A stretch of 64,000 bases of DNA, taken from Timaviella obliquedivisa GSE-PSE-MK23-08B. Its GTDB lineage: Bacteria; Cyanobacteriota; Cyanobacteriia; Elainellales; Elainellaceae. Shown here in pieces: positions 1 through 64,000 of this stretch. Each line of letters begins with the position of its first letter. The first letter of the stretch is position 1. Location of the stretch: positions 1 to 64,000 of the forward strand of contig JAHHII010000006.1 of assembly GCA_019358855.1 (NCBI GenBank), written 5' to 3'. The position numbers and the translations under genes are program-made. A model generated the notes under the pieces. That model was given only the letters and a program-made list of their open reading frames with translations. It was not told the origin of the DNA and made no database searches.

Positions 1-74
1 GTCCAGTAGTCAGATTGCTGGGATATGCTTTACTCATATTGCTTTCTCGGTGCTGCGTGCTTTCTATTCGCAGC

Positions 75-557
75 TTACACTGAGAGAGCTTTTTTACCGA
101 CTAGCTGACTTTTCAAACATCCTCTAAGATCCCGGTTCAAGCTGGTGATTGCTCCAAGATAGCCTCGACTCCTTGCAATCTCGTAGGCTTCCCCCCTAGA
201 CAACCGCCGATCGCCCAATTCCTCCCCTTCAGATTGCTCTGCAACAGGCTTATTTTTGCTGTGGCGTTTGTTTCCTTGGGCTTTTGGCTGATGCTCTAGT
301 ATTGTCAGGGTTTCAAGCTTTCCCCTTAATTCCTCAACTTCCTGCCTAATGGGGGCTAATGCCTTCTCTATTTGGGAATTTATGTTGCTGGGTGTGGCGA
401 TCGGCTCTACGTCTAGACGCTCGTCTATACCACTGAGGTATTGGTCAATGAACTGTTTTAATAAGCTACTAGCGCTGGTATGCTGTTTTGCCGCTACGTC
501 AACGAACTCTGACCAGCGATCGCCATTTATTTTGAAAGTAGCTAGTTTATGAGACAT
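75..557 (-). CDS. Ribbon-helix-helix DNA-binding protein of the mobile element
   Basis: A 160-residue protein. Residues 5-45 have the short strand plus two helices typical of plasmid ribbon-helix-helix repressors (TFKINGDRW, then a helix ending near SLLKQFIDQYL). A coiled-coil-like stretch follows (about 60-88, IEKALAPIRQEVEELRGKLETL split by charged residues), then a basic linker and a C-terminal RGEAYEIARSRGY segment. RHH proteins bind palindromic operators as dimers, and three GTATA-type half sites lie directly upstream of its start (565-593), so autoregulation is likely. The last codons (106-125) coincide with a 20-bp sequence identical to the end of the MITE at 26670-26822, so the native C-terminus may have been replaced. 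Role as a plasmid-type regulator is inferred. Confidence 0.65.
   Translation of the reverse strand: MSHKLATFKINGDRWSEFVDVAAKQHTSASSLLKQFIDQYLSGIDERLDVEPIATPSNINSQIEKALAPIRQEVEELRGKLETLTILEHQPKAQGNKRHSKNKPVAEQSEGEELGDRRLSRGEAYEIARSRGYLGAITSLNRDLRGCLKSQLVGKKALSV
106..125. repeat. Solitary MITE/IS terminal sequence inside a gene end
   Basis: TGACTTTTCAAACATCCTCT is identical, over 20 bases, to the reverse complement of the left terminus of the inverted-repeat element at 26670-26822. Only one end is visible here; the outer edge would be at 125/126. It forms part of the last codons of the RHH gene. Confidence 0.6.
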
Positions 558-564
558 GAAAGTG

Positions 565-593
565 GTATATACAGGGTATAGCCTAGTCTATAC
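565..593. promoter_or_regulatory. Candidate RHH operator, repeated GTATA half sites
   Basis: GTATATAC (565-572, perfect palindrome) is followed by GTATAG (576-581), a 6-base centre containing CTAG, and CTATAC (588-593). The sites lie 8-36 bp before the start of the RHH gene, where a ribbon-helix-helix autorepressor would bind. Binding is inferred. Confidence 0.45.
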
Positions 594-642
594 TCAATTT
601 TTCGAGATCGGTTAAACTGTAGTGTAATATCGCAATTTTCTG

Positions 643-675
643 AACACCCGCCTGCACCCCGCAAGCGGGTGTTTT
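643..675 (+). terminator. Rho-independent-like hairpin
   Basis: AACACCCGC (643-651) pairs perfectly with GCGGGTGTT (665-673) and is followed by T residues. It lies between the divergent RHH gene and the small plus-strand gene, so it may act as a leader attenuator or terminate transcription entering from the left. Confidence 0.5.
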
Positions 676-688
676 ACTAAACCCAACA

Positions 689-871
689 ATGCTTGACGAA
701 CTCGAACTGCAAATACTGAACACAACGCTACGGGCGATCGCGGATTCTAGCGACCCGACAGACCTAGAGTTATTCCAACTGCTCACAGCCGATCAAAAAG
801 CTCAACTTTGGGCGGTGGTTCCAGTCGAGCTCCGCCGAAGCATTCACCAGTTGAAAGGGCGATCGGCATGA
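689..871 (+). CDS. Small acidic hypothetical protein
   Basis: A 60-residue predicted helical protein rich in Asp, Glu and Leu. No family is recognised. It begins 14 bases after the hairpin at 643-675 and ends 46 bp before the tail-hub-like gene, so it may share that transcript. Coding status is supported by position and composition only; there is no clear Shine-Dalgarno sequence. Confidence 0.4.
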   Translation: MLDELELQILNTTLRAIADSSDPTDLELFQLLTADQKAQLWAVVPVELRRSIHQLKGRSA

Positions 872-916
872 GCCTGGTGACTTTCAAGATTTTCGATTCA
901 CCTTAAAGGAGAATTT

Positions 917-3118
917 ATGGTTCTAACTTTGCCAACTTACAACCCCACGATGGTCGTTAGCGACATCGCTCCTGGCGGCTTCGACCATCCAGCGGGAAAG
1001 GGTCTGATTCAATTCAATATCCGCATCCTCACCAGCAGAAATGAGGTCGTTATTGATTTCGGGGAATTCGAGGATCTGATCTCGTGGCGTAACACCATCA
1101 GCGTAGAAGGTGCATCAGGTTCATTTACCTTCAGAATGCGAGTAAGCCTGTGCAATGAAGAACTGCTTAAAAAAATCCATCCTGGCTTGGTTGTTGAGGC
1201 TTACTGCGCTCGTAACGATGATTCACTCAGGGGTGTAATTCGTGATCCGTCAGTCATCCGAAGCACGATCGCTGATGCAGTTCCAGGGAGGGTAATTAGA
1301 ACCCCTGAAGATGGCGAAACATCGGTACAGGTTTACGATCCAACAACTGAACCGATATTCCCAACTAACCCAGACCCCGTAGAGGACGCTTATTTAGATA
1401 AAGCACCCTATCTGCTGCTGCGAGGGATTATCACCGATTACGGGCGATCAAGCGGTGATGGAGCTAGCTTCCTATTTGTCACAGGTGAAAGCTACGGCAA
1501 GCTGTACAAAGATGCTTTTGTCCTCACTGATCTTCATGCTCCCAGCCCGTTTACACAAGCCTTGGAAGTTCGCAAAGAAACTCAAATTGAGGACGGTGCA
1601 GCAATCATTTACTACCGATTGTTGCGTGACTGGGTAGAGCATTTCTGGGAAGAAGAAACAGGATGGGAAGCTCGAACCCGACCGATTCCCTATCCTCCTA
1701 ACTACGTAGCGCGTATCAATAATGAGGGTTCTGTCTGGTCAAATCTTCAGTTCCTAAGTGTGGAAGGATTTTTTCACATGTTCGTAGACCACACTGGGGC
1801 GATCGTCTGGGAAAAGCTACCTTACTCAGGCAAAGATAGAGCGCTGATACCTGGGCGGGAATGGGAAGATTTGCCCATGTTGGCGATACCAAGCTGGAAG
1901 ATCTTGAACTGGAGCGATCGCCTCTCAGAGCAGGGTGTGACCAATTACCTCCGCTGCTGCGCCACTCAACAAGCAAGCTCTGGCGGGCAGGAGCAGGCGG
2001 CAGAGGCGGGTTTTATTTACAACATGGGCAGTATTCGACAATATGGTGGGCCTAACAAGAGAGAGTTCTATTTCCCGATTGGCATTCAGGATATTGATAA
2101 CTGGTACACATCCCCACCTAGAAGGGCGCAACAGGCGCAGAACAACACATTCTTAGACTACTGCGCGATCGAAGCTATCTATTGGTACGATCGCCCCATT
2201 CAACGAGTCGGTGTAACAGTGCGCGGTGAGGCAGCATGGCGGATTCATACTCGTGTCAACCTTAAAGAAGATTGGCATTGTCCTGATGCAGTTCCCGGTG
2301 AGTATTATGTGGTGTCAGTCACCCATCAGCTTGATATTGAGACTGGAGCATGGAGCTCTGACTTGGAGTTGTTGCGCGATCGCCGTCAGCGTTATCTCGG
2401 CATTGGCGTAGGTGCAACCCAGCAGATCGGGAACCTACTTCCGCCGTTGTCTGCGGGCGTGCAGGTCAACTCATTGGATTGGAGAATCGGAGACACGGTG
2501 ACCAATAACGGCTTTAATTTTGTTTTTCCCGACGATCCAGATATTGAGGTAGACAACCAAGCAGAGCTATACCCTGATGAATACTGGTTTTACGATCGCA
2601 CATCTAATAAAATCATCAACATCGGTGGTGATGCCCTGGCGTGGGCTAATGAAAACATCGCTCCTAAATTAGGGCAGAATGATCAAGCAATTACCATTCC
2701 TAACTCAACCTTGATCACGACTTATCCACCCGTCACAGAGGCGATCGCCCCTTATGGCGTGGTCGATTTAGGGAAAGAAGTATTTGGCGCAAATAATATT
2801 TATCAGTTCGCTATTGACCAGGCAGGCAACAGGTTTGTTAACGTTCCGGCTCCAGCATCGGGGCGGGTGGTGCGATCGGAATTCTTACAAGGCTTGGGTA
2901 ACACGGTAGAGATTCAAGGCGCGGATGCCTTGAATTTTCAGTTGTCGTTACTAGATACGATTGCTGTTCGACCAGGGCAGCAGGTGAACCAAGGGCAAAC
3001 GATCGGAACTCAGGGCGATAATTTGCGGTTACAGATTCTACAAAATGGCATCCCTGCTGATTCGAGCATTTCGGATACTCTAGCGGCTGACTATCTCAAC
3101 TTTTTGCGCGGGAATTGA
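917..3118 (+). CDS. Putative phage-type tail-hub/baseplate-like protein with degenerate M23 domain
   Basis: 733 residues, with a strong AAAGGAG ribosome-binding site 6-7 bases before ATG. The first 250 residues have a beta-rich layout (an ISVEGASGSFTFRM strand, then LLLRGIITDYGRS) that resembles D-like or gp44-like phage tail hubs; this is an impression of fold, not a motif match. The C-terminal 90 residues follow the M23/LytM pattern (PAPASGRVV, then VRPGQQVNQGQTIGTQGD). The metal-binding HxH position reads LRLQIL and the HxxxD motif is absent, so peptidase activity is unlikely. It is the largest gene at the left of the element and is followed by RusA and an HTH protein, which points to phage ancestry. 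It could also be an adhesin or an injection-related protein. Confidence 0.5.
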   Translation: MVLTLPTYNPTMVVSDIAPGGFDHPAGKGLIQFNIRILTSRNEVVIDFGEFEDLISWRNTISVEGASGSFTFRMRVSLCNEELLKKIHPGLVVEAYCARNDDSLRGVIRDPSVIRSTIADAVPGRVIRTPEDGETSVQVYDPTTEPIFPTNPDPVEDAYLDKAPYLLLRGIITDYGRSSGDGASFLFVTGESYGKLYKDAFVLTDLHAPSPFTQALEVRKETQIEDGAAIIYYRLLRDWVEHFWEEETGWEARTRPIPYPPNYVARINNEGSVWSNLQFLSVEGFFHMFVDHTGAIVWEKLPYSGKDRALIPGREWEDLPMLAIPSWKILNWSDRLSEQGVTNYLRCCATQQASSGGQEQAAEAGFIYNMGSIRQYGGPNKREFYFPIGIQDIDNWYTSPPRRAQQAQNNTFLDYCAIEAIYWYDRPIQRVGVTVRGEAAWRIHTRVNLKEDWHCPDAVPGEYYVVSVTHQLDIETGAWSSDLELLRDRRQRYLGIGVGATQQIGNLLPPLSAGVQVNSLDWRIGDTVTNNGFNFVFPDDPDIEVDNQAELYPDEYWFYDRTSNKIINIGGDALAWANENIAPKLGQNDQAITIPNSTLITTYPPVTEAIAPYGVVDLGKEVFGANNIYQFAIDQAGNRFVNVPAPASGRVVRSEFLQGLGNTVEIQGADALNFQLSLLDTIAVRPGQQVNQGQTIGTQGDNLRLQILQNGIPADSSISDTLAADYLNFLRGN

Positions 3119-3181
3119 TGCCCAGTCATTTGCAATAATTTTCAACGGTTTTTGATTTCTTAGGTTCTGCCCTAAAAAATG

Positions 3182-3352
3182 ATGCTTAAGATTGGCGATC
3201 GCGTCACCACTACCAGCGGCAAAACAGGCGTGATCATTCCTTCAGAATGGCTGATGCCCGTTCATCACTTGGTGCATCTCGATGGCGGCTCAAAGCGGTG
3301 GATGCTGCGGAAAATTCTTCGACCTAAACAAATAATTAAAGCAACGGCATGA
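3182..3352 (+). CDS. Small SH3/KOW-like hypothetical protein
   Basis: A 56-residue reading frame starting at ATG 3182. It opens with LKIGDRVTTTSGKTGVI, the turn-rich pattern of small SH3/KOW-like barrels, and ends in a basic tail. Its TGA overlaps the ATG of rusA (ATGA at 3349-3352), which supports it as a real, translationally coupled gene. No function can be assigned. Confidence 0.55.
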   Translation: MLKIGDRVTTTSGKTGVIIPSEWLMPVHHLVHLDGGSKRWMLRKILRPKQIIKATA

Positions 3353-3738
3353 CTCCCATTACTTTTAAGTTGTCTGGGGGGATTGTCCCCAAAGCGCGGG
3401 CGCGGGTAACTCGTCATGGGACGTTCATGCCGAAAAATTACCAGAATTGGAAGACAGCGGCGATCGTAGATTTTCGGCTTCAGTATGCGGCTCTGGGGCA
3501 GGTTGAGGCTTTAGAAGGGGTGAGCGTTGATATCCTTTTGTCAGGTAAGCATTCTCGCCGTGGCGACTTAGACAATATTAGTGGGGCAGTTTTGGATGCC
3601 TTGGTTCAGGGTGGCATCCTGCGTAATGACAATTTAATCTGTGTGCTGGCGCTTAGTATCCGGCTGGATTATGGCAAGGCTGAGCCAATAACTCAAATCA
3701 ACATTGCTCCCATTCTCTGTACTACTGGCACTGGCTGA
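3349..3738 (+). CDS. rusA: RusA-family Holliday junction resolvase
   Basis: 129 residues. RusA enzymes are small phage-derived dimers that cut four-way DNA junctions during recombination or before packaging. The N-terminus has the family's PKARARVTRHG basic strand. The acidic motif RRGDLDNISGAVLDALVQ is clear, and the second acidic site reads RNDN where DD is usual. Length matches the family (about 120-130). The start is coupled by an ATGA overlap to the small gene before it. A resolvase fits an element that replicates with its own primase-helicase. Confidence 0.85.
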   Translation: MTPITFKLSGGIVPKARARVTRHGTFMPKNYQNWKTAAIVDFRLQYAALGQVEALEGVSVDILLSGKHSRRGDLDNISGAVLDALVQGGILRNDNLICVLALSIRLDYGKAEPITQINIAPILCTTGTG

Positions 3739-3791
3739 AACTCTCTAAAATAGAAGCATCACAAGCATTATCACGATCGCACAGGCACCCA

Positions 3792-4250
3792 ATGGCACAC
3801 AAACTTGATGAAGTCACACTTGCTAAGGTCAAAAAATCTTACGTTAATAATGAAGGCACATTGAGTCAATTAGCCCAACGGTTCGGGATAGGCGAACGGA
3901 CTCTAAAGCGCTATTCATCTCAACAGAACTGGGAAGGTTTGAGGCTGGCGCGGGGAACTGTCGTTAGTGCTTCAGTGCGCGATCGCGTCTCGGCGGCTCC
4001 GGCTGAGTTCGATCCTGCTGAGCTATTGAGGACGGCGATCTTAGATTTGGCGGCATCTCTGCCAGAGTGCCAAGTCAAAAGTAAGGAAAGTGGCGCGGCT
4101 GCGATGTCGAGGTTGATAGAGTCCTGGCATCGGTTGAACCCACTAAGTATGAGCGAATTGGCTGATTTGGCGATCGCCACTCCCGGTTTTTCCCCAAAAC
4201 AGTTTGCCGCTATACTCAGGCAACGATTGGAGCAGGACACCGCGGGTTAA
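3792..4250 (+). CDS. HTH protein resembling a phage terminase small subunit
   Basis: 152 residues. Residues 8-50 form a helix-turn-helix (LAKVKKSYV, then LSQLAQRFGIGERTLKRYSSQQNWEGLR) of the type found at the start of phage terminase small subunits and related recombination or transposition HTH proteins. The rest is helical with no recognised domain. It follows rusA by 53 bp on the same strand. No large terminase is seen in the window, so a packaging role is only a possibility; a regulator or replication accessory role is equally open. A perfect hairpin (4255-4277) lies just after the stop. Confidence 0.5.
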   Translation: MAHKLDEVTLAKVKKSYVNNEGTLSQLAQRFGIGERTLKRYSSQQNWEGLRLARGTVVSASVRDRVSAAPAEFDPAELLRTAILDLAASLPECQVKSKESGAAAMSRLIESWHRLNPLSMSELADLAIATPGFSPKQFAAILRQRLEQDTAG

Positions 4251-4254
4251 TTCG

Positions 4255-4277
4255 TCACTTGTAAAAACAACAAGTGA
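4255..4277. repeat. Inverted repeat TCACTTGT/ACAAGTGA
   Basis: An 8-bp perfect stem with a 7-base loop, 5 bases after the upstream stop codon. The same arms form the centre of the perfect palindrome at 13710-13731, so this is either a shared binding site or a weak terminator. Confidence 0.55.
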
Positions 4278-4398
4278 GGGTATTGAAGAACCCACCACGT
4301 AAAAACCATTCCCTACAAGCTTCTCAAGCGATTTAGAACTGTTTTCCCACCACTACCGAGATTACGTCAAATCGCTTGAATGCCCACCCTGAGCGCAT

Positions 4399-4797
4399 TT
4401 ATCCAACCGGAGAAGCAAACCGATCGCCCCCAATGTATCTCCACTGGGTTTCTTGCTCAAGCCATTTTTGAACGGGAATGTGATTCCAATCAGCCTGAAA
4501 AGCTGCGTTCGCAATGTTGAACCGCTGACAAAGTTGTGGCATGGTGAGTTCCTCGACGGCTGGGGCGATCGCTGTACCATTTCCCAATGAAATAACTAAA
4601 TTCTCTAGTTGGTTCAGTCGGTCAGAAGTCAGGCGATCGCCAAACGATTCCCCACGTTCTAAAGACTGGATCAATTTTTCTAGTGACTTGACGATTGTCG
4701 GGGCATCGCCAGTCCTACAAAGTTCATTAAGCTGCCCGACAGATTCAGCAATCTCATTCCGAACTCGGATCATTTTGCTTAGTTGAGTCGTTCCCAT
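4399..4797 (-). CDS. Hypothetical protein of the mobile element
   Basis: 132 residues, predicted largely helical (residues 1-70). A C-terminal segment with conserved-looking aromatic residues follows (TMPQLCQRFNI, then WNHIPVQKWLEQ and WRYIGGDRF). The ATG has a good Shine-Dalgarno sequence (CAGGAG, 9 bases upstream), which supports the start. The C-terminal part could be a small winged-helix or effector fold, but no family is recognised. It faces the rusA/HTH genes convergently. Confidence 0.6.
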   Translation of the reverse strand: MGTTQLSKMIRVRNEIAESVGQLNELCRTGDAPTIVKSLEKLIQSLERGESFGDRLTSDRLNQLENLVISLGNGTAIAPAVEELTMPQLCQRFNIANAAFQADWNHIPVQKWLEQETQWRYIGGDRFASPVG

Positions 4798-4980
4798 TCT
4801 CTAAATCTCCTGCTTCATTTTCTTGGTGATAGCACTAGAGTAAATTATGAATTGCTTATCAATCGTTGTTTTGAAGGTGTTTTCACGATGTTTTTGCAGT
4901 TTGGGTGATATCACCAGCTTATGAGTTGCCCTTTTTTCGGGAACGGCGATCGCCCCTAACGAAGTGATGCGGGTTTTATG

Positions 4981-5024
4981 CCTCTACATGAATTATCTTC
5001 ATTAATTCATGTAAAATATAGAGG
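4981..5024. promoter_or_regulatory. Nested inverted repeat before the compact recombinase
   Basis: ACATGAATTA (4986-4995) and TAATTCATGT (5003-5012) form a perfect 10-bp inverted repeat with a 7-base spacer. It is flanked by CCTCTA (4981-4986) and TAGAGG (5019-5024). A 12-bp palindrome, GGTGATATCACC, lies at 4904-4915. The structure ends 20 bases before the recombinase start, so it may be an operator or the recombinase's own binding site. Confidence 0.5.
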
Positions 5025-5044
5025 TAGGCAAGCAGGTCCAACTC

Positions 5045-5641
5045 GTGAAGAAGTACGAAAAGAAGACAGACAGAATTACTAAGCCCGAAGGTAAGGCGGC
5101 GGTGATTGGCTCTGAGGATATGGAGAGATTGTTTAGTCATGAGGAGGGCTTTCAGTCCATCCGCGATCGGGCGCTCTTTGGAATCTGCCGTTTCACTGCT
5201 TGCCGAATCAATGAAGCTTGCCAGTTGCGCTCTGATGATGTGTTTATGCCCAGCGGCAAAGTGAAGAAGGAGATTATCTTTAGAGCCTCGACGACTAAGG
5301 GCGGGTATGGTGGCAAAGCTGTTAAGGTCTGCGATGAGTTGCGCCAACTGCTAGAAGAATATGGGCATCCCGGAAAAGTTCAGTTATTTCCTGGTCGGCA
5401 TGGTTTAGGGCATATCAACCCTGTCTCTGCTTCCAATATCTTCAAGGAAGTCTGCGATCGCCTCGACTTGGATCACGTTTCCACACACAGCTTCAGACGG
5501 ACATCGATCAACCGACTGAGAGAAGCTGGGTACAACCTAGAAGAAATTAAGACTGTCAGTGGGCACAAGTCCATGAGTGGGCTGGCGGCTTACCTTGAGG
5601 TCACAGACAAAGCTCGTACTGATATGGTTTCCTGCCTTTGA
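5045..5641 (+). CDS. Compact tyrosine recombinase (site-specific integrase)
   Basis: 198 residues from a GTG start. This is essentially the catalytic domain alone, lacking the N-terminal arm-binding and core-binding domains of ordinary integrases (about 300-400 residues). Catalytic residues are visible in order: R in TACRINEACQL, K in STTKGGYGGK, HxxR in THSFRRTS, H in VSGHKSM and the Tyr nucleophile in LAAYLEV. It may act on plasmid dimers, as an inversion or resolution enzyme, or as a partner of the full-length integrase at 18461-19561. A hairpin terminator follows (5730-5768) and an inverted repeat precedes it. Confidence 0.8.
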   Translation: MKKYEKKTDRITKPEGKAAVIGSEDMERLFSHEEGFQSIRDRALFGICRFTACRINEACQLRSDDVFMPSGKVKKEIIFRASTTKGGYGGKAVKVCDELRQLLEEYGHPGKVQLFPGRHGLGHINPVSASNIFKEVCDRLDLDHVSTHSFRRTSINRLREAGYNLEEIKTVSGHKSMSGLAAYLEVTDKARTDMVSCL

Positions 5642-5729
5642 GTTCAGCCACAACAAAGCCCCGACCGATCGCCCAGATGTTGAGGGCTTGCGGCAGCAGT
5701 TTGAGCGCATCGAGTCAGTGTAATAAATA

Positions 5730-5768
5730 AGCCCGTCGATCGTGAGGTCGGCGGGCTGAACTGTTTTT
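5730..5768 (+). terminator. Terminator after the compact recombinase
   Basis: AGCCCG (5730-5735) pairs with CGGGCT (5752-5757), with additional CGA/TCG pairing inside. A T5 run follows at 5764-5768. It sits between two converging genes and could work in both directions. Confidence 0.6.
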
Positions 5769-5793
5769 AGGTAGTTCGGTGGGCTAAGGTTGA

Positions 5794-6075
5794 TCAAGAG
5801 TCCGTGCGAAGTCTTTTAGAGGATTTAAAACTAGCATCTGAGGATTTGGCGTAAATATTTGCGTCCCCTTCCTCGTCGAGAGTCAAGATAAATACCTGCT
5901 CATAACTCTGAAGACCGTCTGGAGTTTTCAGAGTTATATTTCCATTGTTCAGAAGTTCTTCCCAGTAGGTTTGCGCGAGCGCATAAGAACTTCTCTCTTT
6001 TTCGTCATAGCAGGACACGATTAGCTGATTATCGAAAACTGCGAACAAAGGATTTTGATTTGCGGGAAGTGTCAT
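5794..6075 (-). CDS. Hypothetical protein
   Basis: 93 residues, mixed strand and helix, with a QVFILTLDEEGDANIY strand pair and a basic Ser-rich tail. No signal peptide or membrane segment is seen. It is the last gene of the minus-strand series and ends facing the recombinase terminator. No family is recognised. Confidence 0.5.
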   Translation of the reverse strand: MTLPANQNPLFAVFDNQLIVSCYDEKERSSYALAQTYWEELLNNGNITLKTPDGLQSYEQVFILTLDEEGDANIYAKSSDASFKSSKRLRTDS

Positions 6076-6140
6076 GATTTTTTCTCTAATTTAGAAATTG
6101 TGCGGGGAAAGAGATGTTAGTTTCAGCGCGATCGCCATGC

Positions 6141-6443
6141 TTAAGCCGTTACTTTTTGCTCAGTCGGTTGACCCTGCCAGACCTGCAACAATGCAGTCTT
6201 ACGTTTTGCCGATATGGATCTCATAGGGATTTGCACAAACTGTTCGGGGCGGCGATCGGTCATCCAGCAGTAGAGGCTGTCAGATGTGGGAATGAAGAAT
6301 AGGCGGCTGTAAACCTCTTCCCCTCGAAACTTTGCATCAAACTCAATTCCCCAAACATCACTATCGGCAATGCTGTAGGATATGCGGCGCGGTGCGATTT
6401 TGGGCTGTGCCTGGCGTTTCTCGTAACGTTGTTGTTTAGTCAT
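6141..6443 (-). CDS. Hypothetical basic protein
   Basis: 100 residues, with a basic N-terminus (MTKQQRYEKRQAQPK) then a beta-rich core (WGIEFDAKFRGEEVYSRLFFI, split by charged residues). It lies 11 bp after the 250-residue gene on the same strand, consistent with co-transcription. No family is recognised; soluble and probably nucleic-acid associated judging by charge, which is inference only. Confidence 0.5.
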   Translation of the reverse strand: MTKQQRYEKRQAQPKIAPRRISYSIADSDVWGIEFDAKFRGEEVYSRLFFIPTSDSLYCWMTDRRPEQFVQIPMRSISAKRKTALLQVWQGQPTEQKVTA

Positions 6444-6454
6444 TGGTGAATTTT

Positions 6455-7207
6455 CTAACGGTTAAAAGCTTTATCAAACTGCTGCTGCTGTCCTCGATGG
6501 ACTAGCTCAGTAAGTTTTAGCAATGCCCGATCGTCATATCGGCAGCGGTTCAACAGGATAGCAGTATCAACGGTTGGGGCAACCAACGAAACTGTTTCTC
6601 TAAGAAGCTCGCGGGCTTGGGGTGATTCATTTTCCCCTGCTATCCAACCCAGAGCCGCGCTGATAAACAGAGAAGCACTTGCCCAAAGATTCATATTTTC
6701 GTTGTCTGGGGAGAACTCTGACAGCGGATGCCACCAAGGCGATCGCTTTAAGCCCATCCCTTCTAATGTTTCGTTGCCTTCGCCCCACACCTCTATGTTT
6801 TCGTAGCCAGTGGCAGCGATGGCAGCGATCGCCACTTTAGACAGTCCCACGCCTTTATCTGAAACCCTCATGTGGTCTTCAATCCTTAGTCCTGTAGCGG
6901 TGAGCGTTTCAGCCATAATTTCAAAAGCTGAATCATTCATCAGGTGTTTAGTATCGGTGGGCAAGCTCTCTGAAACCTTCTCCCATATCCAGGGATGCTC
7001 CTGAAGTAATTCCCCTAACGCATCGTCAACAACTTCTTTGCTGTAACGCTCACTCATTTTGCGGATGCCTTGGGCGATCGCCCCTTCATCACGCCTGGTC
7101 ACTGCTGGAGTTAGTCGTTTGATGACGACTTGAATCTGTAGCTGTTCGGCGGTCATGTCTTTAAATCCTTGCATGATTGTTTTCTCAAAATAGGGGCAAT
7201 TGTTCAC
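6455..7207 (-). CDS. Hypothetical helical protein
   Basis: 250 residues, predicted mainly helical, acidic, without a signal peptide. A hydrophobic stretch (LWASASLFISAALGWIAG, about residues 173-190) could be a buried helix rather than a membrane span. The true start may be the internal Met at residue 12 (MQGFKDM), because the first codons overlap poorly spaced sequence. No domain is recognised. It sits downstream of the translocase operon in the same direction. Confidence 0.55.
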   Translation of the reverse strand: MNNCPYFEKTIMQGFKDMTAEQLQIQVVIKRLTPAVTRRDEGAIAQGIRKMSERYSKEVVDDALGELLQEHPWIWEKVSESLPTDTKHLMNDSAFEIMAETLTATGLRIEDHMRVSDKGVGLSKVAIAAIAATGYENIEVWGEGNETLEGMGLKRSPWWHPLSEFSPDNENMNLWASASLFISAALGWIAGENESPQARELLRETVSLVAPTVDTAILLNRCRYDDRALLKLTELVHRGQQQQFDKAFNR

Positions 7208-7242
7208 GGGCGATCAGTGCGATTGGTTCGGGTTTTAGTGGG

Positions 7243-7428
7243 TTATGTTGCCAGCGATTTAGGCGGCGCGGCTGGGTGGTGATTGTGCAAATCGGCGCGT
7301 CTTTGTGTACGTTGGGTGTCTCGTAGTTGGTAGAATTCCGCTTTGATTTGGCGCAATAGTTGGGCATGGTTTTGTCTTTGAGATGCTTCATAGTTGGCAA
7401 TCCAGTTGTCTAAGGTTTGTTCGTTCAT
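7243..7428 (-). CDS. Small hypothetical protein
   Basis: 61 residues beginning MNEQTLDNWIANYEASQRQ, then a basic, His- and Pro-rich tail. Its ATG lies 3 bases after the TGA of the upstream gene (TGA CTT ATG), suggesting translational coupling. A competing overlapping frame (7185-7400) lacks such a link. Coding status is moderately supported; function unknown. Confidence 0.4.
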   Translation of the reverse strand: MNEQTLDNWIANYEASQRQNHAQLLRQIKAEFYQLRDTQRTQRRADLHNHHPAAPPKSLAT

Positions 7429-7431
7429 AAG

Positions 7432-7704
7432 TCACCAAACCAAAAATCTACAAAGCCAATGAGCTAGTTTTTGAGCAACATTTGGAAATTTCCCGAAGCG
7501 CTGAGTGCTAACTCTTTTACCGCCTCCTAAAAAGATATGGATGACCCAAATATGTAGCCAGTGCGGTAGGTTCATCCCATGCACTCGATACACCTCTTTG
7601 CCCAGCGCCTTGTAGGTGAAATGATGAAAGCTCCATCCCTTCCGAGGCTTCCATTTCTTTCGGGCACGTTGCAGCGAATTGTAGTAGGAATCTGAATGTT
7701 TCAA
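7432..7704 (-). CDS. Small very basic hypothetical protein
   Basis: 90 residues from a TTG codon at 7704-7702, chosen because a near-perfect Shine-Dalgarno sequence ATTAGGAGG ends 6 bases before it. The reading frame itself extends further upstream to 7758. The protein is rich in Lys, Arg, Trp and His (KKWKPRKGW, GMNLPHWLHIWVIHIF). It could contact DNA or membrane, but no family is recognised. It is the first gene after the repeat cluster at 7761-7923. Confidence 0.5.
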   Translation of the reverse strand: MKHSDSYYNSLQRARKKWKPRKGWSFHHFTYKALGKEVYRVHGMNLPHWLHIWVIHIFLGGGKRVSTQRFGKFPNVAQKLAHWLCRFLVW

Positions 7705-7760
7705 GGCGTTCCTCCTAATATTTTGAAGGTTTGTACTGAGTGAAAAAGATACGGTCAACA

Positions 7761-7923
7761 GCGGTCTGCAATAGCGGTCTGCACGTACAGCTAGGAGCAG
7801 TCAGCAGCAGTCAGCAGGTGCGGGTCTGCAAGCTTGCAGACTCTAGAGGGGCTGCAAGCAGTCAGCAGGTGCAGACCGTTTGATCCTTATGCCTTTGAGG
7901 TTGCAGACCGCTTTTGCAGACCG
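7761..7923. repeat. Cluster of 8-bp repeats GGTCTGCA/TGCAGACC: candidate cis-acting transfer locus or origin
   Basis: GGTCTGCA occurs at 7763-7770, 7776-7783 and 7823-7830. Its complement TGCAGACC occurs at 7870-7877, 7902-7909 and 7915-7922, with a 7-base version at 7835-7841. Most copies extend to CGGTCTGCA. The 7824-7841 segment is a perfect 18-bp palindrome with halves GTCTGCAAG and CTTGCAGAC. CAGTCAGCAG is interspersed at 7798, 7808 and 7859, and GCAGTCAGCAGGTGC is exactly repeated at 7807 and 7858. The cluster fills the gap 3' of the FtsK-like gene. Clusters of 8-bp sites just 3' of traB are the transfer loci of Streptomyces plasmids; replication iterons are the main alternative. Confidence 0.75.
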
Positions 7924-7957
7924 TCCAGAAAAATCGCACGTTTTCATGTCGAATCCT

Positions 7958-7981
7958 AAAAAATAGCTAGTTACTATTTTT
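7958..7981 (-). terminator. AT-rich hairpin at the end of the translocase gene
   Basis: AAAAATAG (7959-7966) pairs with CTATTTTT (7974-7981), directly abutting the translocase stop codon. On the minus strand the hairpin is followed by T residues. The weak A-T stem makes termination uncertain. Confidence 0.3.
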
Positions 7982-9940
7982 CTAGCTGTGAAAGTAGAGG
8001 TGAAATTTCTGGGTATCGGTCAGCACCCATTCGCCAAGCCCATCCTCAACCAATTGCGACAAGTAAAACCGTGCGGCGATCGCATCTAGCTTTAGTCCTT
8101 TCGCCTTGAAGTAAGTCAATATTGACCGAACATCAATCACGCCATTCTCGAAGTATTTTGAGCCAGTTGTTTGCATCCAGTTTTGCAGCCTTGAATAAAC
8201 ATCAGGATCAAGCTCGATCGCCTCGTCCCCTGCCTCGTTTTCCGCCACCTTCTCGACTACTAAATCCGACAGTTTGAACCACTCAAACCCAGGCTTAATA
8301 TCGACAGCTTTAAGCTGATTTAACTTGGCTAAGAACTTAGCGAAGCCCATTAGATCTGGGTAAGAAACCTTTAGCGACTCCGGCAAAGCTTCAAAGGTTT
8401 TGGCGACTGATAGCCAGCCTTCCTCATCTACTTGCAACTCGATTGCCCATTCGATAAACGGCTTCAGAGTCTCAGGTACAGACACAGGTTGCACTGTTTC
8501 AACGGCGGCGGGTTCATCGACATTTATGGAAATATCAGGCGTAGGACTGCTGTAAAGCTGAGTCATGCTCTGGTTGTGAGCCTCCCCGTTTAACCGTCCT
8601 GGATCATGTTTGTATGCCGTGGGCAGCAAAACAAACTCCCAATCGCCCTCAATGTTGGTGAGGGCGATCGCCTGTCCAGTCGGCTCAACCATCGGTCGAA
8701 TCCTGACGAACTCAGCACTCAGCTTTTGCCGTTCGTCCTTGGAAAACAGCACTTGATTGTTCAGCACTTTACCGATTAAGGCGAACCCATCACCCTTTTC
8801 AACCTTGCGACCCAACACCGCGCAGACCAGGGATTGAGCCGTATCGCCATCAATGCCCAACATCCCCATCAGGTTGCCGTGAGCCGTTAGGATGCCTCTG
8901 ATATTGCGCTCCCTGCCTTGAGTTGCAATGAACTTGAGGTTAGATTTAAGCGTCTCTTCAGGCTTGCGTCCGTATGCGTTGCCCTGACACTTGGCTTGCT
9001 CCAAACCGTTGTTAATTTCATCGCACAGCAGATACAGCGGGAACTCTTCATCTCGGTTTCCCAACATCTCTACGACGTTCCCGATCGCCTCAGCCGCAAA
9101 CTTGTAATCCCGACCAGGCGCGGGGCTGGTGATGAATGACTGAGAACGCTCCAAGCCGCAAAAGTGACCCGTAGAACCCTTGAAGTCAACGCCGACAAAG
9201 ACTTGCGCTCCATCATATTCCCGGTTAATAGCATGAATGACGTGCCGGATAAACGTTGTTTTGCCCACGCCACTAACGCCACTAACGAGCAAAGACTTAT
9301 CATTCTGGGCTGCGGCTGCGGCAAGGTCAAGTTCTCTAAACTGGGTTGCAGATTTGCTAGTGGGTAGGGCGATTTTTCCCAACTCAGTGTCCTCACCTTC
9401 ATCGTCTGGCAAGTCAGCAAAGGCTTCTTTCATTGCCTTCTCAGCACCCTGCATAAACTGTTGACCCGCTGACTGCTGACCTTTAGCAAACTCGGTAAGG
9501 TCATAGCGATCGGGGCGCACATGGAGCGGCAGTAGTTCGTAGTTTTGCTGTTGCAGTGCCAAGAATTGCGATTCTAATTCCATTGCCTGCGCCGAGCGGT
9601 AAGCTTCCCGGTTCAGATCTTTTCGGAACTCCCGGTCGTCCTCCGCTTCCTCGTCTTCTCCAGCCTGATTCAGCAGCCCTTGAGCCGCCAGCAGTGTTAA
9701 GGGAACCGAAGCTCCTTGCATAGCGATTTTTGCCTGATTCGGGGCTTGAATAAAGTATGGGGCAACGCCTAAGCTCATACCTGCTAGAGCCGCTAGAAGG
9801 GGATAGGGGCGTTTTCGGTGGAACGTTTGAGCGGCAAGGATTGCTAAAGCCGTTGCTAACTTTGCCGATCGTCTTGTTCGTCGTCCTAGTTCTTCGGAAA
9901 TCTCCTGAACGGGAATATCTAAACCATTAACGAGTACCAT
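7982..9940 (-). CDS. Membrane-anchored FtsK/TraB-like DNA translocase ATPase
   Basis: 652 residues from the ATG at 9940, chosen because GGAGG lies 7 bases upstream; the frame is open further, to 9976. Two hydrophobic segments near the N-terminus (LATALAILAAQTF and LLAALAGMSLGVAPYF) anchor it. The FtsK/HerA-type motor follows: Walker A GVSGVGKTT with Lys227, FVGVDFKGS (the DxKG motif), Walker B LYLLCDE with Asp307-Glu308, and GILTAHGNL. The last 80 residues (LQNWMQTTGSKYF, then LSQLVEDGLGEWVLT) look like a winged helix. That matches TraB of Streptomyces plasmids, which moves double-stranded DNA through a hexameric pore and reads 8-bp sites with its winged helix. No relaxase is seen. A phage packaging ATPase is the main alternative. 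The start overlaps the 113-residue membrane gene by 22 bp. Confidence 0.75.
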   Translation of the reverse strand: MVLVNGLDIPVQEISEELGRRTRRSAKLATALAILAAQTFHRKRPYPLLAALAGMSLGVAPYFIQAPNQAKIAMQGASVPLTLLAAQGLLNQAGEDEEAEDDREFRKDLNREAYRSAQAMELESQFLALQQQNYELLPLHVRPDRYDLTEFAKGQQSAGQQFMQGAEKAMKEAFADLPDDEGEDTELGKIALPTSKSATQFRELDLAAAAAQNDKSLLVSGVSGVGKTTFIRHVIHAINREYDGAQVFVGVDFKGSTGHFCGLERSQSFITSPAPGRDYKFAAEAIGNVVEMLGNRDEEFPLYLLCDEINNGLEQAKCQGNAYGRKPEETLKSNLKFIATQGRERNIRGILTAHGNLMGMLGIDGDTAQSLVCAVLGRKVEKGDGFALIGKVLNNQVLFSKDERQKLSAEFVRIRPMVEPTGQAIALTNIEGDWEFVLLPTAYKHDPGRLNGEAHNQSMTQLYSSPTPDISINVDEPAAVETVQPVSVPETLKPFIEWAIELQVDEEGWLSVAKTFEALPESLKVSYPDLMGFAKFLAKLNQLKAVDIKPGFEWFKLSDLVVEKVAENEAGDEAIELDPDVYSRLQNWMQTTGSKYFENGVIDVRSILTYFKAKGLKLDAIAARFYLSQLVEDGLGEWVLTDTQKFHLYFHS

Positions 9941-10260
9941 GCCGCGCATCCTCCAAATAAGATTGCCGTCGCCCAAATTGCTAACCCGATCGTCTCTTGT
10001 GTCAAGTCGCCCATAGTTACCCGCTCACCACCATAAACTGCATCACTCATGCTGTTGAAGTGGTAGTGGGGGCTGTTGAGTTGAGAGCGATACAGCATCC
10101 ACTTAAACGCCAAAATCACAGCTTTGATGATTAGCAGTAGGGCGATCGCCCCAATCATCCATCCCGTGATAGGAAACATTGCCGCTAGTCTTACAAGAAA
10201 ACTAGCGGCAACCGAAGCGCTGAATCTTAGTAGAAACGCTGCTAGTTGCCGCTTAGTCAT
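9919..10260 (-). CDS. Small polytopic membrane protein
   Basis: 113 residues with about three membrane helices: AAFLLRFSASVAASFLVRLAAMF, GWMIGAIALLLIIKAVILAF and IGLAIWATAILFGGCAAWY (each split by turns). The Shine-Dalgarno TAGGAGA lies 7 bases before ATG. It overlaps the translocase gene by 22 bp, so the two are probably made together and could form a membrane complex. No family is recognised. Confidence 0.65.
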   Translation of the reverse strand: MTKRQLAAFLLRFSASVAASFLVRLAAMFPITGWMIGAIALLLIIKAVILAFKWMLYRSQLNSPHYHFNSMSDAVYGGERVTMGDLTQETIGLAIWATAILFGGCAAWYSLMV

Positions 10261-10272
10261 TGTTCTTATCTC

Positions 10273-10746
10273 CTATGCTTTTTGCTTAGAGCGTGAACCT
10301 TGAAGCATGGCGGCGGGTCGGCTGGCTGATTTGAGTTCAGCCTTTTGCTTCCAGTCATTAGCGCGTGTGACAAGATCCGTCTTGCGCTGTGCCTCATTGC
10401 CCATGATCTTGTCGAGGGCAATACCCAAGGCTTGAAGACTAACCCGCAACTCTGCCTCTGCCTTATTTTTGGAGATCTCGCGGCGGATGATTGCCTTTCG
10501 CAGATCAGCCAGCTTCTTGTAAAACTCTGCCTCCAGTTCTGCAACCTTTTGGGCGTAGGGCATGATCGAAAGCCCAGCGTTCAGAGATTCGATCCGCTGT
10601 TTCATTGCCTCAACTTCATCCTTTGCCGAGCCAGCATTGAAGCCTAGATAATCCCCGTGATCGAGGTTGTAGCCTTGGGGCATCTGTGCCATAGCTGCAA
10701 AACCTTGATTGCCATTACCATTAGTCTGATTCGATGTTTTAGACAT
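10273..10746 (-). CDS. Coiled-coil protein of the translocase operon
   Basis: 157 residues. The N-terminal 30 are Asn-, Gly- and Gln-rich and probably disordered. Residues 45-150 are a long, highly charged predicted coiled coil (EVEAMKQRIESL, KVAELEAEFYKKLADLRKAI). No signal peptide. It lies 12 bp before the membrane protein gene in the same operon. Function unknown; a scaffold or DNA-associated role would fit but is inference. Confidence 0.6.
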   Translation of the reverse strand: MSKTSNQTNGNGNQGFAAMAQMPQGYNLDHGDYLGFNAGSAKDEVEAMKQRIESLNAGLSIMPYAQKVAELEAEFYKKLADLRKAIIRREISKNKAEAELRVSLQALGIALDKIMGNEAQRKTDLVTRANDWKQKAELKSASRPAAMLQGSRSKQKA

Positions 10747-10773
10747 TGTTCTTTGTAGTGATTGGACTGTGGA

Positions 10774-11007
10774 TTAGATGTCGAACTCAACTGATGAAGC
10801 CGGAAGGATGCCCAGTAAGGCGTTCGTTTCGGCTTCATTGTGGGATTGCCCTTTCATGGCTTTGAGTGCCAGTTGTCGGGCTAGAGTCTGGGCTGATACT
10901 TCATCATTTCCTGCAAATACAAGCTCACTAACGTAACCATTGAAGTAGCTTTGATATTCGAGGTTGGATTCCTCTTCACCCGTGGCGTAATCGTTTTGGT
11001 ATTGCAT
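10774..11007 (-). CDS. Hypothetical acidic protein
   Basis: 77 residues from the ATG at 11007, chosen because TAAGGA precedes it by 5 bases; the frame is open further, to 11067. Acidic, soluble-looking, with a helical AQTLARQLALKAMKG segment. No domain is recognised. It follows the tiny lipoprotein gene by 7 bp in the same operon. Confidence 0.55.
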   Translation of the reverse strand: MQYQNDYATGEEESNLEYQSYFNGYVSELVFAGNDEVSAQTLARQLALKAMKGQSHNEAETNALLGILPASSVEFDI

Positions 11008-11014
11008 TAGTTCC

Positions 11015-11107
11015 TTAGTTAATGGGCGGCGGTGGAAGTGGTGGAAGTGGGGGTGGGCTGCATCCAAAAAGCCCGATCAACAGGAGCAAGGCGATCGCTC
11101 TTTTCAT
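11015..11107 (-). CDS. Tiny Pro-rich lipoprotein
   Basis: A 30-residue protein with a complete lipoprotein signal: MKRAIALLLLIGLFGC, where LFGC is the lipobox. A mature peptide of only 15 residues follows, mostly Pro (SPPPLPPLPPPP). The Shine-Dalgarno AGGGGG is 5 bases upstream, and its ATG overlaps the TGA of the preceding gene (ATGA at 11104-11107). Very short lipoproteins of this type occur as lysis or entry-exclusion peptides and as Rz1-like spanins. Which applies here is not known. Confidence 0.65.
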   Translation of the reverse strand: MKRAIALLLLIGLFGCSPPPLPPLPPPPIN

Positions 11108-11340
11108 GGGTTCCCCCTCTTAGATTGGGCGATCGCCTCATATCCTTCCAGTGCCAGCCCTGCGAGAATTAGGCAGGGTGGAATCTTAAATAGTGCGGAG
11201 CCTCTAATTGACGGGGCAAAAAAGGAACCCAGCACCACCAAAATCGTGAGGACAGCACCAGCACCACTGACCCAGTACCCCGTCCGAGTCATAGCAGGCT
11301 CAGGTTTTGAAACGCGCTCTAGAATGCGCTGAATTAGCAT
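11104..11340 (-). CDS. Small two-helix membrane protein
   Basis: 78 residues with two predicted membrane helices (WVSGAGAVLTILVVLGSFF and FKIPPCLILAGLALEGY). GGAGG lies 8 bases before its ATG, inside the end of the preceding 56-residue gene, whose TAA directly abuts this ATG. The stop overlaps the lipoprotein start. Two-helix proteins of this size include holins, but also conjugation components; no family is recognised. Confidence 0.6.
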   Translation of the reverse strand: MLIQRILERVSKPEPAMTRTGYWVSGAGAVLTILVVLGSFFAPSIRGSALFKIPPCLILAGLALEGYEAIAQSKRGNP

Positions 11341-11511
11341 TTACTTTCCTCCAAGATTTGATAGAACAAACTTGATAGCGGTGTTCTGTATAGATGGCTC
11401 TAAGCCAGTCTTAAAGCCAATTTCAAAGGCTTTAAGGTGGGTATAGCTGAGAACCGTTAGGACTCCCAAGAGGAACACCAGATTGAGAACCGTTTTGAAC
11501 GGGTTGAACAT
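11341..11511 (-). CDS. Small single-pass membrane protein
   Basis: 56 residues. ATG 11511 is preceded by TAAGGAGG, the strongest ribosome-binding site in the operon. Residues 8-23 (VLNLVFLLGVLTVLSY) form one membrane helix; the rest is amphipathic. Its first 80 nt overlap the end of the 154-residue gene in another frame, an unusually long overlap if both are real. Its TAA abuts the next ATG. Confidence 0.6.
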   Translation of the reverse strand: MFNPFKTVLNLVFLLGVLTVLSYTHLKAFEIGFKTGLEPSIQNTAIKFVLSNLGGK

Positions 11512-11896
11512 AGACCTCCTTAGTTTGAAATGACGTAACTAGACCGCATAAAAACACAGTCATTAGACCGACAAAAGAAACCTTACAGACAATCCCAATC
11601 TGTTGACTAGCAAGGGCTTCACGGTATTCCTTTAAGTCACGGTCTTTAACTTTTCGCGCATAACCTGCGAGGTTGTTAATCGCTAATTGAGTCCTAGTTA
11701 AGAACTCGTGAGCATTGGGCGGCAAGTCGTTATAGATCGTCACATCCCCTACCCGATCGCTTAGATACTGGAAGTTGGCGGCAAGGGCATCCAGCTCCCC
11801 GATCGGTCGGGCGATCGGGGTGGGTTCCCGTGGCGCTGGTATCGGCGGCGGAATGCCCAACACCAGCGGCTTAGGTTTGCGTTTTGTTTTCTCCAT
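11432..11896 (-). CDS. Single-pass membrane protein with Pro-rich N-terminus
   Basis: 154 residues from ATG 11896, preceded by TAGGAGAGAG; the frame is open further, to a TTG at 11911. A basic and Pro-rich N-terminus (KPLVLGIPPPIPAPREP) is followed by a helical region and one membrane helix near the C-terminus (VSFVGLMTVFLCGLVTSF), then a Gly/Ser/Gln-rich tail. It resembles bitopic proteins with a cytoplasmic or periplasmic arm. No family is recognised. The 3' end overlaps the next gene by 80 nt. Confidence 0.55.
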   Translation of the reverse strand: MEKTKRKPKPLVLGIPPPIPAPREPTPIARPIGELDALAANFQYLSDRVGDVTIYNDLPPNAHEFLTRTQLAINNLAGYARKVKDRDLKEYREALASQQIGIVCKVSFVGLMTVFLCGLVTSFQTKEVYVQPVQNGSQSGVPLGSPNGSQLYPP

Positions 11897-11903
11897 CTCT
11901 CTC

Positions 11904-12107
11904 CTAGGCAACTGCCATCAGCCGCATGGTCAGCACTTCCACCAACTGCGGCTTAGTCATTCGGGAATAACTTGGAATGCGGCGCAACTTTGCAAGCTGT
12001 TTCAGTTGGCGGATCGTGTGGTCAATCAGCCGCTCATAAAGTGGCTCGGTGGGCAGTAGAGAGAAGGTCAAAGCAGGGGCAGACTTTGGGCGTTCTAGAG
12101 TTAGCAT
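11904..12107 (-). CDS. SAP/Rho-N-like DNA-binding protein
   Basis: 67 residues. The C-terminal half matches the SAP/Rho-N helix-extended-loop-helix pattern (LKQLAKLRRIPSYSRMTKPQ then LVEVL). This motif binds nucleic acid in many plasmid and phage proteins. The Shine-Dalgarno AAGGAG lies 8 bases before ATG. It is placed between two membrane-protein genes in the operon, so it may bring element DNA to the membrane complex, which is inference. Confidence 0.65.
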   Translation of the reverse strand: MLTLERPKSAPALTFSLLPTEPLYERLIDHTIRQLKQLAKLRRIPSYSRMTKPQLVEVLTMRLMAVA

Positions 12108-12119
12108 TGAAAAAGCTCC

Positions 12120-12254
12120 TTACTTGGTAGATTCGAGTGAAGTGGGCTGGTTGGGGGCGGTTCTTTCCAGGGAAGCCCCCATCTGATTTGAAACAAGTGA
12201 ACCAATAATCAACAGGATTACGGTGTAGAAACCGTAAAACCAAACAGCATTCAT
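12120..12254 (-). CDS. Tiny single-pass membrane protein
   Basis: 44 residues. ATG 12254 is preceded by TTAGGAGG with 5 bases spacing. Residues 5-22 (WFYGFYTVILLIIGSLVS) form one membrane helix, followed by a short polar tail. It ends 12 bases before the SAP-protein start. Function unknown; size, TM and position match other members of the operon. Confidence 0.55.
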   Translation of the reverse strand: MNAVWFYGFYTVILLIIGSLVSNQMGASLERTAPNQPTSLESTK

Positions 12255-12272
12255 CTTTTCCTCCTAATAGAT

Positions 12273-12341
12273 TCAGTTGGCGCGATGCCAGAGACGATCA
12301 AAGGCTTGACTGTCGATGTCTCCAGCTTCATAGGCATCCAT
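12273..12341 (-). CDS. Possible coupled micro-ORF or frameshift extension
   Basis: A 22-codon frame (MDAYEAGDIDSQAFDRLWHR and two more residues) whose ATG overlaps the TGA of the 153-residue gene as TGATG. Its composition looks protein-like. It is either a translationally re-initiated micropeptide or the true C-terminus of the upstream protein displaced by a frameshift. There is no independent ribosome-binding site. Confidence 0.25.
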   Translation of the reverse strand: MDAYEAGDIDSQAFDRLWHRAN

Positions 12342-12802
12342 CAAGAAGCGGCGGATAGTTGGCGTTGGTTTCTGGCAGCGGCGATCTGTTTGCTCTTGGC
12401 TCCCGAAGCTTCTAGAAGAACTCGAAAGTCTCCCATTCCCTCGATCGCCCCAGAGAAGCAATGCGTCTCGGTAGGCTTTCCCGGCTCTGTTACTCCGCTC
12501 TCTTCCAAATACATCACCGTCAATTGGTCTACCAGTTGGGGATAGGCGGCGATCGCCTCGGCTTGCTGCCTTGCCTGAGTTTGGGCAGCACTGACAAGCG
12601 ACTGAACCAAGTCAGATCCAGCATTAGCGGTTTCAATCACCCGTTCCCGTGCTGTGCCATGGGTGTCGGCTGTAACGATGCCCTTTTGCTCAGTGGCTTC
12701 AGTTGGCTGGTTGGGGCGATCGCCCTTTGCCTTCGGAGTGAAACCTTTGCCAGCGGTGGAGCCGTTAGCGGTTGCGTTTAATTTGTCGGTGTTAATAGCC
12801 AT
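12341..12802 (-). CDS. Hypothetical protein of the translocase operon
   Basis: 153 residues. The first 60 are Thr/Asn/Gly/Lys-rich and probably disordered. A helical middle (SLVSAAQTQARQQAEAIAAY) precedes an LTVMYLEESGVT segment. No membrane segment and no recognised domain. Its start overlaps the end of the regulator gene by 11 bases and its stop overlaps the start of a possible 22-residue frame. Confidence 0.55.
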   Translation of the reverse strand: MAINTDKLNATANGSTAGKGFTPKAKGDRPNQPTEATEQKGIVTADTHGTARERVIETANAGSDLVQSLVSAAQTQARQQAEAIAAYPQLVDQLTVMYLEESGVTEPGKPTETHCFSGAIEGMGDFRVLLEASGAKSKQIAAARNQRQLSAAS

Positions 12803-13154
12803 TAGTCGTTAGTTCCTTTTGAATGATTTGGGCAAATGTTTGAATCGTCTTGCCTCGCCTTAACCAAAAAATGAGACGGGCAAGAATGGTTAAGTCTTCT
12901 CTGGAGTAACAGCCGAACTCATCCGGTTCTATTCCAATCTGAGAGATCCACCGCCTCAAAGTGGAGGCTGGGACAATATCGCCTTTGTATTTAGCAAGGG
13001 TGATCTGAACTTCTCTGAAGGTGTACAGCGAAGTTTCTAGAACCTCCATTGAAGTCTGTAATACTTGCGCTGCTTGCACTTGGTGTCCCTCTGTGGTTCT
13101 AGTGTGGTGCTCTAGTGGTGCGCTCATGGTTGAGCCATCTCTGCACCACTGCAA
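12792..13154 (-). CDS. MerR-like winged-HTH regulator, first gene of the minus-strand operon
   Basis: 120 residues; the true start may be the internal Met at residue 10 (MSAPLEHH). The C-terminal half has a helix-turn-helix arrangement close to MerR-type regulators (IVPASTLRRWISQIGI, then YSREDLTILARLIFWLRRG). It lies at the head of the operon, divergent from an RHH gene, with two 21-bp direct repeats between them (13161-13212). It probably controls the operon. Family placement is tentative. Confidence 0.55.
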   Translation of the reverse strand: MQWCRDGSTMSAPLEHHTRTTEGHQVQAAQVLQTSMEVLETSLYTFREVQITLAKYKGDIVPASTLRRWISQIGIEPDEFGCYSREDLTILARLIFWLRRGKTIQTFAQIIQKELTTNGY

Positions 13155-13160
13155 AACATC

Positions 13161-13212
13161 TTAAGTAACTAATTTGGAACTGTCAACATTTTTAAGTAAC
13201 TTAAATGGAACT
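13161..13212. promoter_or_regulatory. Direct-repeat operator in a divergent promoter
   Basis: TTAAGTAACT-N5-GGAACT occurs at 13161-13181 and again at 13192-13212, exactly 31 bp apart (three helical turns). It lies between the divergent HTH and RHH genes. This is the layout of a regulator-binding site shared by both promoters. Confidence 0.6.
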
Positions 13213-13269
13213 AATTTTGTAAGTTATGGCATAATCGGCGTATTGAGTGCTGTCAGAGGTATCATTTGC

Positions 13270-13659
13270 ATGAAGGAATTGAAGGATTTGGCGATCAAGG
13301 TGACAAAGCGAGTAAACATTTCGTTGAGTGACGGGCTTTATGCTGATCTGGAGGTTTGGGCAGATCAGGAGAAAAGCTCACCTACGGCATTAGCTGGGAG
13401 CATTGTCGAAGGTGCGGTTCGTTCAGCGAAACTAAATGGTGTGCTACGAACTAAGAACCCGATCGCTGATTACAGAAGTTTTGTTGGCTTGATTAAGCAG
13501 AATCTTTCCACACTTGTAGAGTCAGGAAAGTTTGAAGCAAATCGGCTTAAATATTTGATGGATGGCAACCTTCCAACAGAGGTTGAACTGCTTAGAATAG
13601 CTCTGTTGATCGGGGTGTCAGAGGACTATGTTCAAGCGCTTCCAGTGAAAGAGTCCTAG
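13270..13659 (+). CDS. RHH-type DNA-binding protein with C-terminal HTH-like region
   Basis: 129 residues from ATG 13270 (AGAGG 10 bases upstream). The frame is open to 13174, but that start lies inside the operator repeats. Residues 10-50 (VTKRVNISLSDGLYADLEVW, then SPTALAGSIVEGAV) are a ribbon-helix-helix. The C-terminal part (RLKYLMDGNLPTEVELLRI, then GVSEDYVQAL) resembles a phage-type HTH. Divergent from the operon regulator, so it is probably part of the element's maintenance/transfer switch. Confidence 0.6.
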   Translation: MKELKDLAIKVTKRVNISLSDGLYADLEVWADQEKSSPTALAGSIVEGAVRSAKLNGVLRTKNPIADYRSFVGLIKQNLSTLVESGKFEANRLKYLMDGNLPTEVELLRIALLIGVSEDYVQALPVKES

Positions 13660-13709
13660 TGGCGATCGCAGCTTTGAGATTTCCTGATCTCACATCGGAA
13701 TAACCTAAG

Positions 13710-13731
13710 TCACTTGTTGATCAACAAGTGA
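13710..13731. repeat. Perfect 22-bp palindrome
   Basis: TCACTTGTTGA is followed immediately by its exact reverse complement TCAACAAGTGA. The outer 8 bases of each arm match the stem at 4255-4277. It is 50 bp after an RHH gene and 129 bp before another, so it may be a regulator site or a terminator hairpin. Confidence 0.6.
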
Positions 13732-13859
13732 GAAGTTTCTGAGCGATCGCAGTGACAACACTAATTAGCACTAATTAGATACAAATTTGATTCAAATACC
13801 GCCACAGATGCTAAATTATCTCATCGTCAATAGACAAACGTACTAATGAGGTATTTCAA

Positions 13860-14015
13860 ATGCCCAGAACAAGCCGCGCGATTAGCGTCCGAGTTCCACT
13901 GGAGACTATTGAAAAATTGAAGGAAGTTGCTCAAAAAACAGGCTCAACTCAGAATTCGATTCTCAGTAAAGCGATCGAATTGGTACTTGCATTGAGCGGG
14001 CAAGTCACGATTTAA
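13860..14015 (+). CDS. Small CopG-type ribbon-helix-helix protein
   Basis: 51 residues, essentially a bare RHH domain: a RAISVRVPLETIEKLKEVAQ strand and helix, then a GST turn and the helix SILSKAIELVLAL. GAGG lies 8 bases before ATG. Proteins of this size and pattern are plasmid copy-number or antitoxin-type repressors. No toxin partner is recognised next to it. Confidence 0.7.
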   Translation: MPRTSRAISVRVPLETIEKLKEVAQKTGSTQNSILSKAIELVLALSGQVTI

Positions 14016-14080
14016 CAGGTGTGCGATCGGTATCTTGATCAGCTTCAGTTCTGAAAATTAAGTTAAGGAAGGCGATCGCC

Positions 14081-14278
14081 ATGACAACACCAGAATCCCC
14101 GCTCGAATTGCTCATGCAGCAACCCCATGAGGTTAGGGTCAATGTGCTTTTGAACAAATATCTGATGCATCATCCCGGTGCACCTGAGAGGTTAAAGGCT
14201 TTGGTGCAGAGGGCGATCGTCTGTTCTCAACTAGAGGCAAAGACGAAAGTTTTGTGCTTTGTGATGACCTATGGCTAG
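14081..14278 (+). CDS. Small hypothetical protein
   Basis: 65 residues, predicted helical (SPLELLMQQPHEVRVNVLL, then APERLKALVQRAIV). A purine-rich AAGGAAGG lies 9-10 bases before ATG. No family is recognised. A hairpin (14283-14307) follows the stop. Confidence 0.5.
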   Translation: MTTPESPLELLMQQPHEVRVNVLLNKYLMHHPGAPERLKALVQRAIVCSQLEAKTKVLCFVMTYG

Positions 14279-14282
14279 AAGT

Positions 14283-14307
14283 CTTACTTGGCTGTGAAAC
14301 AAGTAAG
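14283..14307. repeat. Hairpin CTTACTTG/CAAGTAAG
   Basis: A perfect 8-bp stem with a 9-base loop, 4 bases after the upstream stop. The ACTTG/CAAGT core is shared with the repeats at 4255-4277 and 13710-13731. It may serve as a terminator, though there is no T-run. Confidence 0.4.
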
Positions 14308-14342
14308 GGATAAGTAGAATTCAAAAAAGCAATGAGGACTAA

Positions 14343-15113
14343 GTGATGATTGCCACAAGTTTTATTCAAATCAGCCAAGAGTCTGCACCTAAATTAGCTG
14401 ATTCCTTTGAGGAAGGACTATCGACTATCAATGATATCAATTTAGCCTTCGCAGAAGATATGACTTCTGATCAGCAAGACTGGTTTGATGCTGTAAGGCT
14501 GAATTTATCGAGGATTGTTGAAGTCCTTCGTTCGACTGGAACAGGAAATATTCCAGAGGGGGAAGAATGGAACACGGCAAGGCAATGGGCTGATATCTAT
14601 CTCGCTCTTTTCTTGCTTATCGATCGTGGTTTTCAATATATCAAACCAGTTCTTAAGAAAAAATTATCGCCTGGAGCGGCTCTCAGCCCTAACCTTCTGA
14701 TGGTCGAAATTATCAAAGGACATTCTCTATTCTGGGCAAATTGTTGCTGCGAGGGCAACTACACATTTTCGGTTGCTGCGACAAGGGACGCAATGCGAAA
14801 GCTCCGTAAGCTTGACTCCTTAGAAGCCCCCCAGCGGGAACGCGCGTACAAAAAAGTCAGTAAGTATGTGGGCGATCGTTTCGGCTCCGCCAACTTTGAG
14901 TTTTTTGCCCCTCATACTGTGTGCGTGATGATTTGCCGCCAGTCTGCGAAGAAGGATAAATCCTTAAAACCGTGGCTTGACCTTTATGACGGATTTATGG
15001 ATGTTAAATCTAAAAAATTAATCAACGATCTCAGGGAGGGTAAAGCTCAAGGCTTTGGCTTTCGAGCAGGGATACGGCTAACTTCGGCTCCGGGCGGTAG
15101 CTATAAACCTTGA
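14343..15113 (+). CDS. Hypothetical protein
   Basis: 256 residues, mostly helical, cytoplasmic by appearance. It contains CCCEGNYTFS (about residue 134) and a basic stretch around residues 150-170. No catalytic motif or family is recognised. It is flanked by the small RHH and zinc-finger genes, upstream of the primase, so a role in replication or its control is possible by position only. Confidence 0.5.
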   Translation: MMIATSFIQISQESAPKLADSFEEGLSTINDINLAFAEDMTSDQQDWFDAVRLNLSRIVEVLRSTGTGNIPEGEEWNTARQWADIYLALFLLIDRGFQYIKPVLKKKLSPGAALSPNLLMVEIIKGHSLFWANCCCEGNYTFSVAATRDAMRKLRKLDSLEAPQRERAYKKVSKYVGDRFGSANFEFFAPHTVCVMICRQSAKKDKSLKPWLDLYDGFMDVKSKKLINDLREGKAQGFGFRAGIRLTSAPGGSYKP

Positions 15114-15271
15114 ACCGAACTTAACAAAACTTCAAATCTACTTGAAAATTTGATTCTCATTTTTATCTGATTTCTAATGAGATCAGAATTCAAAAACGAA
15201 AACCGCCAACGCCGTCCCCCAAGACATAACGCTAACGGCTTTTCTTATCCACTTCATCATCAGCCCCAGTA

Positions 15272-15481
15272 ATGGGTCTGGCTCAAATTGCTATGAAAAT
15301 CATAACGCACCCAAAGCAGAAAAATCAAAGATTTGCTCTCATTAACTACCCCAAGTCTTGCTCCCAATGCCGATCGCGGCTAGTGGCTGAATACACGTTG
15401 CCGAGAAATCGATCGCACTGCGGTGGCGGTTTTTGCACCACTTGTGACAGATGGGTGGAGATCGGGGGGGTAGCACGATGA
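15272..15481 (+). CDS. Small zinc-ribbon protein
   Basis: 69 residues; an internal Met at residue 8 is an alternative start. Two metal-ligand pairs (CSQC, then HCGGGFCTTC) form a zinc ribbon. Its stop overlaps the primase start (ATGA at 15478-15481), so the two are translationally coupled. Likely a DNA- or primase-associated accessory protein; the partner role is inferred from the coupling. Confidence 0.6.
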   Translation: MGLAQIAMKIITHPKQKNQRFALINYPKSCSQCRSRLVAEYTLPRNRSHCGGGFCTTCDRWVEIGGVAR

Positions 15482-18195
15482 CACACCCGCTAGAACCACA
15501 CCTTGATAAATTTGAGCGAAGCTCCAAACCTGGAAAATTTAATTGCCCTGCTTGTGGAGGCAACAATTTGTCAGTCAACGCCACGACCTTTGCGCACGAG
15601 TGCTATGACAACGGCTGCACGGCTCGGCAAATCCTAGATGTGATTGCACCCCTCCAGCCGAACGATCGCCCGATGGTAAGTCGGCAGATCTTGAAGAAGG
15701 CAACGATTGAAGCTCCAATACCACAAGGTCTTTGCCTAGAAATTCCAAGGCTTGCTGATATTCCTAGCGATATCCCAAAGCCTTTTAAGCGCAAGGATCA
15801 TAAGCATGGAGAAGTGCTAATCACGCGCTACCCTTACTCAAACTCTCAACATGCCGAAAGGAAGCAGTGGGATGACGCAACAAAACCTAAAGGTTATGAC
15901 AAAGACTTCCACCCCTACCACCGAAAAGGCGATCAAGTTGTTTGTGGCAAGGGTACAGAGGCTTGGGGGGCTTACCGCCTTGAGGAAGCGATCGCAGCTT
16001 CCATAGCTTCAGGGAGCAAACTAATTCTGTCTCAAGAGGGCGAAACTTGTGTTGAGTTAGGGCGATCGCACTGCATTCCATCGTTTACCTTCCAAGGCGG
16101 CAGTTGGTCTGGGAGCGATGTCGCTGTCGTGGCGGCACGAATCAAGGCAGAGGGAATGGTCTGGGTTCATATTGAGGACAATGATGCTGCTGGGCAAACC
16201 AAGGCTCAAAAACTTAAAGAGAAATGCGCTGAAGCAAAAGTTCCTTTTATTGCGATCCCAATTACCTCTATCTGTCCCGAAGTTCCAGAGAAGGGAGATC
16301 TAAAGGAATGTCTTGAATTGGTAGATGTGGAAACGTTCGTTTCACTGCTTTCCAAAGCAATCCAAAGCGCGATCGCCATGCCTTCGCCCAATGCTAAGGC
16401 TGAGGTCGGCAGCGAACCGAGACAGGTAGGTGAGACGATCGCGCTACCTTCATTGAGTGCAGAGCCTTGTGATCCGTACCGTCTCACCGATGCGGCGGCA
16501 ACTCTCGATCACCACCTGAACATTCATTTGTTTAAGCAAGGAACAGGAGCCTACATTGTCATGGAGGGAGCTTTTTTCTGGTGGAATAACAATTTGGGTG
16601 TATGGGAAAATCAGCCCGACGACATAATTAGGCGGTTGGTTGCAGATGAGTCTAAGAAGGTCTACGCTTCACGGATTGTAAAAAACGGTGATGGCTTTGA
16701 GGAGCGAAAAACGTTTAAATATGCGACACATCGGAACGTTACTAGCGCGATCGGATACAACCGAGATCAGCTAGCGATTTCTAACTCTGAACGAACTTAC
16801 AATGAGTCGTTGATTAATTTTACAAACGGGGTTCTTGACGTTGGAACCGGGGAGTTTCGGGCAGAGCACCGAAGAAATGATTATCTGACTCATCAAATCC
16901 AATCCCAGTTCCAGCCTGGTTCTGAGTGCCCGGAAGCATTTTTAGAATTTGTTAAAACCTGCTATGGACTAGATCAACTCGACACTATTCAAGCAGTCGT
17001 TCGATATTACATTGACTTCACTTTGCCCTATGGCAAGTTCGTTCATTTGGCTGGAAAATCGGGGACGGGTAAAGGCGTTCTGCTGCGGTTCCTATCTGAT
17101 TTGCATGGCAGCTTTGCGAAAGGGTTGGGTGAGGATTTCGAGGCTGTATCCAAAGCCGAAACTCGTCACCAATACCTGACAGGCACACGAATAGGAGCAT
17201 TTCCCGATATCTCTTCAAGTATCGGCAAGCTTGGGGCATTTTACGAATTAGTAGACAATGGCTCCCTAACTGGTCGTCCACTGTTCTCGTCATCGGGTTA
17301 TCAAAAAAGGTGGAACGTTCGCTTTTTGACAGCAAGTACCCAAGAAATTCAATTTGAGGATTCTAGCCGGGGATGGGAGCGGCGATGCTTCCCGCTTCAA
17401 ACGCTCGATAGGCAAGGCGTTGAAAATCCCGATTTAGAGGCGGGTGTACAAGCCTGCATAGGCGAAGTAGTTTCTTGGGCGATGTCGATGGAGCGATCAC
17501 GGGTTCAAGAAATTTTGTGGCAAACTACGCCACAAACCCAGGAGCTTAGAGATGCACAGGCGATCGCGTCGGATTCGGTTGCCTCGTTCATCGATTTTTG
17601 CCTTGCTCCTGATAACCAAGGCGTTCCGATTTCCAAGGCAATTCTTTATCGCCAATATGCCGCTTACTGTGCGGCTACTGGACTAAAACCGAAGGGATAC
17701 ATGAGGTTCTGTACAGTTATGAAAGCGTCTCTAGGCAATCGCTTTGAGACTGGCAGGAGTAGCAGAATCGTAGACGGGAGCAAAGTAAATGTTCCAGCTT
17801 GCTTCTCAGGATTTAAGCCTATCAATAGGCTTTTTACCCCTCGCAATGCTGGCAGCACGATCGAAAATTCGGAATACGATTGTAATCTGAAGCATCTATC
17901 AGAAGGAGGCTTGGGGCTGTTCCGCGAGGCGATCGCCCCCACGGTCAAGGAGGTTGAGCCAGAACAGGCGCTTGCTACCGCAGAACAGCCGGAATCAATA
18001 AAATGGCAGCCTAAGATCGGGGATAAAGCATGGATCTGGCAATCTGAAATCAATGCTTGGCAAAAAGGGGAGATAACTGCTTTACCTGATCGATCCAACA
18101 ATCGCTGGATAGCCATGATCGAAAGCTCAGGAATCGAATGCAACGTTTACAATATTTCCCATTTATCTCGCTTTGAAACGGTAGCAACGGCATGA
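15478..18195 (+). CDS. Plasmid/phage primase-helicase (zinc finger, TOPRIM, D5-type SF3 helicase)
   Basis: 905 residues from ATG 15478. Domains in order: a CxxC...C...C zinc finger (FNCPACGGNNL, then HECYDNGC); a TOPRIM-like domain (LILSQEGETCVE with the acidic site, then HIEDNDAAGQTKA); a D5-N-like region (INFTNGVLDVGTGEF); an SF3-type motor with Walker A AGKSGTGKG (Lys532) and an RIGAFPDISSS region; and a C-terminal Tudor/SH3-like segment (PKIGDKAWIWQSEINAWQKG). It would prime and unwind the element's DNA and is the likely replication initiator. Coupled at both ends (ATGA overlaps) to the zinc-ribbon and excisionase-like genes. The C-terminal segment is an uncommon addition. Confidence 0.85.
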   Translation: MTHPLEPHLDKFERSSKPGKFNCPACGGNNLSVNATTFAHECYDNGCTARQILDVIAPLQPNDRPMVSRQILKKATIEAPIPQGLCLEIPRLADIPSDIPKPFKRKDHKHGEVLITRYPYSNSQHAERKQWDDATKPKGYDKDFHPYHRKGDQVVCGKGTEAWGAYRLEEAIAASIASGSKLILSQEGETCVELGRSHCIPSFTFQGGSWSGSDVAVVAARIKAEGMVWVHIEDNDAAGQTKAQKLKEKCAEAKVPFIAIPITSICPEVPEKGDLKECLELVDVETFVSLLSKAIQSAIAMPSPNAKAEVGSEPRQVGETIALPSLSAEPCDPYRLTDAAATLDHHLNIHLFKQGTGAYIVMEGAFFWWNNNLGVWENQPDDIIRRLVADESKKVYASRIVKNGDGFEERKTFKYATHRNVTSAIGYNRDQLAISNSERTYNESLINFTNGVLDVGTGEFRAEHRRNDYLTHQIQSQFQPGSECPEAFLEFVKTCYGLDQLDTIQAVVRYYIDFTLPYGKFVHLAGKSGTGKGVLLRFLSDLHGSFAKGLGEDFEAVSKAETRHQYLTGTRIGAFPDISSSIGKLGAFYELVDNGSLTGRPLFSSSGYQKRWNVRFLTASTQEIQFEDSSRGWERRCFPLQTLDRQGVENPDLEAGVQACIGEVVSWAMSMERSRVQEILWQTTPQTQELRDAQAIASDSVASFIDFCLAPDNQGVPISKAILYRQYAAYCAATGLKPKGYMRFCTVMKASLGNRFETGRSSRIVDGSKVNVPACFSGFKPINRLFTPRNAGSTIENSEYDCNLKHLSEGGLGLFREAIAPTVKEVEPEQALATAEQPESIKWQPKIGDKAWIWQSEINAWQKGEITALPDRSNNRWIAMIESSGIECNVYNISHLSRFETVATA

Positions 18196-18458
18196 TAAAT
18201 TCGGATTCTATTAAAAACCCTAGGACAACTGCTGAGACTAAGACCCAGAAGCAGTGGTTTTTCACGTCTGATGCTGCAATCGAGCTTGATTTGCCTGCCG
18301 AAAAACTGAGAGAGTTGTACAGAAATGGAATGTTTCAGATGGGCTTTCATATTCGAGATGTTTCTGCTCCAAAATCGAAGCGTCCAACTCTGCAATTTCA
18401 TGTGGAACGCTGTTCAAAGCAACTAGAAACCCCACCCGAAAAACGTAAGCAGTACTAG
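18192..18458 (+). CDS. Putative excisionase/recombination directionality factor
   Basis: 88 residues. A winged-helix-like DNA-binding segment (FFTSDAAIELDLPAEKLREL, then GMFQMGFHIRD) is flanked by basic tails. It starts within the primase stop (ATGA) and ends 2 bases before the integrase ATG. A small DNA-binding protein immediately before an integrase is usually the directionality factor that favours excision. Assignment rests on context and size. Confidence 0.55.
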   Translation: MINSDSIKNPRTTAETKTQKQWFFTSDAAIELDLPAEKLRELYRNGMFQMGFHIRDVSAPKSKRPTLQFHVERCSKQLETPPEKRKQY

Positions 18459-18460
18459 AA

Positions 18461-19561
18461 ATGACATTAGAAGAAGTTAATGCACGTCTCAAGGCGGCAA
18501 AAATTGGCATATCCATTGAATGTAGAGGCGATCGCCTGTCGCTCCGTGGCACGCTCCCACCTAAAATTAAACTGGGAGAGACGAAAACCAAGCAAAGAAC
18601 TATCCCTCTTAAGATTTACGCTAACCCCGCTGGGTTAAAACGGGCAGAGAAAGAAGCGCGGAAATTAGGGGGGCAACTAGGTTGTAAAGAGTTCAATTGG
18701 GACGATTGGGAAGATGAACCCGAACCTGATCAAGAAACGGTTTCAAGTTGGGTGGAACGCTTTGAGACAGATTATTTTAATAGGCGCTCACGCACTCCAA
18801 AATCAGAAACGACATGGCGTACAGATTACAGGCAACCGTTTAGCCAGTTGCCTTCTGATGCTTTGCTAACGGCTGAAACGTTGCGTCAGTCAATCCTTGA
18901 GACAGAACCCGACACACGCAACAGACAGCGGCGTTGTATGGCATTGGGGCTGTTAGCCAAGTTTGCGGGTCTAGAGCTAAATGCAACGGCTCTGAGAGGT
19001 GATTACTCACCGAAGCGCGTTAGTCCTCGTGACTTGCCCACCGATGCAGAGATCAGCCAGTGGCGCGATCGTATTCCTAACCTGCGCTGGCAGTATGCTT
19101 TCGGTCTGATGGCTTGCTATGGCTTACGCAACCATGAGCTATTCCACATTGACTTAGAGAAGCTGAAAACCAATCCAGTTCTAAGCCTGATTGATGATAA
19201 AGACGGCGGCGGAAAGACGGGCGCTAGGCGGGTATGGGCTTGCTATCCCGAATGGTGGGACAAGTGGCAGTTGTGGAACGTTGATCTATTGCCTCAAGTC
19301 ACTGGGAAAACCAACTCAGACTTAGGCAGTCGAGTAACCATAGCGTTAAAACGATATGGGTTTTACAAGCCCTACAACTTACGCCACGCTTGGGCAGTGA
19401 GAACGCTTGAGTTTGATATCCCTGTGGAACTAGCAGCGCAACAGATGGGACATAGCCTCAAAGTCCACGACGAGTCCTACCACGCTTGGATCTCAGACGA
19501 TGTGCATCAACGGGCATTTGATCGAGCTATGCAGCGTCCCGATCGCCCACTAGCGCCCTAA
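18461..19561 (+). CDS. Tyrosine integrase of the tRNA-Phe-integrated element
   Basis: 366 residues, a normal integrase length. An N-terminal arm-type DNA-binding region (LSLRGTLPPK, then QRTIPLKIYANPAG) and a SAM-like core-binding domain precede the catalytic domain. The catalytic residues are R in CYGLRNHELF, K in DGGGKTGARR, the box YNLRHAWAVR (Tyr replaces the usual first His), H in QQMGHSLK and the Tyr nucleophile in DESYHAWI. It is last in the primase-RDF-integrase operon. 128 bp downstream is a tRNA-Phe 3'-half copy (19690-19734), the expected attachment site. Confidence 0.85.
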   Translation: MTLEEVNARLKAAKIGISIECRGDRLSLRGTLPPKIKLGETKTKQRTIPLKIYANPAGLKRAEKEARKLGGQLGCKEFNWDDWEDEPEPDQETVSSWVERFETDYFNRRSRTPKSETTWRTDYRQPFSQLPSDALLTAETLRQSILETEPDTRNRQRRCMALGLLAKFAGLELNATALRGDYSPKRVSPRDLPTDAEISQWRDRIPNLRWQYAFGLMACYGLRNHELFHIDLEKLKTNPVLSLIDDKDGGGKTGARRVWACYPEWWDKWQLWNVDLLPQVTGKTNSDLGSRVTIALKRYGFYKPYNLRHAWAVRTLEFDIPVELAAQQMGHSLKVHDESYHAWISDDVHQRAFDRAMQRPDRPLAP

Positions 19562-19653
19562 ATTTGCACTAAATTAACCCGATTATTAAGCCTATTTCAA
19601 TGCAGTTTGGTACATTTGTTCATCAGTAAAAGGCTTGTTTTATAAGGGTTTTA

Positions 19654-19680
19654 GCCTGTATCGCCCTGGTACAGGCGTTT
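19654..19680 (+). terminator. Terminator after the integrase
   Basis: GCCTGTA (19654-19660) pairs perfectly with TACAGGC (19670-19676), followed by GTTTTA. It lies between the integrase stop and the attachment site. Confidence 0.6.
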
Positions 19681-19689
19681 TACTATGGT

Positions 19690-19734
19690 GGACTGAAAAT
19701 CCTCGTGTCCGGAGTTCAAGTCTCCGTCCTGGCA
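19690..19734 (+). other. Attachment half-site: 3' half of tRNA-Phe(GAA)
   Basis: The 45 bases contain a tRNA-Phe anticodon loop CTGAAAA, the 3' anticodon strand TCCTC, a perfect T-arm (CGGAG, TTCAAGT, CTCCG), the acceptor strand TCCTGGC and discriminator A. The matching 5' half (it would begin GCCAGGA) is absent upstream, and the 5' anticodon strand is already mismatched at 19689. This is the truncated copy left when an element integrates into a tRNA gene; the intact gene should lie at the other end, left of the window. Confidence 0.85.
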
Positions 19735-19785
19735 TTTAACCAAGGTAAGCAAAGACCCTAGTCGTAAGCGATTTGGGAATTTTTT

Positions 19786-19827
19786 CTTAACCAATCTACT
19801 CTTAAGCTTAACCAATCTACTCTTAAG
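19786..19827. repeat. Perfect 21-bp tandem duplication
   Basis: CTTAACCAATCTACTCTTAAG (21 bp) is present twice without a gap (19786-19806 and 19807-19827); each copy begins CTTAA and ends TTAAG. It lies 52 bp outside the attachment site in otherwise empty sequence. Confidence 0.7.
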
Positions 19828-20014
19828 GGCGATCGCTACTCTGATTTCTGCGCCATTCAAGCGTCAAAATGCAATGGTTTGATTCTAAGCTTACGGAGTA
19901 TGGGATTCAATTCAAACTAGAGAAGGCAACGATCGCCCTCACCAAACTATTTATGCTGACTGCTACTGAGCTAAAGTTAATCTGAATAGCCCCCCACTCA
20001 GAAGTCTACAGAAG

Positions 20015-20578
20015 ATGAACAACATTACTCATATCGGTTTAGCGCCTGAAAAAACGCCTTGGGCAATTCGCTGGCAGTCGATCGCCCAAAACCGCATCTG
20101 GCTCATGCTGTTGTTAGCCGCTGGTAGTGCTAGCAGTGTGGTTTATCCCCATCCGCCGCTGGTGGCATTTGGGGCGATTGCGGGAACGACTCTTACCCCT
20201 CAAAAAGCGCTGGGAGCCACAACGGTAATATGGCTAGTCAATCAAATTTTCGGCTATGGGTTACGTCAATATCCTCAAACCGTTGAATCTCTGGGTTGGG
20301 CGATCGCTATGGGCATCGGGGCGCTGCTGATTACTGGTTTTGCCTCACTCAGACCGCAGTTTAGTCAAGCCACGTTTAAAGGTCATTGTCTATGGGTGCT
20401 GGCGATCGCGGTGGCGGGATTTGTGATGTTTGAAGGAATTATCTTGTCATTGGGTTTTCTGCTCACAGGCAGCCATGTTTTCACCTGGGAGGTTTTAGGG
20501 AGTTTGTTCACCAAGGAAGTGATTTGGACTGTGGCTCTGACTGGTGTTTATGGTGCGATCGCCCGTCATAGCCGTTAG
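20015..20578 (+). CDS. Conserved polytopic membrane protein of unknown function
   Basis: 187 residues with five to six predicted membrane helices (for example IWLMLLLAAGSASSVV, LGWAIAMGIGALLITGF, CLWVLAIAVAGFVMF, VIWTVALTGVYGAIA). It is the first chromosomal gene after the attachment site. The size and helix pattern resemble substrate-binding membrane components of ECF transporters, but no diagnostic motif is seen, so it is left unnamed. It converges with the methyltransferase gene 26 bp away. Confidence 0.6.
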   Translation: MNNITHIGLAPEKTPWAIRWQSIAQNRIWLMLLLAAGSASSVVYPHPPLVAFGAIAGTTLTPQKALGATTVIWLVNQIFGYGLRQYPQTVESLGWAIAMGIGALLITGFASLRPQFSQATFKGHCLWVLAIAVAGFVMFEGIILSLGFLLTGSHVFTWEVLGSLFTKEVIWTVALTGVYGAIARHSR

Positions 20579-20603
20579 ATCACCGACTGTAACGGTGAGG
20601 TTC

Positions 20604-21587
20604 TTACGCGAGAGTTTTGTGGCGATCGGACTCTGTTGAGGGGGCAAGTGCGTTAGCCCGGACAGCGCGGAACATGCCAAAGCGACAAAGACCTGCACCA
20701 AAAGCTAGCCGCATCAAAAGAAGAGTTGGGACTTCTCGTAAAGACTTAATAAAACCGGAAAAGCCGAACTTTACTAATCCTGTAGGTCGAATAATTCCTT
20801 GCCAAATAGAATCAATCCAAGACGGCAGGGTTTGTGGAGTCCAGTCTGCCGTCGTCACCAAACCTTCAACGAATCCCGTTTTTGCCAAAAGTTCAGAAAA
20901 CCCTTCGATGCTAGAAAAAGCGGGATGCGACCACTGATCGAGCAGTTGCTGCATGACTGGGCGCTCCCAGAAATTAAGCGGAATTTGGCGATCGTCTCTC
21001 TGGTTCCAATCTGCCATGACCATAATGCCGCCGGGTTTGAGTACTCTCATCAATTCTTTAGCAAAAATGGCTTTATCTGGCATGTGAGGCCCCGCCTCAA
21101 TTGACCAAACCACATCGAAGCTGGCATCTGGAAAAGAGAGCGCCATTGCGTCATCGACCTGAAACTGCGCATTGAGTTCTGGGGGCGTTAACTGCTGGGC
21201 ACGACTCACCTGCTGAGGACTAATGGTCACGCCTGTGACTGCAAATCCGTAGTCCTCTGCCAAAATGCGGCTGCTCCCCCCGATGCCACAGCCCACATCC
21301 AAAACGGTGGCGTTACGGGGCAGTTGATCTAGCCCGCCCCAACGCACCATTTCATGAACAAAGTCAGCCTTTGCTGTTAAAAAATCTTTCGGTCGAGGTG
21401 GCGAACCATAGTGCCCCAAGTGGATGTGTTCACCCCAGTAAAATTCCAAAATACCGTCTTCTGTCCATTGGTCGTAGGAATTGGCAACGGAGTCAGAGGA
21501 TTGATAGCGGCGGGCAGTTGCTAAGTAAAGGACAATGCCGACCGTCGGTAGGGCAAGGAGCAACCCAAGGGTGAGAAATAGATTCAT
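20604..21587 (-). CDS. 2-methyl-6-phytyl-1,4-benzoquinol (MPBQ/MSBQ) methyltransferase
   Basis: 327 residues. An N-terminal membrane helix (LFLTLGLLLALPTVGIVLYL) is followed by a SAM-dependent methyltransferase with motif I VLDVGCGIGGSS and the segments SYDQWTEDGILEFYWGEHIH and PDASFDVVWSIEAGPHMPD. From memory these closely match Synechocystis Sll0418, which methylates the quinol ring in tocopherol synthesis. The pathway is typical of oxygenic phototrophs. The gene stands alone, convergent with the membrane protein gene. A gamma-tocopherol methyltransferase is the nearest alternative but lacks the same N-terminal block. Confidence 0.85.
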   Translation of the reverse strand: MNLFLTLGLLLALPTVGIVLYLATARRYQSSDSVANSYDQWTEDGILEFYWGEHIHLGHYGSPPRPKDFLTAKADFVHEMVRWGGLDQLPRNATVLDVGCGIGGSSRILAEDYGFAVTGVTISPQQVSRAQQLTPPELNAQFQVDDAMALSFPDASFDVVWSIEAGPHMPDKAIFAKELMRVLKPGGIMVMADWNQRDDRQIPLNFWERPVMQQLLDQWSHPAFSSIEGFSELLAKTGFVEGLVTTADWTPQTLPSWIDSIWQGIIRPTGLVKFGFSGFIKSLREVPTLLLMRLAFGAGLCRFGMFRAVRANALAPSTESDRHKTLA

Positions 21588-21893
21588 TCAGAGCGATTGT
21601 TGAAAGAGGGGCTTATTCAATATATCAAACTGCATGGATGACCTCGATCGCTTTCAAAAGAACCTTAAACCTAACATGGGTTCCGAGGTCACAGAAATAG
21701 GATAAGCGAGAAAAACAGGCTGAGAAAAAGTTACCGAGTATTAAGTGACATGAGTATTGATGTGGCATTCTGGAATTTTAGAGGCTTTAATTGGAGTACC
21801 TAAGAAGGGTTCAGGGCGCATGAGTCAGAAGTGGCATAGAGCTAATTGGAATTACTTCACCGCCTGGTGAGCCTTACTAGGAGCACTTTAAAC
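21588..21893. other. Intergenic region, no gene seen
   Basis: About 300 bases between divergent genes. The only structure noticed is an 8-bp inverted repeat TGACCTCG (21639-21646) and CGAGGTCA (21684-21691), 37 bases apart. Promoters for both neighbours are expected here, but no clear consensus was found. Confidence 0.4.
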
Positions 21894-23423
21894 ATGACAG
21901 AGAATCATTGGGTTCGCTGGAATGCCAGACCAGACTATGATCGCTGGCAAGGTATTTTAAGCACCTGCGCGATCGCTGGGAGTTGGCTGTATCTCAATCG
22001 CTCGGTGCTGGATTGGCTAGCACAGACCTTACAAGAAATTTCGGTATTTAATGGATTAATGCTAATAGCCGGAGGCTTACTCCTGCTGGGTTTAGGTATT
22101 TATTATCGCCAACAGATTCAATTTTCGGCACTGACCCTTCGGGCTTTACCATTGGCAATCATGCTGGGCTGCGGAATCGGGGCGATCGCTACTCGTTGGC
22201 TCATTGCCTTAGAACAATTGCCTGTTGTGCTATTTGTTTCAGGCACTTATGGCATGTTGGGCTTATTTCTTGCTCCTGTTACTTGGCGTAAAGGCTTACC
22301 TGTAGGCGTGGCGATCGCCTGTTTGTTTCCCTTTGGGGTGCAGTTTAGTACCGGGTTAGGTGCGCCAGCGCGGGTACTCACTGCCTATGTTGTGGAATTT
22401 GTTCTGAACCTCTGGCACGTACCCGCTATTTCTACCGAAGATATTATTTTGCTCGATACGGGCGTGGCATATGTTGATAGTCCTTGCAGCGGGCTGAAAA
22501 GTATGTGGACAGGAACGTTGTTTCTACTGGCTGCAACTTGGCTTGAGAATCGGGAAATGGGATTGCGTTGGCTTGTCGTCGGTGTGGCTAATTTAGGTTT
22601 TTTGGCGATCGCCAATACTGCTCGCATCATTACCCTCGTCGTTCTTACCCACGTTCTCCATCAGCCTGCTCTAGCTGAGATGCTCCATGTGCCTCTGGGG
22701 TTAATGGGTTTTGTGATCGCTAGTTTAACAACTTGGGGCTTGTTGCGCTGGGTTCCGCGGCAGCGAAGCATTACCGATTCCAAAAATGTTGATGCTGAGG
22801 AAAAGCAGTATCAGCAAAAGTCTCACTATTCTTCGCTTCAAGCCATGCTCATTCTCATGACCAGCCTTCTAGCACTGACGTTAATTCCTCACCCTCAACA
22901 AACCCCATCCTCCACAGTAGATTTGTCAAAACTTGAGTGGTCTACTTCAATCCAAACTCAGCCGATCGCGCTAAATCCTTACGAGCAAAAATTCTTTGCC
23001 AATTACCCAGGTGTCACCACTCAAAAACAACAGTTTAAATTCCAAAACTTAACGGGTTCTGTCGTATTGGTTGCCAGCCCCACGTGGCAAGCGCACCATG
23101 CACCGGAACTGTGCTTAACAGCGGTTGGATATCACATTGATCAAATGATAGGGAAAGCCTTAACGCCAGCCATAAGCGCACGCTGGTTAACCTTAAATGG
23201 CGGTCAGAAAACTTCAACTTACTGGTTTCAGTCTGCAACTCGAACCACTGATGATTTTTTTGTGAGGTTCTGGGGCGAGGTCTTTCGCAAAGATTCAACT
23301 TGGACACTGGTTTCTCTTGTATTTGACCAGTCTCACAGTGCCGATGAACCTTCAGTTCAGGCGTTTCTAACCCTAATACATCATGCATTGGCACAAATTC
23401 AACCCGTGGGAGAGCAATCATGA
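21894..23423 (+). CDS. Exosortase (XrtO-like) fused to an EpsI-type domain
   Basis: 509 residues from ATG 21894 (AGGAG 10 bases upstream); the frame is open to a TTG at 21846. About eight membrane helices form the exosortase core with catalytic Cys198 in DSPCSGLKS, Arg244 in NTARI and His253 in LTHVLH. These enzymes cleave and transfer C-terminal PEP-CTERM sorting signals at the cytoplasmic membrane. The C-terminal 150 residues form an EpsI/DUF3485-like soluble domain (TWQAHHAPELCLTAVGYHI). The next gene, coupled by ATGA, carries a PEP-CTERM tail and is the likely substrate. The XrtO label is from memory of cyanobacterial systems. Confidence 0.8.
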   Translation: MTENHWVRWNARPDYDRWQGILSTCAIAGSWLYLNRSVLDWLAQTLQEISVFNGLMLIAGGLLLLGLGIYYRQQIQFSALTLRALPLAIMLGCGIGAIATRWLIALEQLPVVLFVSGTYGMLGLFLAPVTWRKGLPVGVAIACLFPFGVQFSTGLGAPARVLTAYVVEFVLNLWHVPAISTEDIILLDTGVAYVDSPCSGLKSMWTGTLFLLAATWLENREMGLRWLVVGVANLGFLAIANTARIITLVVLTHVLHQPALAEMLHVPLGLMGFVIASLTTWGLLRWVPRQRSITDSKNVDAEEKQYQQKSHYSSLQAMLILMTSLLALTLIPHPQQTPSSTVDLSKLEWSTSIQTQPIALNPYEQKFFANYPGVTTQKQQFKFQNLTGSVVLVASPTWQAHHAPELCLTAVGYHIDQMIGKALTPAISARWLTLNGGQKTSTYWFQSATRTTDDFFVRFWGEVFRKDSTWTLVSLVFDQSHSADEPSVQAFLTLIHHALAQIQPVGEQS

Positions 23424-26101
23424 GTTCGGTATCTCTCATCCCTAGAAAGGGATTGACCATTCTATTCAACATCTTTTTCTGGATATTTAATGCTTCCCTG
23501 CTCCTTGTCATTTACATCGGCATTTTGCCCTTTTTAGGAATGGCGCTGATTAGTGACGCGGCGACCGGTCAAGTTCCCTTAAACTTCTTCATTCCTTTTT
23601 TTGGTCTGATAGGTGTTCCAACAGCCTGTACGATCGCGGGTTTTAAGTCCAACCAAAAACTTGCGTCCTTGTCTCTCTTCCAGTTATTTTATGGCGTAGA
23701 AGCACCGCTACTGTTGTGCTGTTTATTGCGGTTCTTTGTGCTGCGAGACTTAACGCCCGCCAGTTCTTTTTTGCTGGTTACAGGATTAGTCAGCACGATC
23801 GCCACAACTCATTGGCTTGTGAAAGGACGCGATCCTAAAGCGAAGGCAAGCCTTTGGCATTTAATCGGGCTAAGCTTGATACTTTTGCTATCGATTTATT
23901 TAGTAGCGATCGCTCTTTTCTTCGTCCCACCGTTCCTTCAATTTATTGCAAACTATTTACCGATTGTGCTCATTTACAGTCTGATCATGTTCCCGTTAAC
24001 GCTGCTCCTAGCTGGACTAGGAAGCCTGCCGTTCGGAATGTTGTGGGTTTCTGGGCAAGGTTGGAGACAGACTTTTCGGGCTACCACTGTTAGATACGGC
24101 ACCCAGAAAGTTACTGCGTTAGTGATCGGGCTAGCGATCGCCTGGATCATCATCTTAATGACTCTGCAACAACAGCCGCAAATCCAAGCTTTTGCACTCC
24201 TCGAGAACCCGCCTCAGAGTGAAGGCGATCGTCAAGCTCTGGTCCAAAAGTCAGGTGTGATTCGCAAAGGATTACTGAACGCCTACCTCAGCGCTTATCG
24301 CTATCCTCGGATCGCAGATACTTCTATTTATAATACCTACCGTCAAGACTTAAAGCTACCAGAAGAATCTGCCCAGGAAATTCAATCAGCCTATAACGTC
24401 CTAACTCATCCGTTTCAATATGGCGGCACTTACGAAGACCGGGAAAAAGCCGAAAAGCTATACGCCCAATTTTTTGACACTCCCATCATTCGGGGAGAAA
24501 GCGCCGTGATTCAACGCGCCCTAGCCTCAACCTTTAACCGAGGAGAAGCCAAGGCAGGTCTACTGGATGTCAATGAACGACGAGTGCACATTGCAGAACA
24601 GCAGGTTAACATCAAACCTCAAGGCGATTGGGCAGAAGTTGAACTTTACGAAGTGTACGAGAATCAAACCTTAGATCAAGAAGAAATTCTTTACTACTTT
24701 TCATTACCCGAAAGCGCGGTTGTCACTGGAATCTGGCTAGGCAATACAGCCAATCGTGCTGATAGTTTTCCCTTCCAAATTTCTACTAGAGGAGCAGCCC
24801 AGCAGGTCTATAACCAAGAAGTATCTCGTCGAGTCGATCCGGCACTACTCGAGCAAGTGGGATCACAAAATTATCGGTTGCGGGCATTTCCAATTCCAGC
24901 TTTTGGGAACGGCAAAATGCACCTGTGGATGACTTATAAGGTGATGAAGCAAGATACAGGCTGGATCATGCCAAAGTTGAACGAACGGCGGAACGTTTAT
25001 TGGACAGATAAAACCCAGCGCAAAGTTAATGGCAACGCTGTTGCTAAGCAGGATCAGTGGCTGCCCACTGCTATCTCGGCAAACAATGCTCAACCTATAG
25101 CCCACCAATTTACGTTACCCAACGGCGGCAATGTTTTAGCGAAGCCTTTTGCTAAAGATCGCTACAGCCTTCCGCAAGGCGATCGCATTGCCGTGGTGCT
25201 AGACGGTTCGTACAGCATGAATTCCCACCGTCAGGAAGTTGAAAAAACTTTCCAATGGTTAAAAGCACAGATTCTTCCAAAAAATCAACTAGATCTATAC
25301 CTGACGGCTAGCGCTCCGGCTCAACCAATTCAATGGAACGGCATGGACAGTTTTGATGCCGCCCAGGCAACTTTCTACGGCAGCTTAGAGCCTCGCCAAA
25401 TGCTAGAACAGTTCCAAAAACTGCGAAACACAACGCCCTATGATGCCGTTCTGCTCATTACCGATCGCGGCAGCTACGAGTTGACAGAAAACAACAAAAC
25501 CGCTTTATTGATGCCTGCTCCGCTCTGGCTCCTCCATCTAGACGGACTACAACCCGCTTACGATGATGCCACCCTGGAGGCAATTCAAAGCAGCGGCGGC
25601 AGCGTCTCTACTGATGTGCAAGAAATAATGCAGCGAATTGGGACGCAGCCTACTTTGGGCAACGGCACTTCGTTATTAAGCGTAGTAGACCACTATGCCT
25701 GGTTCCTCAGCAAAACGCCAGATTCATCTGCTGAAACCGATGAGGCGTTCGCCCCGATCGCGGCTCGTCAATGGGTCACCCAAGTCAGTCAGTCTATCAA
25801 GCCCGATCAGCTTCAAGAGCTAGACGCGGTACATACCCTGGCAAAACGCTATCAACTGGTCACACCTTACTCATCCATGATTGTGTTGGTGAATGATCAG
25901 CAGAAACAAGACTTGAAGAAGGCAGAAGCAGGGAGCGATCGCTTTAACCGAGAGGTCGAAGATCAGCAGTTGCCACAGCCCAGTACGTTTGGCGATATTT
26001 CGGCAGTGCCGGAGCCAGCAGAGTGGATGTTAATGGGAGTTGGAGCCCTACTGTTAGGGGTGGTTTATCGCCGTCAAAAGCAGCAAGCTTCAGGGTTGTA
26101 A
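23420..26101 (+). CDS. PEP-CTERM integral membrane protein with VIT and VWA-like domains
   Basis: 893 residues. Seven to eight membrane helices occupy residues 10-265. A VIT (inter-alpha-trypsin-type) domain follows (VNERRVHIAEQQVNI, then YYFSLPESAVVTGIWLG). A VWA-like domain is next (DRIAVVLDGSYSMNSH, a metal-site-like DGSYS). A classical PEP-CTERM tail closes the protein: AVPEPAEWMLMGVGALLLG, then RRQKQ. Multi-spanning PEP-CTERM proteins are rare, and this architecture matches TIGR02921-type partners of a dedicated exosortase. The start overlaps the exosortase stop (ATGA), indicating a one-enzyme, one-substrate pair. Confidence 0.8.
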   Translation: MSSVSLIPRKGLTILFNIFFWIFNASLLLVIYIGILPFLGMALISDAATGQVPLNFFIPFFGLIGVPTACTIAGFKSNQKLASLSLFQLFYGVEAPLLLCCLLRFFVLRDLTPASSFLLVTGLVSTIATTHWLVKGRDPKAKASLWHLIGLSLILLLSIYLVAIALFFVPPFLQFIANYLPIVLIYSLIMFPLTLLLAGLGSLPFGMLWVSGQGWRQTFRATTVRYGTQKVTALVIGLAIAWIIILMTLQQQPQIQAFALLENPPQSEGDRQALVQKSGVIRKGLLNAYLSAYRYPRIADTSIYNTYRQDLKLPEESAQEIQSAYNVLTHPFQYGGTYEDREKAEKLYAQFFDTPIIRGESAVIQRALASTFNRGEAKAGLLDVNERRVHIAEQQVNIKPQGDWAEVELYEVYENQTLDQEEILYYFSLPESAVVTGIWLGNTANRADSFPFQISTRGAAQQVYNQEVSRRVDPALLEQVGSQNYRLRAFPIPAFGNGKMHLWMTYKVMKQDTGWIMPKLNERRNVYWTDKTQRKVNGNAVAKQDQWLPTAISANNAQPIAHQFTLPNGGNVLAKPFAKDRYSLPQGDRIAVVLDGSYSMNSHRQEVEKTFQWLKAQILPKNQLDLYLTASAPAQPIQWNGMDSFDAAQATFYGSLEPRQMLEQFQKLRNTTPYDAVLLITDRGSYELTENNKTALLMPAPLWLLHLDGLQPAYDDATLEAIQSSGGSVSTDVQEIMQRIGTQPTLGNGTSLLSVVDHYAWFLSKTPDSSAETDEAFAPIAARQWVTQVSQSIKPDQLQELDAVHTLAKRYQLVTPYSSMIVLVNDQQKQDLKKAEAGSDRFNREVEDQQLPQPSTFGDISAVPEPAEWMLMGVGALLLGVVYRRQKQQASGL

Positions 26102-26117
26102 ATGATGGGTGAGGCGA

Positions 26118-26165
26118 TTAATGTTTCTGCGCAAAATGCTCTAGCAATTCTCGGTGCAAAAATCG
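26118..26165 (-). pseudogene. Remnant of a NACHT-protein C-terminus
   Basis: On the minus strand this encodes RFLHRELLEHFAQKH followed by a stop. The intact TIR-NACHT protein 0.8 kb away ends YRFLHRELLEHFAERSRK. The match covers RFLHRELLEHFA, and upstream the similarity dies out within a few codons. This is the leftover end of a second, mostly deleted paralogue. Confidence 0.7.
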
Positions 26166-26253
26166 AGAGCGATCGCCTCTCATAACATAACAACCAAACC
26201 GATACACTTGCCGCGTAAACTTTTTAGCAGATCAGAACTCTGGATCGGTGCAG

Positions 26254-26463
26254 CTAATTTGCTTCAGTTTCGCCTGTCGCTTGCTGAATCTTCTGCTCTA
26301 AAACCTTTTCCCAATTGGGATCATCGGGATGAATGGTAATCATGCGTCCTGATGCTTTGGAGCGATCGATATAAACGTGAAAAGCATTGGTATCCTCTCG
26401 ATGAACCAAAACATAATGACGTAATTCATCAAGATTCATGGATTCAAAATTGGCTTGTGTCAT
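26254..26463 (-). CDS. DUF6887-type small protein
   Basis: 69 residues: MTQANFESMNLDELRHYVLV, then HREDTNAFHVYIDRSKAS. The MTxANFxxMxxxELRxYVLxHR pattern is characteristic of a small cyanobacterial family (DUF6887, from memory) that always travels with the DUF6888 family. Its start overlaps the stop of the upstream partner by 4 bases. The pair behaves like a mobile two-gene cassette; a toxin-antitoxin role has been suspected for such pairs but is not shown here. Confidence 0.7.
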   Translation of the reverse strand: MTQANFESMNLDELRHYVLVHREDTNAFHVYIDRSKASGRMITIHPDDPNWEKVLEQKIQQATGETEAN

Positions 26464-26651
26464 GGCTCGTACCTTCCAGTTGGCTTGATCTCGAAGTCGA
26501 GGCTGTCTCCGGCAAGCACATACAAGTTGCCAGTCCGCTCATCGATTCTAACGATTTCAATGGATCTATACTGCCATCCAGAGTAAATCACATTGGTGAG
26601 GCGGTAGCAGAGGCGATAAAGCCCCTGAGCTTGCTCATTATTGGGTTTCAT
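26460..26651 (-). CDS. DUF6888-type small protein
   Basis: 63 residues from the ATG at 26651, chosen because family members begin MKPNNEQ/MTPTNEQ; the frame is open to 26690. The core IEIVRIDERTGNLYVLAGDS is the family signature (from memory). It is the first gene of the DUF6888-DUF6887 pair. A MITE-like element begins 19 bp upstream and may carry or interrupt its promoter. Confidence 0.7.
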   Translation of the reverse strand: MKPNNEQAQGLYRLCYRLTNVIYSGWQYRSIEIVRIDERTGNLYVLAGDSLDFEIKPTGRYEP

Positions 26652-26669
26652 TCTTGTGTAGCTTAACTG

Positions 26670-26822
26670 AGAGGATGTTTGAAAAGTCAAAATTGTGACC
26701 CGAACCGCCCCCTAAATCCCCCATTTTGGGGGACTTTTAAGCCACTTCTTGTTCAAAGTCCCCCAAAATGGGGGATTTAGGGGGCGAGTGTAAGAGGCTT
26801 TAATACTTTTCAAACATCCTCT
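26670..26822. mobile_element. MITE-like element with long nested inverted repeats
   Basis: 153 bp. Outer 18-bp perfect terminal repeats: AGAGGATGTTTGAAAAGT (26670-26687) and its complement (26805-26822). Inside, 26706-26737 and 26755-26786 are perfect 32-bp inverted arms (CGCCCCCTAAATCCCCCATT..., containing the palindrome CCCCCATTTTGGGGG with one central offset) separated by 17 bases. No coding capacity. The flanks AGCTTAACTG and AGCTTACTG may be an imperfect target duplication. One terminus recurs at 106-125. Confidence 0.8.
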
Positions 26823-26937
26823 GAGCTTACTGATAATAGCGGTTTGGAATCAACTTACGGCACTGATTCGATAACCTGAATTCTTGTCTTTAAAGTTCCG
26901 CGTTCCGCGTTCATCATTTCAAAACCCCATCCACTCC

Positions 26938-29427
26938 CTACTTCCTACTCCTTTCCGCAAAATGTTCTAGCAATTCCCGGTGCAAGAACCGATATCGCCC
27001 GCCCACCCGTTGCAGCAAACGGCGCTCGACGCAGTAGTTAAGGAAGCGCGCATAATGCCACGGGGCAGATTGGTTACTGGTAAGGATGAGGCGGAGGCAG
27101 AAGTGTTGGATAAAGGCAACGCCACCTAGGGTAAAACCTAGCACTATAGAAACCGCTAACCATTGGGGGATAAGGATAATGGACAAGTTTTGTAGAAGTG
27201 CTCCAGCAATCATGTGCCAATCTTTTCTTTTGCCAATTCCGTCAGCGATCGCTACAGGAAAAGACACAAGAATTACACCGCTTATATAGGAGAGCAGGAT
27301 TATCCAAAGTGTGCTTTGGAGCGAGTTCCAAATGCCTTGGTTTGGGCGCAATCGTACCTCTAAGTCTTGCTTCATCCCGACAGTCATTCCAAAAATCAGT
27401 CCTATACTTACCCCAATCATCAACCCACTAACTAACCCAAAAAACACCTCCACAAACAGCAATGTAATGAGATGTGCAAAAGTTCGTTCTCCAGACAGTC
27501 CTATTATTAGGCTCAGAAACTGTCCAGCAAGCACCCCAAGAAGCAGCCCAAAAGGCAACCATTCTTTTAGACAGCGCACAATTTCTCGGCGTGCTTCGCG
27601 CGACATCCAAGTTCTAAAAACCCCTACGGTCTCAATCTCAGAAAACGCATTAATTAACCCAAAAGGTAGCCCAATCATCAGCCCGCCAGCTATCAGCCCA
27701 CCAGTTAGCCTGTAGAGCAACCCAGCAGTTGGTGTAATAGCCAGCATAAAAGTCGGCACGCCAGTTATCCCAAAAATCAGCATAGAAGTTAAGCGATACT
27801 GCAACTTCTGATTCCTTGTATCCAACCACTCCGGCTGTATCCGCTCAAGCAACAATTCCGTCTGAAAACTCTTCTTTAACTTTCCCGCTAACCACTGCAA
27901 ATAATGCTGTGTCTGCGCATACTTCGGCTCCGACTCTAGGGCTTTATACGCCCACTCCTTTCCCTTCGCCCCCCGCAGATTCCACTCTGCCTTTCGCATA
28001 TCCCAACTCAACCGTCGCTCAATATATGCTTCCAATAACTCCGCCTTAGTACCAAACGATCGCCCCTCATAAGCCACCGCCGCAATGCTCAACAGCAATG
28101 GCACCCGCAAAATCCCCGGCTTCCCTGCCTCATCGTTTTCCAACATTGCCCCCATCTTCGGCTGCGTCTCTAACGCCTCCCAAAACTCCCTCTGCCCCAC
28201 ATTCAACAAATACCGCCGAATCTGCTCATCTCCCAACGGCTCCAAACTCACTGCTCCAGCAAGCTGCCCCAACGTTGCTCCTCCCTCGCGGTATTCCTCA
28301 CCACGGCAACACACCACTAGATGCGGATAGGTAAACTGCGCCACCAATCGATTGATCGCAACAATACACTTCTGCTGACGCTCCAAGCCCAACTCATCCA
28401 GCCCATCCAGCAGCGGCAGCAACAGCTTATCTTTCAGCCACTGTTCGCTTTCTTTGGGCTGAATGTTAAACATCTCCTTAAGCTGCACCTTCAGCCAATC
28501 CCTAATTGGCTGTTTGTCATCCTTCCATGCCGAAAGCTCAAAAATAATCGGCAGCACTGTCCCTGGTGTAGCGATCGCCCCTGCCAAAAGCTCCTGCGCC
28601 AATCCCAACAGCGTCGTCGTCTTGCCCGCCCCCGGATCACCCAAAATTAAGAGTTTGCGCTGAGCTTGGCAAAACACCTTCAGCATGGGTTGAGCAGCCA
28701 AGTCGGTAATGCCATCCGGTGTTTCTAGTTTGCGGCGCGGTTTTAGGGGAGAGCGATCGACCTGTTGCGGTTGCTCCAACATTGCCAGCGGAATCAATAC
28801 ATCATCATTCAGAACATCGTCTAAACGCTGTTGCACTTCCGATCGCACCGCTTGCAGCAAATCCCGCTGGCGATCGCTCCATTTTTCAATTCTTTTAGGA
28901 AACGCCTCCCGAAACATCACCGCTAAATCAACGTCCTGCGTCTCTGGCTGCTCACCCGGAAACGGTACGCGCTGGACTGGCGGATCACTTCCAGGAAAAT
29001 TTGGCTTTTGTTTGGGCTTTGCGCGTTCTTTCAGGGCTTCCAAAACCCTCAACTGTGCTGTTGCTTCATCTAACCCAAAAATGTCTACACGAGTGATTAA
29101 ACTCAGCATCCCTCCTGGTTCACAAGGGCTAACCCGAACCGTTAATAAACTACGGTTTTCGCCTGTCGGATCTTTAGCAAACGCCGTTGTCCATTCCGAT
29201 TGTGTATACGCCGCTTGCAAGTAGTGATCCGATAAAACAGCGATTGTTTTATGGCTCTGCTTTGCAGCTTTGTCCATTTCCAATACAAAGTTGCCCCCCG
29301 GTCGGAAATCCCAGGCATCAATAATAACTGAGTAGCCTGCTTCTTCTAGCGTCCAAGCCAACCATTCCGCCCAAGGGCGATCGCCCTGGTTGTAGCTAAT
29401 GAAAAAATCTTTAGTCGATGGTAGCAT
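26938..29427 (-). CDS. TIR-NACHT protein with C-terminal membrane region (defence NLR-like)
   Basis: 829 residues. Residues 5-130 are a TIR domain (DFFISYNQGDRPWAEWLAW, SVIIDAWDFRPGGNFVLEM). TIR domains of immune proteins cleave NAD or make signalling nucleotides. A NACHT ATPase follows: Walker A ILGDPGAGKTTT (Lys269), Walker B LLLPLLDGLDELG and HLVVCCRGEEYREG. The C-terminal 300 residues carry about six membrane helices instead of the usual repeat sensor, ending RYRFLHRELLEHFAERSRK. This is NLR-like architecture, probably anti-phage. Flanked by a remnant of a paralogue, a MITE and a small gene cassette, it sits in an accessory island. Trigger and output are not visible. Confidence 0.8.
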   Translation of the reverse strand: MLPSTKDFFISYNQGDRPWAEWLAWTLEEAGYSVIIDAWDFRPGGNFVLEMDKAAKQSHKTIAVLSDHYLQAAYTQSEWTTAFAKDPTGENRSLLTVRVSPCEPGGMLSLITRVDIFGLDEATAQLRVLEALKERAKPKQKPNFPGSDPPVQRVPFPGEQPETQDVDLAVMFREAFPKRIEKWSDRQRDLLQAVRSEVQQRLDDVLNDDVLIPLAMLEQPQQVDRSPLKPRRKLETPDGITDLAAQPMLKVFCQAQRKLLILGDPGAGKTTTLLGLAQELLAGAIATPGTVLPIIFELSAWKDDKQPIRDWLKVQLKEMFNIQPKESEQWLKDKLLLPLLDGLDELGLERQQKCIVAINRLVAQFTYPHLVVCCRGEEYREGGATLGQLAGAVSLEPLGDEQIRRYLLNVGQREFWEALETQPKMGAMLENDEAGKPGILRVPLLLSIAAVAYEGRSFGTKAELLEAYIERRLSWDMRKAEWNLRGAKGKEWAYKALESEPKYAQTQHYLQWLAGKLKKSFQTELLLERIQPEWLDTRNQKLQYRLTSMLIFGITGVPTFMLAITPTAGLLYRLTGGLIAGGLMIGLPFGLINAFSEIETVGVFRTWMSREARREIVRCLKEWLPFGLLLGVLAGQFLSLIIGLSGERTFAHLITLLFVEVFFGLVSGLMIGVSIGLIFGMTVGMKQDLEVRLRPNQGIWNSLQSTLWIILLSYISGVILVSFPVAIADGIGKRKDWHMIAGALLQNLSIILIPQWLAVSIVLGFTLGGVAFIQHFCLRLILTSNQSAPWHYARFLNYCVERRLLQRVGGRYRFLHRELLEHFAERSRK

Positions 29428-29609
29428 TCAGCTTTCGGGGGTAAGGAAACACAGTCCTTAAGATCACCCTAATTTTAGGGATAGAGCAGGATTTTGCCAA
29501 GAATTCTACATCAGCCCCATTCCCAATCCTCACCCTTCAGCTTTAACGAGGTAAATGGTTATGGGCGATCGCCAAATCCAACACCACCTTTTCATACACC
29601 TGGTTCAAC

Positions 29610-32210
29610 TTATGCCGTCCCTACAGGCATCCCCAATAAATCCTCAATCCTCGGCATCTCTTCTAGCGAAATCACCCGCCCCTCATCTTCAAATCCCGAA
29701 ATTTCATTAAAGTTCAGGTAGCGATATAAATCTGCCGCAAACGGATCAATCTTCTCCGCCATCACCTCCAAATACTCCGCCACTGTGGGAATTCGTCCCA
29801 GCAGTGCACAAACTGCCGCCAGTTCAGCAGAACCCAGATAAACCTGAGCATCTTTGCCCATACGGTTGTTAAAATTGCGCGTTGACGTTGAAAAGACCGT
29901 CACGCCATCGGCGACCCGCGCCTGATTGCCCATACACAGCGAACATCCTGGCATTTCCGTTCGGGCACCCGTCGCCACAAAAATGTCATACATCCCCTCT
30001 TCGCGGAGTTGCTTTTCGTCCATTCGGGTTGGAGGCGCAATCCACAGTTTTGCCTTCGCCACGCCTGCCCCATCTAGCACCTTTGCCGCCGCCCGATAAT
30101 GCCCAATGTTGGTCATGCAAGAGCCAATAAACACCTCATGAATCGGGTCGCCCGCACATTCCGACATCAGCTTAATGTTGTCAGGATCATTCGGAGCGGC
30201 AACGATCGGTTCCTTAATATCGTCCAAATTGACCTCAAGGATTGCCACATATTCCGCATCAGCATCAGCTTCTAGCAAAATTGGGTTTGCCAACCACTGC
30301 TCCATCTTGACTACGCGCCGCAGAATGGTACGGGCATCGCCATAGCCGCGCGCCGCCATATTTTTCAGCAACGCCACGTTAGAACGCAGATATTCCGCCA
30401 CGGTTTCAGGACTAAGTTTGATGGTGCTGCCTGCACAAGAGCGCTCGGCAGTGGCATCGGTTAGTTCAAAGGCTTGCTCTAACTTCAGGTCGGGCAACCC
30501 TTCCATTTCCATAATTCGCCCAGAAAAGATGTTTTGCTTGTTCTGCTTTTCTACGGTTAGCAACCCTTTTTGAATAGCAACATAGGGAATGGCGTTGACC
30601 ACATCTCGCAGGGTTACGCCGGGTTGCAACGATCCTGTAAATTTCACCTTTACCGATTCGGGCATATCCAAGGGCATTACGCCCAACGCCGCTGCAAACG
30701 CCACCAATCCAGAACCTGCCGGGAAGGAAATACCTAACGGAAACCGCGTATGGGAATCACCGCCTGTGCCGACGGTATCGGGGAGCAGCATTCGGTTGAG
30801 CCAAGAGTGAATAATGCCGTCACCAGGACGCAAGGAAACGCCGCCACGAGAATTGATAAAGTCGGGTAAATCCTGATGAGTCACCAGGTCTACAGGCTTG
30901 GGATATGCGGCTGTGTGGCAGAAGCTTTGCATGACTAAATCGGCGCTAAAGCCTAGACACGCTAGCTCTTTTAGCTCGTCACGGGTCATCGGGCCTGTCG
31001 TATCTTGGGAACCGACAGTCGTCATCAGCGGTTCGCAGGAAGTGCCGGGGCGTACACCGGGTAAACCGCAAGCTTTGCCTACCATTTTTTGCGCCAGGGT
31101 GAAGCCTTTGCCCGTATCGTTAGGCATGGAGGGACGACGGAATTCGGGACTGGGTTCTAAGCCGATTGCCGCGCGAATTTTGTCGGTGAGCGTCCGCCCA
31201 ATCAGCAAGGGAATCCGTCCGCCTGCTTGGACTTCATCTAAAATCGTGTCGGGCTTGAGGGTAAATGTAGAAATGACCGTTCCCGCTTCGTTAGTGATTT
31301 CGCCCTTGTAAGGATAAATCGTAATCACCATACCTGTTTCCATGGTGCTGACATCGCACTCAATGGGCAAGGAGCCAGAATCTTCAGCGGTGTTGAAAAA
31401 GATCGGCGCAATATTGCCGCCGAGGATGAAGCCGCCCGATCGCTTATTCGGAACATGGGGAATATCATTGCCAATGTGCCACAGCACCGAGTTAATGGCT
31501 GATTTACGCGAAGATCCCGTTCCCACTACATCGCCCACGTAGGCTACGGGATGCCCTTTCTGTTTCAGATGGGCGATCGCCTCTAAAGATCCAGGCTGTT
31601 TCGTTTCCAACATCGCTAGAGCGTGGAGCGGAATATCAGGGCGCGTGGTTGCATGAGTTGCGGGCGAGAGATCATCAGTGTTAGTTTCTCCCGGCACTTT
31701 AAAGACAGTGACGTTAATGGCTTCTGCCAACTTAGGGCGAGTCGTAAACCATTCTGCCGCTGCCCAAGAATCGATGACCTGCTGAGCGTAGGAGTTCGTT
31801 TCTGCCAGTTCTTGCACATCATGAAAGGCATCGTAAACTAACAAAGTTTTGCTGAGGGCGGCAACGGCAGTCGGCGCGACTTCGTCAACCTGGAGCAAAT
31901 CAATCAGAGCATGGACGTTATAGCCGCCCATCATAGTACCGAGAAGTTCGGTTGCGGCGGTGGGGGTGATCAGCGGGCTAGTGATTTCGCTTTTGGCGAT
32001 CGCTGTCAGAAAACCAGCCTTCACATAAGCCGCTTGATCAACGCCTGGAGGAATGCGATCGGTCAACATTTCCATTAATGCCGCCTCTTCACCTGCCGGA
32101 GGATTTTTCAACAGATCACAGAGATCCGCAGCCTGTTCTGCACTAAGGGGCAACGGAGGAATTCCAAGGGCAGAGCGTTCTGCAACGTGTTGACGGTATT
32201 GTTCCAGCAT
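29610..32210 (-). CDS. acnB: Aconitate hydratase B
   Basis: 866 residues, the full length of bacterial AcnB, which interconverts citrate and isocitrate in the TCA cycle using a [4Fe-4S] cluster. The N-terminal HEAT-like domain (residues 1-160) typical of AcnB is present. Cluster cysteines are visible in FIGSCMTNIGHY and EMPGCSLCMGNQ. Substrate-site segments include GTGGDSHTRFPLG. AcnB is the usual aconitase of cyanobacteria and can also act on 2-methylisocitrate. It stands alone, divergent from dxs. Confidence 0.95.
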   Translation of the reverse strand: MLEQYRQHVAERSALGIPPLPLSAEQAADLCDLLKNPPAGEEAALMEMLTDRIPPGVDQAAYVKAGFLTAIAKSEITSPLITPTAATELLGTMMGGYNVHALIDLLQVDEVAPTAVAALSKTLLVYDAFHDVQELAETNSYAQQVIDSWAAAEWFTTRPKLAEAINVTVFKVPGETNTDDLSPATHATTRPDIPLHALAMLETKQPGSLEAIAHLKQKGHPVAYVGDVVGTGSSRKSAINSVLWHIGNDIPHVPNKRSGGFILGGNIAPIFFNTAEDSGSLPIECDVSTMETGMVITIYPYKGEITNEAGTVISTFTLKPDTILDEVQAGGRIPLLIGRTLTDKIRAAIGLEPSPEFRRPSMPNDTGKGFTLAQKMVGKACGLPGVRPGTSCEPLMTTVGSQDTTGPMTRDELKELACLGFSADLVMQSFCHTAAYPKPVDLVTHQDLPDFINSRGGVSLRPGDGIIHSWLNRMLLPDTVGTGGDSHTRFPLGISFPAGSGLVAFAAALGVMPLDMPESVKVKFTGSLQPGVTLRDVVNAIPYVAIQKGLLTVEKQNKQNIFSGRIMEMEGLPDLKLEQAFELTDATAERSCAGSTIKLSPETVAEYLRSNVALLKNMAARGYGDARTILRRVVKMEQWLANPILLEADADAEYVAILEVNLDDIKEPIVAAPNDPDNIKLMSECAGDPIHEVFIGSCMTNIGHYRAAAKVLDGAGVAKAKLWIAPPTRMDEKQLREEGMYDIFVATGARTEMPGCSLCMGNQARVADGVTVFSTSTRNFNNRMGKDAQVYLGSAELAAVCALLGRIPTVAEYLEVMAEKIDPFAADLYRYLNFNEISGFEDEGRVISLEEMPRIEDLLGMPVGTA

Positions 32211-32265
32211 AGTCTTCAGTTAATAGTCTTTGGTTAATGGATGCGGCTGTAGAGATGGAGATTGG

Positions 32266-32293
32266 GCGACCCTTGCGGTATCTGCGAAGCAGC
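32266..32293. repeat. Dispersed 28-bp repeat, copy 1 (intergenic)
   Basis: 28 bases beginning GCGACCCTTGCGGTATC and ending GAAGCAGC, identical to 54494-54521. GC-rich and partly self-complementary at its edges, like the short interspersed repeats common in cyanobacteria. Here it lies in the acnB-dxs gap. Confidence 0.7.
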
Positions 32294-32563
32294 ACGCGCG
32301 CCACAGATCATATTTAACCGTATCGGGATACTTTTACAGTACCTCGTGAACACTTCTCTCGACAGGGCAACTGGTGGGGCGATCGGCATTTCCAGGAGTA
32401 TGACAAAGGGGTATCAATCCCTAGACCCGCTCCGCTTCGATACATTTTTTCAAAAAGAATTGCAAATAATCACCGAAAACCTTAATAAAATCCGTCCCCT
32501 AGAAAGAATTACAGTGAAACAATAGAAGGTAGAACACTTTACATTTCGCAAGGTATCTTTCAT

Positions 32564-34468
32564 ATGCACCTGAGTGAAATCACCCATCCCAACCAATTGC
32601 ATGGGCTATCGATGCAGCAGCTCAAGCAAATTGCGTTACAGATTCGTGAAAAACATTTAGAAACCGTAGCCGCTAGCGGCGGTCACCTGGGCCCTGGGCT
32701 GGGTGTTGTCGAACTAACCATAGCTCTCTATCAGACGCTCGACCTCGATCGCGATAAGGTGATCTGGGACGTAGGACATCAGGCGTATCCTCACAAACTC
32801 ATCACTGGACGCTACGATCGCTTCTCCACACTTCGCCAAAAGGCAGGAGTAGCGGGTTATCTGAAACGCAGCGAGAGTCGGTTTGACCATTTTGGCGCGG
32901 GTCACGCCTCCACCAGCATTTCAGCCGCGCTGGGCATGGCATTGGCACGAGATGCTAAAGGCGAAAAGAACAAAGTTGTGGCGGTCATTGGCGATGGAGC
33001 ATTAACTGGGGGCATGGCATTAGAAGCCATCAACCACGCGGGGCATTTACCCAAAACCAATCTGCTAGTAGTGCTCAACGATAACAATATGTCGATTTCG
33101 CCTAATGTCGGAGCAATTCCCCGCTATCTCAATAAAATGCGGCTCAGTCCGCCTGTGCAGTTCTTCAAAGATAATCTAGAGGAACAAATCAAGCATCTGC
33201 CCTTTGTAGGCGAGTCTTTAACGCCCGAACTTGCCCGTGTTAAAGAAGGCATGAAGCGGCTGGCAGTTCCTAAAGTGGGGGCAGTGTTTGAAGAATTGGG
33301 CTTCACCTACATGGGGCCTGTCGATGGGCATAACTTAGAGGAACTGATTACGACTTTCCAGCAGGCACACAAGCATCCGGGCCCTGTGCTGGTTCATGTG
33401 GCGACTGTGAAAGGAAAGGGATATGCGATCGCCGAAGCTGATCAAGTTAGCTACCACGCGCAAAATCCTTTTAACATTGCAACGGGCAAAGCTATTCCGG
33501 CTAGCAAGCCCAAACCTCCCAGCTATTCCAAAGTGTTCGCCCACACCTTAACCAAGCTGGCAGAAAACGATCCGCGCATCATCGCTATTACTGCTGCAAT
33601 GGGTACGGGCACAGGCTTAGACAAGTTTCAAGCCAAGCTGCCCAATCAGTACATTGATGTGGGTATCGCTGAGCAGCACGCCATCACCATGGCAGCCGGG
33701 CTTGCCTGCGAGGGAATGCGCCCTGTTGCCACGATCTACTCTACTTTCTTGCAGCGAGCATACGACCAAATTGTTCACGATGTTTGCATTCAAAAGCTGC
33801 CTGTGTTCTTCTGCCTCGATCGCGCTGGCATTGTCGGGGCAGATGGTCCGACTCACCAGGGCGCATACGATATCGCCTATCTGCGATCGATTCCCAGCAT
33901 TGTGCTGATGGCTCCTAAAGATGAGGCAGAGCTACAGAGAATGATCGTGACTGGAGTGAATTATACCGAGGGAGCGATCGCCATGCGCTATCCACGGGGC
34001 AACGGCTACGGCGTACCCCTCATGGAAGAAGGCTGGGAGCCGCTGCCCATTGGTGAAGCCGAAATCTTGCGACAAGGCGATGATGTCCTGATGTTGGGCT
34101 ATGGCTCAATGGTCTATTCCACCATGCAAGCGGCAGAAATTCTGAGTGAGCATGGCATTGAAGCGACAGTGATCAATGCGCGGTTCGCCAAACCGTTGGA
34201 TACTCAGCTATTTGCGCCGCTGGCTCAACAAATTGGGCGAGTCGTGACCCTAGAGGAAGGCTGTCTCATGGGTGGCTTTGGTTCAGCCGTTGCCGAAGCG
34301 CTACTAGACCTCAACGTCGTCGTGCCCATTACCCGCATTGGTATTCCCGATGTGTTGGTCGATCATGCTACGCCAGAAGAGTCGTTCATAGAGTTGGGTC
34401 TAACGCCTGCTCAAATTGCCGATCGAGTCTTGAAGTTGTTTAGCGCTCAGCCTGCATTGGTGCGCTAA
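32564..34468 (+). CDS. dxs: 1-deoxy-D-xylulose-5-phosphate synthase
   Basis: 634 residues, normal for Dxs, the thiamine-diphosphate enzyme that joins pyruvate and glyceraldehyde 3-phosphate at the start of the MEP isoprenoid pathway. That pathway supplies carotenoids, phytol and quinone tails. Motifs: the ThDP-binding [18 protein letters not shown], then [11 protein letters not shown], the catalytic-loop region IGDGA, and the transketolase-type [17 protein letters not shown] and [15 protein letters not shown]. The start matches the family's MHLSEI opening. Monocistronic, divergent from acnB. Confidence 0.95.
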
Positions 34469-34586
34469 GAAAAAGTTCGCCAAGAAAAAGTTGTTTGGGA
34501 GGGGTAGTTCTTGGGGCATCTCGAAGAGTGTGCCCCTCCCCAAAAAACCGCTAAGCTAGGGCTAAATCACCCCGGAGATATCAACC

Positions 34587-35300
34587 ATGGTTTCTCAGAT
34601 CCAAGACTCTACAGAGGTTATCTATTCTGATAGCGATGGGCAACCCATGGCGGACAATACCAAACAGTTCCGATGGATTGTGGTGATCAAAGAAAATTTA
34701 GAGTTGTTATTCGCCGATAACCCGGCAGTCTTTGTCGCGGGTGATCTGCTCTGGTATCCCATTGAGGGCAATAACAAAATTCGGACGGCACCCGATGCAA
34801 TGGTTGTTTTTGGCAGACCCAAGGGTGACCGCGGCTCTTATCAGCAGTGGAAAGAGGATAATATCGCGCCTCAAGTTGTCTTTGAAATCCTTTCTCCTGG
34901 GAACACGCGCACCGAAATGGAGCGAAAGTTGCTGTTTTACGATCGCCATGGCGTACAAGAATATTATCTGTATGACCCTGATACCCACGAATTTCAGGGC
35001 TGGCTGCGAACAGAGGGATATTTAGATGCGATCGAGCCGATTGACCGTTGGACTAGTCCGCGCCTAAAGATTCGATTTGAGAGTTCCAGTGAGGAGCTAG
35101 AAATCTACCGTCCAGATGGGAAGCGATTTTTGGGCTATGTGGAAATTGCTCAACAATTAGAACAGGAGAAACAACGAGCCGATCGAGCAGAATCTGCCCT
35201 AGAAGACTCAGAAATAGCTCTGGAAGAGGAAAGGCGACGATCGTCCGCTCTGGCAGAGCGCCTGAGAGCCGTAGGAATTAACCCGGATGAGGCTATTTGA
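34587..35300 (+). CDS. Uma2-family (DUF820) PD-(D/E)XK nuclease-like protein
   Basis: 237 residues. Uma2 proteins are abundant in cyanobacteria and have a restriction-endonuclease fold. The core is RTAPDAMVVFGRPKGDRGSY, then PQVVFEILSPGNTRTEMERK and VQEYYLYDPD, giving the D, E-x-L and K active-site pattern. The last 50 residues are a charged coiled coil (QQLEQEKQRADRAESALEDS), common in this family. Cellular function of the family is unclear. Confidence 0.85.
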   Translation: MVSQIQDSTEVIYSDSDGQPMADNTKQFRWIVVIKENLELLFADNPAVFVAGDLLWYPIEGNNKIRTAPDAMVVFGRPKGDRGSYQQWKEDNIAPQVVFEILSPGNTRTEMERKLLFYDRHGVQEYYLYDPDTHEFQGWLRTEGYLDAIEPIDRWTSPRLKIRFESSSEELEIYRPDGKRFLGYVEIAQQLEQEKQRADRAESALEDSEIALEEERRRSSALAERLRAVGINPDEAI

Positions 35301-35324
35301 CTAGAACAGGCGCGATCGACGGAG

Positions 35325-36128
35325 CTAACCTAGTTTTTTGCGATCGCCTTGGTTTCGCAAGTATTCAGCCGTAAATGCCAAAACACCCGAAAACAAGATT
35401 AATACAACGCTCAACGCATTAATATCTGGCTTAACCCCCGTCCGAACGCGGCTAAAGATTTCCATCGGTAGGGTGTTCGCTCCTGCGCCCGCCGTAAAAC
35501 TAGAAATCAGCAGATCGTCCATACTCAGCACAAAGGCGAGCAGGCAGCCAGAGAGGATGGCAGGCATAAGTTCTGGTAGCAAAACCTTGATAAAAGCCTG
35601 AGTAGGAGTTGCTCCTAAATCGAGGGCAGCTTCTTCTAAAGAAGGATTTAAGCTAGATAGGCGCGTGGAAACCACTACGGCAATGTATGCCAAGCAAAAC
35701 ACGATATGGGCGGCAACAATTGTCCAAATACTGCGAGATAGCCCGACTGAAACCAGGAAAACTAGAGTGGCAACGGCGATCGCAATGTCAGGAATAATCA
35801 GTGGCAAATAAGACAGCCCCCGGTACAAGCTTTTGCCGGGAAACTTATATTTGAATAATCCTACCGCCATCATTGTGCCTAGCACAGCAGAAATGCTGAC
35901 AGCAAAAACTCCTACAAATAAAGTGTCCCGCAATGAGGAAAGGAGGCGGCTATCTTGCAGCAAGCTGGCGTACCACCGCAGACTCAACCCTGTCCAACTG
36001 GCGCTAAAGCGAGACTCGTTAAAACTATAAATCGCCAAAATTAGTATGGGGACATACATGAAGGCAAACATCAGCAGCGTGAATAGAAACTGCCAGGAAA
36101 TTTCCCGTTTGGGCGCTGTTGGGTTCAC
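35325..36128 (-). CDS. potC: Spermidine/putrescine ABC transporter permease PotC
   Basis: 267 residues, six membrane helices. Starts with an N-terminal helix (FLFTLLMFAFMYVPILILAI) and YSFNESRFSASW, typical of PotC. The EAA loop for contact with the ATPase is EEAALDLGATPTQAFIKVLL. Last gene of potADBC, overlapping potB by 4 bp. With PotB it forms the membrane channel. Confidence 0.92.
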   Translation of the reverse strand: MNPTAPKREISWQFLFTLLMFAFMYVPILILAIYSFNESRFSASWTGLSLRWYASLLQDSRLLSSLRDTLFVGVFAVSISAVLGTMMAVGLFKYKFPGKSLYRGLSYLPLIIPDIAIAVATLVFLVSVGLSRSIWTIVAAHIVFCLAYIAVVVSTRLSSLNPSLEEAALDLGATPTQAFIKVLLPELMPAILSGCLLAFVLSMDDLLISSFTAGAGANTLPMEIFSRVRTGVKPDINALSVVLILFSGVLAFTAEYLRNQGDRKKLG

Positions 36129-37033
36129 GTTAAGTTCGCTCCATCTCGATCGCCGTATTTAATTAAGAGAGCGATCGCCACACTTACGCCCAAGATTAAA
36201 ATCATACTCAAGCTGGAGCCAAACCCCCAATTCAAAGTTGCCCCCAAAAACTGGTTGTAAATCAAGCGCGAAACCGTCATACTCGCCGCGCCGCCCAACA
36301 GTTCTGGCACCACAAAATCACCCAGGCTAGAAATGAATACCAGCAAGCAAGCCGCCGCAATTCCCGGCATCGTTTGAGGAACAGTGACCTTCCAAAAAGT
36401 CTGTTGGGGCGTGGCTCCTAAATCAGCAGAAGCTTCGAGCAATTGCTTATCTAATTTTTCTAAAGAGGCGTAGAGAATTAGCACCATGTAGGGCAAAAAA
36501 CTGTACGTCATGCCAATGAAAACAGCGGGCGGACGATTGAGCAAATCTTGACCCGGTAGCCCGATCGCCCCCAATAGTGAATTTAACACTCCCGACGGTC
36601 TAAGAATGGCAATCCAGGCGTAGGCTCGAAGCAGCGAAGAAGTCCAAAGGGGCAAAACAAAAGCGACTAGCAACAGGTTACGCCAGCGTGCCGGAGCCAT
36701 GACCGCAATCCAATACGCAACTGGAAAACCCAAAATTAGGCTAGAGAATGTGGCTCCAAAAGCAAACGAGAGCGATCGCCAAACTACTGGCAAATAAACT
36801 GCCTGAAAAATTTGCAGATAATTTCCTAGTCCATATCCGCCTGCCGCCTGCCCCAACCGAAACCCTGGAATTAGGCTGAGTTCTAAAATCAACAGCGTTG
36901 GCGCAACGAGCAACAGCAACAGCCACAAGCCAGGAGGAGCCAGTAATACCAGCGGCTCAATGAGCTTGGGAACACCATGCCGAAGTTTAGAAGGTTTAGC
37001 CAGGGGTGCAGAAGGTTGGGTAGAAGTTGCCAT
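36125..37033 (-). CDS. potB: Spermidine/putrescine ABC transporter permease PotB
   Basis: 302 residues, six membrane helices; EAA loop LLEASADLGATPQQTFWKVT. A basic cytoplasmic N-terminus precedes the first helix (LLAPPGLWLLLLLVAPTLLI). It follows potD by 18 bp and overlaps potC (ATGA), so the complex is made from one transcript. Confidence 0.92.
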   Translation of the reverse strand: MATSTQPSAPLAKPSKLRHGVPKLIEPLVLLAPPGLWLLLLLVAPTLLILELSLIPGFRLGQAAGGYGLGNYLQIFQAVYLPVVWRSLSFAFGATFSSLILGFPVAYWIAVMAPARWRNLLLVAFVLPLWTSSLLRAYAWIAILRPSGVLNSLLGAIGLPGQDLLNRPPAVFIGMTYSFLPYMVLILYASLEKLDKQLLEASADLGATPQQTFWKVTVPQTMPGIAAACLLVFISSLGDFVVPELLGGAASMTVSRLIYNQFLGATLNWGFGSSLSMILILGVSVAIALLIKYGDRDGANLT

Positions 37034-37051
37034 AGGAAAGTCATGAACAGA

Positions 37052-38236
37052 TTAAGCGCTCGTTAGCTGAGTCCAATAGCGATCGAAGGTGTCAGAGGTT
37101 TTAGGGGCAACAGGAGCAATGCCTTCACACTGATCAATCGTGGCACTTGATGGAAAAAGATTCTGATTGCTCTTGATGGCTTTGGGCAGTTTGTCGAAAG
37201 CAATTTGGTTAGGCGTAGCAAACTTTAGACGTTCTACAACCTTGGCAGCAGTTTCAGCAGACAGCATATAGTTAATCCATTCATAGGCTCCCTCTACGTT
37301 TGGGGCAGTTTTGGGAATGGCGACGGTATCAGTCCATAGCGAAGAGCCAGTTTCGGGGATGACGTAGCGAAGGTTGGGCTGTTCGCGCATGAGCGTCAAG
37401 GCATCGGTAGAATACGCCATTGAAACCAGCACGTCACCGCTCGCGAGTTGCTCTTCCCAACCATTCGTAAGGAAAGCAGCGATCGCTGGCTTAAATTTCA
37501 CCAATCTGTCGTATGCCTCCTTAATATGCTGAGGATTTTCGGTATTCAGCGAATGCCCCAAAGCTAGAAGCGTTGCCCCCATGACTTCGCGCACATCGTT
37601 AATTAACGTGACTCGGCGCGTCAAAGGATCTTGGCTATCCCACAAATCAGCCCAGCCCTTAATCGTACCTCCAAATTTCTCTGGGTCATAAGTTAACCCC
37701 GTCGTTCCCCATGCCACCGGAATACTGTGACTATTGCCCCGGTCATAGATCGGATTCTGCCACTTTTCCTGTAATCCCTCTAATCCTTTGAGCCGAGATT
37801 TATCTAAAGCAACCAGCATCTTTAGATCTGTCATCTGAGTCACCATGTAGTCAGTCGGATAAATAATGCTGTAGGCATTACCGCCCCCTGCCTGCATCTT
37901 GGCAAACATGGCTTCGTTAGAATCGTAAGTGTCGATCGTAACTTTTACTCCTGTCTTCGTCTCAAAATCTCTCAACAAACTATCATCGGTATAATTCACC
38001 CAGCCATAAATCTGTAGTGTTTTAGAGTTGCCTCCCGAAGCGCCACCACTCACCGTTGAGTCAGTTAGGTTGCGGGCACAATTAGACAGAACAACCCCCG
38101 AAACGGCTGCTGCCGAAGCTTGCAAAAACCGCCGTCGACTTGTAGAAGGTTGTCTTGCCGAAAAAGACTGAAGATCTAACGAGGGTCGGGAATTGTTAGG
38201 GTTCGTGGGAGGCATTGCACGCAGGGGTGTAAACAA
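37052..38236 (-). CDS. potD: Polyamine-binding protein PotD (Tat-type lipoprotein)
   Basis: 394 residues. The N-terminus has a twin-arginine signal, SRRRFLQASAAAVSGVV, ending in a lipobox (LSNC), so the folded protein is probably exported by Tat and lipid-anchored. The mature part is a periplasmic binding fold (LQIYGWVNYTDDSLLRDFE, YDSNEAMFAKMQAG, YPTDYMVTQM), as in PotD/PotF. It delivers spermidine or putrescine to PotBC. An internal Met at residue 8 is an alternative start. Confidence 0.9.
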   Translation of the reverse strand: MFTPLRAMPPTNPNNSRPSLDLQSFSARQPSTSRRRFLQASAAAVSGVVLSNCARNLTDSTVSGGASGGNSKTLQIYGWVNYTDDSLLRDFETKTGVKVTIDTYDSNEAMFAKMQAGGGNAYSIIYPTDYMVTQMTDLKMLVALDKSRLKGLEGLQEKWQNPIYDRGNSHSIPVAWGTTGLTYDPEKFGGTIKGWADLWDSQDPLTRRVTLINDVREVMGATLLALGHSLNTENPQHIKEAYDRLVKFKPAIAAFLTNGWEEQLASGDVLVSMAYSTDALTLMREQPNLRYVIPETGSSLWTDTVAIPKTAPNVEGAYEWINYMLSAETAAKVVERLKFATPNQIAFDKLPKAIKSNQNLFPSSATIDQCEGIAPVAPKTSDTFDRYWTQLTSA

Positions 38237-38326
38237 TAAGATGTAAGTGGCAATCAGGCAACTAAATCAAAGAGATCAATGATCCATAAGCCCAGTTTGC
38301 CCTAGTTTGGCGCTGCTGCCCGATCT

Positions 38327-39466
38327 CTAAACGCTAATTTCTTGTGTCGTGAGCGCCAAACAATCGGCGGCTGACCAGTAAACATGTACAGAGGTGTGCA
38401 AATCAATCCGGCTTTCGGGGCGATTTGGCTGCAACACCATTAAACTTTCGCCTGTCAATAGCTCTACGACGTAGTGGACATGGGTGCCTAGATACATAAT
38501 ATGTTTGAGCCGACCTTCGTAGCAATTCATTTGGTCACTCGGTTGGTTTGAGCCAACCTGAATTTTTTCAGGTCGAATGCTTACCACTACATCTCTAGAG
38601 TTAGAACCGTTCCAAGAGTCTTGGGGGCATACTGAAATTTTTAGCCCCTTGTTGGTCACAACCTGCAGCATGGCAGAGTAGGACTCATCAATTTTGCCTT
38701 GAAATAAATTGGTATCGCCAATGAAATCTGCAACAAAGGGAGTTAGGGGCGATTCATAAATTTCACTGGGCGTACCAATTTGTTCAACCCTACCGCCATT
38801 CATAACAGCGATGCGATCGGACAGACTTAATGCCTCTTCTTGATCGTGAGTCACCAGCACAAAGGTCACACCTAGCTTTTGGTGCAAGTTAGAAAGCTCA
38901 ACCTGCATTTCCTTTCTAAGCTTCAGGTCGAGCGCCCCTAAAGGCTCATCGAGCAACACGACAGGAGGACGGTTGATCAATGCCCTGGCAAGCGCCACCC
39001 GCTGCTGTTGTCCGCCTGAAAGCTGGGCAGGAAAACGCCGACCGAAGGAATCCATCTTGACTAGGCTCAGTGCTTCACCCACCCGTTGTTGCACTTCTGC
39101 GTGGCTACATTTTTTGAGGCGCAGCCCAAAGGCAACGTTGTCCCAAACCGTGAGATGACCAAATAGGGCATAGCTTTGAAAGACGGTGTTGACGGGGCGC
39201 TGATGAGCAGGCACACCATTCATGGATTGTCCACAAATAAAGACTTCTCCACCAGTAGGTTCTTCAAAGCCTGCAATGAGGCGAAGAGTGGTCGTTTTGC
39301 CGCAGCCAGAAGGGCCCAGGATACTGAAGAATTCGCCTTTACGAATGTCGAGGTCGATGCCTCGAACAGCCGTCTCACCATTAAATACCTTAAAAACTTT
39401 ACGAAGTTCTACATCGGGTTGAGTTTCAACTTCAAAGCTGCGGTTTTGCATCACGGTTTGAGACAT
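38327..39466 (-). CDS. potA: Spermidine/putrescine ABC transporter ATPase PotA
   Basis: 379 residues. Walker [12 protein letters not shown]-loop [10 protein letters not shown], signature [15 protein letters not shown], Walker B VVLLDEP and switch His in [12 protein letters not shown]-terminal TOBE-type regulatory domain follows ([10 protein letters not shown]). First gene of potADBC, 90 bp before potD. Powers polyamine import. Confidence 0.93.
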
Positions 39467-39832
39467 TATTCACAAATTTCCTCATCTCTATAACTTTCAA
39501 CCGTTCCCTTAATTTATCGGTAATTGTTGAAATGCGATCGTTGCATATAATTAGTGCAAATTGTGTTTGTTCTCAACATAGAGCCATCTTTTCTCGCTCT
39601 CATCTAATCTTCTAATGAAGAGATCTGAAAAGAGTTAATTGTCTCAGAATTTTTCTTCCTCCGGTTGAACTAGAAGAAGCCCCTAGAGTACAAAGCCTGG
39701 GAAGCAAAAAGTGTGGAGAAAGAGTTGCTTAAATTGTATCCAGCCCCTGGGACAATGTTTTAGGTAACCAACACGGTAAACTAATAGGAGAAACCTCCGC
39801 TACGCGCCCTATTGGTTCGCTCAATTGGTTTT
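39467..39832. other. Divergent promoter region, no gene seen
   Basis: 366 bases between potA and the PBP2 gene. AT-rich, no open frame with coding character and no strong hairpin found. It should contain both promoters. Confidence 0.4.
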
Positions 39833-41659
39833 ATGGCTCTAACTCAAAATGCCCCGATCGCCCAGCAATCTAACTCACTTCGCACCGCTCGGACGGTTGG
39901 GCAGCAATACCAATCGCTATTGGTGATGATTCTGATTAGTGTGGCAATGGTGGGCGGTATTGGGAGCCGTTTGGCTTATTTACAAATTTTTCAGGGAGAG
40001 AGAAATCGACAGCTTGCCGATAATAATCGCATTCGGCTAATTCCTCGCCAGCCAGAGCGCGGCAAGATTTTAGACCGAAAGGGTAAAACGCTAGCGGGGA
40101 GCCGCTTGTCTTACTCGGTATTTCTGTGGCCTATCTCCAACTCGAAGGAAAATTGGCAAGAAATCTTGTCGAAGCTATCAGAAATTTTGAAGGTACCGAT
40201 CGCCACCTTGCAAAAGCCTCTAGAGAAAGCAACCTATACCTCTCCAGAACTGGTACGGGTTGCCCGTGGCATCAGTCCAGCCCAAGTCACTGTTTTAGCT
40301 GAGCTAGGGCAAGAGCTTAAAGGCGTGCAAATTGAAGCTGAAGCAGTGCGCAACTATCCGGCTGGGGACTTAGCGGCACATGTTTTAGGCTACACCGGGG
40401 AACTGAGCGATCAAGACTTTGAGGCAAAAACAGGGCAGGGCTACCGCCTAGGCGATGTGATTGGTCAGATGGGAGTAGAGGCAGCGTTTGAATCGCAGTT
40501 GCGGGGAGAATGGGGCGGACAGCAAGTTGAGGTTGATGGTGGAGGCAGAGTTCTAGGCATTTTGGGCGAGAAAAAGGCGCGTGCTGGAAACGATGTGCAG
40601 TTGACCTTAGACTTGGACGTGCAGCGAGCCGCGGAAAGAGCGTTGGGCGATCGCACGGGTGCAATTGTTGCCCTCGACCCACGCAATGGCGCTATTCTGG
40701 CAATGGTCAGCCGTCCTGCCTTCGATCCCAACTTGTTTTCAACGAATATTAGTAACGCGCAGTGGCAGCAACTACAAAGCAAATCTTTTCCCTTTGTTAA
40801 CCGGGCGCTGCAAGGCTATCCTCCGGCTAGTACCTTCAAAATTGTTACAACTACTGCCGCCATTGAATCCAAAAACTTTCCTTTGGATACCGTCCTACCT
40901 ACTTTCCCCTATCTTGAAGTGGGTGGTATTCAGTTTTGGGATTGGAATCGGGCTGGGTTTGGTCCGCTCGATTTTCCAGGAGCAATGGCGCAGAGCAGCG
41001 ATACTTTTTTCTATCAAACTGCTCGAAAAATGGGTGAGCTACCTTTAATTGAGTGGACAAAGAAATATGGCTTTGGGCAAAAAACAGGCATTGAGTTAGC
41101 ACGAGAAGAATCTGCCGGACTAGTTCCAGACGAAGCCTGGAAGAAGGCAGAAGTAGGCGAGTCTTGGTATGCAGGTGACACAATTAATATGTCAATTGGG
41201 CAAGGCTTCATGCAGTCTTCGCCATTGCAGGTAGCGGTGATGTTTGCAGTGCCAGCCAATGGTGGGTACCGGGTTAAGCCCCATTTGCTCATGGATAACC
41301 AGGAAGCAAAGAAATGGCGATCGCCTCTCAACGTTAGCCCCGAAGTGATGCAAATCCTTCAAAAAGGATTGCGCCAAGTCATCACCGATGGCACCGGAAA
41401 CGCCCTCAATCTTCCTAATTTACCGCCGATCTCTGGCAAGAGCGGCACTGCCGAAGACCCCCCCCGCGAATCTCATACCTGGTTTGGAGCCTACGCACCC
41501 TCTGACCAGCCAGAAATTGTGGTAGTGGCATTTGGCGAAAACTCTGGCGGCGGTGGCGGCTCTTTTGCGGCTCCTATGGTGCGGCAGGTCTTAGAAGCCT
41601 ACTTCAATGGAACTCAGCCGACTGAGCCTGCCCAACCTGCTGCCATCAGTAGTGACTGA
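39833..41659 (+). CDS. mrdA: Penicillin-binding protein 2 (peptidoglycan transpeptidase)
   Basis: 608 residues from ATG 39833; the frame is open to a TTG at 39812. One N-terminal membrane helix (SLLVMILISVAMVGGIGSRL), a dimerisation domain (RGKILDRKGKTLAGSRLSYS), then the transpeptidase with SxxK at Ser333 (PASTFK), SxN (SSD) and KTG-type box KSGTAE. Class B PBP2 cross-links peptidoglycan during cell elongation with RodA. Monocistronic; rodA is not adjacent. Confidence 0.9.
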   Translation: MALTQNAPIAQQSNSLRTARTVGQQYQSLLVMILISVAMVGGIGSRLAYLQIFQGERNRQLADNNRIRLIPRQPERGKILDRKGKTLAGSRLSYSVFLWPISNSKENWQEILSKLSEILKVPIATLQKPLEKATYTSPELVRVARGISPAQVTVLAELGQELKGVQIEAEAVRNYPAGDLAAHVLGYTGELSDQDFEAKTGQGYRLGDVIGQMGVEAAFESQLRGEWGGQQVEVDGGGRVLGILGEKKARAGNDVQLTLDLDVQRAAERALGDRTGAIVALDPRNGAILAMVSRPAFDPNLFSTNISNAQWQQLQSKSFPFVNRALQGYPPASTFKIVTTTAAIESKNFPLDTVLPTFPYLEVGGIQFWDWNRAGFGPLDFPGAMAQSSDTFFYQTARKMGELPLIEWTKKYGFGQKTGIELAREESAGLVPDEAWKKAEVGESWYAGDTINMSIGQGFMQSSPLQVAVMFAVPANGGYRVKPHLLMDNQEAKKWRSPLNVSPEVMQILQKGLRQVITDGTGNALNLPNLPPISGKSGTAEDPPRESHTWFGAYAPSDQPEIVVVAFGENSGGGGGSFAAPMVRQVLEAYFNGTQPTEPAQPAAISSD

Positions 41660-41882
41660 AACTAAGAGTACGCAACACTGTTAATTTGGCAAATAACTCT
41701 GCAAAGAAGGATATCTAGCAAAGAGAGCAAGGTGATGTATCCGAAAGCCCAGTCCTTGAAGGAGCAAATTAATAGAATCCGTACCGTTGCTTCATCATAA
41801 TCACTAATTTTAGAATCAATTCTGTATAAACTAAGACACTAACTTTTTGGGATATTTATCTTTATTTAATTGTGATATTGCT

Positions 41883-42335
41883 GTGACTGATTCATTTCAC
41901 GATTCATTAACAACTTGCTCACAGGCGTTGGGGCTACTTGAGATTCAGCGTCACGTTTTTATCTGCGCAGATCAAACCAATCCTAAGTGCTGTGATAAGG
42001 CTGATAGCATTGTGGCGTGGAATTACTTGAAGCAGCGGCTGAAGCAGCTTGGGCTTGACCAACCCACAGACGCGCGCTCCAAGACACCCGCAGGGGATCA
42101 CTCCTCCTGTATTTTTCGGACTAAAGCAAACTGCCTACGCGTCTGCCAGCAGGGCCCAATTTTGGTTGTTTACCCAGATGGTGTGTGGTATCACAGTACT
42201 ACGCCTGAAATCATTGAGCGAATTATTCAAGAGCATTTAATTGGCAATCAAATTGTCGAAGAGTATGCATTCTTAGTACATCCCTTGCCCGAGCCTAGTG
42301 GCTCCTTAGCAAGATTAGGTAACTCACTCACTTGA
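41883..42335 (+). CDS. Thioredoxin-like [2Fe-2S] ferredoxin
   Basis: 150 residues from GTG 41883; a TTG at 41847 is an alternative and neither has a clear ribosome-binding site. Iron-sulfur ligands: Cys in [14 protein letters not shown] and Cys in [19 protein letters not shown]. That is the Shethna-type thioredoxin-fold ferredoxin pattern, also found as NuoE-like subunits. It probably carries electrons or senses iron-sulfur status. Stands alone between PBP2 and the response regulator. Confidence 0.75.
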
Positions 42336-42640
42336 AATACAAGCAGCTTTTCAAGCAACAGCAACCTCCCAACCTGAAAATTTATTCAAGATACTGAGTG
42401 ATTTGCGTTGAGGGTTTCTATTTATCATATATATTGAGTTGAAGTGCATTCTTTGATTTCAATACATGTGATTTCAAGGCACGATGATGTAAGTCATACA
42501 TTTAGCCTTTTGTTGTTAGATAAATCATTTAGATTTAAGACGTTTTAGGCTAAGCCACGATAATTTCAGCGCGGTTTGAAAATACTAGGTATTATGTTGG
42601 CAAGTTTGCGATCGATTCTGAGTATGGCGAGTACCAAGGC
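42336..42640. other. Intergenic region, no gene seen
   Basis: 305 AT-rich bases upstream of the response regulator gene. No open frame, no strong inverted repeat. Likely holds the regulator's promoter. Confidence 0.4.
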
Positions 42641-43291
42641 ATGAGCAAGGAAACTAGTGTGGGAGAGCACAAGCGTCTGCTATTAATTGACGACGACCCC
42701 AACTTAATCTTGTTGGTTAAGGATTACCTTGAGTTTCGGGGTTACGAAGTTGTCACAGCAGAGAATGGTCAGGAAGCCCTAGAGGTCTTGGATAAAGACA
42801 CTCCAGACATGATCATTTGTGATGTGATGATGCCCCAAATGGATGGATACTCCCTCGTTGAGCATGTGAGGAAGAACCCCAGAACCAGTTGGATTCCGGT
42901 GCTTTTCCTTTCAGCAAAAGGACAGAGCCAAGACCGGGTGAAAGGGCTAAATACTGGGGCAGATGTTTATATGGTCAAGCCTTTTGAGCCAGAAGAACTT
43001 GTGGCTCAGGTAGAGTCCTCTTTAAAGCAAGCGTCTCGGCTCATTCAAAGACAGGACAAGGGTTCGGATTCTTCGCCTAAAATCCAGGTGCCGTTTGATG
43101 TAGAGCTAACTCCTACAGAGCTACGAGTAGTACAGTTCGTTGCCCGAGGCATGGCAAACCGTGAGATTGCCGAAGAGTTGAATGTGAGTCAACGCACGAT
43201 CGAAAGCCACGTGAGTAACATGCTAGGTAAAACGGGTCTACACAACCGGACTGAGCTAGCCCGATGGGCGATCGAAAACAGCATGGCATAA
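42641..43291 (+). CDS. NarL/LuxR-type response regulator, Rre1/Ycf29-like
   Basis: 216 residues. Receiver domain with acidic pocket LLIDDDPN, phospho-acceptor Asp in MIICDVMMPQMDG and Lys in MVKPFEPEEL. A LuxR-type HTH follows (LTPTELRVVQFVARG, NREIAEELNVSQRTIESHVS). The receiver resembles, from memory, Rre1 (Synechocystis slr1783), the orthologue of plastid Ycf29, which responds to stress through Hik2/Hik34. Kinase genes are not adjacent. A terminator follows. Confidence 0.8.
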   Translation: MSKETSVGEHKRLLLIDDDPNLILLVKDYLEFRGYEVVTAENGQEALEVLDKDTPDMIICDVMMPQMDGYSLVEHVRKNPRTSWIPVLFLSAKGQSQDRVKGLNTGADVYMVKPFEPEELVAQVESSLKQASRLIQRQDKGSDSSPKIQVPFDVELTPTELRVVQFVARGMANREIAEELNVSQRTIESHVSNMLGKTGLHNRTELARWAIENSMA

Positions 43292-43312
43292 CATTTCTTT
43301 CAAAAGCTGTAG

Positions 43313-43344
43313 TTCCCCAATTCCATCAAGATTTGGGGAATTTT
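43313..43344 (+). terminator. Terminator of the response regulator gene
   Basis: TTCCCCAA (43313-43320) and TTGGGGAA (43333-43340), followed by TTTT. 22 bases after the stop codon. Confidence 0.75.
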
Positions 43345-43413
43345 AGTATACAGGGCTTTTAAGCTATTTAATTCGCCATAATGAGCGCGAGGCAAATGAT
43401 TTTGAGGTGAGTT

Positions 43414-44013
43414 GTGGCTTCAGGAACGTTTGAAAAAAGCAGTGCTGACTGGTGGATTCAGCAACAGCAACAGCAAGTAGGGGAATGGATAGAGTCCTTG
43501 TTCTCAGGAATTCGTTTAGGTAACTTAGGAAGCGAAGACTGGGCGCTACCAGAATGGTTTCTGCAAGGATTCTTTTGGACTGTGATTGTAGGAGTAGTGA
43601 CGGGGTTAGGCTGGCAGTTGTATCAAGTCTTTAAGCCTTACATAATGGGTTATTTGAGGCAAGGAAAATCCCGATCGCCCTCCTTCTCTTCTCTAGTCAA
43701 ACAATCAACCGCAGATTGGTTAGAGCGATCGCGCCATGCCCAAGAGCAGGGTAACTACCGCGAAGCCTGTCGATCGCTTTATATGGCATCGCTTCAGCAC
43801 CTCAGCGATCGCAATCTGGTTCGCCAAGAAGGAAGCCGAACCGATGGTGAATACCTTAGCCTAATCTCGCAGATCGATCTGCCCCTAACTTGCACTCAAC
43901 CTTATCAATTATTAATTCGCATTCATGAGCGACTGTGCTTCAGCGATGCTGCCATTTCAGCAGAAACGTTTGAGCGCTGCTGGCAAGCTTATCAGCAAAT
44001 TCAAAGCCTATGA
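43414..44013 (+). CDS. DUF4129 domain protein
   Basis: 199 residues from a GTG start. One membrane helix (WFLQGFFWTVIVGVVTGLGW, about 50-70). The cytoplasmic C-terminal DUF4129 region has the typical GNYREACRSLYMASLQHLSD and RTDGEYLSLI. It overlaps the DUF4350 gene by 4 bp. Together with DUF4350 and MoxR genes it forms a widespread membrane-associated cluster whose exact job is unknown; a role in chaperoning cell-envelope or redox complexes is often proposed. Confidence 0.8.
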   Translation: MASGTFEKSSADWWIQQQQQQVGEWIESLFSGIRLGNLGSEDWALPEWFLQGFFWTVIVGVVTGLGWQLYQVFKPYIMGYLRQGKSRSPSFSSLVKQSTADWLERSRHAQEQGNYREACRSLYMASLQHLSDRNLVRQEGSRTDGEYLSLISQIDLPLTCTQPYQLLIRIHERLCFSDAAISAETFERCWQAYQQIQSL

Positions 44014-45191
44014 AGAAAGCTTTATGGGGGCGACAACTGTGGCTCTGGGCAATCCTGCTAATTCCATTGCTTGTAATACTTGTCTTTGCATCTTTGCGCG
44101 CTCCAGCGATGCAAGGCTCGACCTACAGCCGTGCGCCCAGTGGCTATGGAGCATGGTACGCCAGTCTTCAGCAGCAGGGAATTACGGTGAAGCGCTGGCA
44201 GCAACCGTTGGAAGAATTGATGAAATCGCCGTCTTTACCCAGGGGAGAAGAGGTAGTGCAGTATGGCAGTAAACATGATTCTTCAGGGAGAGTTTTATCT
44301 AGGCTAGGAGAAGCACCAGTTACGCTAGTGCGGATAGCCAACGGGCGAGAGAGGATTTCGCTGCCGATCGCCCATCAAAATTGGGTTAAGCAAGGAAATG
44401 TGGTGATATTGCTGGGAGTGCGATCGCCTGTAACCAATGCTCCCTTTAGCTCCAACCTTCCCAGTTCGGTCGGCGCAGTCAAAGTAGAGACGCGCCGCCG
44501 CCATACCCAAAAGACGGCTGAGCAAAATATTATACTCAAAGACGCGGCTGGAGCAGTGGTATGGGAGCAAGTGCTGGGACAGGGAAAGATTATTTCGGTC
44601 GCAACGCCTCATCTTGCCGCCAATGCCTATCAAAACGAGCCTGGGAACTTCAAGTTTTTAACGAAACTCGTCATTGCATCCGGCAATCCCATTTGGATTG
44701 ATGAGTACTTCCATGGATTTCGAGATCAAAAGGCGATCGCTCAAGATAGATCAGGTAGCCTTGCTCGTTACTTAGCCCAAACCTCCTTGCCCGTCCTAGC
44801 TATGCAAGCGTTGATCATTCTCCTCGTTTTAATTTGGGAGAAAAATCAGCGGTTCGGTCTGCCCATCAAACTATTACCGCCCAAATTAGATAACAGCGAG
44901 GCATACATCCAGGCTTTGGCAGGCGTTTTGCAAAAAGCAAACTGTAGCGAATTCGTTTGGGAAACCGTTGGAAAAGCAGAGCGGGCTTACGTGCAGCGAT
45001 CGCTTGGTTTAGGGATTGATCCGGTTGAACCCCAAGTCATGGTTGATGCCTGGGTTCAGCAAACCGGAAGACCCGCCGCCGAACTTGAAGACGTATTGAG
45101 CCAGCCTCATCAAAAGCGCCCAAATCGCCAAGAGTTGCTAACCTGGTTGGGAAAAGTGCAGACCCTTCATCGTCAACTTGGGAACCCGTGA
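44010..45191 (+). CDS. DUF4350 domain protein
   Basis: 393 residues. N-terminal membrane helix (LWLWAILLIPLLVILVFASL), a DUF4350 domain with SGYGAWYASLQQQGITVKRW and WIDEYFHGF, and a second helix (TSLPVLAMQALIILLVLIW) about two-thirds along, then a cytoplasmic helical tail. Overlaps both neighbours by 4 bp, so DUF4129, DUF4350 and MoxR are produced together. Confidence 0.82.
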   Translation: MKKALWGRQLWLWAILLIPLLVILVFASLRAPAMQGSTYSRAPSGYGAWYASLQQQGITVKRWQQPLEELMKSPSLPRGEEVVQYGSKHDSSGRVLSRLGEAPVTLVRIANGRERISLPIAHQNWVKQGNVVILLGVRSPVTNAPFSSNLPSSVGAVKVETRRRHTQKTAEQNIILKDAAGAVVWEQVLGQGKIISVATPHLAANAYQNEPGNFKFLTKLVIASGNPIWIDEYFHGFRDQKAIAQDRSGSLARYLAQTSLPVLAMQALIILLVLIWEKNQRFGLPIKLLPPKLDNSEAYIQALAGVLQKANCSEFVWETVGKAERAYVQRSLGLGIDPVEPQVMVDAWVQQTGRPAAELEDVLSQPHQKRPNRQELLTWLGKVQTLHRQLGNP

Positions 45192-46135
45192 ACGACAACA
45201 CCACCTTTACACAACTCGCCAAAGCCCTCAGCCAAATTGTGGTTGGGCAGCCGACCATTATTCAACAACTCATGGTTGCGTTCCTGGCAGGCGGACACGT
45301 CATTTTAGAGGGCGTTCCTGGCACCGGTAAAACCCTTACTGTTAAGGCTCTGGCTCAGTTGGTGCAAGCCGACTTTCGCCGTATTCAGCTTACTCCAGAC
45401 GTGTTGCCCTCTGACATTTTGGGCACCAATATTTTTGACTTTAACACCCGCAACTTTACCCTTAAGCAAGGGCCCGTTTTCACAGAAATTCTACTAGCCG
45501 ACGAAATTAATCGCACTCCACCCAAAACCCAAGCGGCGCTTTTAGAAGCTATGGAAGAACAGCAGGTCACTTTAGACGGCGAAAGTATGCGCTTGCCTGA
45601 CTTGTTCTGGGTGATCGCTACTCAAAACTCCCTAGAGTTTGAAGGCACATACCCTCTACCCGAAGCACAACTTGATCGCTTCCTATTTAAATTAGTCGTA
45701 GAATATCCTGATGCCAAAGCCGAGCGGCAAATGTTGTTGAATTCCCAGACCAGCCTCCAAACGAAGCGACTGGACTTAGCAAACTTGAAGCCGATCGCCA
45801 CCGTTCAACATGTGCTAGCAGCACGGCAAACTATTCGCTCAGTGCAGGTTTCAGACGCACTATTGGACTATTTACTCACATTAGTGCAGCGAACTCGGCA
45901 GCATCCTGACTTGGCGCTGGGCGCATCGCCGCGATCGGCAGTGGCTTGGTTGCAGGCAAGTAAGGCAAACGCTTGGCTATGCAACCGAGATTTTGTGACT
46001 CCAGATGATATTAAAGCGATCGCCCCACCCTTACTCCGCCATCGCTTAATCATGCGCCCAGAGGCACAGATGGACGGGTTAAAGGCAGATGAATTAATAG
46101 CTTCGTTACTGGGTCAAGTTCCCGTACCTCGGTAA
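45188..46135 (+). CDS. MoxR-family AAA ATPase
   Basis: 315 residues. Walker A EGVPGTGKTLTVKAL, Walker B ILLADEINRTPPKTQAALLE, then EAMEEQQVTLDGE and sensor ATQNSLEFEGTYPLPEAQLD, all diagnostic of MoxR. These ATPases act as chaperones that insert cofactors or assemble complexes, usually with DUF58/VWA partners; none is next to it here, only DUF4129 and DUF4350 genes. Third gene of the operon. Confidence 0.9.
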   Translation: MNDNTTFTQLAKALSQIVVGQPTIIQQLMVAFLAGGHVILEGVPGTGKTLTVKALAQLVQADFRRIQLTPDVLPSDILGTNIFDFNTRNFTLKQGPVFTEILLADEINRTPPKTQAALLEAMEEQQVTLDGESMRLPDLFWVIATQNSLEFEGTYPLPEAQLDRFLFKLVVEYPDAKAERQMLLNSQTSLQTKRLDLANLKPIATVQHVLAARQTIRSVQVSDALLDYLLTLVQRTRQHPDLALGASPRSAVAWLQASKANAWLCNRDFVTPDDIKAIAPPLLRHRLIMRPEAQMDGLKADELIASLLGQVPVPR

Positions 46136-46152
46136 ATGATCGCCAGAATAGA

Positions 46153-46767
46153 TCATCTTTTCTGGACTGTTTCGCCCAAATACTTCGATAGGCAAGGCGA
46201 AAATACTTCGTAAATCAACGTAATGGGTTGCTCGTTATGCCAAAACAAATAGTGTCGTCCCCAAAAAGGACCCGGTTCCCCAAAAGCAAGCTCTAATGCC
46301 GCAGAATGACCATAGTGAATGCCCTGGATATCGCGGTAAAGCTCAGTCCGCGATCGCGCCAAACTCGTCCAAATCGGCAGCGATCGATTCTCCAGATACT
46401 CATCCAAATGGCTTGCCTCCCACCATGAAGCCGCGTAGGTGAGCCGCTGCCCAGAAGCATTTCGCAGCCACACCTGGCGGCGCATCCAAGGATTAGGAAC
46501 CACCTTCACGATCTCTGGTGCGCCCTCTGGGTCAGTGCCAATCACTGACATATCGATCACATCAACCTCAACGGGTTCGCCCGTTAAAAGCTGTAAGTTG
46601 CGAGTATGGGAACCATCGCCTAGCAGCAGCATTTGCCAGGTTGTTGCTAACTGCTGCTTGGGCAACCCACATTGCACCACCTCTTCTCCACCCTGCCAAA
46701 TGGGTTGAAGCGCGTGCCAAGAAGCCGGAATAGAGAGACCTTTAGAGGTTTGAATAGTTGAAGTCAA
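46153..46767 (-). CDS. Chorismate lyase-like protein (DUF98/UbiC-type)
   Basis: 204 residues. The pattern LLTGEPVEVDVIDMSVIG, then MRRQVWLRNASGQRLTYAAS and WWEASHLDEYL is that of cyanobacterial DUF98 chorismate lyases. These form 4-hydroxybenzoate from chorismate, the ring precursor of plastoquinone. From memory it matches the Sll1797 type. Converges with the MoxR gene (17 bp). Confidence 0.82.
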   Translation of the reverse strand: MTSTIQTSKGLSIPASWHALQPIWQGGEEVVQCGLPKQQLATTWQMLLLGDGSHTRNLQLLTGEPVEVDVIDMSVIGTDPEGAPEIVKVVPNPWMRRQVWLRNASGQRLTYAASWWEASHLDEYLENRSLPIWTSLARSRTELYRDIQGIHYGHSAALELAFGEPGPFWGRHYLFWHNEQPITLIYEVFSPCLSKYLGETVQKR

Positions 46768-46850
46768 GGTTAAAAAGAGAGTTACAAAACTTTATTTTCC
46801 TTCCTGCATCATAACGGATTGGAGTATTTCTGCTGGAGCAACCCGCGAAA

Positions 46851-46878
46851 AAGGGCTAGGGAAAACCTCCTAGCCCTT
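46851..46878 (-). terminator. Terminator of the tRNA-Leu gene
   Basis: AAGGGCTAGG (46851-46860) pairs perfectly with CCTAGCCCTT (46869-46878). On the minus strand the hairpin follows the tRNA by 12 bases and ends in TTTTT. Confidence 0.8.
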
Positions 46879-46890
46879 CAACGTTGGTAA

Positions 46891-46972
46891 TGCGGATGGC
46901 GAGACTCGAACTCGCAAGGCTAAAGCCACACGCACCTCAAGCGTGCGCGTATACCAATTCCGCCACATCCGC
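46891..46972 (-). tRNA. trnL-GAG: tRNA-Leu (anticodon GAG)
   Basis: 82 nt on the minus strand. Acceptor GCGGATG pairs with CATCCGC, discriminator A. D-arm GCG/CGC, anticodon stem CACGC/GCGTG with loop TTGAGGT (anticodon GAG), a long class II variable arm (TGGCTTTAGCCTT), T-arm GCGAG-TTCGAGT-CTCGC. CCA is not encoded. Confidence 0.95.
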
Positions 46973-47239
46973 AAGGTGTTAATGAACTACGTCTGAACCG
47001 TAGCTCGCTTTACAGTAGATAAGCATACTGCATAAGTTCCCTCTCTGCACAGCCAGTTTTCGCGCTCTATCTTCAGAAAAACAAAAGTTAAGCCCTGTTC
47101 TGAAAATGCATCCATAAGATAGAGGAGATAGAGGCATAAGCGTCTGACATACAAGCTGAATAAACTTGACAACCTGATAAGTAGTTATTCATCAAGACAG
47201 ATCTTAGACTCTCTGAATCTACCTAACGGGAGGAAACCC

Positions 47240-48283
47240 ATGACTGACATTGAGCAACCGTTAGACCTTACTCGTCAATATGCCCTCGATCGCGATTGCA
47301 CCACCCTTTCGCGCCACGTTCTTCAGCAACTCCATAGTTTCTCAGCCGATGCGCAAGACCTGAGTGCGCTCATGAGCCGGATTGCCCTAGCCGGAAAGTT
47401 CATTGCTCGTCGCCTTAGCAGCGCTGGCTTAATTGAAGACGCGCTGGGCTTTACGGGGCAGGAGAACGTCCAGGGCGAAGCAGTCAAAAAGATGGATGTT
47501 TACACCAACCAGGTGTTTATCTCGGTGTTCGAGCAGAGTGGACTGGTCTGCCGCTTGGCTTCTGAGGAAATGGAGAAGCCTTACTACATTCCCGAAAACT
47601 GTCCTATAGGTCGCTATACGTTGCTTTATGATCCCTTAGACGGATCATCTAATGTGGATGTCAATCTGAACGTTGGCTCAATTTTTTCAATTCGGAAGCA
47701 AGAGGGCGAAGATTTGGGTGGGACTGCCCAAGATTTGCTTCAAGCAGGGCGCAAACAAGTTGGAGCAGGCTATATTCTCTACGGACCCAGCACGATACTG
47801 GTTTATTCAATTGGTACGGGCGTTCATGCTTTCATCCTAGACCCCAGTTTGGGCGAGTTTATTTTGGCGCAGGAAAACATTCAAATTCCTAACCACGGTC
47901 CTGTTTACAGTGTCAACGAAGGCAACTTCTGGCAATGGGACGAGCCGCTGCGAGACTATATCCGCTACGTTCATCGGCATGAGGGCTATACTGCCCGCTA
48001 TGGGGGAGCGCTGGTGGGAGACTTCCACCGAATTTTATTCCAGGGCGGCGTTTTTCTCTATCCTGGAACTGTTAAACAGCCAGAAGGTAAGTTGCGATTA
48101 TTATATGAGTCTGCACCCATGGCTTATTTGATTGAGCAAGCGGGTGGCAGAGCCACAACCGGAAGGCAAGAAATTATGGATGTGATTCCTGAAAAAATTC
48201 ATGCCCGATCGCCCCTCATTATTGGCAGTCGAGAAGATGTGGCATTAGTTGAATCTTTTATTCATGAGCGCGACCGCGAATAA
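47240..48283 (+). CDS. fbp: Fructose-1,6-bisphosphatase, class I
   Basis: 347 residues. Metal/phosphate site [13 protein letters not shown] and [11 protein letters not shown] are diagnostic of the class I enzyme. It hydrolyses fructose 1,6-bisphosphate in gluconeogenesis and the Calvin cycle; cyanobacteria also have a class II bifunctional FBP/SBPase elsewhere. AGGAGG-like GGGAGGAAACCC lies before ATG. First of the fbp-zwf-opcA cluster, a typical cyanobacterial arrangement. Confidence 0.95.
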
Positions 48284-48414
48284 CCTTAACCTTTAAGGAG
48301 TAAATTATCTCCTTATGAACATAGCCAGCTTATGCAGCTTATAAAAGACGAGCGATCGCATTGTCTTTTCCCTTAAAAAACTATCCCTATCCTTTCTACC
48401 GCCCCCTAAAGCCT

Positions 48415-49944
48415 ATGGTTGCTCAACTCGAAAACCCACTGCGCGTTGGTTTACAACAAGATCGAATTCCCGAACCTCAAGTTCTGGTCATTTTTGGAGC
48501 CTCTGGAGACTTAACCCAGCGCAAGCTCATCCCAGCCATTTATCAAATGAAGCTAGAGCGGCGATTACCCCCCGAATTAACCATTGTCGGCGTTGCCCGA
48601 CGAGAATGGGATCACGATTATTTTCGGGCACAAATGCGCGAAGGGATCGAAGACTACGGCGGCGGCTTGGGTCGGGAAGAAATTTGGCAGGATTTTGCAA
48701 AAGGCTTATTCTATTGCTCAGGTGATATTGATAACCCTGCGAGCTATCAAAAGCTCAAGGCTTTCCTGGGTGAGTTGGATGAACAACGAGGCACCAGAGG
48801 CAATCGATTATTTTACTTAGCGGTTGCACCTCGTTATTTTGCAGAAGCCATGCAGCAGCTTGGAGCCGCCAATATGCTGAGTGATCCCCGCAAACAGCGA
48901 TTGGTGATTGAAAAACCCTTTGGCACCGATCTTCCTTCTGCACAAGCACTCAACCGCGTAGTGCGGCAGGTTTGCCCCGAAGAGCAAGTCTACCGAATCG
49001 ATCATTATTTAGGGAAAGAAACGGTTCAAAATTTGCTGGTATTTCGCTTTGCCAATGCTATTTTTGAGCCGCTCTGGAATCGCCAGTTTGTCGATCACAT
49101 CCAAATTACGGTCGCCGAAACCGTCGGGTTGGAAGGTCGGGCTGGCTATTACGAAACGGCTGGGGCGCTGCGAGACATGGTACAAAATCACCTGATGCAG
49201 CTTTTTTGCTTAACTGTGATGGAACCTCCCAACTCCTTAGATGCTGACAGCATTCGCAACGAAAAGGTAAAAGTGTTGCAAGCCACTCGGTTGGCAAACG
49301 TAGAAGACTTAGGGTTGTCTGCGATTCGAGGGCAGTACAGTACAGGCTGGATGGGCGGCAAATCAGTTCCCAGTTATCGGGAAGAAGAGGGGGCTGCACC
49401 CGGCTCTACCACTCCGACCTATGCGGCGCTGAAGCTCGTGATCGATAACTGGCGGTGGAAAGGCGTACCTATTTATTTGCGAACGGGCAAGCGGATGCCC
49501 AAGAAGGTTTCGGAGGTAGCAATTCAGTTTAAGGATGTGCCGTTTTTGATGTTTCAGTCGGCAACGAAGCAAGCAAACCCTAACGTGTTGGCAATGCGAA
49601 TTCAGCCAGATGAAGGGATTTCAATGCGGTTTGAGGTGAAAACGCCAGGGAGTTCGCTGCGGACTCGTCCAGTAGATATGGATTTTCGATACGACTCGGC
49701 TTTTGGTCAAGCCAATACAGACGCTTATGCGCGGCTTCTGGTTGACTGTATGTTGAAAGATCAAACTCTCTTTACGCGAGGCGATGAAGTTGAGGCTTCT
49801 TGGCGGATTCTTGCGCCTTTGTTAGAGGTTTGGGATGCTCCGGCTCCTCCTGAAGCGGTTTCGCTTTATGAGGCGGGAACCTGGGGACCCGTGGAATCTG
49901 AATTATTGTTGAATCGGGATGGTCGCCGCTGGCGCAGGCTTTAG
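48415..49944 (+). CDS. zwf: Glucose-6-phosphate 1-dehydrogenase
   Basis: 509 residues from ATG 48415; the frame is open to a TTG at 48361, but family members start [15 protein letters not shown]. NADP site [11 protein letters not shown], active-site [12 protein letters not shown], and substrate-site [10 protein letters not shown]. First enzyme of the oxidative pentose phosphate pathway, supplying NADPH in the dark. Its activity depends on OpcA, encoded next. Confidence 0.95.
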
Positions 49945-49976
49945 TTGCTCATTGTTTACTCATTTTTCTTTACCCT

Positions 49977-51314
49977 ATGACTACTACACCGATTGTTGCA
50001 CTGCAAAAACCGAAAGAAATTTCGTTGAGTGAAATTGAGACAGAGTTAAGCCAAATTTGGCATCTTCAGAATGGCGACAAGGATGAGGCAGGGGCTGTTA
50101 GAGCGGCGACGTTTAGCATGGTGGTTTACGAGCCGGAGGAGTTTCAACAGCTTTTGGCAATTTTAGGATTTTACAAGGGGGCGATCGACGGTATTTACAA
50201 TTCCATGACCAAAGCTGCGGTCTATGAAGCCCAAAAAGCTTATGACCTAAGGCTCACCAGTCGCATTGATACAGAAACATTAGCTCGCTTACGGGAAGAG
50301 GTCAGCAAGCTTTCACCTGAGCAGAAAAAGATCTCGAATCCCAACATGCGGGGATTTGGGGTGAGTGATGTGATTGCAGTACAGAATCCTTGTCGGATTG
50401 TTAGCATTTGCCCTGTCTTAGGCGATGAAGAAGGGATAACCACGCAAGTATCGGTGTCTTGTCCCATGCCGTTGCAAAAGACAAGCACAAGTCTGATCTG
50501 CTGCGAGTACATTACCCTGCGGGGCAATAAAGCAGCACTGAACCAGATTGGAGAAGAAGTTGCTGCGCTAATGATTGCTGATTTGCCAAAGTTTGTGTGG
50601 TGGAAAGCGACCCCAAACCCAGAGCAAGATTTGTTCAAACAGATGGTAAATTCCTGCAATGGGATTATCTTAGATTCTTCTTACTTTAGTGATCCTGAAT
50701 CTGAGTTTTTGAAGATTCATGAGCTAGTGGAAACGGGGACTTCGGTAGTAGATTTAAATTGGCACCGAATTTCGGCTTGGCAAGAATTGAGTGCAGAGGC
50801 ATACGATCCACCGGAACGACGGGCTTCTTTAGAGGAGATTGATCAAATTGCGATCGACTATGAAAAAGGAAATGCGGCGCAGGCTTTGATGTATTTAGGT
50901 TGGATTGCCAGTCGGTTAGGGTGGGAACCTGTTTCTTATACCGAAGAGGGGGGCGACTATGAATTGCGCCATGTTCGGTTTACAGGTCGTCATGAGCGAG
51001 AGATTGTGGCTGAGCTAGCAGCAATTCCAACGGCAGATTCTGGAGAGATTACGGGGGATTTGATTGGGCTGCGAATGACTTCAACCAACCTAAATGCAGA
51101 TTGCTGTACAATTCTTTGCTCTGAAACGACGGGTTGTATGCGAATGGAGGCTGGAGGAAGCGCACAGGCTTGTCGAACGGAGTTGGTAACAGCGATTAAT
51201 GATCAGCGGGCTGAGTTGCTGTTAAGTCAGCAGTTGCAGCGCTGGGGTCAGGATGTTTTGTATGAGGAGAGTTTGGGAGTTGTGAATCATATTCTGCAAA
51301 TTCGCAATCGGTAG
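49977..51314 (+). CDS. opcA: Glucose-6-phosphate dehydrogenase activator OpcA
   Basis: 445 residues. Cyanobacterial OpcA activates G6PDH tetramers, particularly under redox control. The N-terminal part carries a peptidoglycan-binding-like fold (EEFQQLLAILGFYKGAIDGI, about 55-85), common in this protein. The C-terminal OpcA core follows (DLPKFVWWKATPNPEQDLF, LDSSYFSDPESEF). Starts 32 bp after zwf. A strong hairpin terminator follows. Confidence 0.93.
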   Translation: MTTTPIVALQKPKEISLSEIETELSQIWHLQNGDKDEAGAVRAATFSMVVYEPEEFQQLLAILGFYKGAIDGIYNSMTKAAVYEAQKAYDLRLTSRIDTETLARLREEVSKLSPEQKKISNPNMRGFGVSDVIAVQNPCRIVSICPVLGDEEGITTQVSVSCPMPLQKTSTSLICCEYITLRGNKAALNQIGEEVAALMIADLPKFVWWKATPNPEQDLFKQMVNSCNGIILDSSYFSDPESEFLKIHELVETGTSVVDLNWHRISAWQELSAEAYDPPERRASLEEIDQIAIDYEKGNAAQALMYLGWIASRLGWEPVSYTEEGGDYELRHVRFTGRHEREIVAELAAIPTADSGEITGDLIGLRMTSTNLNADCCTILCSETTGCMRMEAGGSAQACRTELVTAINDQRAELLLSQQLQRWGQDVLYEESLGVVNHILQIRNR

Positions 51315-51344
51315 GATTTTCTTTCTACCCTTGCCAGCCCAAGT

Positions 51345-51394
51345 CTCCACCCTTTAAGATTACACAAGTTTAAAGGGGTGGAGGCATTGTTTTT
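51345..51394 (+). terminator. Terminator of the fbp-zwf-opcA cluster
   Basis: CTCCACCCTTTAA (51345-51357) pairs with TTAAAGGGGTGGAG (51370-51383) with one bulged G; GCATTGTTTTT follows. 30 bases after the opcA stop. Confidence 0.75.
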
Positions 51395-51501
51395 GGGATG
51401 CCGAGCCTTGAGGGGCTTCCCCTCAAACTCCCCAGCAGGGGACGGTTGCGTCCCCCACACCCCCTCCAAACGGGATAACGAACACTACGCCGGGATCTCG
51501 G

Positions 51502-54500
51502 TTAAAGCTGGGGGAGTAGAAATGTGGTGATTTTCCAGGGGAAGAGTTCGTCGGTTTTAGGGAGTGTTGGTGCTTCAAGCAAGTTTGCAAAGTCAGGATG
51601 TTTCAAATCAAGACGGTGAGAAAGTAGGTTCTCTGGATTATTCTGCCAGGTAAGTCTGATCGGTTCACCGTGGCATTCGTAGCAACGTAAAACCCATAGC
51701 TTAGGATCATCCTCGGATTGTTTGAATGCAGTAATGACTAGATTTTCATTGGGTAAGTCGAAGAATTGCCCGATCGCTGGTAGTTTCCCACCCAGTCCTG
51801 ACAGCTTGACGACGCGCAAAAGTTGATTGAGTTCGTAGCCTTGGTGAACAGTTCGAGCCGATCGCCAGTCTCCTTCATGGGGATACAACGCATACGTAAA
51901 TTCATGCTTTCCCTGATCAGCATGAGGATTGGGCCATTCTGCACCCCGCAAGAGCGTTAGGCGAATCTGATGAGGCTGGGCATCGTAGCCATACTTGCAG
52001 TCATTCAATAAACTAATTCCGTAAGCATCGTCTCCTAAATCTGCCCAACGTAACGCTGGAACTTCCCATTGAGCTTTCTGGCGATCGCTTTCCCTCTTCG
52101 TCGTCCGTTGAATGGCACCGAAAGGAATCTCGTAGGTGGCATAATCTGCTTCTACGTTTAGAGAGAAAGCAGCTTTAACTAAGACATGACGCTCTTGCCA
52201 ATCTACTTCAGTTTTTATTCTCAAAATAGGCGAGTGATTTTGCAAAATATAGGCTTGTCGAAATAGCGATCGCCCAATTTTTCGTTCTACCCAAATCTGT
52301 TTTTCTAGGGCATTTTGCACCCCCAAATGAATCCCTACTAGCTCAACGGGTAATGGATGCTGAGCGTAGTTGGGATCAATATTCCAAGCATCCCAATATT
52401 GCCCTTCGTCGCGGAACGCCTGAAGTTCGTTACCTGCACCATTCAGGACTTCTCGTTGGTGCAATTTATCAAAAATGCTAGATAGATCGCCTGTAGTAGG
52501 GTCGATGGTAATCCGCAAAAATTTGTTTTCGAGGACAGAGCATTCTAAGTTCTGATCTGAAGGCAATTTGGCAGATGCAGGAGGGATTGGACAGAGCCAA
52601 AAACAACGGTAGCCCAGGGCGGGAATGGTTTCGGCTAGGAATGAGATCGATCGCCCATCTGGAGAGACTTGCATCTGGGGAAAACCCTCCAGGCTACAAA
52701 CTTGCCAATTACCTGAAGGGCTAGAAACCTCGACAATTTGCGATCGCTCCCAGTTCAAAGCATTAAACACAGCGATCGCTTGAGCTTCAGGATGGGGTGG
52801 CTCAGGCAAATGAATTTGAGTGGCGATCGCTCCTAAAGCCTGATCTCTGATGTCCCCTCCCACATTTTCTGCTTCTAACCAATAGGCATCGGCATCTTCA
52901 TAAACTTTTGGAATTGCCGAACCTGGTAAAATATCGTGAAATTGATTGAACAAAACCTTCTTCCAAGCCGATTCAATTTCAGCTTTAGGATAAGTTACAC
53001 CTGTGAGTAAAGTAGCGATCGAAGCAAATAATTCTGCTTCATACAGCAACTCTTCACACCGCCGATTTCGTAGCTTTTGATCAGCGTGTGTAGTGTAACA
53101 ACCTCGGTGAAATTCCAGGTAAAGATCTTCGTTCCAAACAGGTAATCCTGAATTAATTTGGGCTTCATTTTGGGCTTCATTCTGGATTTCACTTTGCTTT
53201 TCTATTGTTTCTAAAAAGTCCAGCACTGTCCCAAATTTCATTTCTGGGAAAAACGGCGATCGCTGCCATCTTTGCGCCACCTGCAACATGTCGCGGGTCG
53301 GACCACCCCCATGATCCCCCACGCCTGGAAGCCACAGCGATCGCTGAAACCCCGTTTTCGTCTCCCAATCAAAGGCATACTTCGCCATCTTAACGGGGTC
53401 AATCCCTTCGCCAATGGGCGCAGAATTGAGACTCAAGATTTGCGATCGATCCGCAGCTTCCCACCGAAATACCTCGTGGGGAAACTGGGTCGTATCATTC
53501 CAGCGCAGCTTTTGAGTCACAAAATAATCTACGCCACCCTGCTTCAAAATTTGGGGCAACTGCCAACAGAACCCAAAGCTATCGGGAAGCCAAGCGACTT
53601 TGCTGAGACTGCCAAACTTTTCCTGCACATAGCGCTGACCATAGAGCACCTGGCGCACCAGCGATTCGCCGCCAACCAAATTTAGCTCCGGCTCTAACCA
53701 CAGACCCGCCACGACTTCCCAGCGACCTGCAGTAACTTGCCGTTGAATAGCGGCAAATAATTCTGGACGGTTTTCTTCAATCCAGGCATAAAGGGCAGGC
53801 GAGGTGTGGCAAAAGGTCAGTTCAGGAAAGTCTTGCTGAAGTTGAAGGACAGATTTGAATGTTCGTTCGGCGGCTTCCCAGGTTTCAGCAACGTCCCAAA
53901 GCCAAGCCAGGTCTAAGTGAGAATGCCCAACCAGTTGAATCGATCGCGTCTTAACCTTCTCACTTAAAGGCATGAGGCTTTGTCGTAGATGGGTCAGAGA
54001 TTGATCAAAAGTGGAGCGATCGCCAACTTCTGCCCAGTTAATCTGAGCCACGTTCTCAGTCAATTCCTCTAACTGCTCTGGCAAAAACTGGGTTAGATAT
54101 TCCTGCAAAACCGCTAACTCATCCGCCACAAAGCCGGGTTCTGGACAGGTATCGACCGACTGATCCGCCCGTTCATAAACGCAGAGAGACTTTACCAAAG
54201 CCCCCTCATCGTGCCCTGGGCTAACGAGATGGATTAAGACCGCGATCGCCTCTCCTGGCTGAACGGCTTTGCTTAAAACAACTCGCGCAGAATGATCAAA
54301 CAGATCGCCCTCTTGAATCAGTTCGCCATTTACAAAAATCTGAGCCACTTCTGCCCACCAAGTCAGCGACAAACGCAGTTCCAACCCTTCTAAGGAATAG
54401 CCTTGAAGAGCAGAAGGGACAATGATTTCCTGCCCCAAGCAGATCGTTTGTTGACCTCTTGCCCACGCGATGTGGTCGCGGGTGTTGAGAGGCGCGACCC

Positions 54501-54678
54501 TTGCGGTATCTGCGAAGCAGCGCGCCCAATCTTCCCAACTTGCCTGCAATGCCTCAGCCGTCGATAAGTCTAAGAAGCACTGATGCCAGAGCGGCTGGAT
54601 GCTAACCTGGGTTAAGCTCCGAAGGTGGGCGATCGCGGCTGCCAAAGAATGACCAGATGCCAAAGAATAACCAGACAT
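51502..54678 (-). CDS. GH38 alpha-mannosidase
   Basis: 1058 residues. Glycoside hydrolase family 38 removes alpha-mannose residues. The zinc site LVGHSHLDLAWLW (Asp256 in HSHLD) and the nucleophile in WLPDSFGFCWQLP (Asp366) are present, followed by the helical and beta-rich C-terminal domains (residues 560-1058). No signal peptide, so cytoplasmic, perhaps in glycan recycling. Residues near 53-64 (RCFADTARVAPL) are encoded by a dispersed 28-bp repeat (54494-54521) that kept the frame. Alone on its strand; the divergent side is opcA's terminator. Confidence 0.88.
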   Translation of the reverse strand: MSGYSLASGHSLAAAIAHLRSLTQVSIQPLWHQCFLDLSTAEALQASWEDWARCFADTARVAPLNTRDHIAWARGQQTICLGQEIIVPSALQGYSLEGLELRLSLTWWAEVAQIFVNGELIQEGDLFDHSARVVLSKAVQPGEAIAVLIHLVSPGHDEGALVKSLCVYERADQSVDTCPEPGFVADELAVLQEYLTQFLPEQLEELTENVAQINWAEVGDRSTFDQSLTHLRQSLMPLSEKVKTRSIQLVGHSHLDLAWLWDVAETWEAAERTFKSVLQLQQDFPELTFCHTSPALYAWIEENRPELFAAIQRQVTAGRWEVVAGLWLEPELNLVGGESLVRQVLYGQRYVQEKFGSLSKVAWLPDSFGFCWQLPQILKQGGVDYFVTQKLRWNDTTQFPHEVFRWEAADRSQILSLNSAPIGEGIDPVKMAKYAFDWETKTGFQRSLWLPGVGDHGGGPTRDMLQVAQRWQRSPFFPEMKFGTVLDFLETIEKQSEIQNEAQNEAQINSGLPVWNEDLYLEFHRGCYTTHADQKLRNRRCEELLYEAELFASIATLLTGVTYPKAEIESAWKKVLFNQFHDILPGSAIPKVYEDADAYWLEAENVGGDIRDQALGAIATQIHLPEPPHPEAQAIAVFNALNWERSQIVEVSSPSGNWQVCSLEGFPQMQVSPDGRSISFLAETIPALGYRCFWLCPIPPASAKLPSDQNLECSVLENKFLRITIDPTTGDLSSIFDKLHQREVLNGAGNELQAFRDEGQYWDAWNIDPNYAQHPLPVELVGIHLGVQNALEKQIWVERKIGRSLFRQAYILQNHSPILRIKTEVDWQERHVLVKAAFSLNVEADYATYEIPFGAIQRTTKRESDRQKAQWEVPALRWADLGDDAYGISLLNDCKYGYDAQPHQIRLTLLRGAEWPNPHADQGKHEFTYALYPHEGDWRSARTVHQGYELNQLLRVVKLSGLGGKLPAIGQFFDLPNENLVITAFKQSEDDPKLWVLRCYECHGEPIRLTWQNNPENLLSHRLDLKHPDFANLLEAPTLPKTDELFPWKITTFLLPQL
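54494..54521. repeat. Dispersed 28-bp repeat, copy 2 (inside the GH38 gene)
   Basis: Identical over 28 bases to 32266-32293 and here bordered by GGCGC and CGCGCC. It contributes about ten in-frame codons to the N-terminal domain of the mannosidase. Confidence 0.7.
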
Positions 54679-54747
54679 AATCCATCAATAAAGGACACGA
54701 TAAAACCCCCAGCATCTCTAGAATACTGGGGGCTTAGAGCCAATCTA

Positions 54748-55737
54748 TCACTTTGCCGCTGACTTAAAAGGACTGCGCTTCTTCTTCGCCTTTTCTTTAA
54801 CTTTTTCTTTCTCGTACTCCACTTCCCTCAGCTTCTTCATAATTCGGCTGAAGTACTCCTCCATGTAGCTTTCCAAAGTTGTCACTTCGCCCGGATCAAC
54901 ACCTAATACGGCGTAAGTTTCATCCATGGGTGCCGCTAAGGGCTTTCCAGAAGCAATCACTTCCGTAAATGCTAGCCGATCTGCCAAGTTCCAACCCCAC
55001 TGAAAAAACCGGGCAATCCGCTGTACCGTTCGCAGCAAGCCAATCGGCATCCGAGTCACCTTGGCTTCTTTCCCGGAGAGCCGTTCGCAGAGGCGAATAA
55101 TTTCGTATGCCCCCCAAGCCCTAGAGCCTACAACCGAAAAGCTGCGATTTGCTGCTTCAGGCACTTTTAATGCTTGAATGGCAAATCGAGAAATATCTTG
55201 AGTATCCATATAAGCGATCGGAGAGCTATCTCCCATCACCCACACGGCTTGCTTTTCCAAAATAGGAATAGCGTACTGTCCAATTAATCCTTGCAGAAAA
55301 CCGCAAAGTTTTAAGACCGTGTAGTTCAAGCCAGATTCAGCCAAATACTGCTCTGTACAGCGCTTGATTTCCATCAAGGGCACGTTAGGATACTTCTCAC
55401 AGTCTTGAATTGAGAAAAAGATAAACCGTTCAATTCCAGCTTTCTTAGCCGCTTGAATCAGATTGACTTTACCCTCCCAATCAACTTGTCTAATCGTCAG
55501 CGAGTCGGTGGCTCTTGAGGTTGAGGCATCCACGATCGCCGTCATTCCTTCTAAGGCAGGCGGTAGGCTCTCCGGCTTACACAGATCACCCTGCACAAGT
55601 TCAGCGCCCCATTCTCTAAGGAATGAGGCTCTTCTAAAACTTCTGACTAAACAACGAACCGTATAGCCTTCGTCTAGAGCGCGACGAACAACCTGCCTTC
55701 CTAAAGTACCTGTGGCACCGACGACTAATAAACTCAT
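54748..55737 (-). CDS. ycf39: Ycf39 (atypical SDR; photosystem II assembly factor)
   Basis: 329 residues. N-terminal nucleotide-binding GATGTLGRQVVRRAL, then TVRCLVRSFRRASFLREWG and KAGIERFIFFSIQDCEKYP, the Ycf39/HCF244 family pattern. Ycf39 binds with Hlips and chlorophyll synthase during D1 and early PSII assembly. A Lys/Glu-rich C-terminal tail (KEKVKEKAKKKR) is unusual in length. Preceded by petM 84 bp upstream on the same strand. Confidence 0.9.
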   Translation of the reverse strand: MSLLVVGATGTLGRQVVRRALDEGYTVRCLVRSFRRASFLREWGAELVQGDLCKPESLPPALEGMTAIVDASTSRATDSLTIRQVDWEGKVNLIQAAKKAGIERFIFFSIQDCEKYPNVPLMEIKRCTEQYLAESGLNYTVLKLCGFLQGLIGQYAIPILEKQAVWVMGDSSPIAYMDTQDISRFAIQALKVPEAANRSFSVVGSRAWGAYEIIRLCERLSGKEAKVTRMPIGLLRTVQRIARFFQWGWNLADRLAFTEVIASGKPLAAPMDETYAVLGVDPGEVTTLESYMEEYFSRIMKKLREVEYEKEKVKEKAKKKRSPFKSAAK

Positions 55738-55820
55738 GAGAAGCTCTGTAACAGATTATTAACTTTATTAGTTTAATCCACAGAGTGATCAGTCATCCAT
55801 ATCTTCAATGAATAACCTAG

Positions 55821-55925
55821 TTATTCCTCTCCACCTTGAATCTTTAGCATGAGGAAACCAAGGCTCAAACCCACTAGAATTAAGACAAAGGACAAAATAA
55901 CTGCGTTGTAAAATTCGGGACCCAT
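55821..55925 (-). CDS. petM: Cytochrome b6f subunit PetM (subunit VII)
   Basis: 34 residues: a single membrane helix (VILSFVLILVGLSLGFLML) followed by KIQGGEE, the characteristic PetM ending. PetM is one of the small structural subunits of the cytochrome b6f complex. AGAGGA lies 9 bases before ATG. It lies directly before ycf39 and 74 bp from the divergent pdxA. Length and sequence match the family exactly. Confidence 0.95.
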   Translation of the reverse strand: MGPEFYNAVILSFVLILVGLSLGFLMLKIQGGEE

Positions 55926-55999
55926 AACCAGCGTTCCTCTTGTAAATAGATATTGCTAGGCTTAAACCTGTCAACATCTTAAATGAGTTTGGTTGTTCC

Positions 56000-57058
56000 A
56001 TGAACGTGCTCTCCGAGATACCCGCAAGGGATAATCCTTCCTCTATCTACCCCCATCTCGCGATCGCCCTCGGCGATCCGGCTGGCATTGGCTCAGAAGT
56101 CGTTCTAAAAGCCCTAGCCGATCCTGCCCTTACCCAAAACTGCCAAATTACTCTGGTCGGCAGTCGATCGCTGCTACGCCAAACCTACGAGCAACTCGCT
56201 CCCACTTCAGTCATAATCGATCCCGATCGGCTCTCAATGATAGATGTGCCGATCGCCCCATCCAAAATCACTCAGATCACGCCCGGAGTGGGTAACGCTG
56301 CCACTGGAGCCGCCAGCTTTCAGTTTTTGGAAACCGCGATCGCCCATACGCTTGCGGGTGAATTCCAAGGGATCGTCACTGCCCCGATCGCTAAATCTGC
56401 CTGGAAAGCAGCGGGGCATCCTTACCCAGGGCAAACTGAGCTTTTGGCAGAGAAAGTAGGCATCGAACGCTTTGGAATGTTGTTTGTCGGACGATCGCCC
56501 CACACAGGCTGGACACTCCGCGCCTTGCTTGCTACGACCCACATTCCCTTACGACAAGTCCCTGATGCCTTGACCCCAGATCTGCTCACTCTCAAGCTTG
56601 ACCTGTTAATCGATTGCCTCCAGCAATTTGGTATTGTTGCGCCGCGCATTGCGATCGCTGGACTTAACCCCCACAGCGGCGAACAGGGGCAACTCGGCAC
56701 CGAAGAAATCGACTGGCTGATCCCCTGGATCAAAGACATGGGCGATCGCTATCCCACAATTCATCTAGACGGCCCGATCCCCCCTGACACAATGTGGGTT
56801 CGTCCAGCACAACACTGGTATTCTTCACAGCCTTCTCACTCTCAAGCTCATGACGCTTACCTGGCGCTATACCATGACCAGGGGCTAATTCCAGTCAAGC
56901 TGATGGCGTTCGACCGAGCGGTAAATACCACCATTGGCTTGCCCTTCGTACGAACTTCGCCAGATCATGGAACAGCGTTTGATATTGCAGGTCAGGGCAT
57001 CGCTGATGCAACAAGTATGAAAGCTGCTATAGAACTGGCGATCGAGCTAACGCAGTAG
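56000..57058 (+). CDS. pdxA: 4-hydroxythreonine-4-phosphate dehydrogenase
   Basis: 352 residues. PdxA oxidises 4-phosphohydroxy-threonine in de novo pyridoxal phosphate synthesis. Motifs [36 protein letters not shown] and [15 protein letters not shown], with metal-site His and Asp residues, are all present. It stands alone, divergent from petM. Confidence 0.93.
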
Positions 57059-57427
57059 TTTGCCGTCGGTTTAAGTCATTGAACCTAACTCATTTCAGTA
57101 GCTTTTCAACCGTAGCGTGGTCTCTAAGTCTAAAAAACAGTCGTCAATGCTTTATTTTATACCTGCTTAAAAAACTTAGAAAATCAGGCAACCCCGCTCA
57201 CAAAGCCAACGATACACAAAATGCGTTCTTCGATTAATACAATAGGGCTTAACATATCGCGAACAGAGTGATACCATTGGGTAGATATTTCGTATATCTA
57301 GCTACAGATTTGCTCTTCAACGAAATTAAGCCTTTGGGTGCCCTCCGTGGGCAAGCTTAAACGACTTAGAACGCTTTTCTAATCGTGCATTGACTTTTCT
57401 AGAACTGAACAATTGAGGGTAAGGACT
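57059..57427. other. Intergenic region, no gene seen
   Basis: 369 bases. Two small inverted repeats: TAGATAT/ATATCTA (57282-57300) and TGCCC/GGGCA (57339-57353). The first could be a regulator site for the DUF4327 gene. No open frame found. Confidence 0.4.
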
Positions 57428-57649
57428 ATGATTCAGGCTATTCAATATTCTGTTGAGCTCATTCAAGATGAAGCTCGGCAGCTTGTACAGAAAGGTGTAA
57501 TTGGCTCTCAGCAGCCCATTTATGTGTTGTGTAAGTATATTCCTGCCCGCGAATGGGGTTTTGTGGAATGTGTCTTAGAAGAGAATGATTATCTTTTGAG
57601 AGATAGAATCGGTGATCTCATTGGTCGGGAAGACTGGAACAATGACTAA
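57428..57649 (+). CDS. DUF4327 family protein
   Basis: 73 residues from ATG 57428 (GGTAAGGA before it); the frame is open to a TTG at 57413. The block VELIQDEARQLVQKGVIG, IYVLCKYIPAREW and LLRDRIGDLIGRE is the cyanobacteria-specific DUF4327 signature (from memory). Small, soluble; function unknown. Followed by a perfect terminator hairpin. Confidence 0.85.
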   Translation: MIQAIQYSVELIQDEARQLVQKGVIGSQQPIYVLCKYIPAREWGFVECVLEENDYLLRDRIGDLIGREDWNND

Positions 57650-57665
57650 GAACTTCCTATAAAAA

Positions 57666-57697
57666 TCGCAGCCTGTTGACAGGCTGCGAATAAAAAC
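57666..57697 (+). terminator. Terminator of the DUF4327 gene
   Basis: TCGCAGCCTG (57666-57675), loop TTGA, CAGGCTGCGA (57680-57689). A second, related hairpin (57721-57747, AGGCTGTGAG/CTCGCAGCCT) overlaps the end of the convergent gene and serves the other strand. Confidence 0.8.
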
Positions 57698-57732
57698 GTA
57701 AATCAAATTAAGGCAAATTAAGGCTGTGAGTA

Positions 57733-58089
57733 TTATGCTCGCAGCCTTTCTAGTTCGGTACGAATGGCAGCAAGCTGGGCAGTCAGTTCTTGCAGGTCTT
57801 GTTGAATGGCAACGGTGCGAGAAGGCGTAGGCGCACTGGTTTCATAGGGGCTTGAGATGCCACTGGGTGACTGACTAAACATGCCATCGACAAAGCTACG
57901 AGCTTCTCTTTCGGTAACTTCGCCCTTAACGGCAAGCTCCTCAATGAGTTGATTGGGATCGCTCCGCAGCTTGGCAAAGTTTTCTTCTCGATTCTGGGAG
58001 TCTTGCAGCGATTCAATCATCAAGGCAGTCGCGCCAATAGTCACACGATATCCTTTTTGGAGGGTTTGAATCAGGGTGTCGGGGTTCAT
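57733..58089 (-). CDS. Conserved hypothetical protein with C-terminal coiled coil
   Basis: 118 residues. An N-terminal helical region (LIQTLQKGYRVTIGATALMI, QLIEELAVKGEVTEREARSF) and a C-terminal coiled coil (QDLQELTAQLAAIRTELERL) are joined by a Ser/Pro linker. This resembles the phasin-like helical proteins of cyanobacteria, but no firm family match. Second in the operon with the 114-residue gene. Confidence 0.7.
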   Translation of the reverse strand: MNPDTLIQTLQKGYRVTIGATALMIESLQDSQNREENFAKLRSDPNQLIEELAVKGEVTEREARSFVDGMFSQSPSGISSPYETSAPTPSRTVAIQQDLQELTAQLAAIRTELERLRA

Positions 58090-58124
58090 AGGAGGGGATT
58101 TAGCGAGGGGATATTAGGGAGCAT

Positions 58125-58469
58125 TTAGCCGCATTGTTCTAGATATTGGTTAATATCTTCGATGATGCGGGTCAGTTCGGCTTCAGTGTTGATGCGAATG
58201 CGATCGTCGCGTAAGGTAATTAAAACTTTGGCAGCGAAAGGGGTAGACCAAATATTAGGATTACAGAAAATTTCTAGAAATACATCGCCAGTGTGCTGAT
58301 ATTCCATCGCTTTCTTGGGTACAGGTCTGCCGCCTGTGCCTGGAGTGGCAGGAGCTTTGAGGCTATCCATCAGAATGGCGATCGCCCCTTGCAGATCCCG
58401 TGCTGCTTGGGGGCTAAAGCTGAAAGAAACCGCACCCTCAGCCAAATTTAATCGAAGGGGTAAAGCCAT
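58125..58469 (-). CDS. Conserved hypothetical protein
   Basis: 114 residues of mixed structure (LRLNLAEGAVSFSFSPQAAR, then VFLEIFCNPNIWSTPFAAKV), with an acidic C-terminus. No known domain. 35 bp before the coiled-coil gene and on the same strand, so they are probably co-transcribed. Confidence 0.65.
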   Translation of the reverse strand: MALPLRLNLAEGAVSFSFSPQAARDLQGAIAILMDSLKAPATPGTGGRPVPKKAMEYQHTGDVFLEIFCNPNIWSTPFAAKVLITLRDDRIRINTEAELTRIIEDINQYLEQCG

Positions 58470-58512
58470 AGTGTTTTAAGTATCATCTGTTCTCTCATTT
58501 ATCCTACCAGTC

Positions 58513-59520
58513 TTAAAATCCCCAGGTTCGTTTAGGGCCCGCATCTAGATGCACAATATCTGATCTAGCTCCGGCATAGGTTCCAACGCCACCCTCCCAC
58601 CAGGGCAAGAACTCAAAAGCAAGCTGCCGTCCGGTGTAGCCTTCTACCCAAAAATCTACGGCTTTTCCAGTCAAGTGCTGGCTATTAGACACACCACCCG
58701 CCTGAGAGTTAAAGGGCTCCGGACGATACCAGGAGGTGATATTGAAAGGTTTACCAATTTGATTCCGGGCGCGTTGAAGCTGCCTAGCCAACAAAATAAT
58801 GCCATTCACCTCGTCTACCAATTGAGGAATCCTCTCACCGTTGCGGGTGGCTTCGCCCCAAGTGAGACTGCCGCCTGGAATAATCGGTTGATCGGTGAAA
58901 AAGACACTGGTATTGCCTGGAAGCCTGAAGCTAATTCCGCTGAAAGCAGGGCTTCTCCGCAGGGGATAAACAACTTTGCCATCATATAGAACCTGGGCGT
59001 GTTGATTGTATACGTACCAGGTATTCCAGCCATTAATGTAGTCTTCAGGTCGTTGCAGCGCGATTTTAATGTGATTGTTAAAACCTCCTTGAGCATTGGC
59101 AAAAGCGTAGGAGTGCAGCATCAGAACGCTGCCTCGCAGAACTCTCCGGCGACCCTTCTCGGGCAGCAAAATTGCGGGAACAGGCGTTCGCTTGAACTGA
59201 GTATCTTGAGTTACTTTCAGAAAAAGAATAGCGACTTGGTCTTCTTGGGGATAGACAACATTGCCCTCTGCTAGCACTTGAGCATGACGATTATAGATAT
59301 ACCAGGTGTTAATGCCGCGCACCCAATCGGCTGAATTTTTCAACGCCACCCTGATATGTCCATCAAAGTCCACACCCCCTTCTGCGTAGGCATAGGAGTC
59401 AATTTCAAAGATTTTGCCAACAGGAACTTCAAATTTTTCTTCGGCAGGCAATTCGATCGCCTGTAAAGGTTGCCGTTTGAACACGGTGTCATTGGTAATC
59501 TTTAAAATTTGAGTCACCAT
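58513..59520 (-). CDS. M15A-like D,D-peptidase with two N-terminal repeats
   Basis: 335 residues. Two about 90-residue repeats (KITNDTVFKRQPLQ, SYAYAEGGVDFDGHIRVALK; and KVTQDTQFKRTPVP, SYAFANAQGGFNNHIKIAL), likely SH3-like or cell-wall-binding. A Peptidase_M15A domain closes the protein: NITSWYRPEPFNSQAGGVSN, then SQHLTGKAVDF and DIVHLDAGPKRTWG, with the zinc ligands H, D and H. No signal peptide is evident, which is odd for a peptidoglycan enzyme. First of a minus-strand trio. Confidence 0.82.
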   Translation of the reverse strand: MVTQILKITNDTVFKRQPLQAIELPAEEKFEVPVGKIFEIDSYAYAEGGVDFDGHIRVALKNSADWVRGINTWYIYNRHAQVLAEGNVVYPQEDQVAILFLKVTQDTQFKRTPVPAILLPEKGRRRVLRGSVLMLHSYAFANAQGGFNNHIKIALQRPEDYINGWNTWYVYNQHAQVLYDGKVVYPLRRSPAFSGISFRLPGNTSVFFTDQPIIPGGSLTWGEATRNGERIPQLVDEVNGIILLARQLQRARNQIGKPFNITSWYRPEPFNSQAGGVSNSQHLTGKAVDFWVEGYTGRQLAFEFLPWWEGGVGTYAGARSDIVHLDAGPKRTWGF

Positions 59521-59736
59521 TTTCTAGAATCCTCGCTAGATTGACGGGTAGGGCTTGGGTATCTAGGCTTAACCTCACTCCGTTCAATCAATGGATTAGC
59601 CAATGGAACTGAGCAATCTTTATGGGTCTTAACCATTTCTTTCCAAGTGGGGAAGTAGGATTACCTAAAAGATACGCCAAGCGATCGCTTGCCCCATAGT
59701 CCCCCCAAGGGTGCTTGTATAGAGTCTACCAACGCC

Positions 59737-60663
59737 ATGCAACATTCTCAGAAGATTGTCTCGAAGATTACGGACAACCGCCCCGCAGTTCAAAAGGTAT
59801 TGATCATCACGTTGGTACTTAACTTATTTGTCATGGTGCTTAAAGCTGGTGTGGGCTACTGGACAGGCTCTCTCAGCCTCATGGCAGATGCCCTCCACAG
59901 TGTGACAGACAGCGCCAATAATGTGTTAGGGCTGGTCACCAGCCACCTGTCCTCGCCCGAGCCCGATCGCGATCATCCTTACGGGCATCAAAAATACGAG
60001 GCGCTGGGAGCATTGGGCATTGCTGCCTTCTTAGGAATTGCCTGCTTCACCATTTTTCAAGGAGCCGTCGAGCGGCTTTTTCAGGCAGGTGCCCCCGTCA
60101 CCATTTCGCCGCCCGAACTCTGGTTGCTTCTAGTTGTTTTAGGGATCAACATCTTTGTTGCTTTTTATGAGCGCCACATGGGGCGAAAAGTCGGCAGTCC
60201 TATTTTAATTGCCGATGCTCAACATACGATGAGCGATATTTGGGTCACCATTAGCGTCATGGCAGGGCTGATTGGCATTTGGATTTGGGGATTTCAGTGG
60301 TTGGATGTGGCGCTGGCGTTTCCGGTGGCGGTGTTGGTATTTTGGAGTGGATGGACGGTTCTGAAGTCCAATTTGCCTTGGTTAGTCGATGAAATGGCGA
60401 TCGCCCCGGAAGTGATTCAGCAAGAAGTCATACAGGTGCCAGGAGTCATTAACTGTCACAGCATTGCCTCTCGGGGCGTAGTCGGTCGGCAGGTATTTAT
60501 CGAAATGCACCTTATTGTCGAAGCCCAGGATGTAGAAGCCGCCCACCAAATCACAGAAGCAGTAGAAGCACGGCTAGAAGAAAAATATAGCCCTGTGCGC
60601 GTCAATATTCATGTGGAGCCACCCGAATATAGTTCAGAAGAAATCAGCTATGAAACGCGGTAA
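59737..60663 (+). CDS. Cation diffusion facilitator (CDF) transporter
   Basis: 308 residues from ATG 59737; the frame is open to a TTG at 59689. Six membrane helices with metal-site motifs ALHSVTDSANN (HxxxD) and ADAQHTMSDIWV (HxxxD). The C-terminal cytoplasmic ferredoxin-like domain is VPGVINCHSIASRGVVGRQV. CDF proteins export Zn, Fe, Mn or Co in exchange for protons. Metal not predictable. Stands alone. Confidence 0.9.
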   Translation: MQHSQKIVSKITDNRPAVQKVLIITLVLNLFVMVLKAGVGYWTGSLSLMADALHSVTDSANNVLGLVTSHLSSPEPDRDHPYGHQKYEALGALGIAAFLGIACFTIFQGAVERLFQAGAPVTISPPELWLLLVVLGINIFVAFYERHMGRKVGSPILIADAQHTMSDIWVTISVMAGLIGIWIWGFQWLDVALAFPVAVLVFWSGWTVLKSNLPWLVDEMAIAPEVIQQEVIQVPGVINCHSIASRGVVGRQVFIEMHLIVEAQDVEAAHQITEAVEARLEEKYSPVRVNIHVEPPEYSSEEISYETR

Positions 60664-60853
60664 AAGAGAAAAGCTATAGATCCAAACATTGCGATCGGTC
60701 ACTGAAACAGGGATCGCAAATCTCGTTTACCGCATACTCTCCTATTTGGGCTGAATTTGAGCATGACTTCTTAACAAAAACCTTGATTTTTCTGAGCCAA
60801 AATCAATTCTTGACTGACAATAAGGAGAGGAGAGCCGATCCGAGAACTGACCC

Positions 60854-62311
60854 ATGACTCAAGCCCCCAAATCTGAAGAGCCAAAGTCTCAGGATAAAGA
60901 AAAGCCTTCTTTTAACGACAGGCTGGCAGATATTGTCCTCAAGGTGGTTATGACGGGTGGCGTGACTGGGGGCAGTATTGGGGCGTTTTGGTCATTGTTT
61001 AAAGAGAGTGATGTGCCAAAGGCGATCGCTTCTGCCGTCATTGGACTGGGGATTTCCTATGGAGCTAGCTTGCTCAATCCATTGCATAAAGGCAACCAGC
61101 GGCGATTAGGACAAGCAGGAGAAGCGATTGATAAAGCAATCGATCGCACTACTGAACAAGTGGTTGCAAAAGCGAAAGGCGTTGAAGACCAATATTTTCA
61201 GTGTCAGGCTTGGGCTTGTCGGCGGCAGCGATCGGAAATTGCCCAGCATGATGGTATTTTTACACCTTTGTTAGAAGAAGTTTTTGTCCCCTTGACGTTA
61301 AACCGGAGTTCGATGCTGGCGGGGTTTGGAGTACCGGACGAACTTCAAAAAGACGAACCTGAAGAAGGTAGAGAAATTTGGGATTTGCTGAAAAAGGCAG
61401 ATGAAGAAGCGACGTTTCGGCAAATTGTCATCCTGGCTTGGGGCGGCTATGGCAAAACGACCTTGATGCGGCACATTGCTTACACGTATTGCCTCAATCA
61501 GCAGCAAGAGAAACATGGCGTGAACAAAAGACGCACACCGTTTTTACTATTGCTAAGAAAATATCGGGATGTGATTGCGCAAGAAAATCCATTGAACTTG
61601 CCCGATCTGATCATGCAGCAGCATCTATTGAGTTTGCCAGAGGCTGAAGCACTCAAACTGCCGAGTCATTGGGCAAAAAATAAGCTGGAGCGTGGCGAAG
61701 CGTTGGTGATGTTGGATGGATTTGATGAGGTCGCAAAGTCTCAGCGTCCAGCGGTAGCGAGATGGGCGAATGATCAGATGCGGCGTTATGGAAAATCGAT
61801 CTTTATTGTTACGTCGCGTCCTAAAGCTTATGACGAGCAGGATATGGGCGATCGTCTAGAGTTATCCACTCGTCTCTGGGTCAAAGATTTTAATGAACAG
61901 CAGTGCCGAGACTTTGTGCAGAAGTGGTATTACTGCCAAGAGCGTTATGCCAACGGCGGCGATGATACGCCCGATGTCCGACAACTTGCAGAGCAAGCCG
62001 CTGATGAACTGTTGGCACAAATCGAGGCACGGCAAGCGCTGAAGGATTTAGCCAAAAACCCGCTGTTGCTCAATATGATTGTGACGTTTCATCGTCGCTA
62101 TCCGGGGGCAGAGCTACCGAAGCGGCGGGTGGAGTTGTATCGAGAAATTTGTTTGTTGCAGTTGCGAGACAGACCCGCTGCCCGCAAGCTAGAGACGCTA
62201 TTGACTCAATGCGGGGCGCAGACTATTTTGCAAATGCTGGCGCTCTGGATGATGCAAGAAAAAAAAACAACAGTTGGATCGTGCGGTTCTACTGGAGCGA
62301 ATTGCGGCTGA
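60854..62311 (+). CDS. NACHT ATPase, N-terminal part of a frameshifted NACHT-GUN4 protein
   Basis: 485 residues. A low-complexity N-terminus (SEEPKSQDKEKPSF), two hydrophobic segments (VVMTGGVTGGSIGAFWSLF; AIASAVIGLGISYGASLL), then a NACHT ATPase: Walker A LAWGGYGKTTLMRHI (Lys201), Walker B ALVMLDGFDEVAKSQ, FIVTSRPKAYDEQ. The last codons after the A9 tract at 62259-62267 (KTTVGSCGSTGANCG) look non-native. Eight rather than nine A residues would join it smoothly to the next frame (QEKKQQLDRAVLL). Probably an NLR-like defence ATPase; the sensor is in the second part. Confidence 0.8.
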   Translation: MTQAPKSEEPKSQDKEKPSFNDRLADIVLKVVMTGGVTGGSIGAFWSLFKESDVPKAIASAVIGLGISYGASLLNPLHKGNQRRLGQAGEAIDKAIDRTTEQVVAKAKGVEDQYFQCQAWACRRQRSEIAQHDGIFTPLLEEVFVPLTLNRSSMLAGFGVPDELQKDEPEEGREIWDLLKKADEEATFRQIVILAWGGYGKTTLMRHIAYTYCLNQQQEKHGVNKRRTPFLLLLRKYRDVIAQENPLNLPDLIMQQHLLSLPEAEALKLPSHWAKNKLERGEALVMLDGFDEVAKSQRPAVARWANDQMRRYGKSIFIVTSRPKAYDEQDMGDRLELSTRLWVKDFNEQQCRDFVQKWYYCQERYANGGDDTPDVRQLAEQAADELLAQIEARQALKDLAKNPLLLNMIVTFHRRYPGAELPKRRVELYREICLLQLRDRPAARKLETLLTQCGAQTILQMLALWMMQEKKTTVGSCGSTGANCG

Positions 62312-63116
62312 CTTGCGACATCAACAGGAAACGGTGAAAGCCAAAGAATTCTTAGAGCAAGTGGTGCAGATTAGTGAACTGCTGGTGGAGCGAGAACCTG
62401 ACGAATTTGAGTTTGCCCATCTGAGCTTGCAAGAGTATTTGGCGGCGGCTCAATTAGTGGAGCAAAAGCAGGAGAGTTTGCTGTACGAACATTTTGAGGA
62501 GGATTGGTGGAAGACGACGATTTTACTTTATGCGGCTCTGACGAATCCGACAGCACTGATTGAGAAAGCGGTGAGAAGAGGGGCGATCGATTTGGCTTTT
62601 TCTTGCCTACAGCAAACGACGAAAAAGATTAATGCTGAATTGAAGCAAACGATTAAAACTTTGCGCTGGGTCAAGTTGGAGGAGATGCTGAAGGCGCAGC
62701 AGTGGAAAGATGCAGATTTAGAAACTTATCGGCTGATGATTACGGCGGTCGGGAAAGACCATGGACAGTACTTTACGCGATCGGAACTGTTGAACTTTCC
62801 TTGTGATGAGCTAAGGGCGATCGATGGGCTATGGGTGAAATATAGCAACGGACACTTTGGGTTTAGTGTGCAGAAGCAGATTTACGTGGAGTGTGGTGGT
62901 CAGCTAGACGGCAATGACTCAAGCCTTGAGGTTTGGATGGAGTTCTGCGATCGCGTCGGCTGGATAAACAATGGCGAATGGATAAACTACTCAAGCCTAT
63001 ACCCCTCTCTTTCCTCTCTCCAAGGAATTTTTCCAGCGGCTTTGGGTCGGTTGATGGTGCTTGGTGAGTTGGGTTGGATGGGTTGTTTGTTTCTTCTTTC
63101 GCACAAAGACTTGTGA
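62274..63116 (+). CDS. GUN4 domain, C-terminal part of the frameshifted NACHT-GUN4 protein
   Basis: 280 residues, overlapping the first part by 38 bases. It begins with the NACHT-associated helical end (EFEFAHLSLQEYLAAAQLVE) and closes with a GUN4 domain (LKAQQWKDADLETYRLMI, GLWVKYSNGHFGFSVQKQI, WINNGEWINYSSLYPSLSS). GUN4 domains bind Mg-porphyrins in chlorophyll synthesis, and cyanobacteria also carry fusions of the domain to signalling modules. As the first frame supplies the ATPase, the pair is best read as one gene split by a frameshift. Confidence 0.8.
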   Translation: MDRAVLLERIAADLRHQQETVKAKEFLEQVVQISELLVEREPDEFEFAHLSLQEYLAAAQLVEQKQESLLYEHFEEDWWKTTILLYAALTNPTALIEKAVRRGAIDLAFSCLQQTTKKINAELKQTIKTLRWVKLEEMLKAQQWKDADLETYRLMITAVGKDHGQYFTRSELLNFPCDELRAIDGLWVKYSNGHFGFSVQKQIYVECGGQLDGNDSSLEVWMEFCDRVGWINNGEWINYSSLYPSLSSLQGIFPAALGRLMVLGELGWMGCLFLLSHKDL

Positions 63117-63131
63117 ACTTTGGCATTTAGC

Positions 63132-63344
63132 TTAAGAGATCCCCTCAGGTTTACAATCCACAAAACTAAGTGCTTCTGGGTCTAAGGAAGCAGCGATCGC
63201 TGACTCCAGAACTGCCTCAATGGGATACTCAATCTCCGCTGCCCGCGCATAAAACGCCTCTCGAATATGTCGAGGCAACTTCTCTAAAAACGCCTGTGCA
63301 GTGGGTTGATCAAGGTGGCTAATTTGCTCTTCTGTGGATTGCAT
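63132..63344 (-). CDS. Small hypothetical protein paired with a GIY-YIG-like nuclease
   Basis: 70 residues from ATG 63344, chosen for its position 2 bases after the stop of the upstream gene; the frame is open to 63434. Helical, acidic (AQAFLEKLPRHIREAFYARA, IEAVLESAIAASL). It resembles small RHH- or antitoxin-like partners by size only. Possibly the second member of a two-gene cassette. Confidence 0.6.
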   Translation of the reverse strand: MQSTEEQISHLDQPTAQAFLEKLPRHIREAFYARAAEIEYPIEAVLESAIAASLDPEALSFVDCKPEGIS

Positions 63345-63346
63345 TA

Positions 63347-63721
63347 TTAATCCCTCATCGAAATTTTGACATTGAACGGCGGTTCTGTAGCTCGAATCAT
63401 CAGACTCTCTAGACTTAATGATAGCTGTGTCCACTGGGAGTAATCTAGCGGATAAACAGCGATCCTTACGTCGATTGGCTCATAGCCCTCTAGCCAACAC
63501 CACACTAAAGCCTTATGTCCTCCCGTAAATCGTAATTTAGGATTCTGAGCTTTACCTAGGTAAAGCAACCCTTCCTCTCGATGTCGCACTGCATAAAGAC
63601 TATGGCGGGTAGTAAGGTTCGTAAACTCTCTCCCGACTGGATAGCATTGCTCGAAAGGCGTTGAAATAAGAAATCCAAGAATTTTCCGGGCTTCTTGTTC
63701 TACCGATTTCCAATTACTCAT
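63347..63721 (-). CDS. GIY-YIG-like nuclease domain protein
   Basis: 124 residues. The core HSLYAVRHREEGLLYLGKAQ, then NPKLRFTGGHKALVWCWL and LESLMIRATEPPFNVKI follows the GIY-YIG pattern (Y..., Y-x-G, an R/H helix, and a final E and N). The usual GIY is replaced by SLY/LLYLG, so activity is uncertain. Lies 2 bases before the small gene. Possibly a mobile or toxin-type module. Confidence 0.65.
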   Translation of the reverse strand: MSNWKSVEQEARKILGFLISTPFEQCYPVGREFTNLTTRHSLYAVRHREEGLLYLGKAQNPKLRFTGGHKALVWCWLEGYEPIDVRIAVYPLDYSQWTQLSLSLESLMIRATEPPFNVKISMRD

Positions 63722-63742
63722 GAAATGAATACAGCCTGTAGA

Positions 63743-64000
<258 letters not shown>

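Follow-up and report, generated by a model that had tools for sequence, protein, structure and literature searches.

A TraB-like DNA translocation module proposed for an integrative, plasmid-related element of the cyanobacterium Timaviella obliquedivisa

Transfer of double-stranded DNA by a single protein is known from the mycelia of actinobacteria, and a related pump is known from Thermus. The transfer proteins of Streptomyces, TraB or TraA (pSVH1, pWTY27, pIJ101), are FtsK-class ATPases of 630-740 aa that have a hydrophobic segment near the N-terminus and a winged helix at the C-terminus; these systems work without a relaxase or T4SS, encode small membrane proteins in the same operon and carry 7-8 bp repeats in the ~160-200 bp behind the transfer gene, as in pWTY27. 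The TraA protein of that plasmid comprises 688 aa with two TM segments, and its clt takes in 16 bp of traA and the neighbouring 159 bp, in which 7-bp repeats lie (PMC3583192). The layout of pWTY27, in which the clt overlaps the end of the transfer gene, is the same as that of the locus described here (PMC3583192), and the features given above for the Streptomyces proteins and systems in general are those that the two kinds of locus have in common, the hydrophobic segment being borderline in the window protein. The actinobacterial AICEs (pSAM2, SLP1) resemble it as integrative elements on which an integrase and a replication protein of the element accompany one FtsK-type transfer ATPase. ICETh1 of Thermus thermophilus, with its pump TdtA, is likewise an element at a tRNA 3' end with 46-47 bp repeats, one DNA-pump ATPase and no classical T4SS, and in the available part of its description clt-like repeats do not appear (PMC5365140). 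FtsK-type transfer figures in published surveys as an actinobacterial trait (PMC3158045, PMC3218068), a review of 2025 presents TraB for Streptomyces and does not mention cyanobacteria, and our search of the open-access literature turned up no relevant report of TraB/FtsK-type transfer in cyanobacteria.

The integrative element and its gene content

The window, that is, the whole stretch of 64,000 nucleotides that was analysed, forms the beginning of contig C6 in a genome of 4.9 Mb and contains part of an integrative element that continues on contig C19. The following features of the element lie in the window outside the ATPase locus itself:

1..125, no strand: right end of the multicopy insertion sequence (IS) splitting the element between C19 and C6, with a TAA target duplication
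917..3118, plus: 733-aa protein with a C-terminal M23 peptidase, with relatives on plasmid pSYN6312.01
5045-5641: small second tyrosine recombinase, with a homologue on pSYN6312.01
10273..10746, minus: 157-aa protein, with homologues 1.3-1.7 kb upstream of the ATPase at 8 other loci
11104..12802, minus: rest of the same-strand operon, small ORFs (from ORFs, membrane segments and families)
12792..13154, minus: HTH protein with weak similarity to MerR, first in the operon (Pfam)
13174..13659, plus: divergent ribbon-helix-helix (RHH) regulator, with the same relative position and direction in 8 relatives
15451..18195, plus: D5-type primase-helicase, opposite in direction to the ATPase at a distance of 7.8 kb, likewise arranged in 6 relatives
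18461..19561, plus: tyrosine integrase adjoining attR (family matches)
19690..19735, plus: attR, a 46-bp 3' part of tRNA-Phe(GAA), identical to attL on C19

The identical 46 bp that form attL lie within an intact tRNA-Phe gene on C19, 5.2 kb from the contig end. The end of C19 and the start of C6 are ends of the same multicopy IS (window 1-125; L052 19611-19734), their flanks have the TAA duplication in common, and a single open frame of 175 codons is restored when they are joined. The assembly is broken at many points by this IS, of which 13-14 end copies exist; here it interrupts the gene at 75-557. Since it has ~14 copies, the pairing of C19 with C6 rests on the att sites, the duplication and the reading frame together. 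Delimited in this way across the contig break, the element in tRNA-Phe measures ~24.7 kb without the IS.

The primase-helicase and integrase named in a preliminary description of this DNA are borne out as the D5-type protein and the tyrosine recombinase listed above, while its probable RDF found no counterpart: 18192-18458 is without a family match, and the product of 12792-13154 is weakly MerR-like. Within the operon, ORFs 11104-11340 and 11432-11911 each have a membrane segment, and 11904-12107 is weakly Rho_N-like. The element also encodes a RusA resolvase and an AlbA_2/Schlafen-type protein, and at 3792-4250 there is a weak terminase-small-like HTH match. Neither VirD4 nor the relaxase and VirB4 by which T4SS-type ICEs are recognized was detected with Pfam among the element ORFs of useful size, the part outside the window included, so the absence of all three noted earlier extends to the completed element. 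Equally, no large terminase, portal or capsid family was present in the element completed across C19 and C6; the capsid gene that had been proposed as part of a refuting observation, to be sought beyond the left edge of the window, was not found there. An AICE is recognized by an integrase, a RepSA, RepAM or Prim-Pol protein and an FtsK-type Tra; the replication protein here is of the D5_N type.

The M23 protein, a 132-aa ORF and the small tyrosine recombinase (917-5641) occur in the same order on pSYN6312.01 (L132) of Synechococcus PCC 6312, where two ORFs of the C19 part also have homologues. These common homologues indicate that the element is plasmid-related and modular. The family ATPase was not found in pSYN6312.01 with the family profile. 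The M23 protein was considered as a part of the machine and set aside, since on that plasmid it travels with the 5045-5641 recombinase and without the ATPase; it is probably not part of the transfer module.

An FtsK/TraB-class ATPase with a predicted C-terminal winged helix

The ATPase locus comprises the following features:

7432..7758, minus: 108-aa ORF adjoining the repeats, with a homologue near the ATPase of L105
7762..7923, no strand: clt-like repeat cluster, directly 3' of the ATPase gene
7796..7868, plus: 3 x AGCAGTCAGCAG (7796, 7806, 7857) inside the cluster (motif count)
7982..9976, minus: FtsK/TraB-class ATPase, 664 aa, TTG start, downstream ATG at 9940 (ORF and profile comparison)
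7985..8239, minus: predicted C-terminal winged-helix domain, aa 580-664, presumed repeat reader (AlphaFold, Foldseek/VIA)
9017-9037, minus: Walker B, aa 314-320 (D319-E320) of the ATPase ORF
9257-9280, minus: Walker A, aa 233-240 (K239) of the ATPase ORF
9919..10260, minus: small membrane protein, 113 aa, overlapping the ATPase start, with equivalents at the same place in relatives

The ORF and its Walker residues are real; the residues given earlier as 227 and 307-308 are K239 and D319-E320 when counted from the TTG, the shift of 12 arising because the earlier count started at the downstream ATG (9940). Taken alone, the protein matches Pfam FtsK_SpoIIIE with E 0.011 and 15.6 bits, below the gathering cut-off of 24, and among 26 relatives 5 reach E<=1 (best 3e-7); in the whole 4.9 Mb host genome no protein exceeds the Pfam cut-off for FtsK_SpoIIIE. 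Such a score would explain why standard screens overlook the ATPase. Sequence searches of Pfam, PHROGs and PDB with the single protein or a small profile returned mainly P-loop matches, and the nine-row family alignment holds no stretch conserved enough to serve as a search query.

Profile-profile comparison assigns the motor class. The family profile matches a profile of nine Streptomyces TraB proteins at 97.4% (hhalign, E 1e-11) over 153 columns, which represent the whole motor core including both Walker motifs, and a profile of four FtsK-type proteins at 97% (E 1.2e-11), the family 'GRERNIRGILTAHG' strand aligning with 'ARAAGIHLVLATQ' of FtsK. The packaging ATPase P9 of PRD1 reaches 92%, below both profiles, although as single sequences TraB (84-94%), FtsK-type proteins (57-97%) and P9 lie close together; F TraD, F TraC and M13 gp1, as single-sequence templates, stay at <=15%, gp1 under 1%, and Zot is absent among the Pfam matches listed for the relatives. 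The FtsK-type motor of the preliminary description is thereby confirmed, and the profile comparison proposed there places TraB and FtsK above the packaging ATPase P9. Being equally far from TraB and FtsK, the protein is better called TraB-like than a member of the TraB family; the two being equally close, the motor core fits transfer and segregation alike.

A full-length AlphaFold model built from two sequences has a pLDDT of 34. The one N-terminal hydrophobic segment, residues 60-78, is borderline (mean hydropathy 1.56) and is clearer in several relatives. The C-terminal 85 aa, modelled alone with AlphaFold, fold as a winged helix (pLDDT 77.9), in agreement with the domain postulated earlier; FtsK gamma (2ve8) is one among many winged-helix matches (Z 7.5, rmsd 1.7 over 61 residues), and this predicted fold is not specific to FtsK or TraB.

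A repeat cluster behind the ATPase gene and its recurrence in relatives

Directly 3' of the ATPase gene, six copies of GGTCTGCA lie at 7763, 7776 and 7823 on the plus strand and at 7870, 7902 and 7915 on the minus strand, three per strand and mirrored about a centre; with a further copy of GTCTGCA at 7835 (minus), seven GTCTGCA occur in 160 bp. Pairs of the cluster motif within 30 bp are found nowhere else in the 4.9 Mb genome. The cluster is a finding of the present analysis, the 8-bp sites of the preliminary description having concerned known systems only. The three AGCAGTCAGCAG copies inside it may be sites of a second protein.

An HMM search of 390 cyanobacterial genomes placed members of the ATPase family in 26 of them, and ~30 loci were collected, about 16-32% identical to the window ATPase except for one at 82%. 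Clusters of 7-8 bp motifs, detected without using the window motif, lie at the same 3' place in L037, L038, L040, L042, L039, L041, L043, L045, L106, L044, L090, L099, L103, L105 and L101, with the motifs GTCCACA, GTACACA, CCTGACA, GGTGACA, CTCATCAG, CTCAGCAC and others; the ATPases of relatives with such other motifs show about 16-30% identity. Counting mostly one locus per lineage, at least 5 copies are present in 9/22 ATPase 3' flanks versus 2/223 flanks of other genes (Fisher 3e-9), one of the two being the same ATPase cluster viewed from a neighbouring gene, and in the same test never in the 5' flanks of the ATPase. In 11 loci no repeat peak within the entire 10-20 kb exceeds that of the ATPase flank. 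The presence of repeats, mapped on the tree, requires three changes versus 9.6 with shuffled labels, a difference to which near-copies contribute. Repeats 3' of the gene are absent in L091, L093, L095-L098, L100 and L046-L048. As a positive control, the same detector was applied to nine Streptomyces TraB plasmids and did not detect a clt next to traB; 3' adjacency is thus no general rule for TraB, and support for this position comes from the published pWTY27.

In one lineage the sites of the cluster have evolved together. In L042, GTCCACA has become GTACACA in 6/10 repeat units, the C being kept in a copy inside the coding region and in three other units, while the close loci L037, L038 and L040, with partly conserved spacers, have C in every unit. 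A C-to-A change common to most units is expected if one protein reads them. In the group of L101, L102 and L105 the repeats are present and the ATPase is without a winged helix; the ORF after the repeats is HTH-like by eye (no Pfam match), as if binding were supplied in trans in this branch.

The order RHH regulator, 157-190-aa protein, small membrane protein and ATPase is conserved, with the primase divergent. Some relatives depart from the common pattern. In L094, six GTGTCTA at about 8401-8650 are perhaps a displaced cluster; they follow, at a distance of ~400 bp, an ATPase that possibly has a winged helix. A second cluster with a different motif (GTTGAC core), probably an origin, lies in or at the primase gene (L037 18376-18658, L040 18550-18830, L042 711-991, L103 about 7276). 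L099 and L104 have an N-terminus like that of L041, and L099 also its C-terminus, with a different ATPase core, which suggests a swap of the motor core. In L092 (9240-10844) the family ATPase is fused to a C-terminal M23 peptidase, and a possible lysozyme-like gene follows. L105 and L152 (G212:C1) represent a prophage-like region in which portal, scaffold, major head and terminase genes adjoin an ATPase with repeats.

Transfer, segregation and other readings of the locus

In our view the locus is, with a probability of roughly 0.55, a TraB-like module for translocating double-stranded DNA, carried by an integrative, plasmid-related element. The single-ATPase transfer module of the preliminary description is upheld in part: its anatomy is well supported by the FtsK/TraB profile, the winged helix, the 3' clt-like cluster, its recurrence and the absence of a relaxase or T4SS, and the protein, as far from TraB as from FtsK, is better described as TraB-like. 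That the ATPase would pump DNA loaded at the repeats is well supported, and its use for transfer from cell to cell is inferred. Judging by its fold class, the ATPase would form a membrane-anchored ring, and its C-terminal winged helix would bind the GGTCTGCA repeats that directly follow the ATPase gene, with the result that only the excised element would be loaded, as the position, the uniqueness and the concerted evolution of the repeats suggest. The ring may then pump the unprocessed double-stranded circle across the membrane, possibly helped by the small membrane proteins encoded upstream, as by the Spd proteins in Streptomyces, which these proteins resemble as small membrane proteins of the same operon. 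The destination would most likely be a neighbouring cell, perhaps the next cell of the filament, where the D5 primase-helicase would replicate the element and the integrase would insert it into tRNA-Phe. Several observations weigh against this reading: the equal closeness of the motor core to TraB and FtsK, the borderline hydrophobic segment of the window protein, the relatives that lack 3' repeats or an ATPase winged helix, the nine Streptomyces plasmids in which no clt was detected beside traB, and the outer membrane and periplasm of cyanobacteria.

The main rival is a segregation or positioning motor, for which the repeats would be a centromere-like site and by which copies would be pumped through the closing septum as by a private FtsK, no DNA reaching another lineage. 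The equal similarity of the ATPase to FtsK and TraB, the host genome without an FtsK_SpoIIIE match over the cut-off and site-specific loading, which suits segregation equally well, all agree with it. We nevertheless regard it as rather unlikely: an integrated element has little need for segregation, the elements of L037, L043 and L044 carry their own actin-like partition ATPase (phrog_691), which weakens this rival, and the L092 fusion to an M23 peptidase hints at work on the envelope. FtsK itself, whose gamma domain is similarly a winged helix that reads an 8-bp site (KOPS) for a motor core, has its sites spread over the chromosome, whereas those of the window form one cluster in one element.

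Somewhat less credit still is due to the idea that the repeats serve as replication iterons, or as an operator of neighbouring genes, and that the ATPase is an unrelated DNA motor. Iterons are likewise clustered 7-8 bp repeats, the cluster sits between two same-strand genes, and the element encodes regulators; against this, the different cluster at the primase gene in L037, L038, L040, L042 and L103 is the likelier origin, and it is the ATPase that recurs beside the repeats, rather than any one downstream gene or a rep gene. It is very improbable that the ATPase packages the genome of a phage, membrane-containing or unusual in some other way, with the repeats as a pac site: PRD1 P9 and the A32 packaging ATPases are of the same superfamily, and L105 adjoins portal, major head and terminase genes, yet P9 scores lower, the completed element has no capsid gene, the phage region of L105 has its own canonical large terminase (phrog_38, 1e-99), and relatives of the ATPase were found neither in 50,697 phage records nor in the viral contigs scanned. 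Just as improbable is a role as coupling protein, through which the element would exploit a conjugation machine already resident in the cell; such proteins of T4SS belong to the same superfamily (PMC12857230), but the element has no relaxase, and TraD and TraC match poorly as single-sequence templates.

If the locus is a TraB-like module, it differs from its known counterparts in several respects. Unlike in Streptomyces, the ATPase scores under the Pfam FtsK_SpoIIIE cut-off and is equally close to FtsK, the envelope is of the Gram-negative type, the repeats stand in both orientations and the motif differs per lineage; cyanobacteria have an outer membrane and a periplasm, and Streptomyces lacks both. 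AICEs are actinobacterial, and they carry RepSA, RepAM or Prim-Pol where this element has a D5-type (D5_N) primase-helicase. Compared with ICETh1 (PMC5365140), no NurA-like nuclease or restriction enzyme was found in the element described here.

As far as the literature was searched, a TraB-like double-stranded-DNA transfer module on cyanobacterial plasmids and islands would be new to the phylum. The wider proposal, tentative and at slightly less than even odds, is that relaxase-free conjugative plasmids and islands are widespread in cyanobacteria, with FtsK-like pumps passing double-stranded DNA between cells, possibly along filaments, each pump being directed to a set of 7-8 bp tags of its own that lie behind its gene and change fast. 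If true, the same anatomy of motor plus tags would occur in a second large and often multicellular group, which would make the principle general, and it would help to account for how plasmids of cyanobacteria could move in some cases where typing calls them non-mobilizable. The pairs of pump and tag, whose motifs differ between close relatives by concerted change, make the evolution of specificity directly testable and could supply a transfer tool for cyanobacteria.
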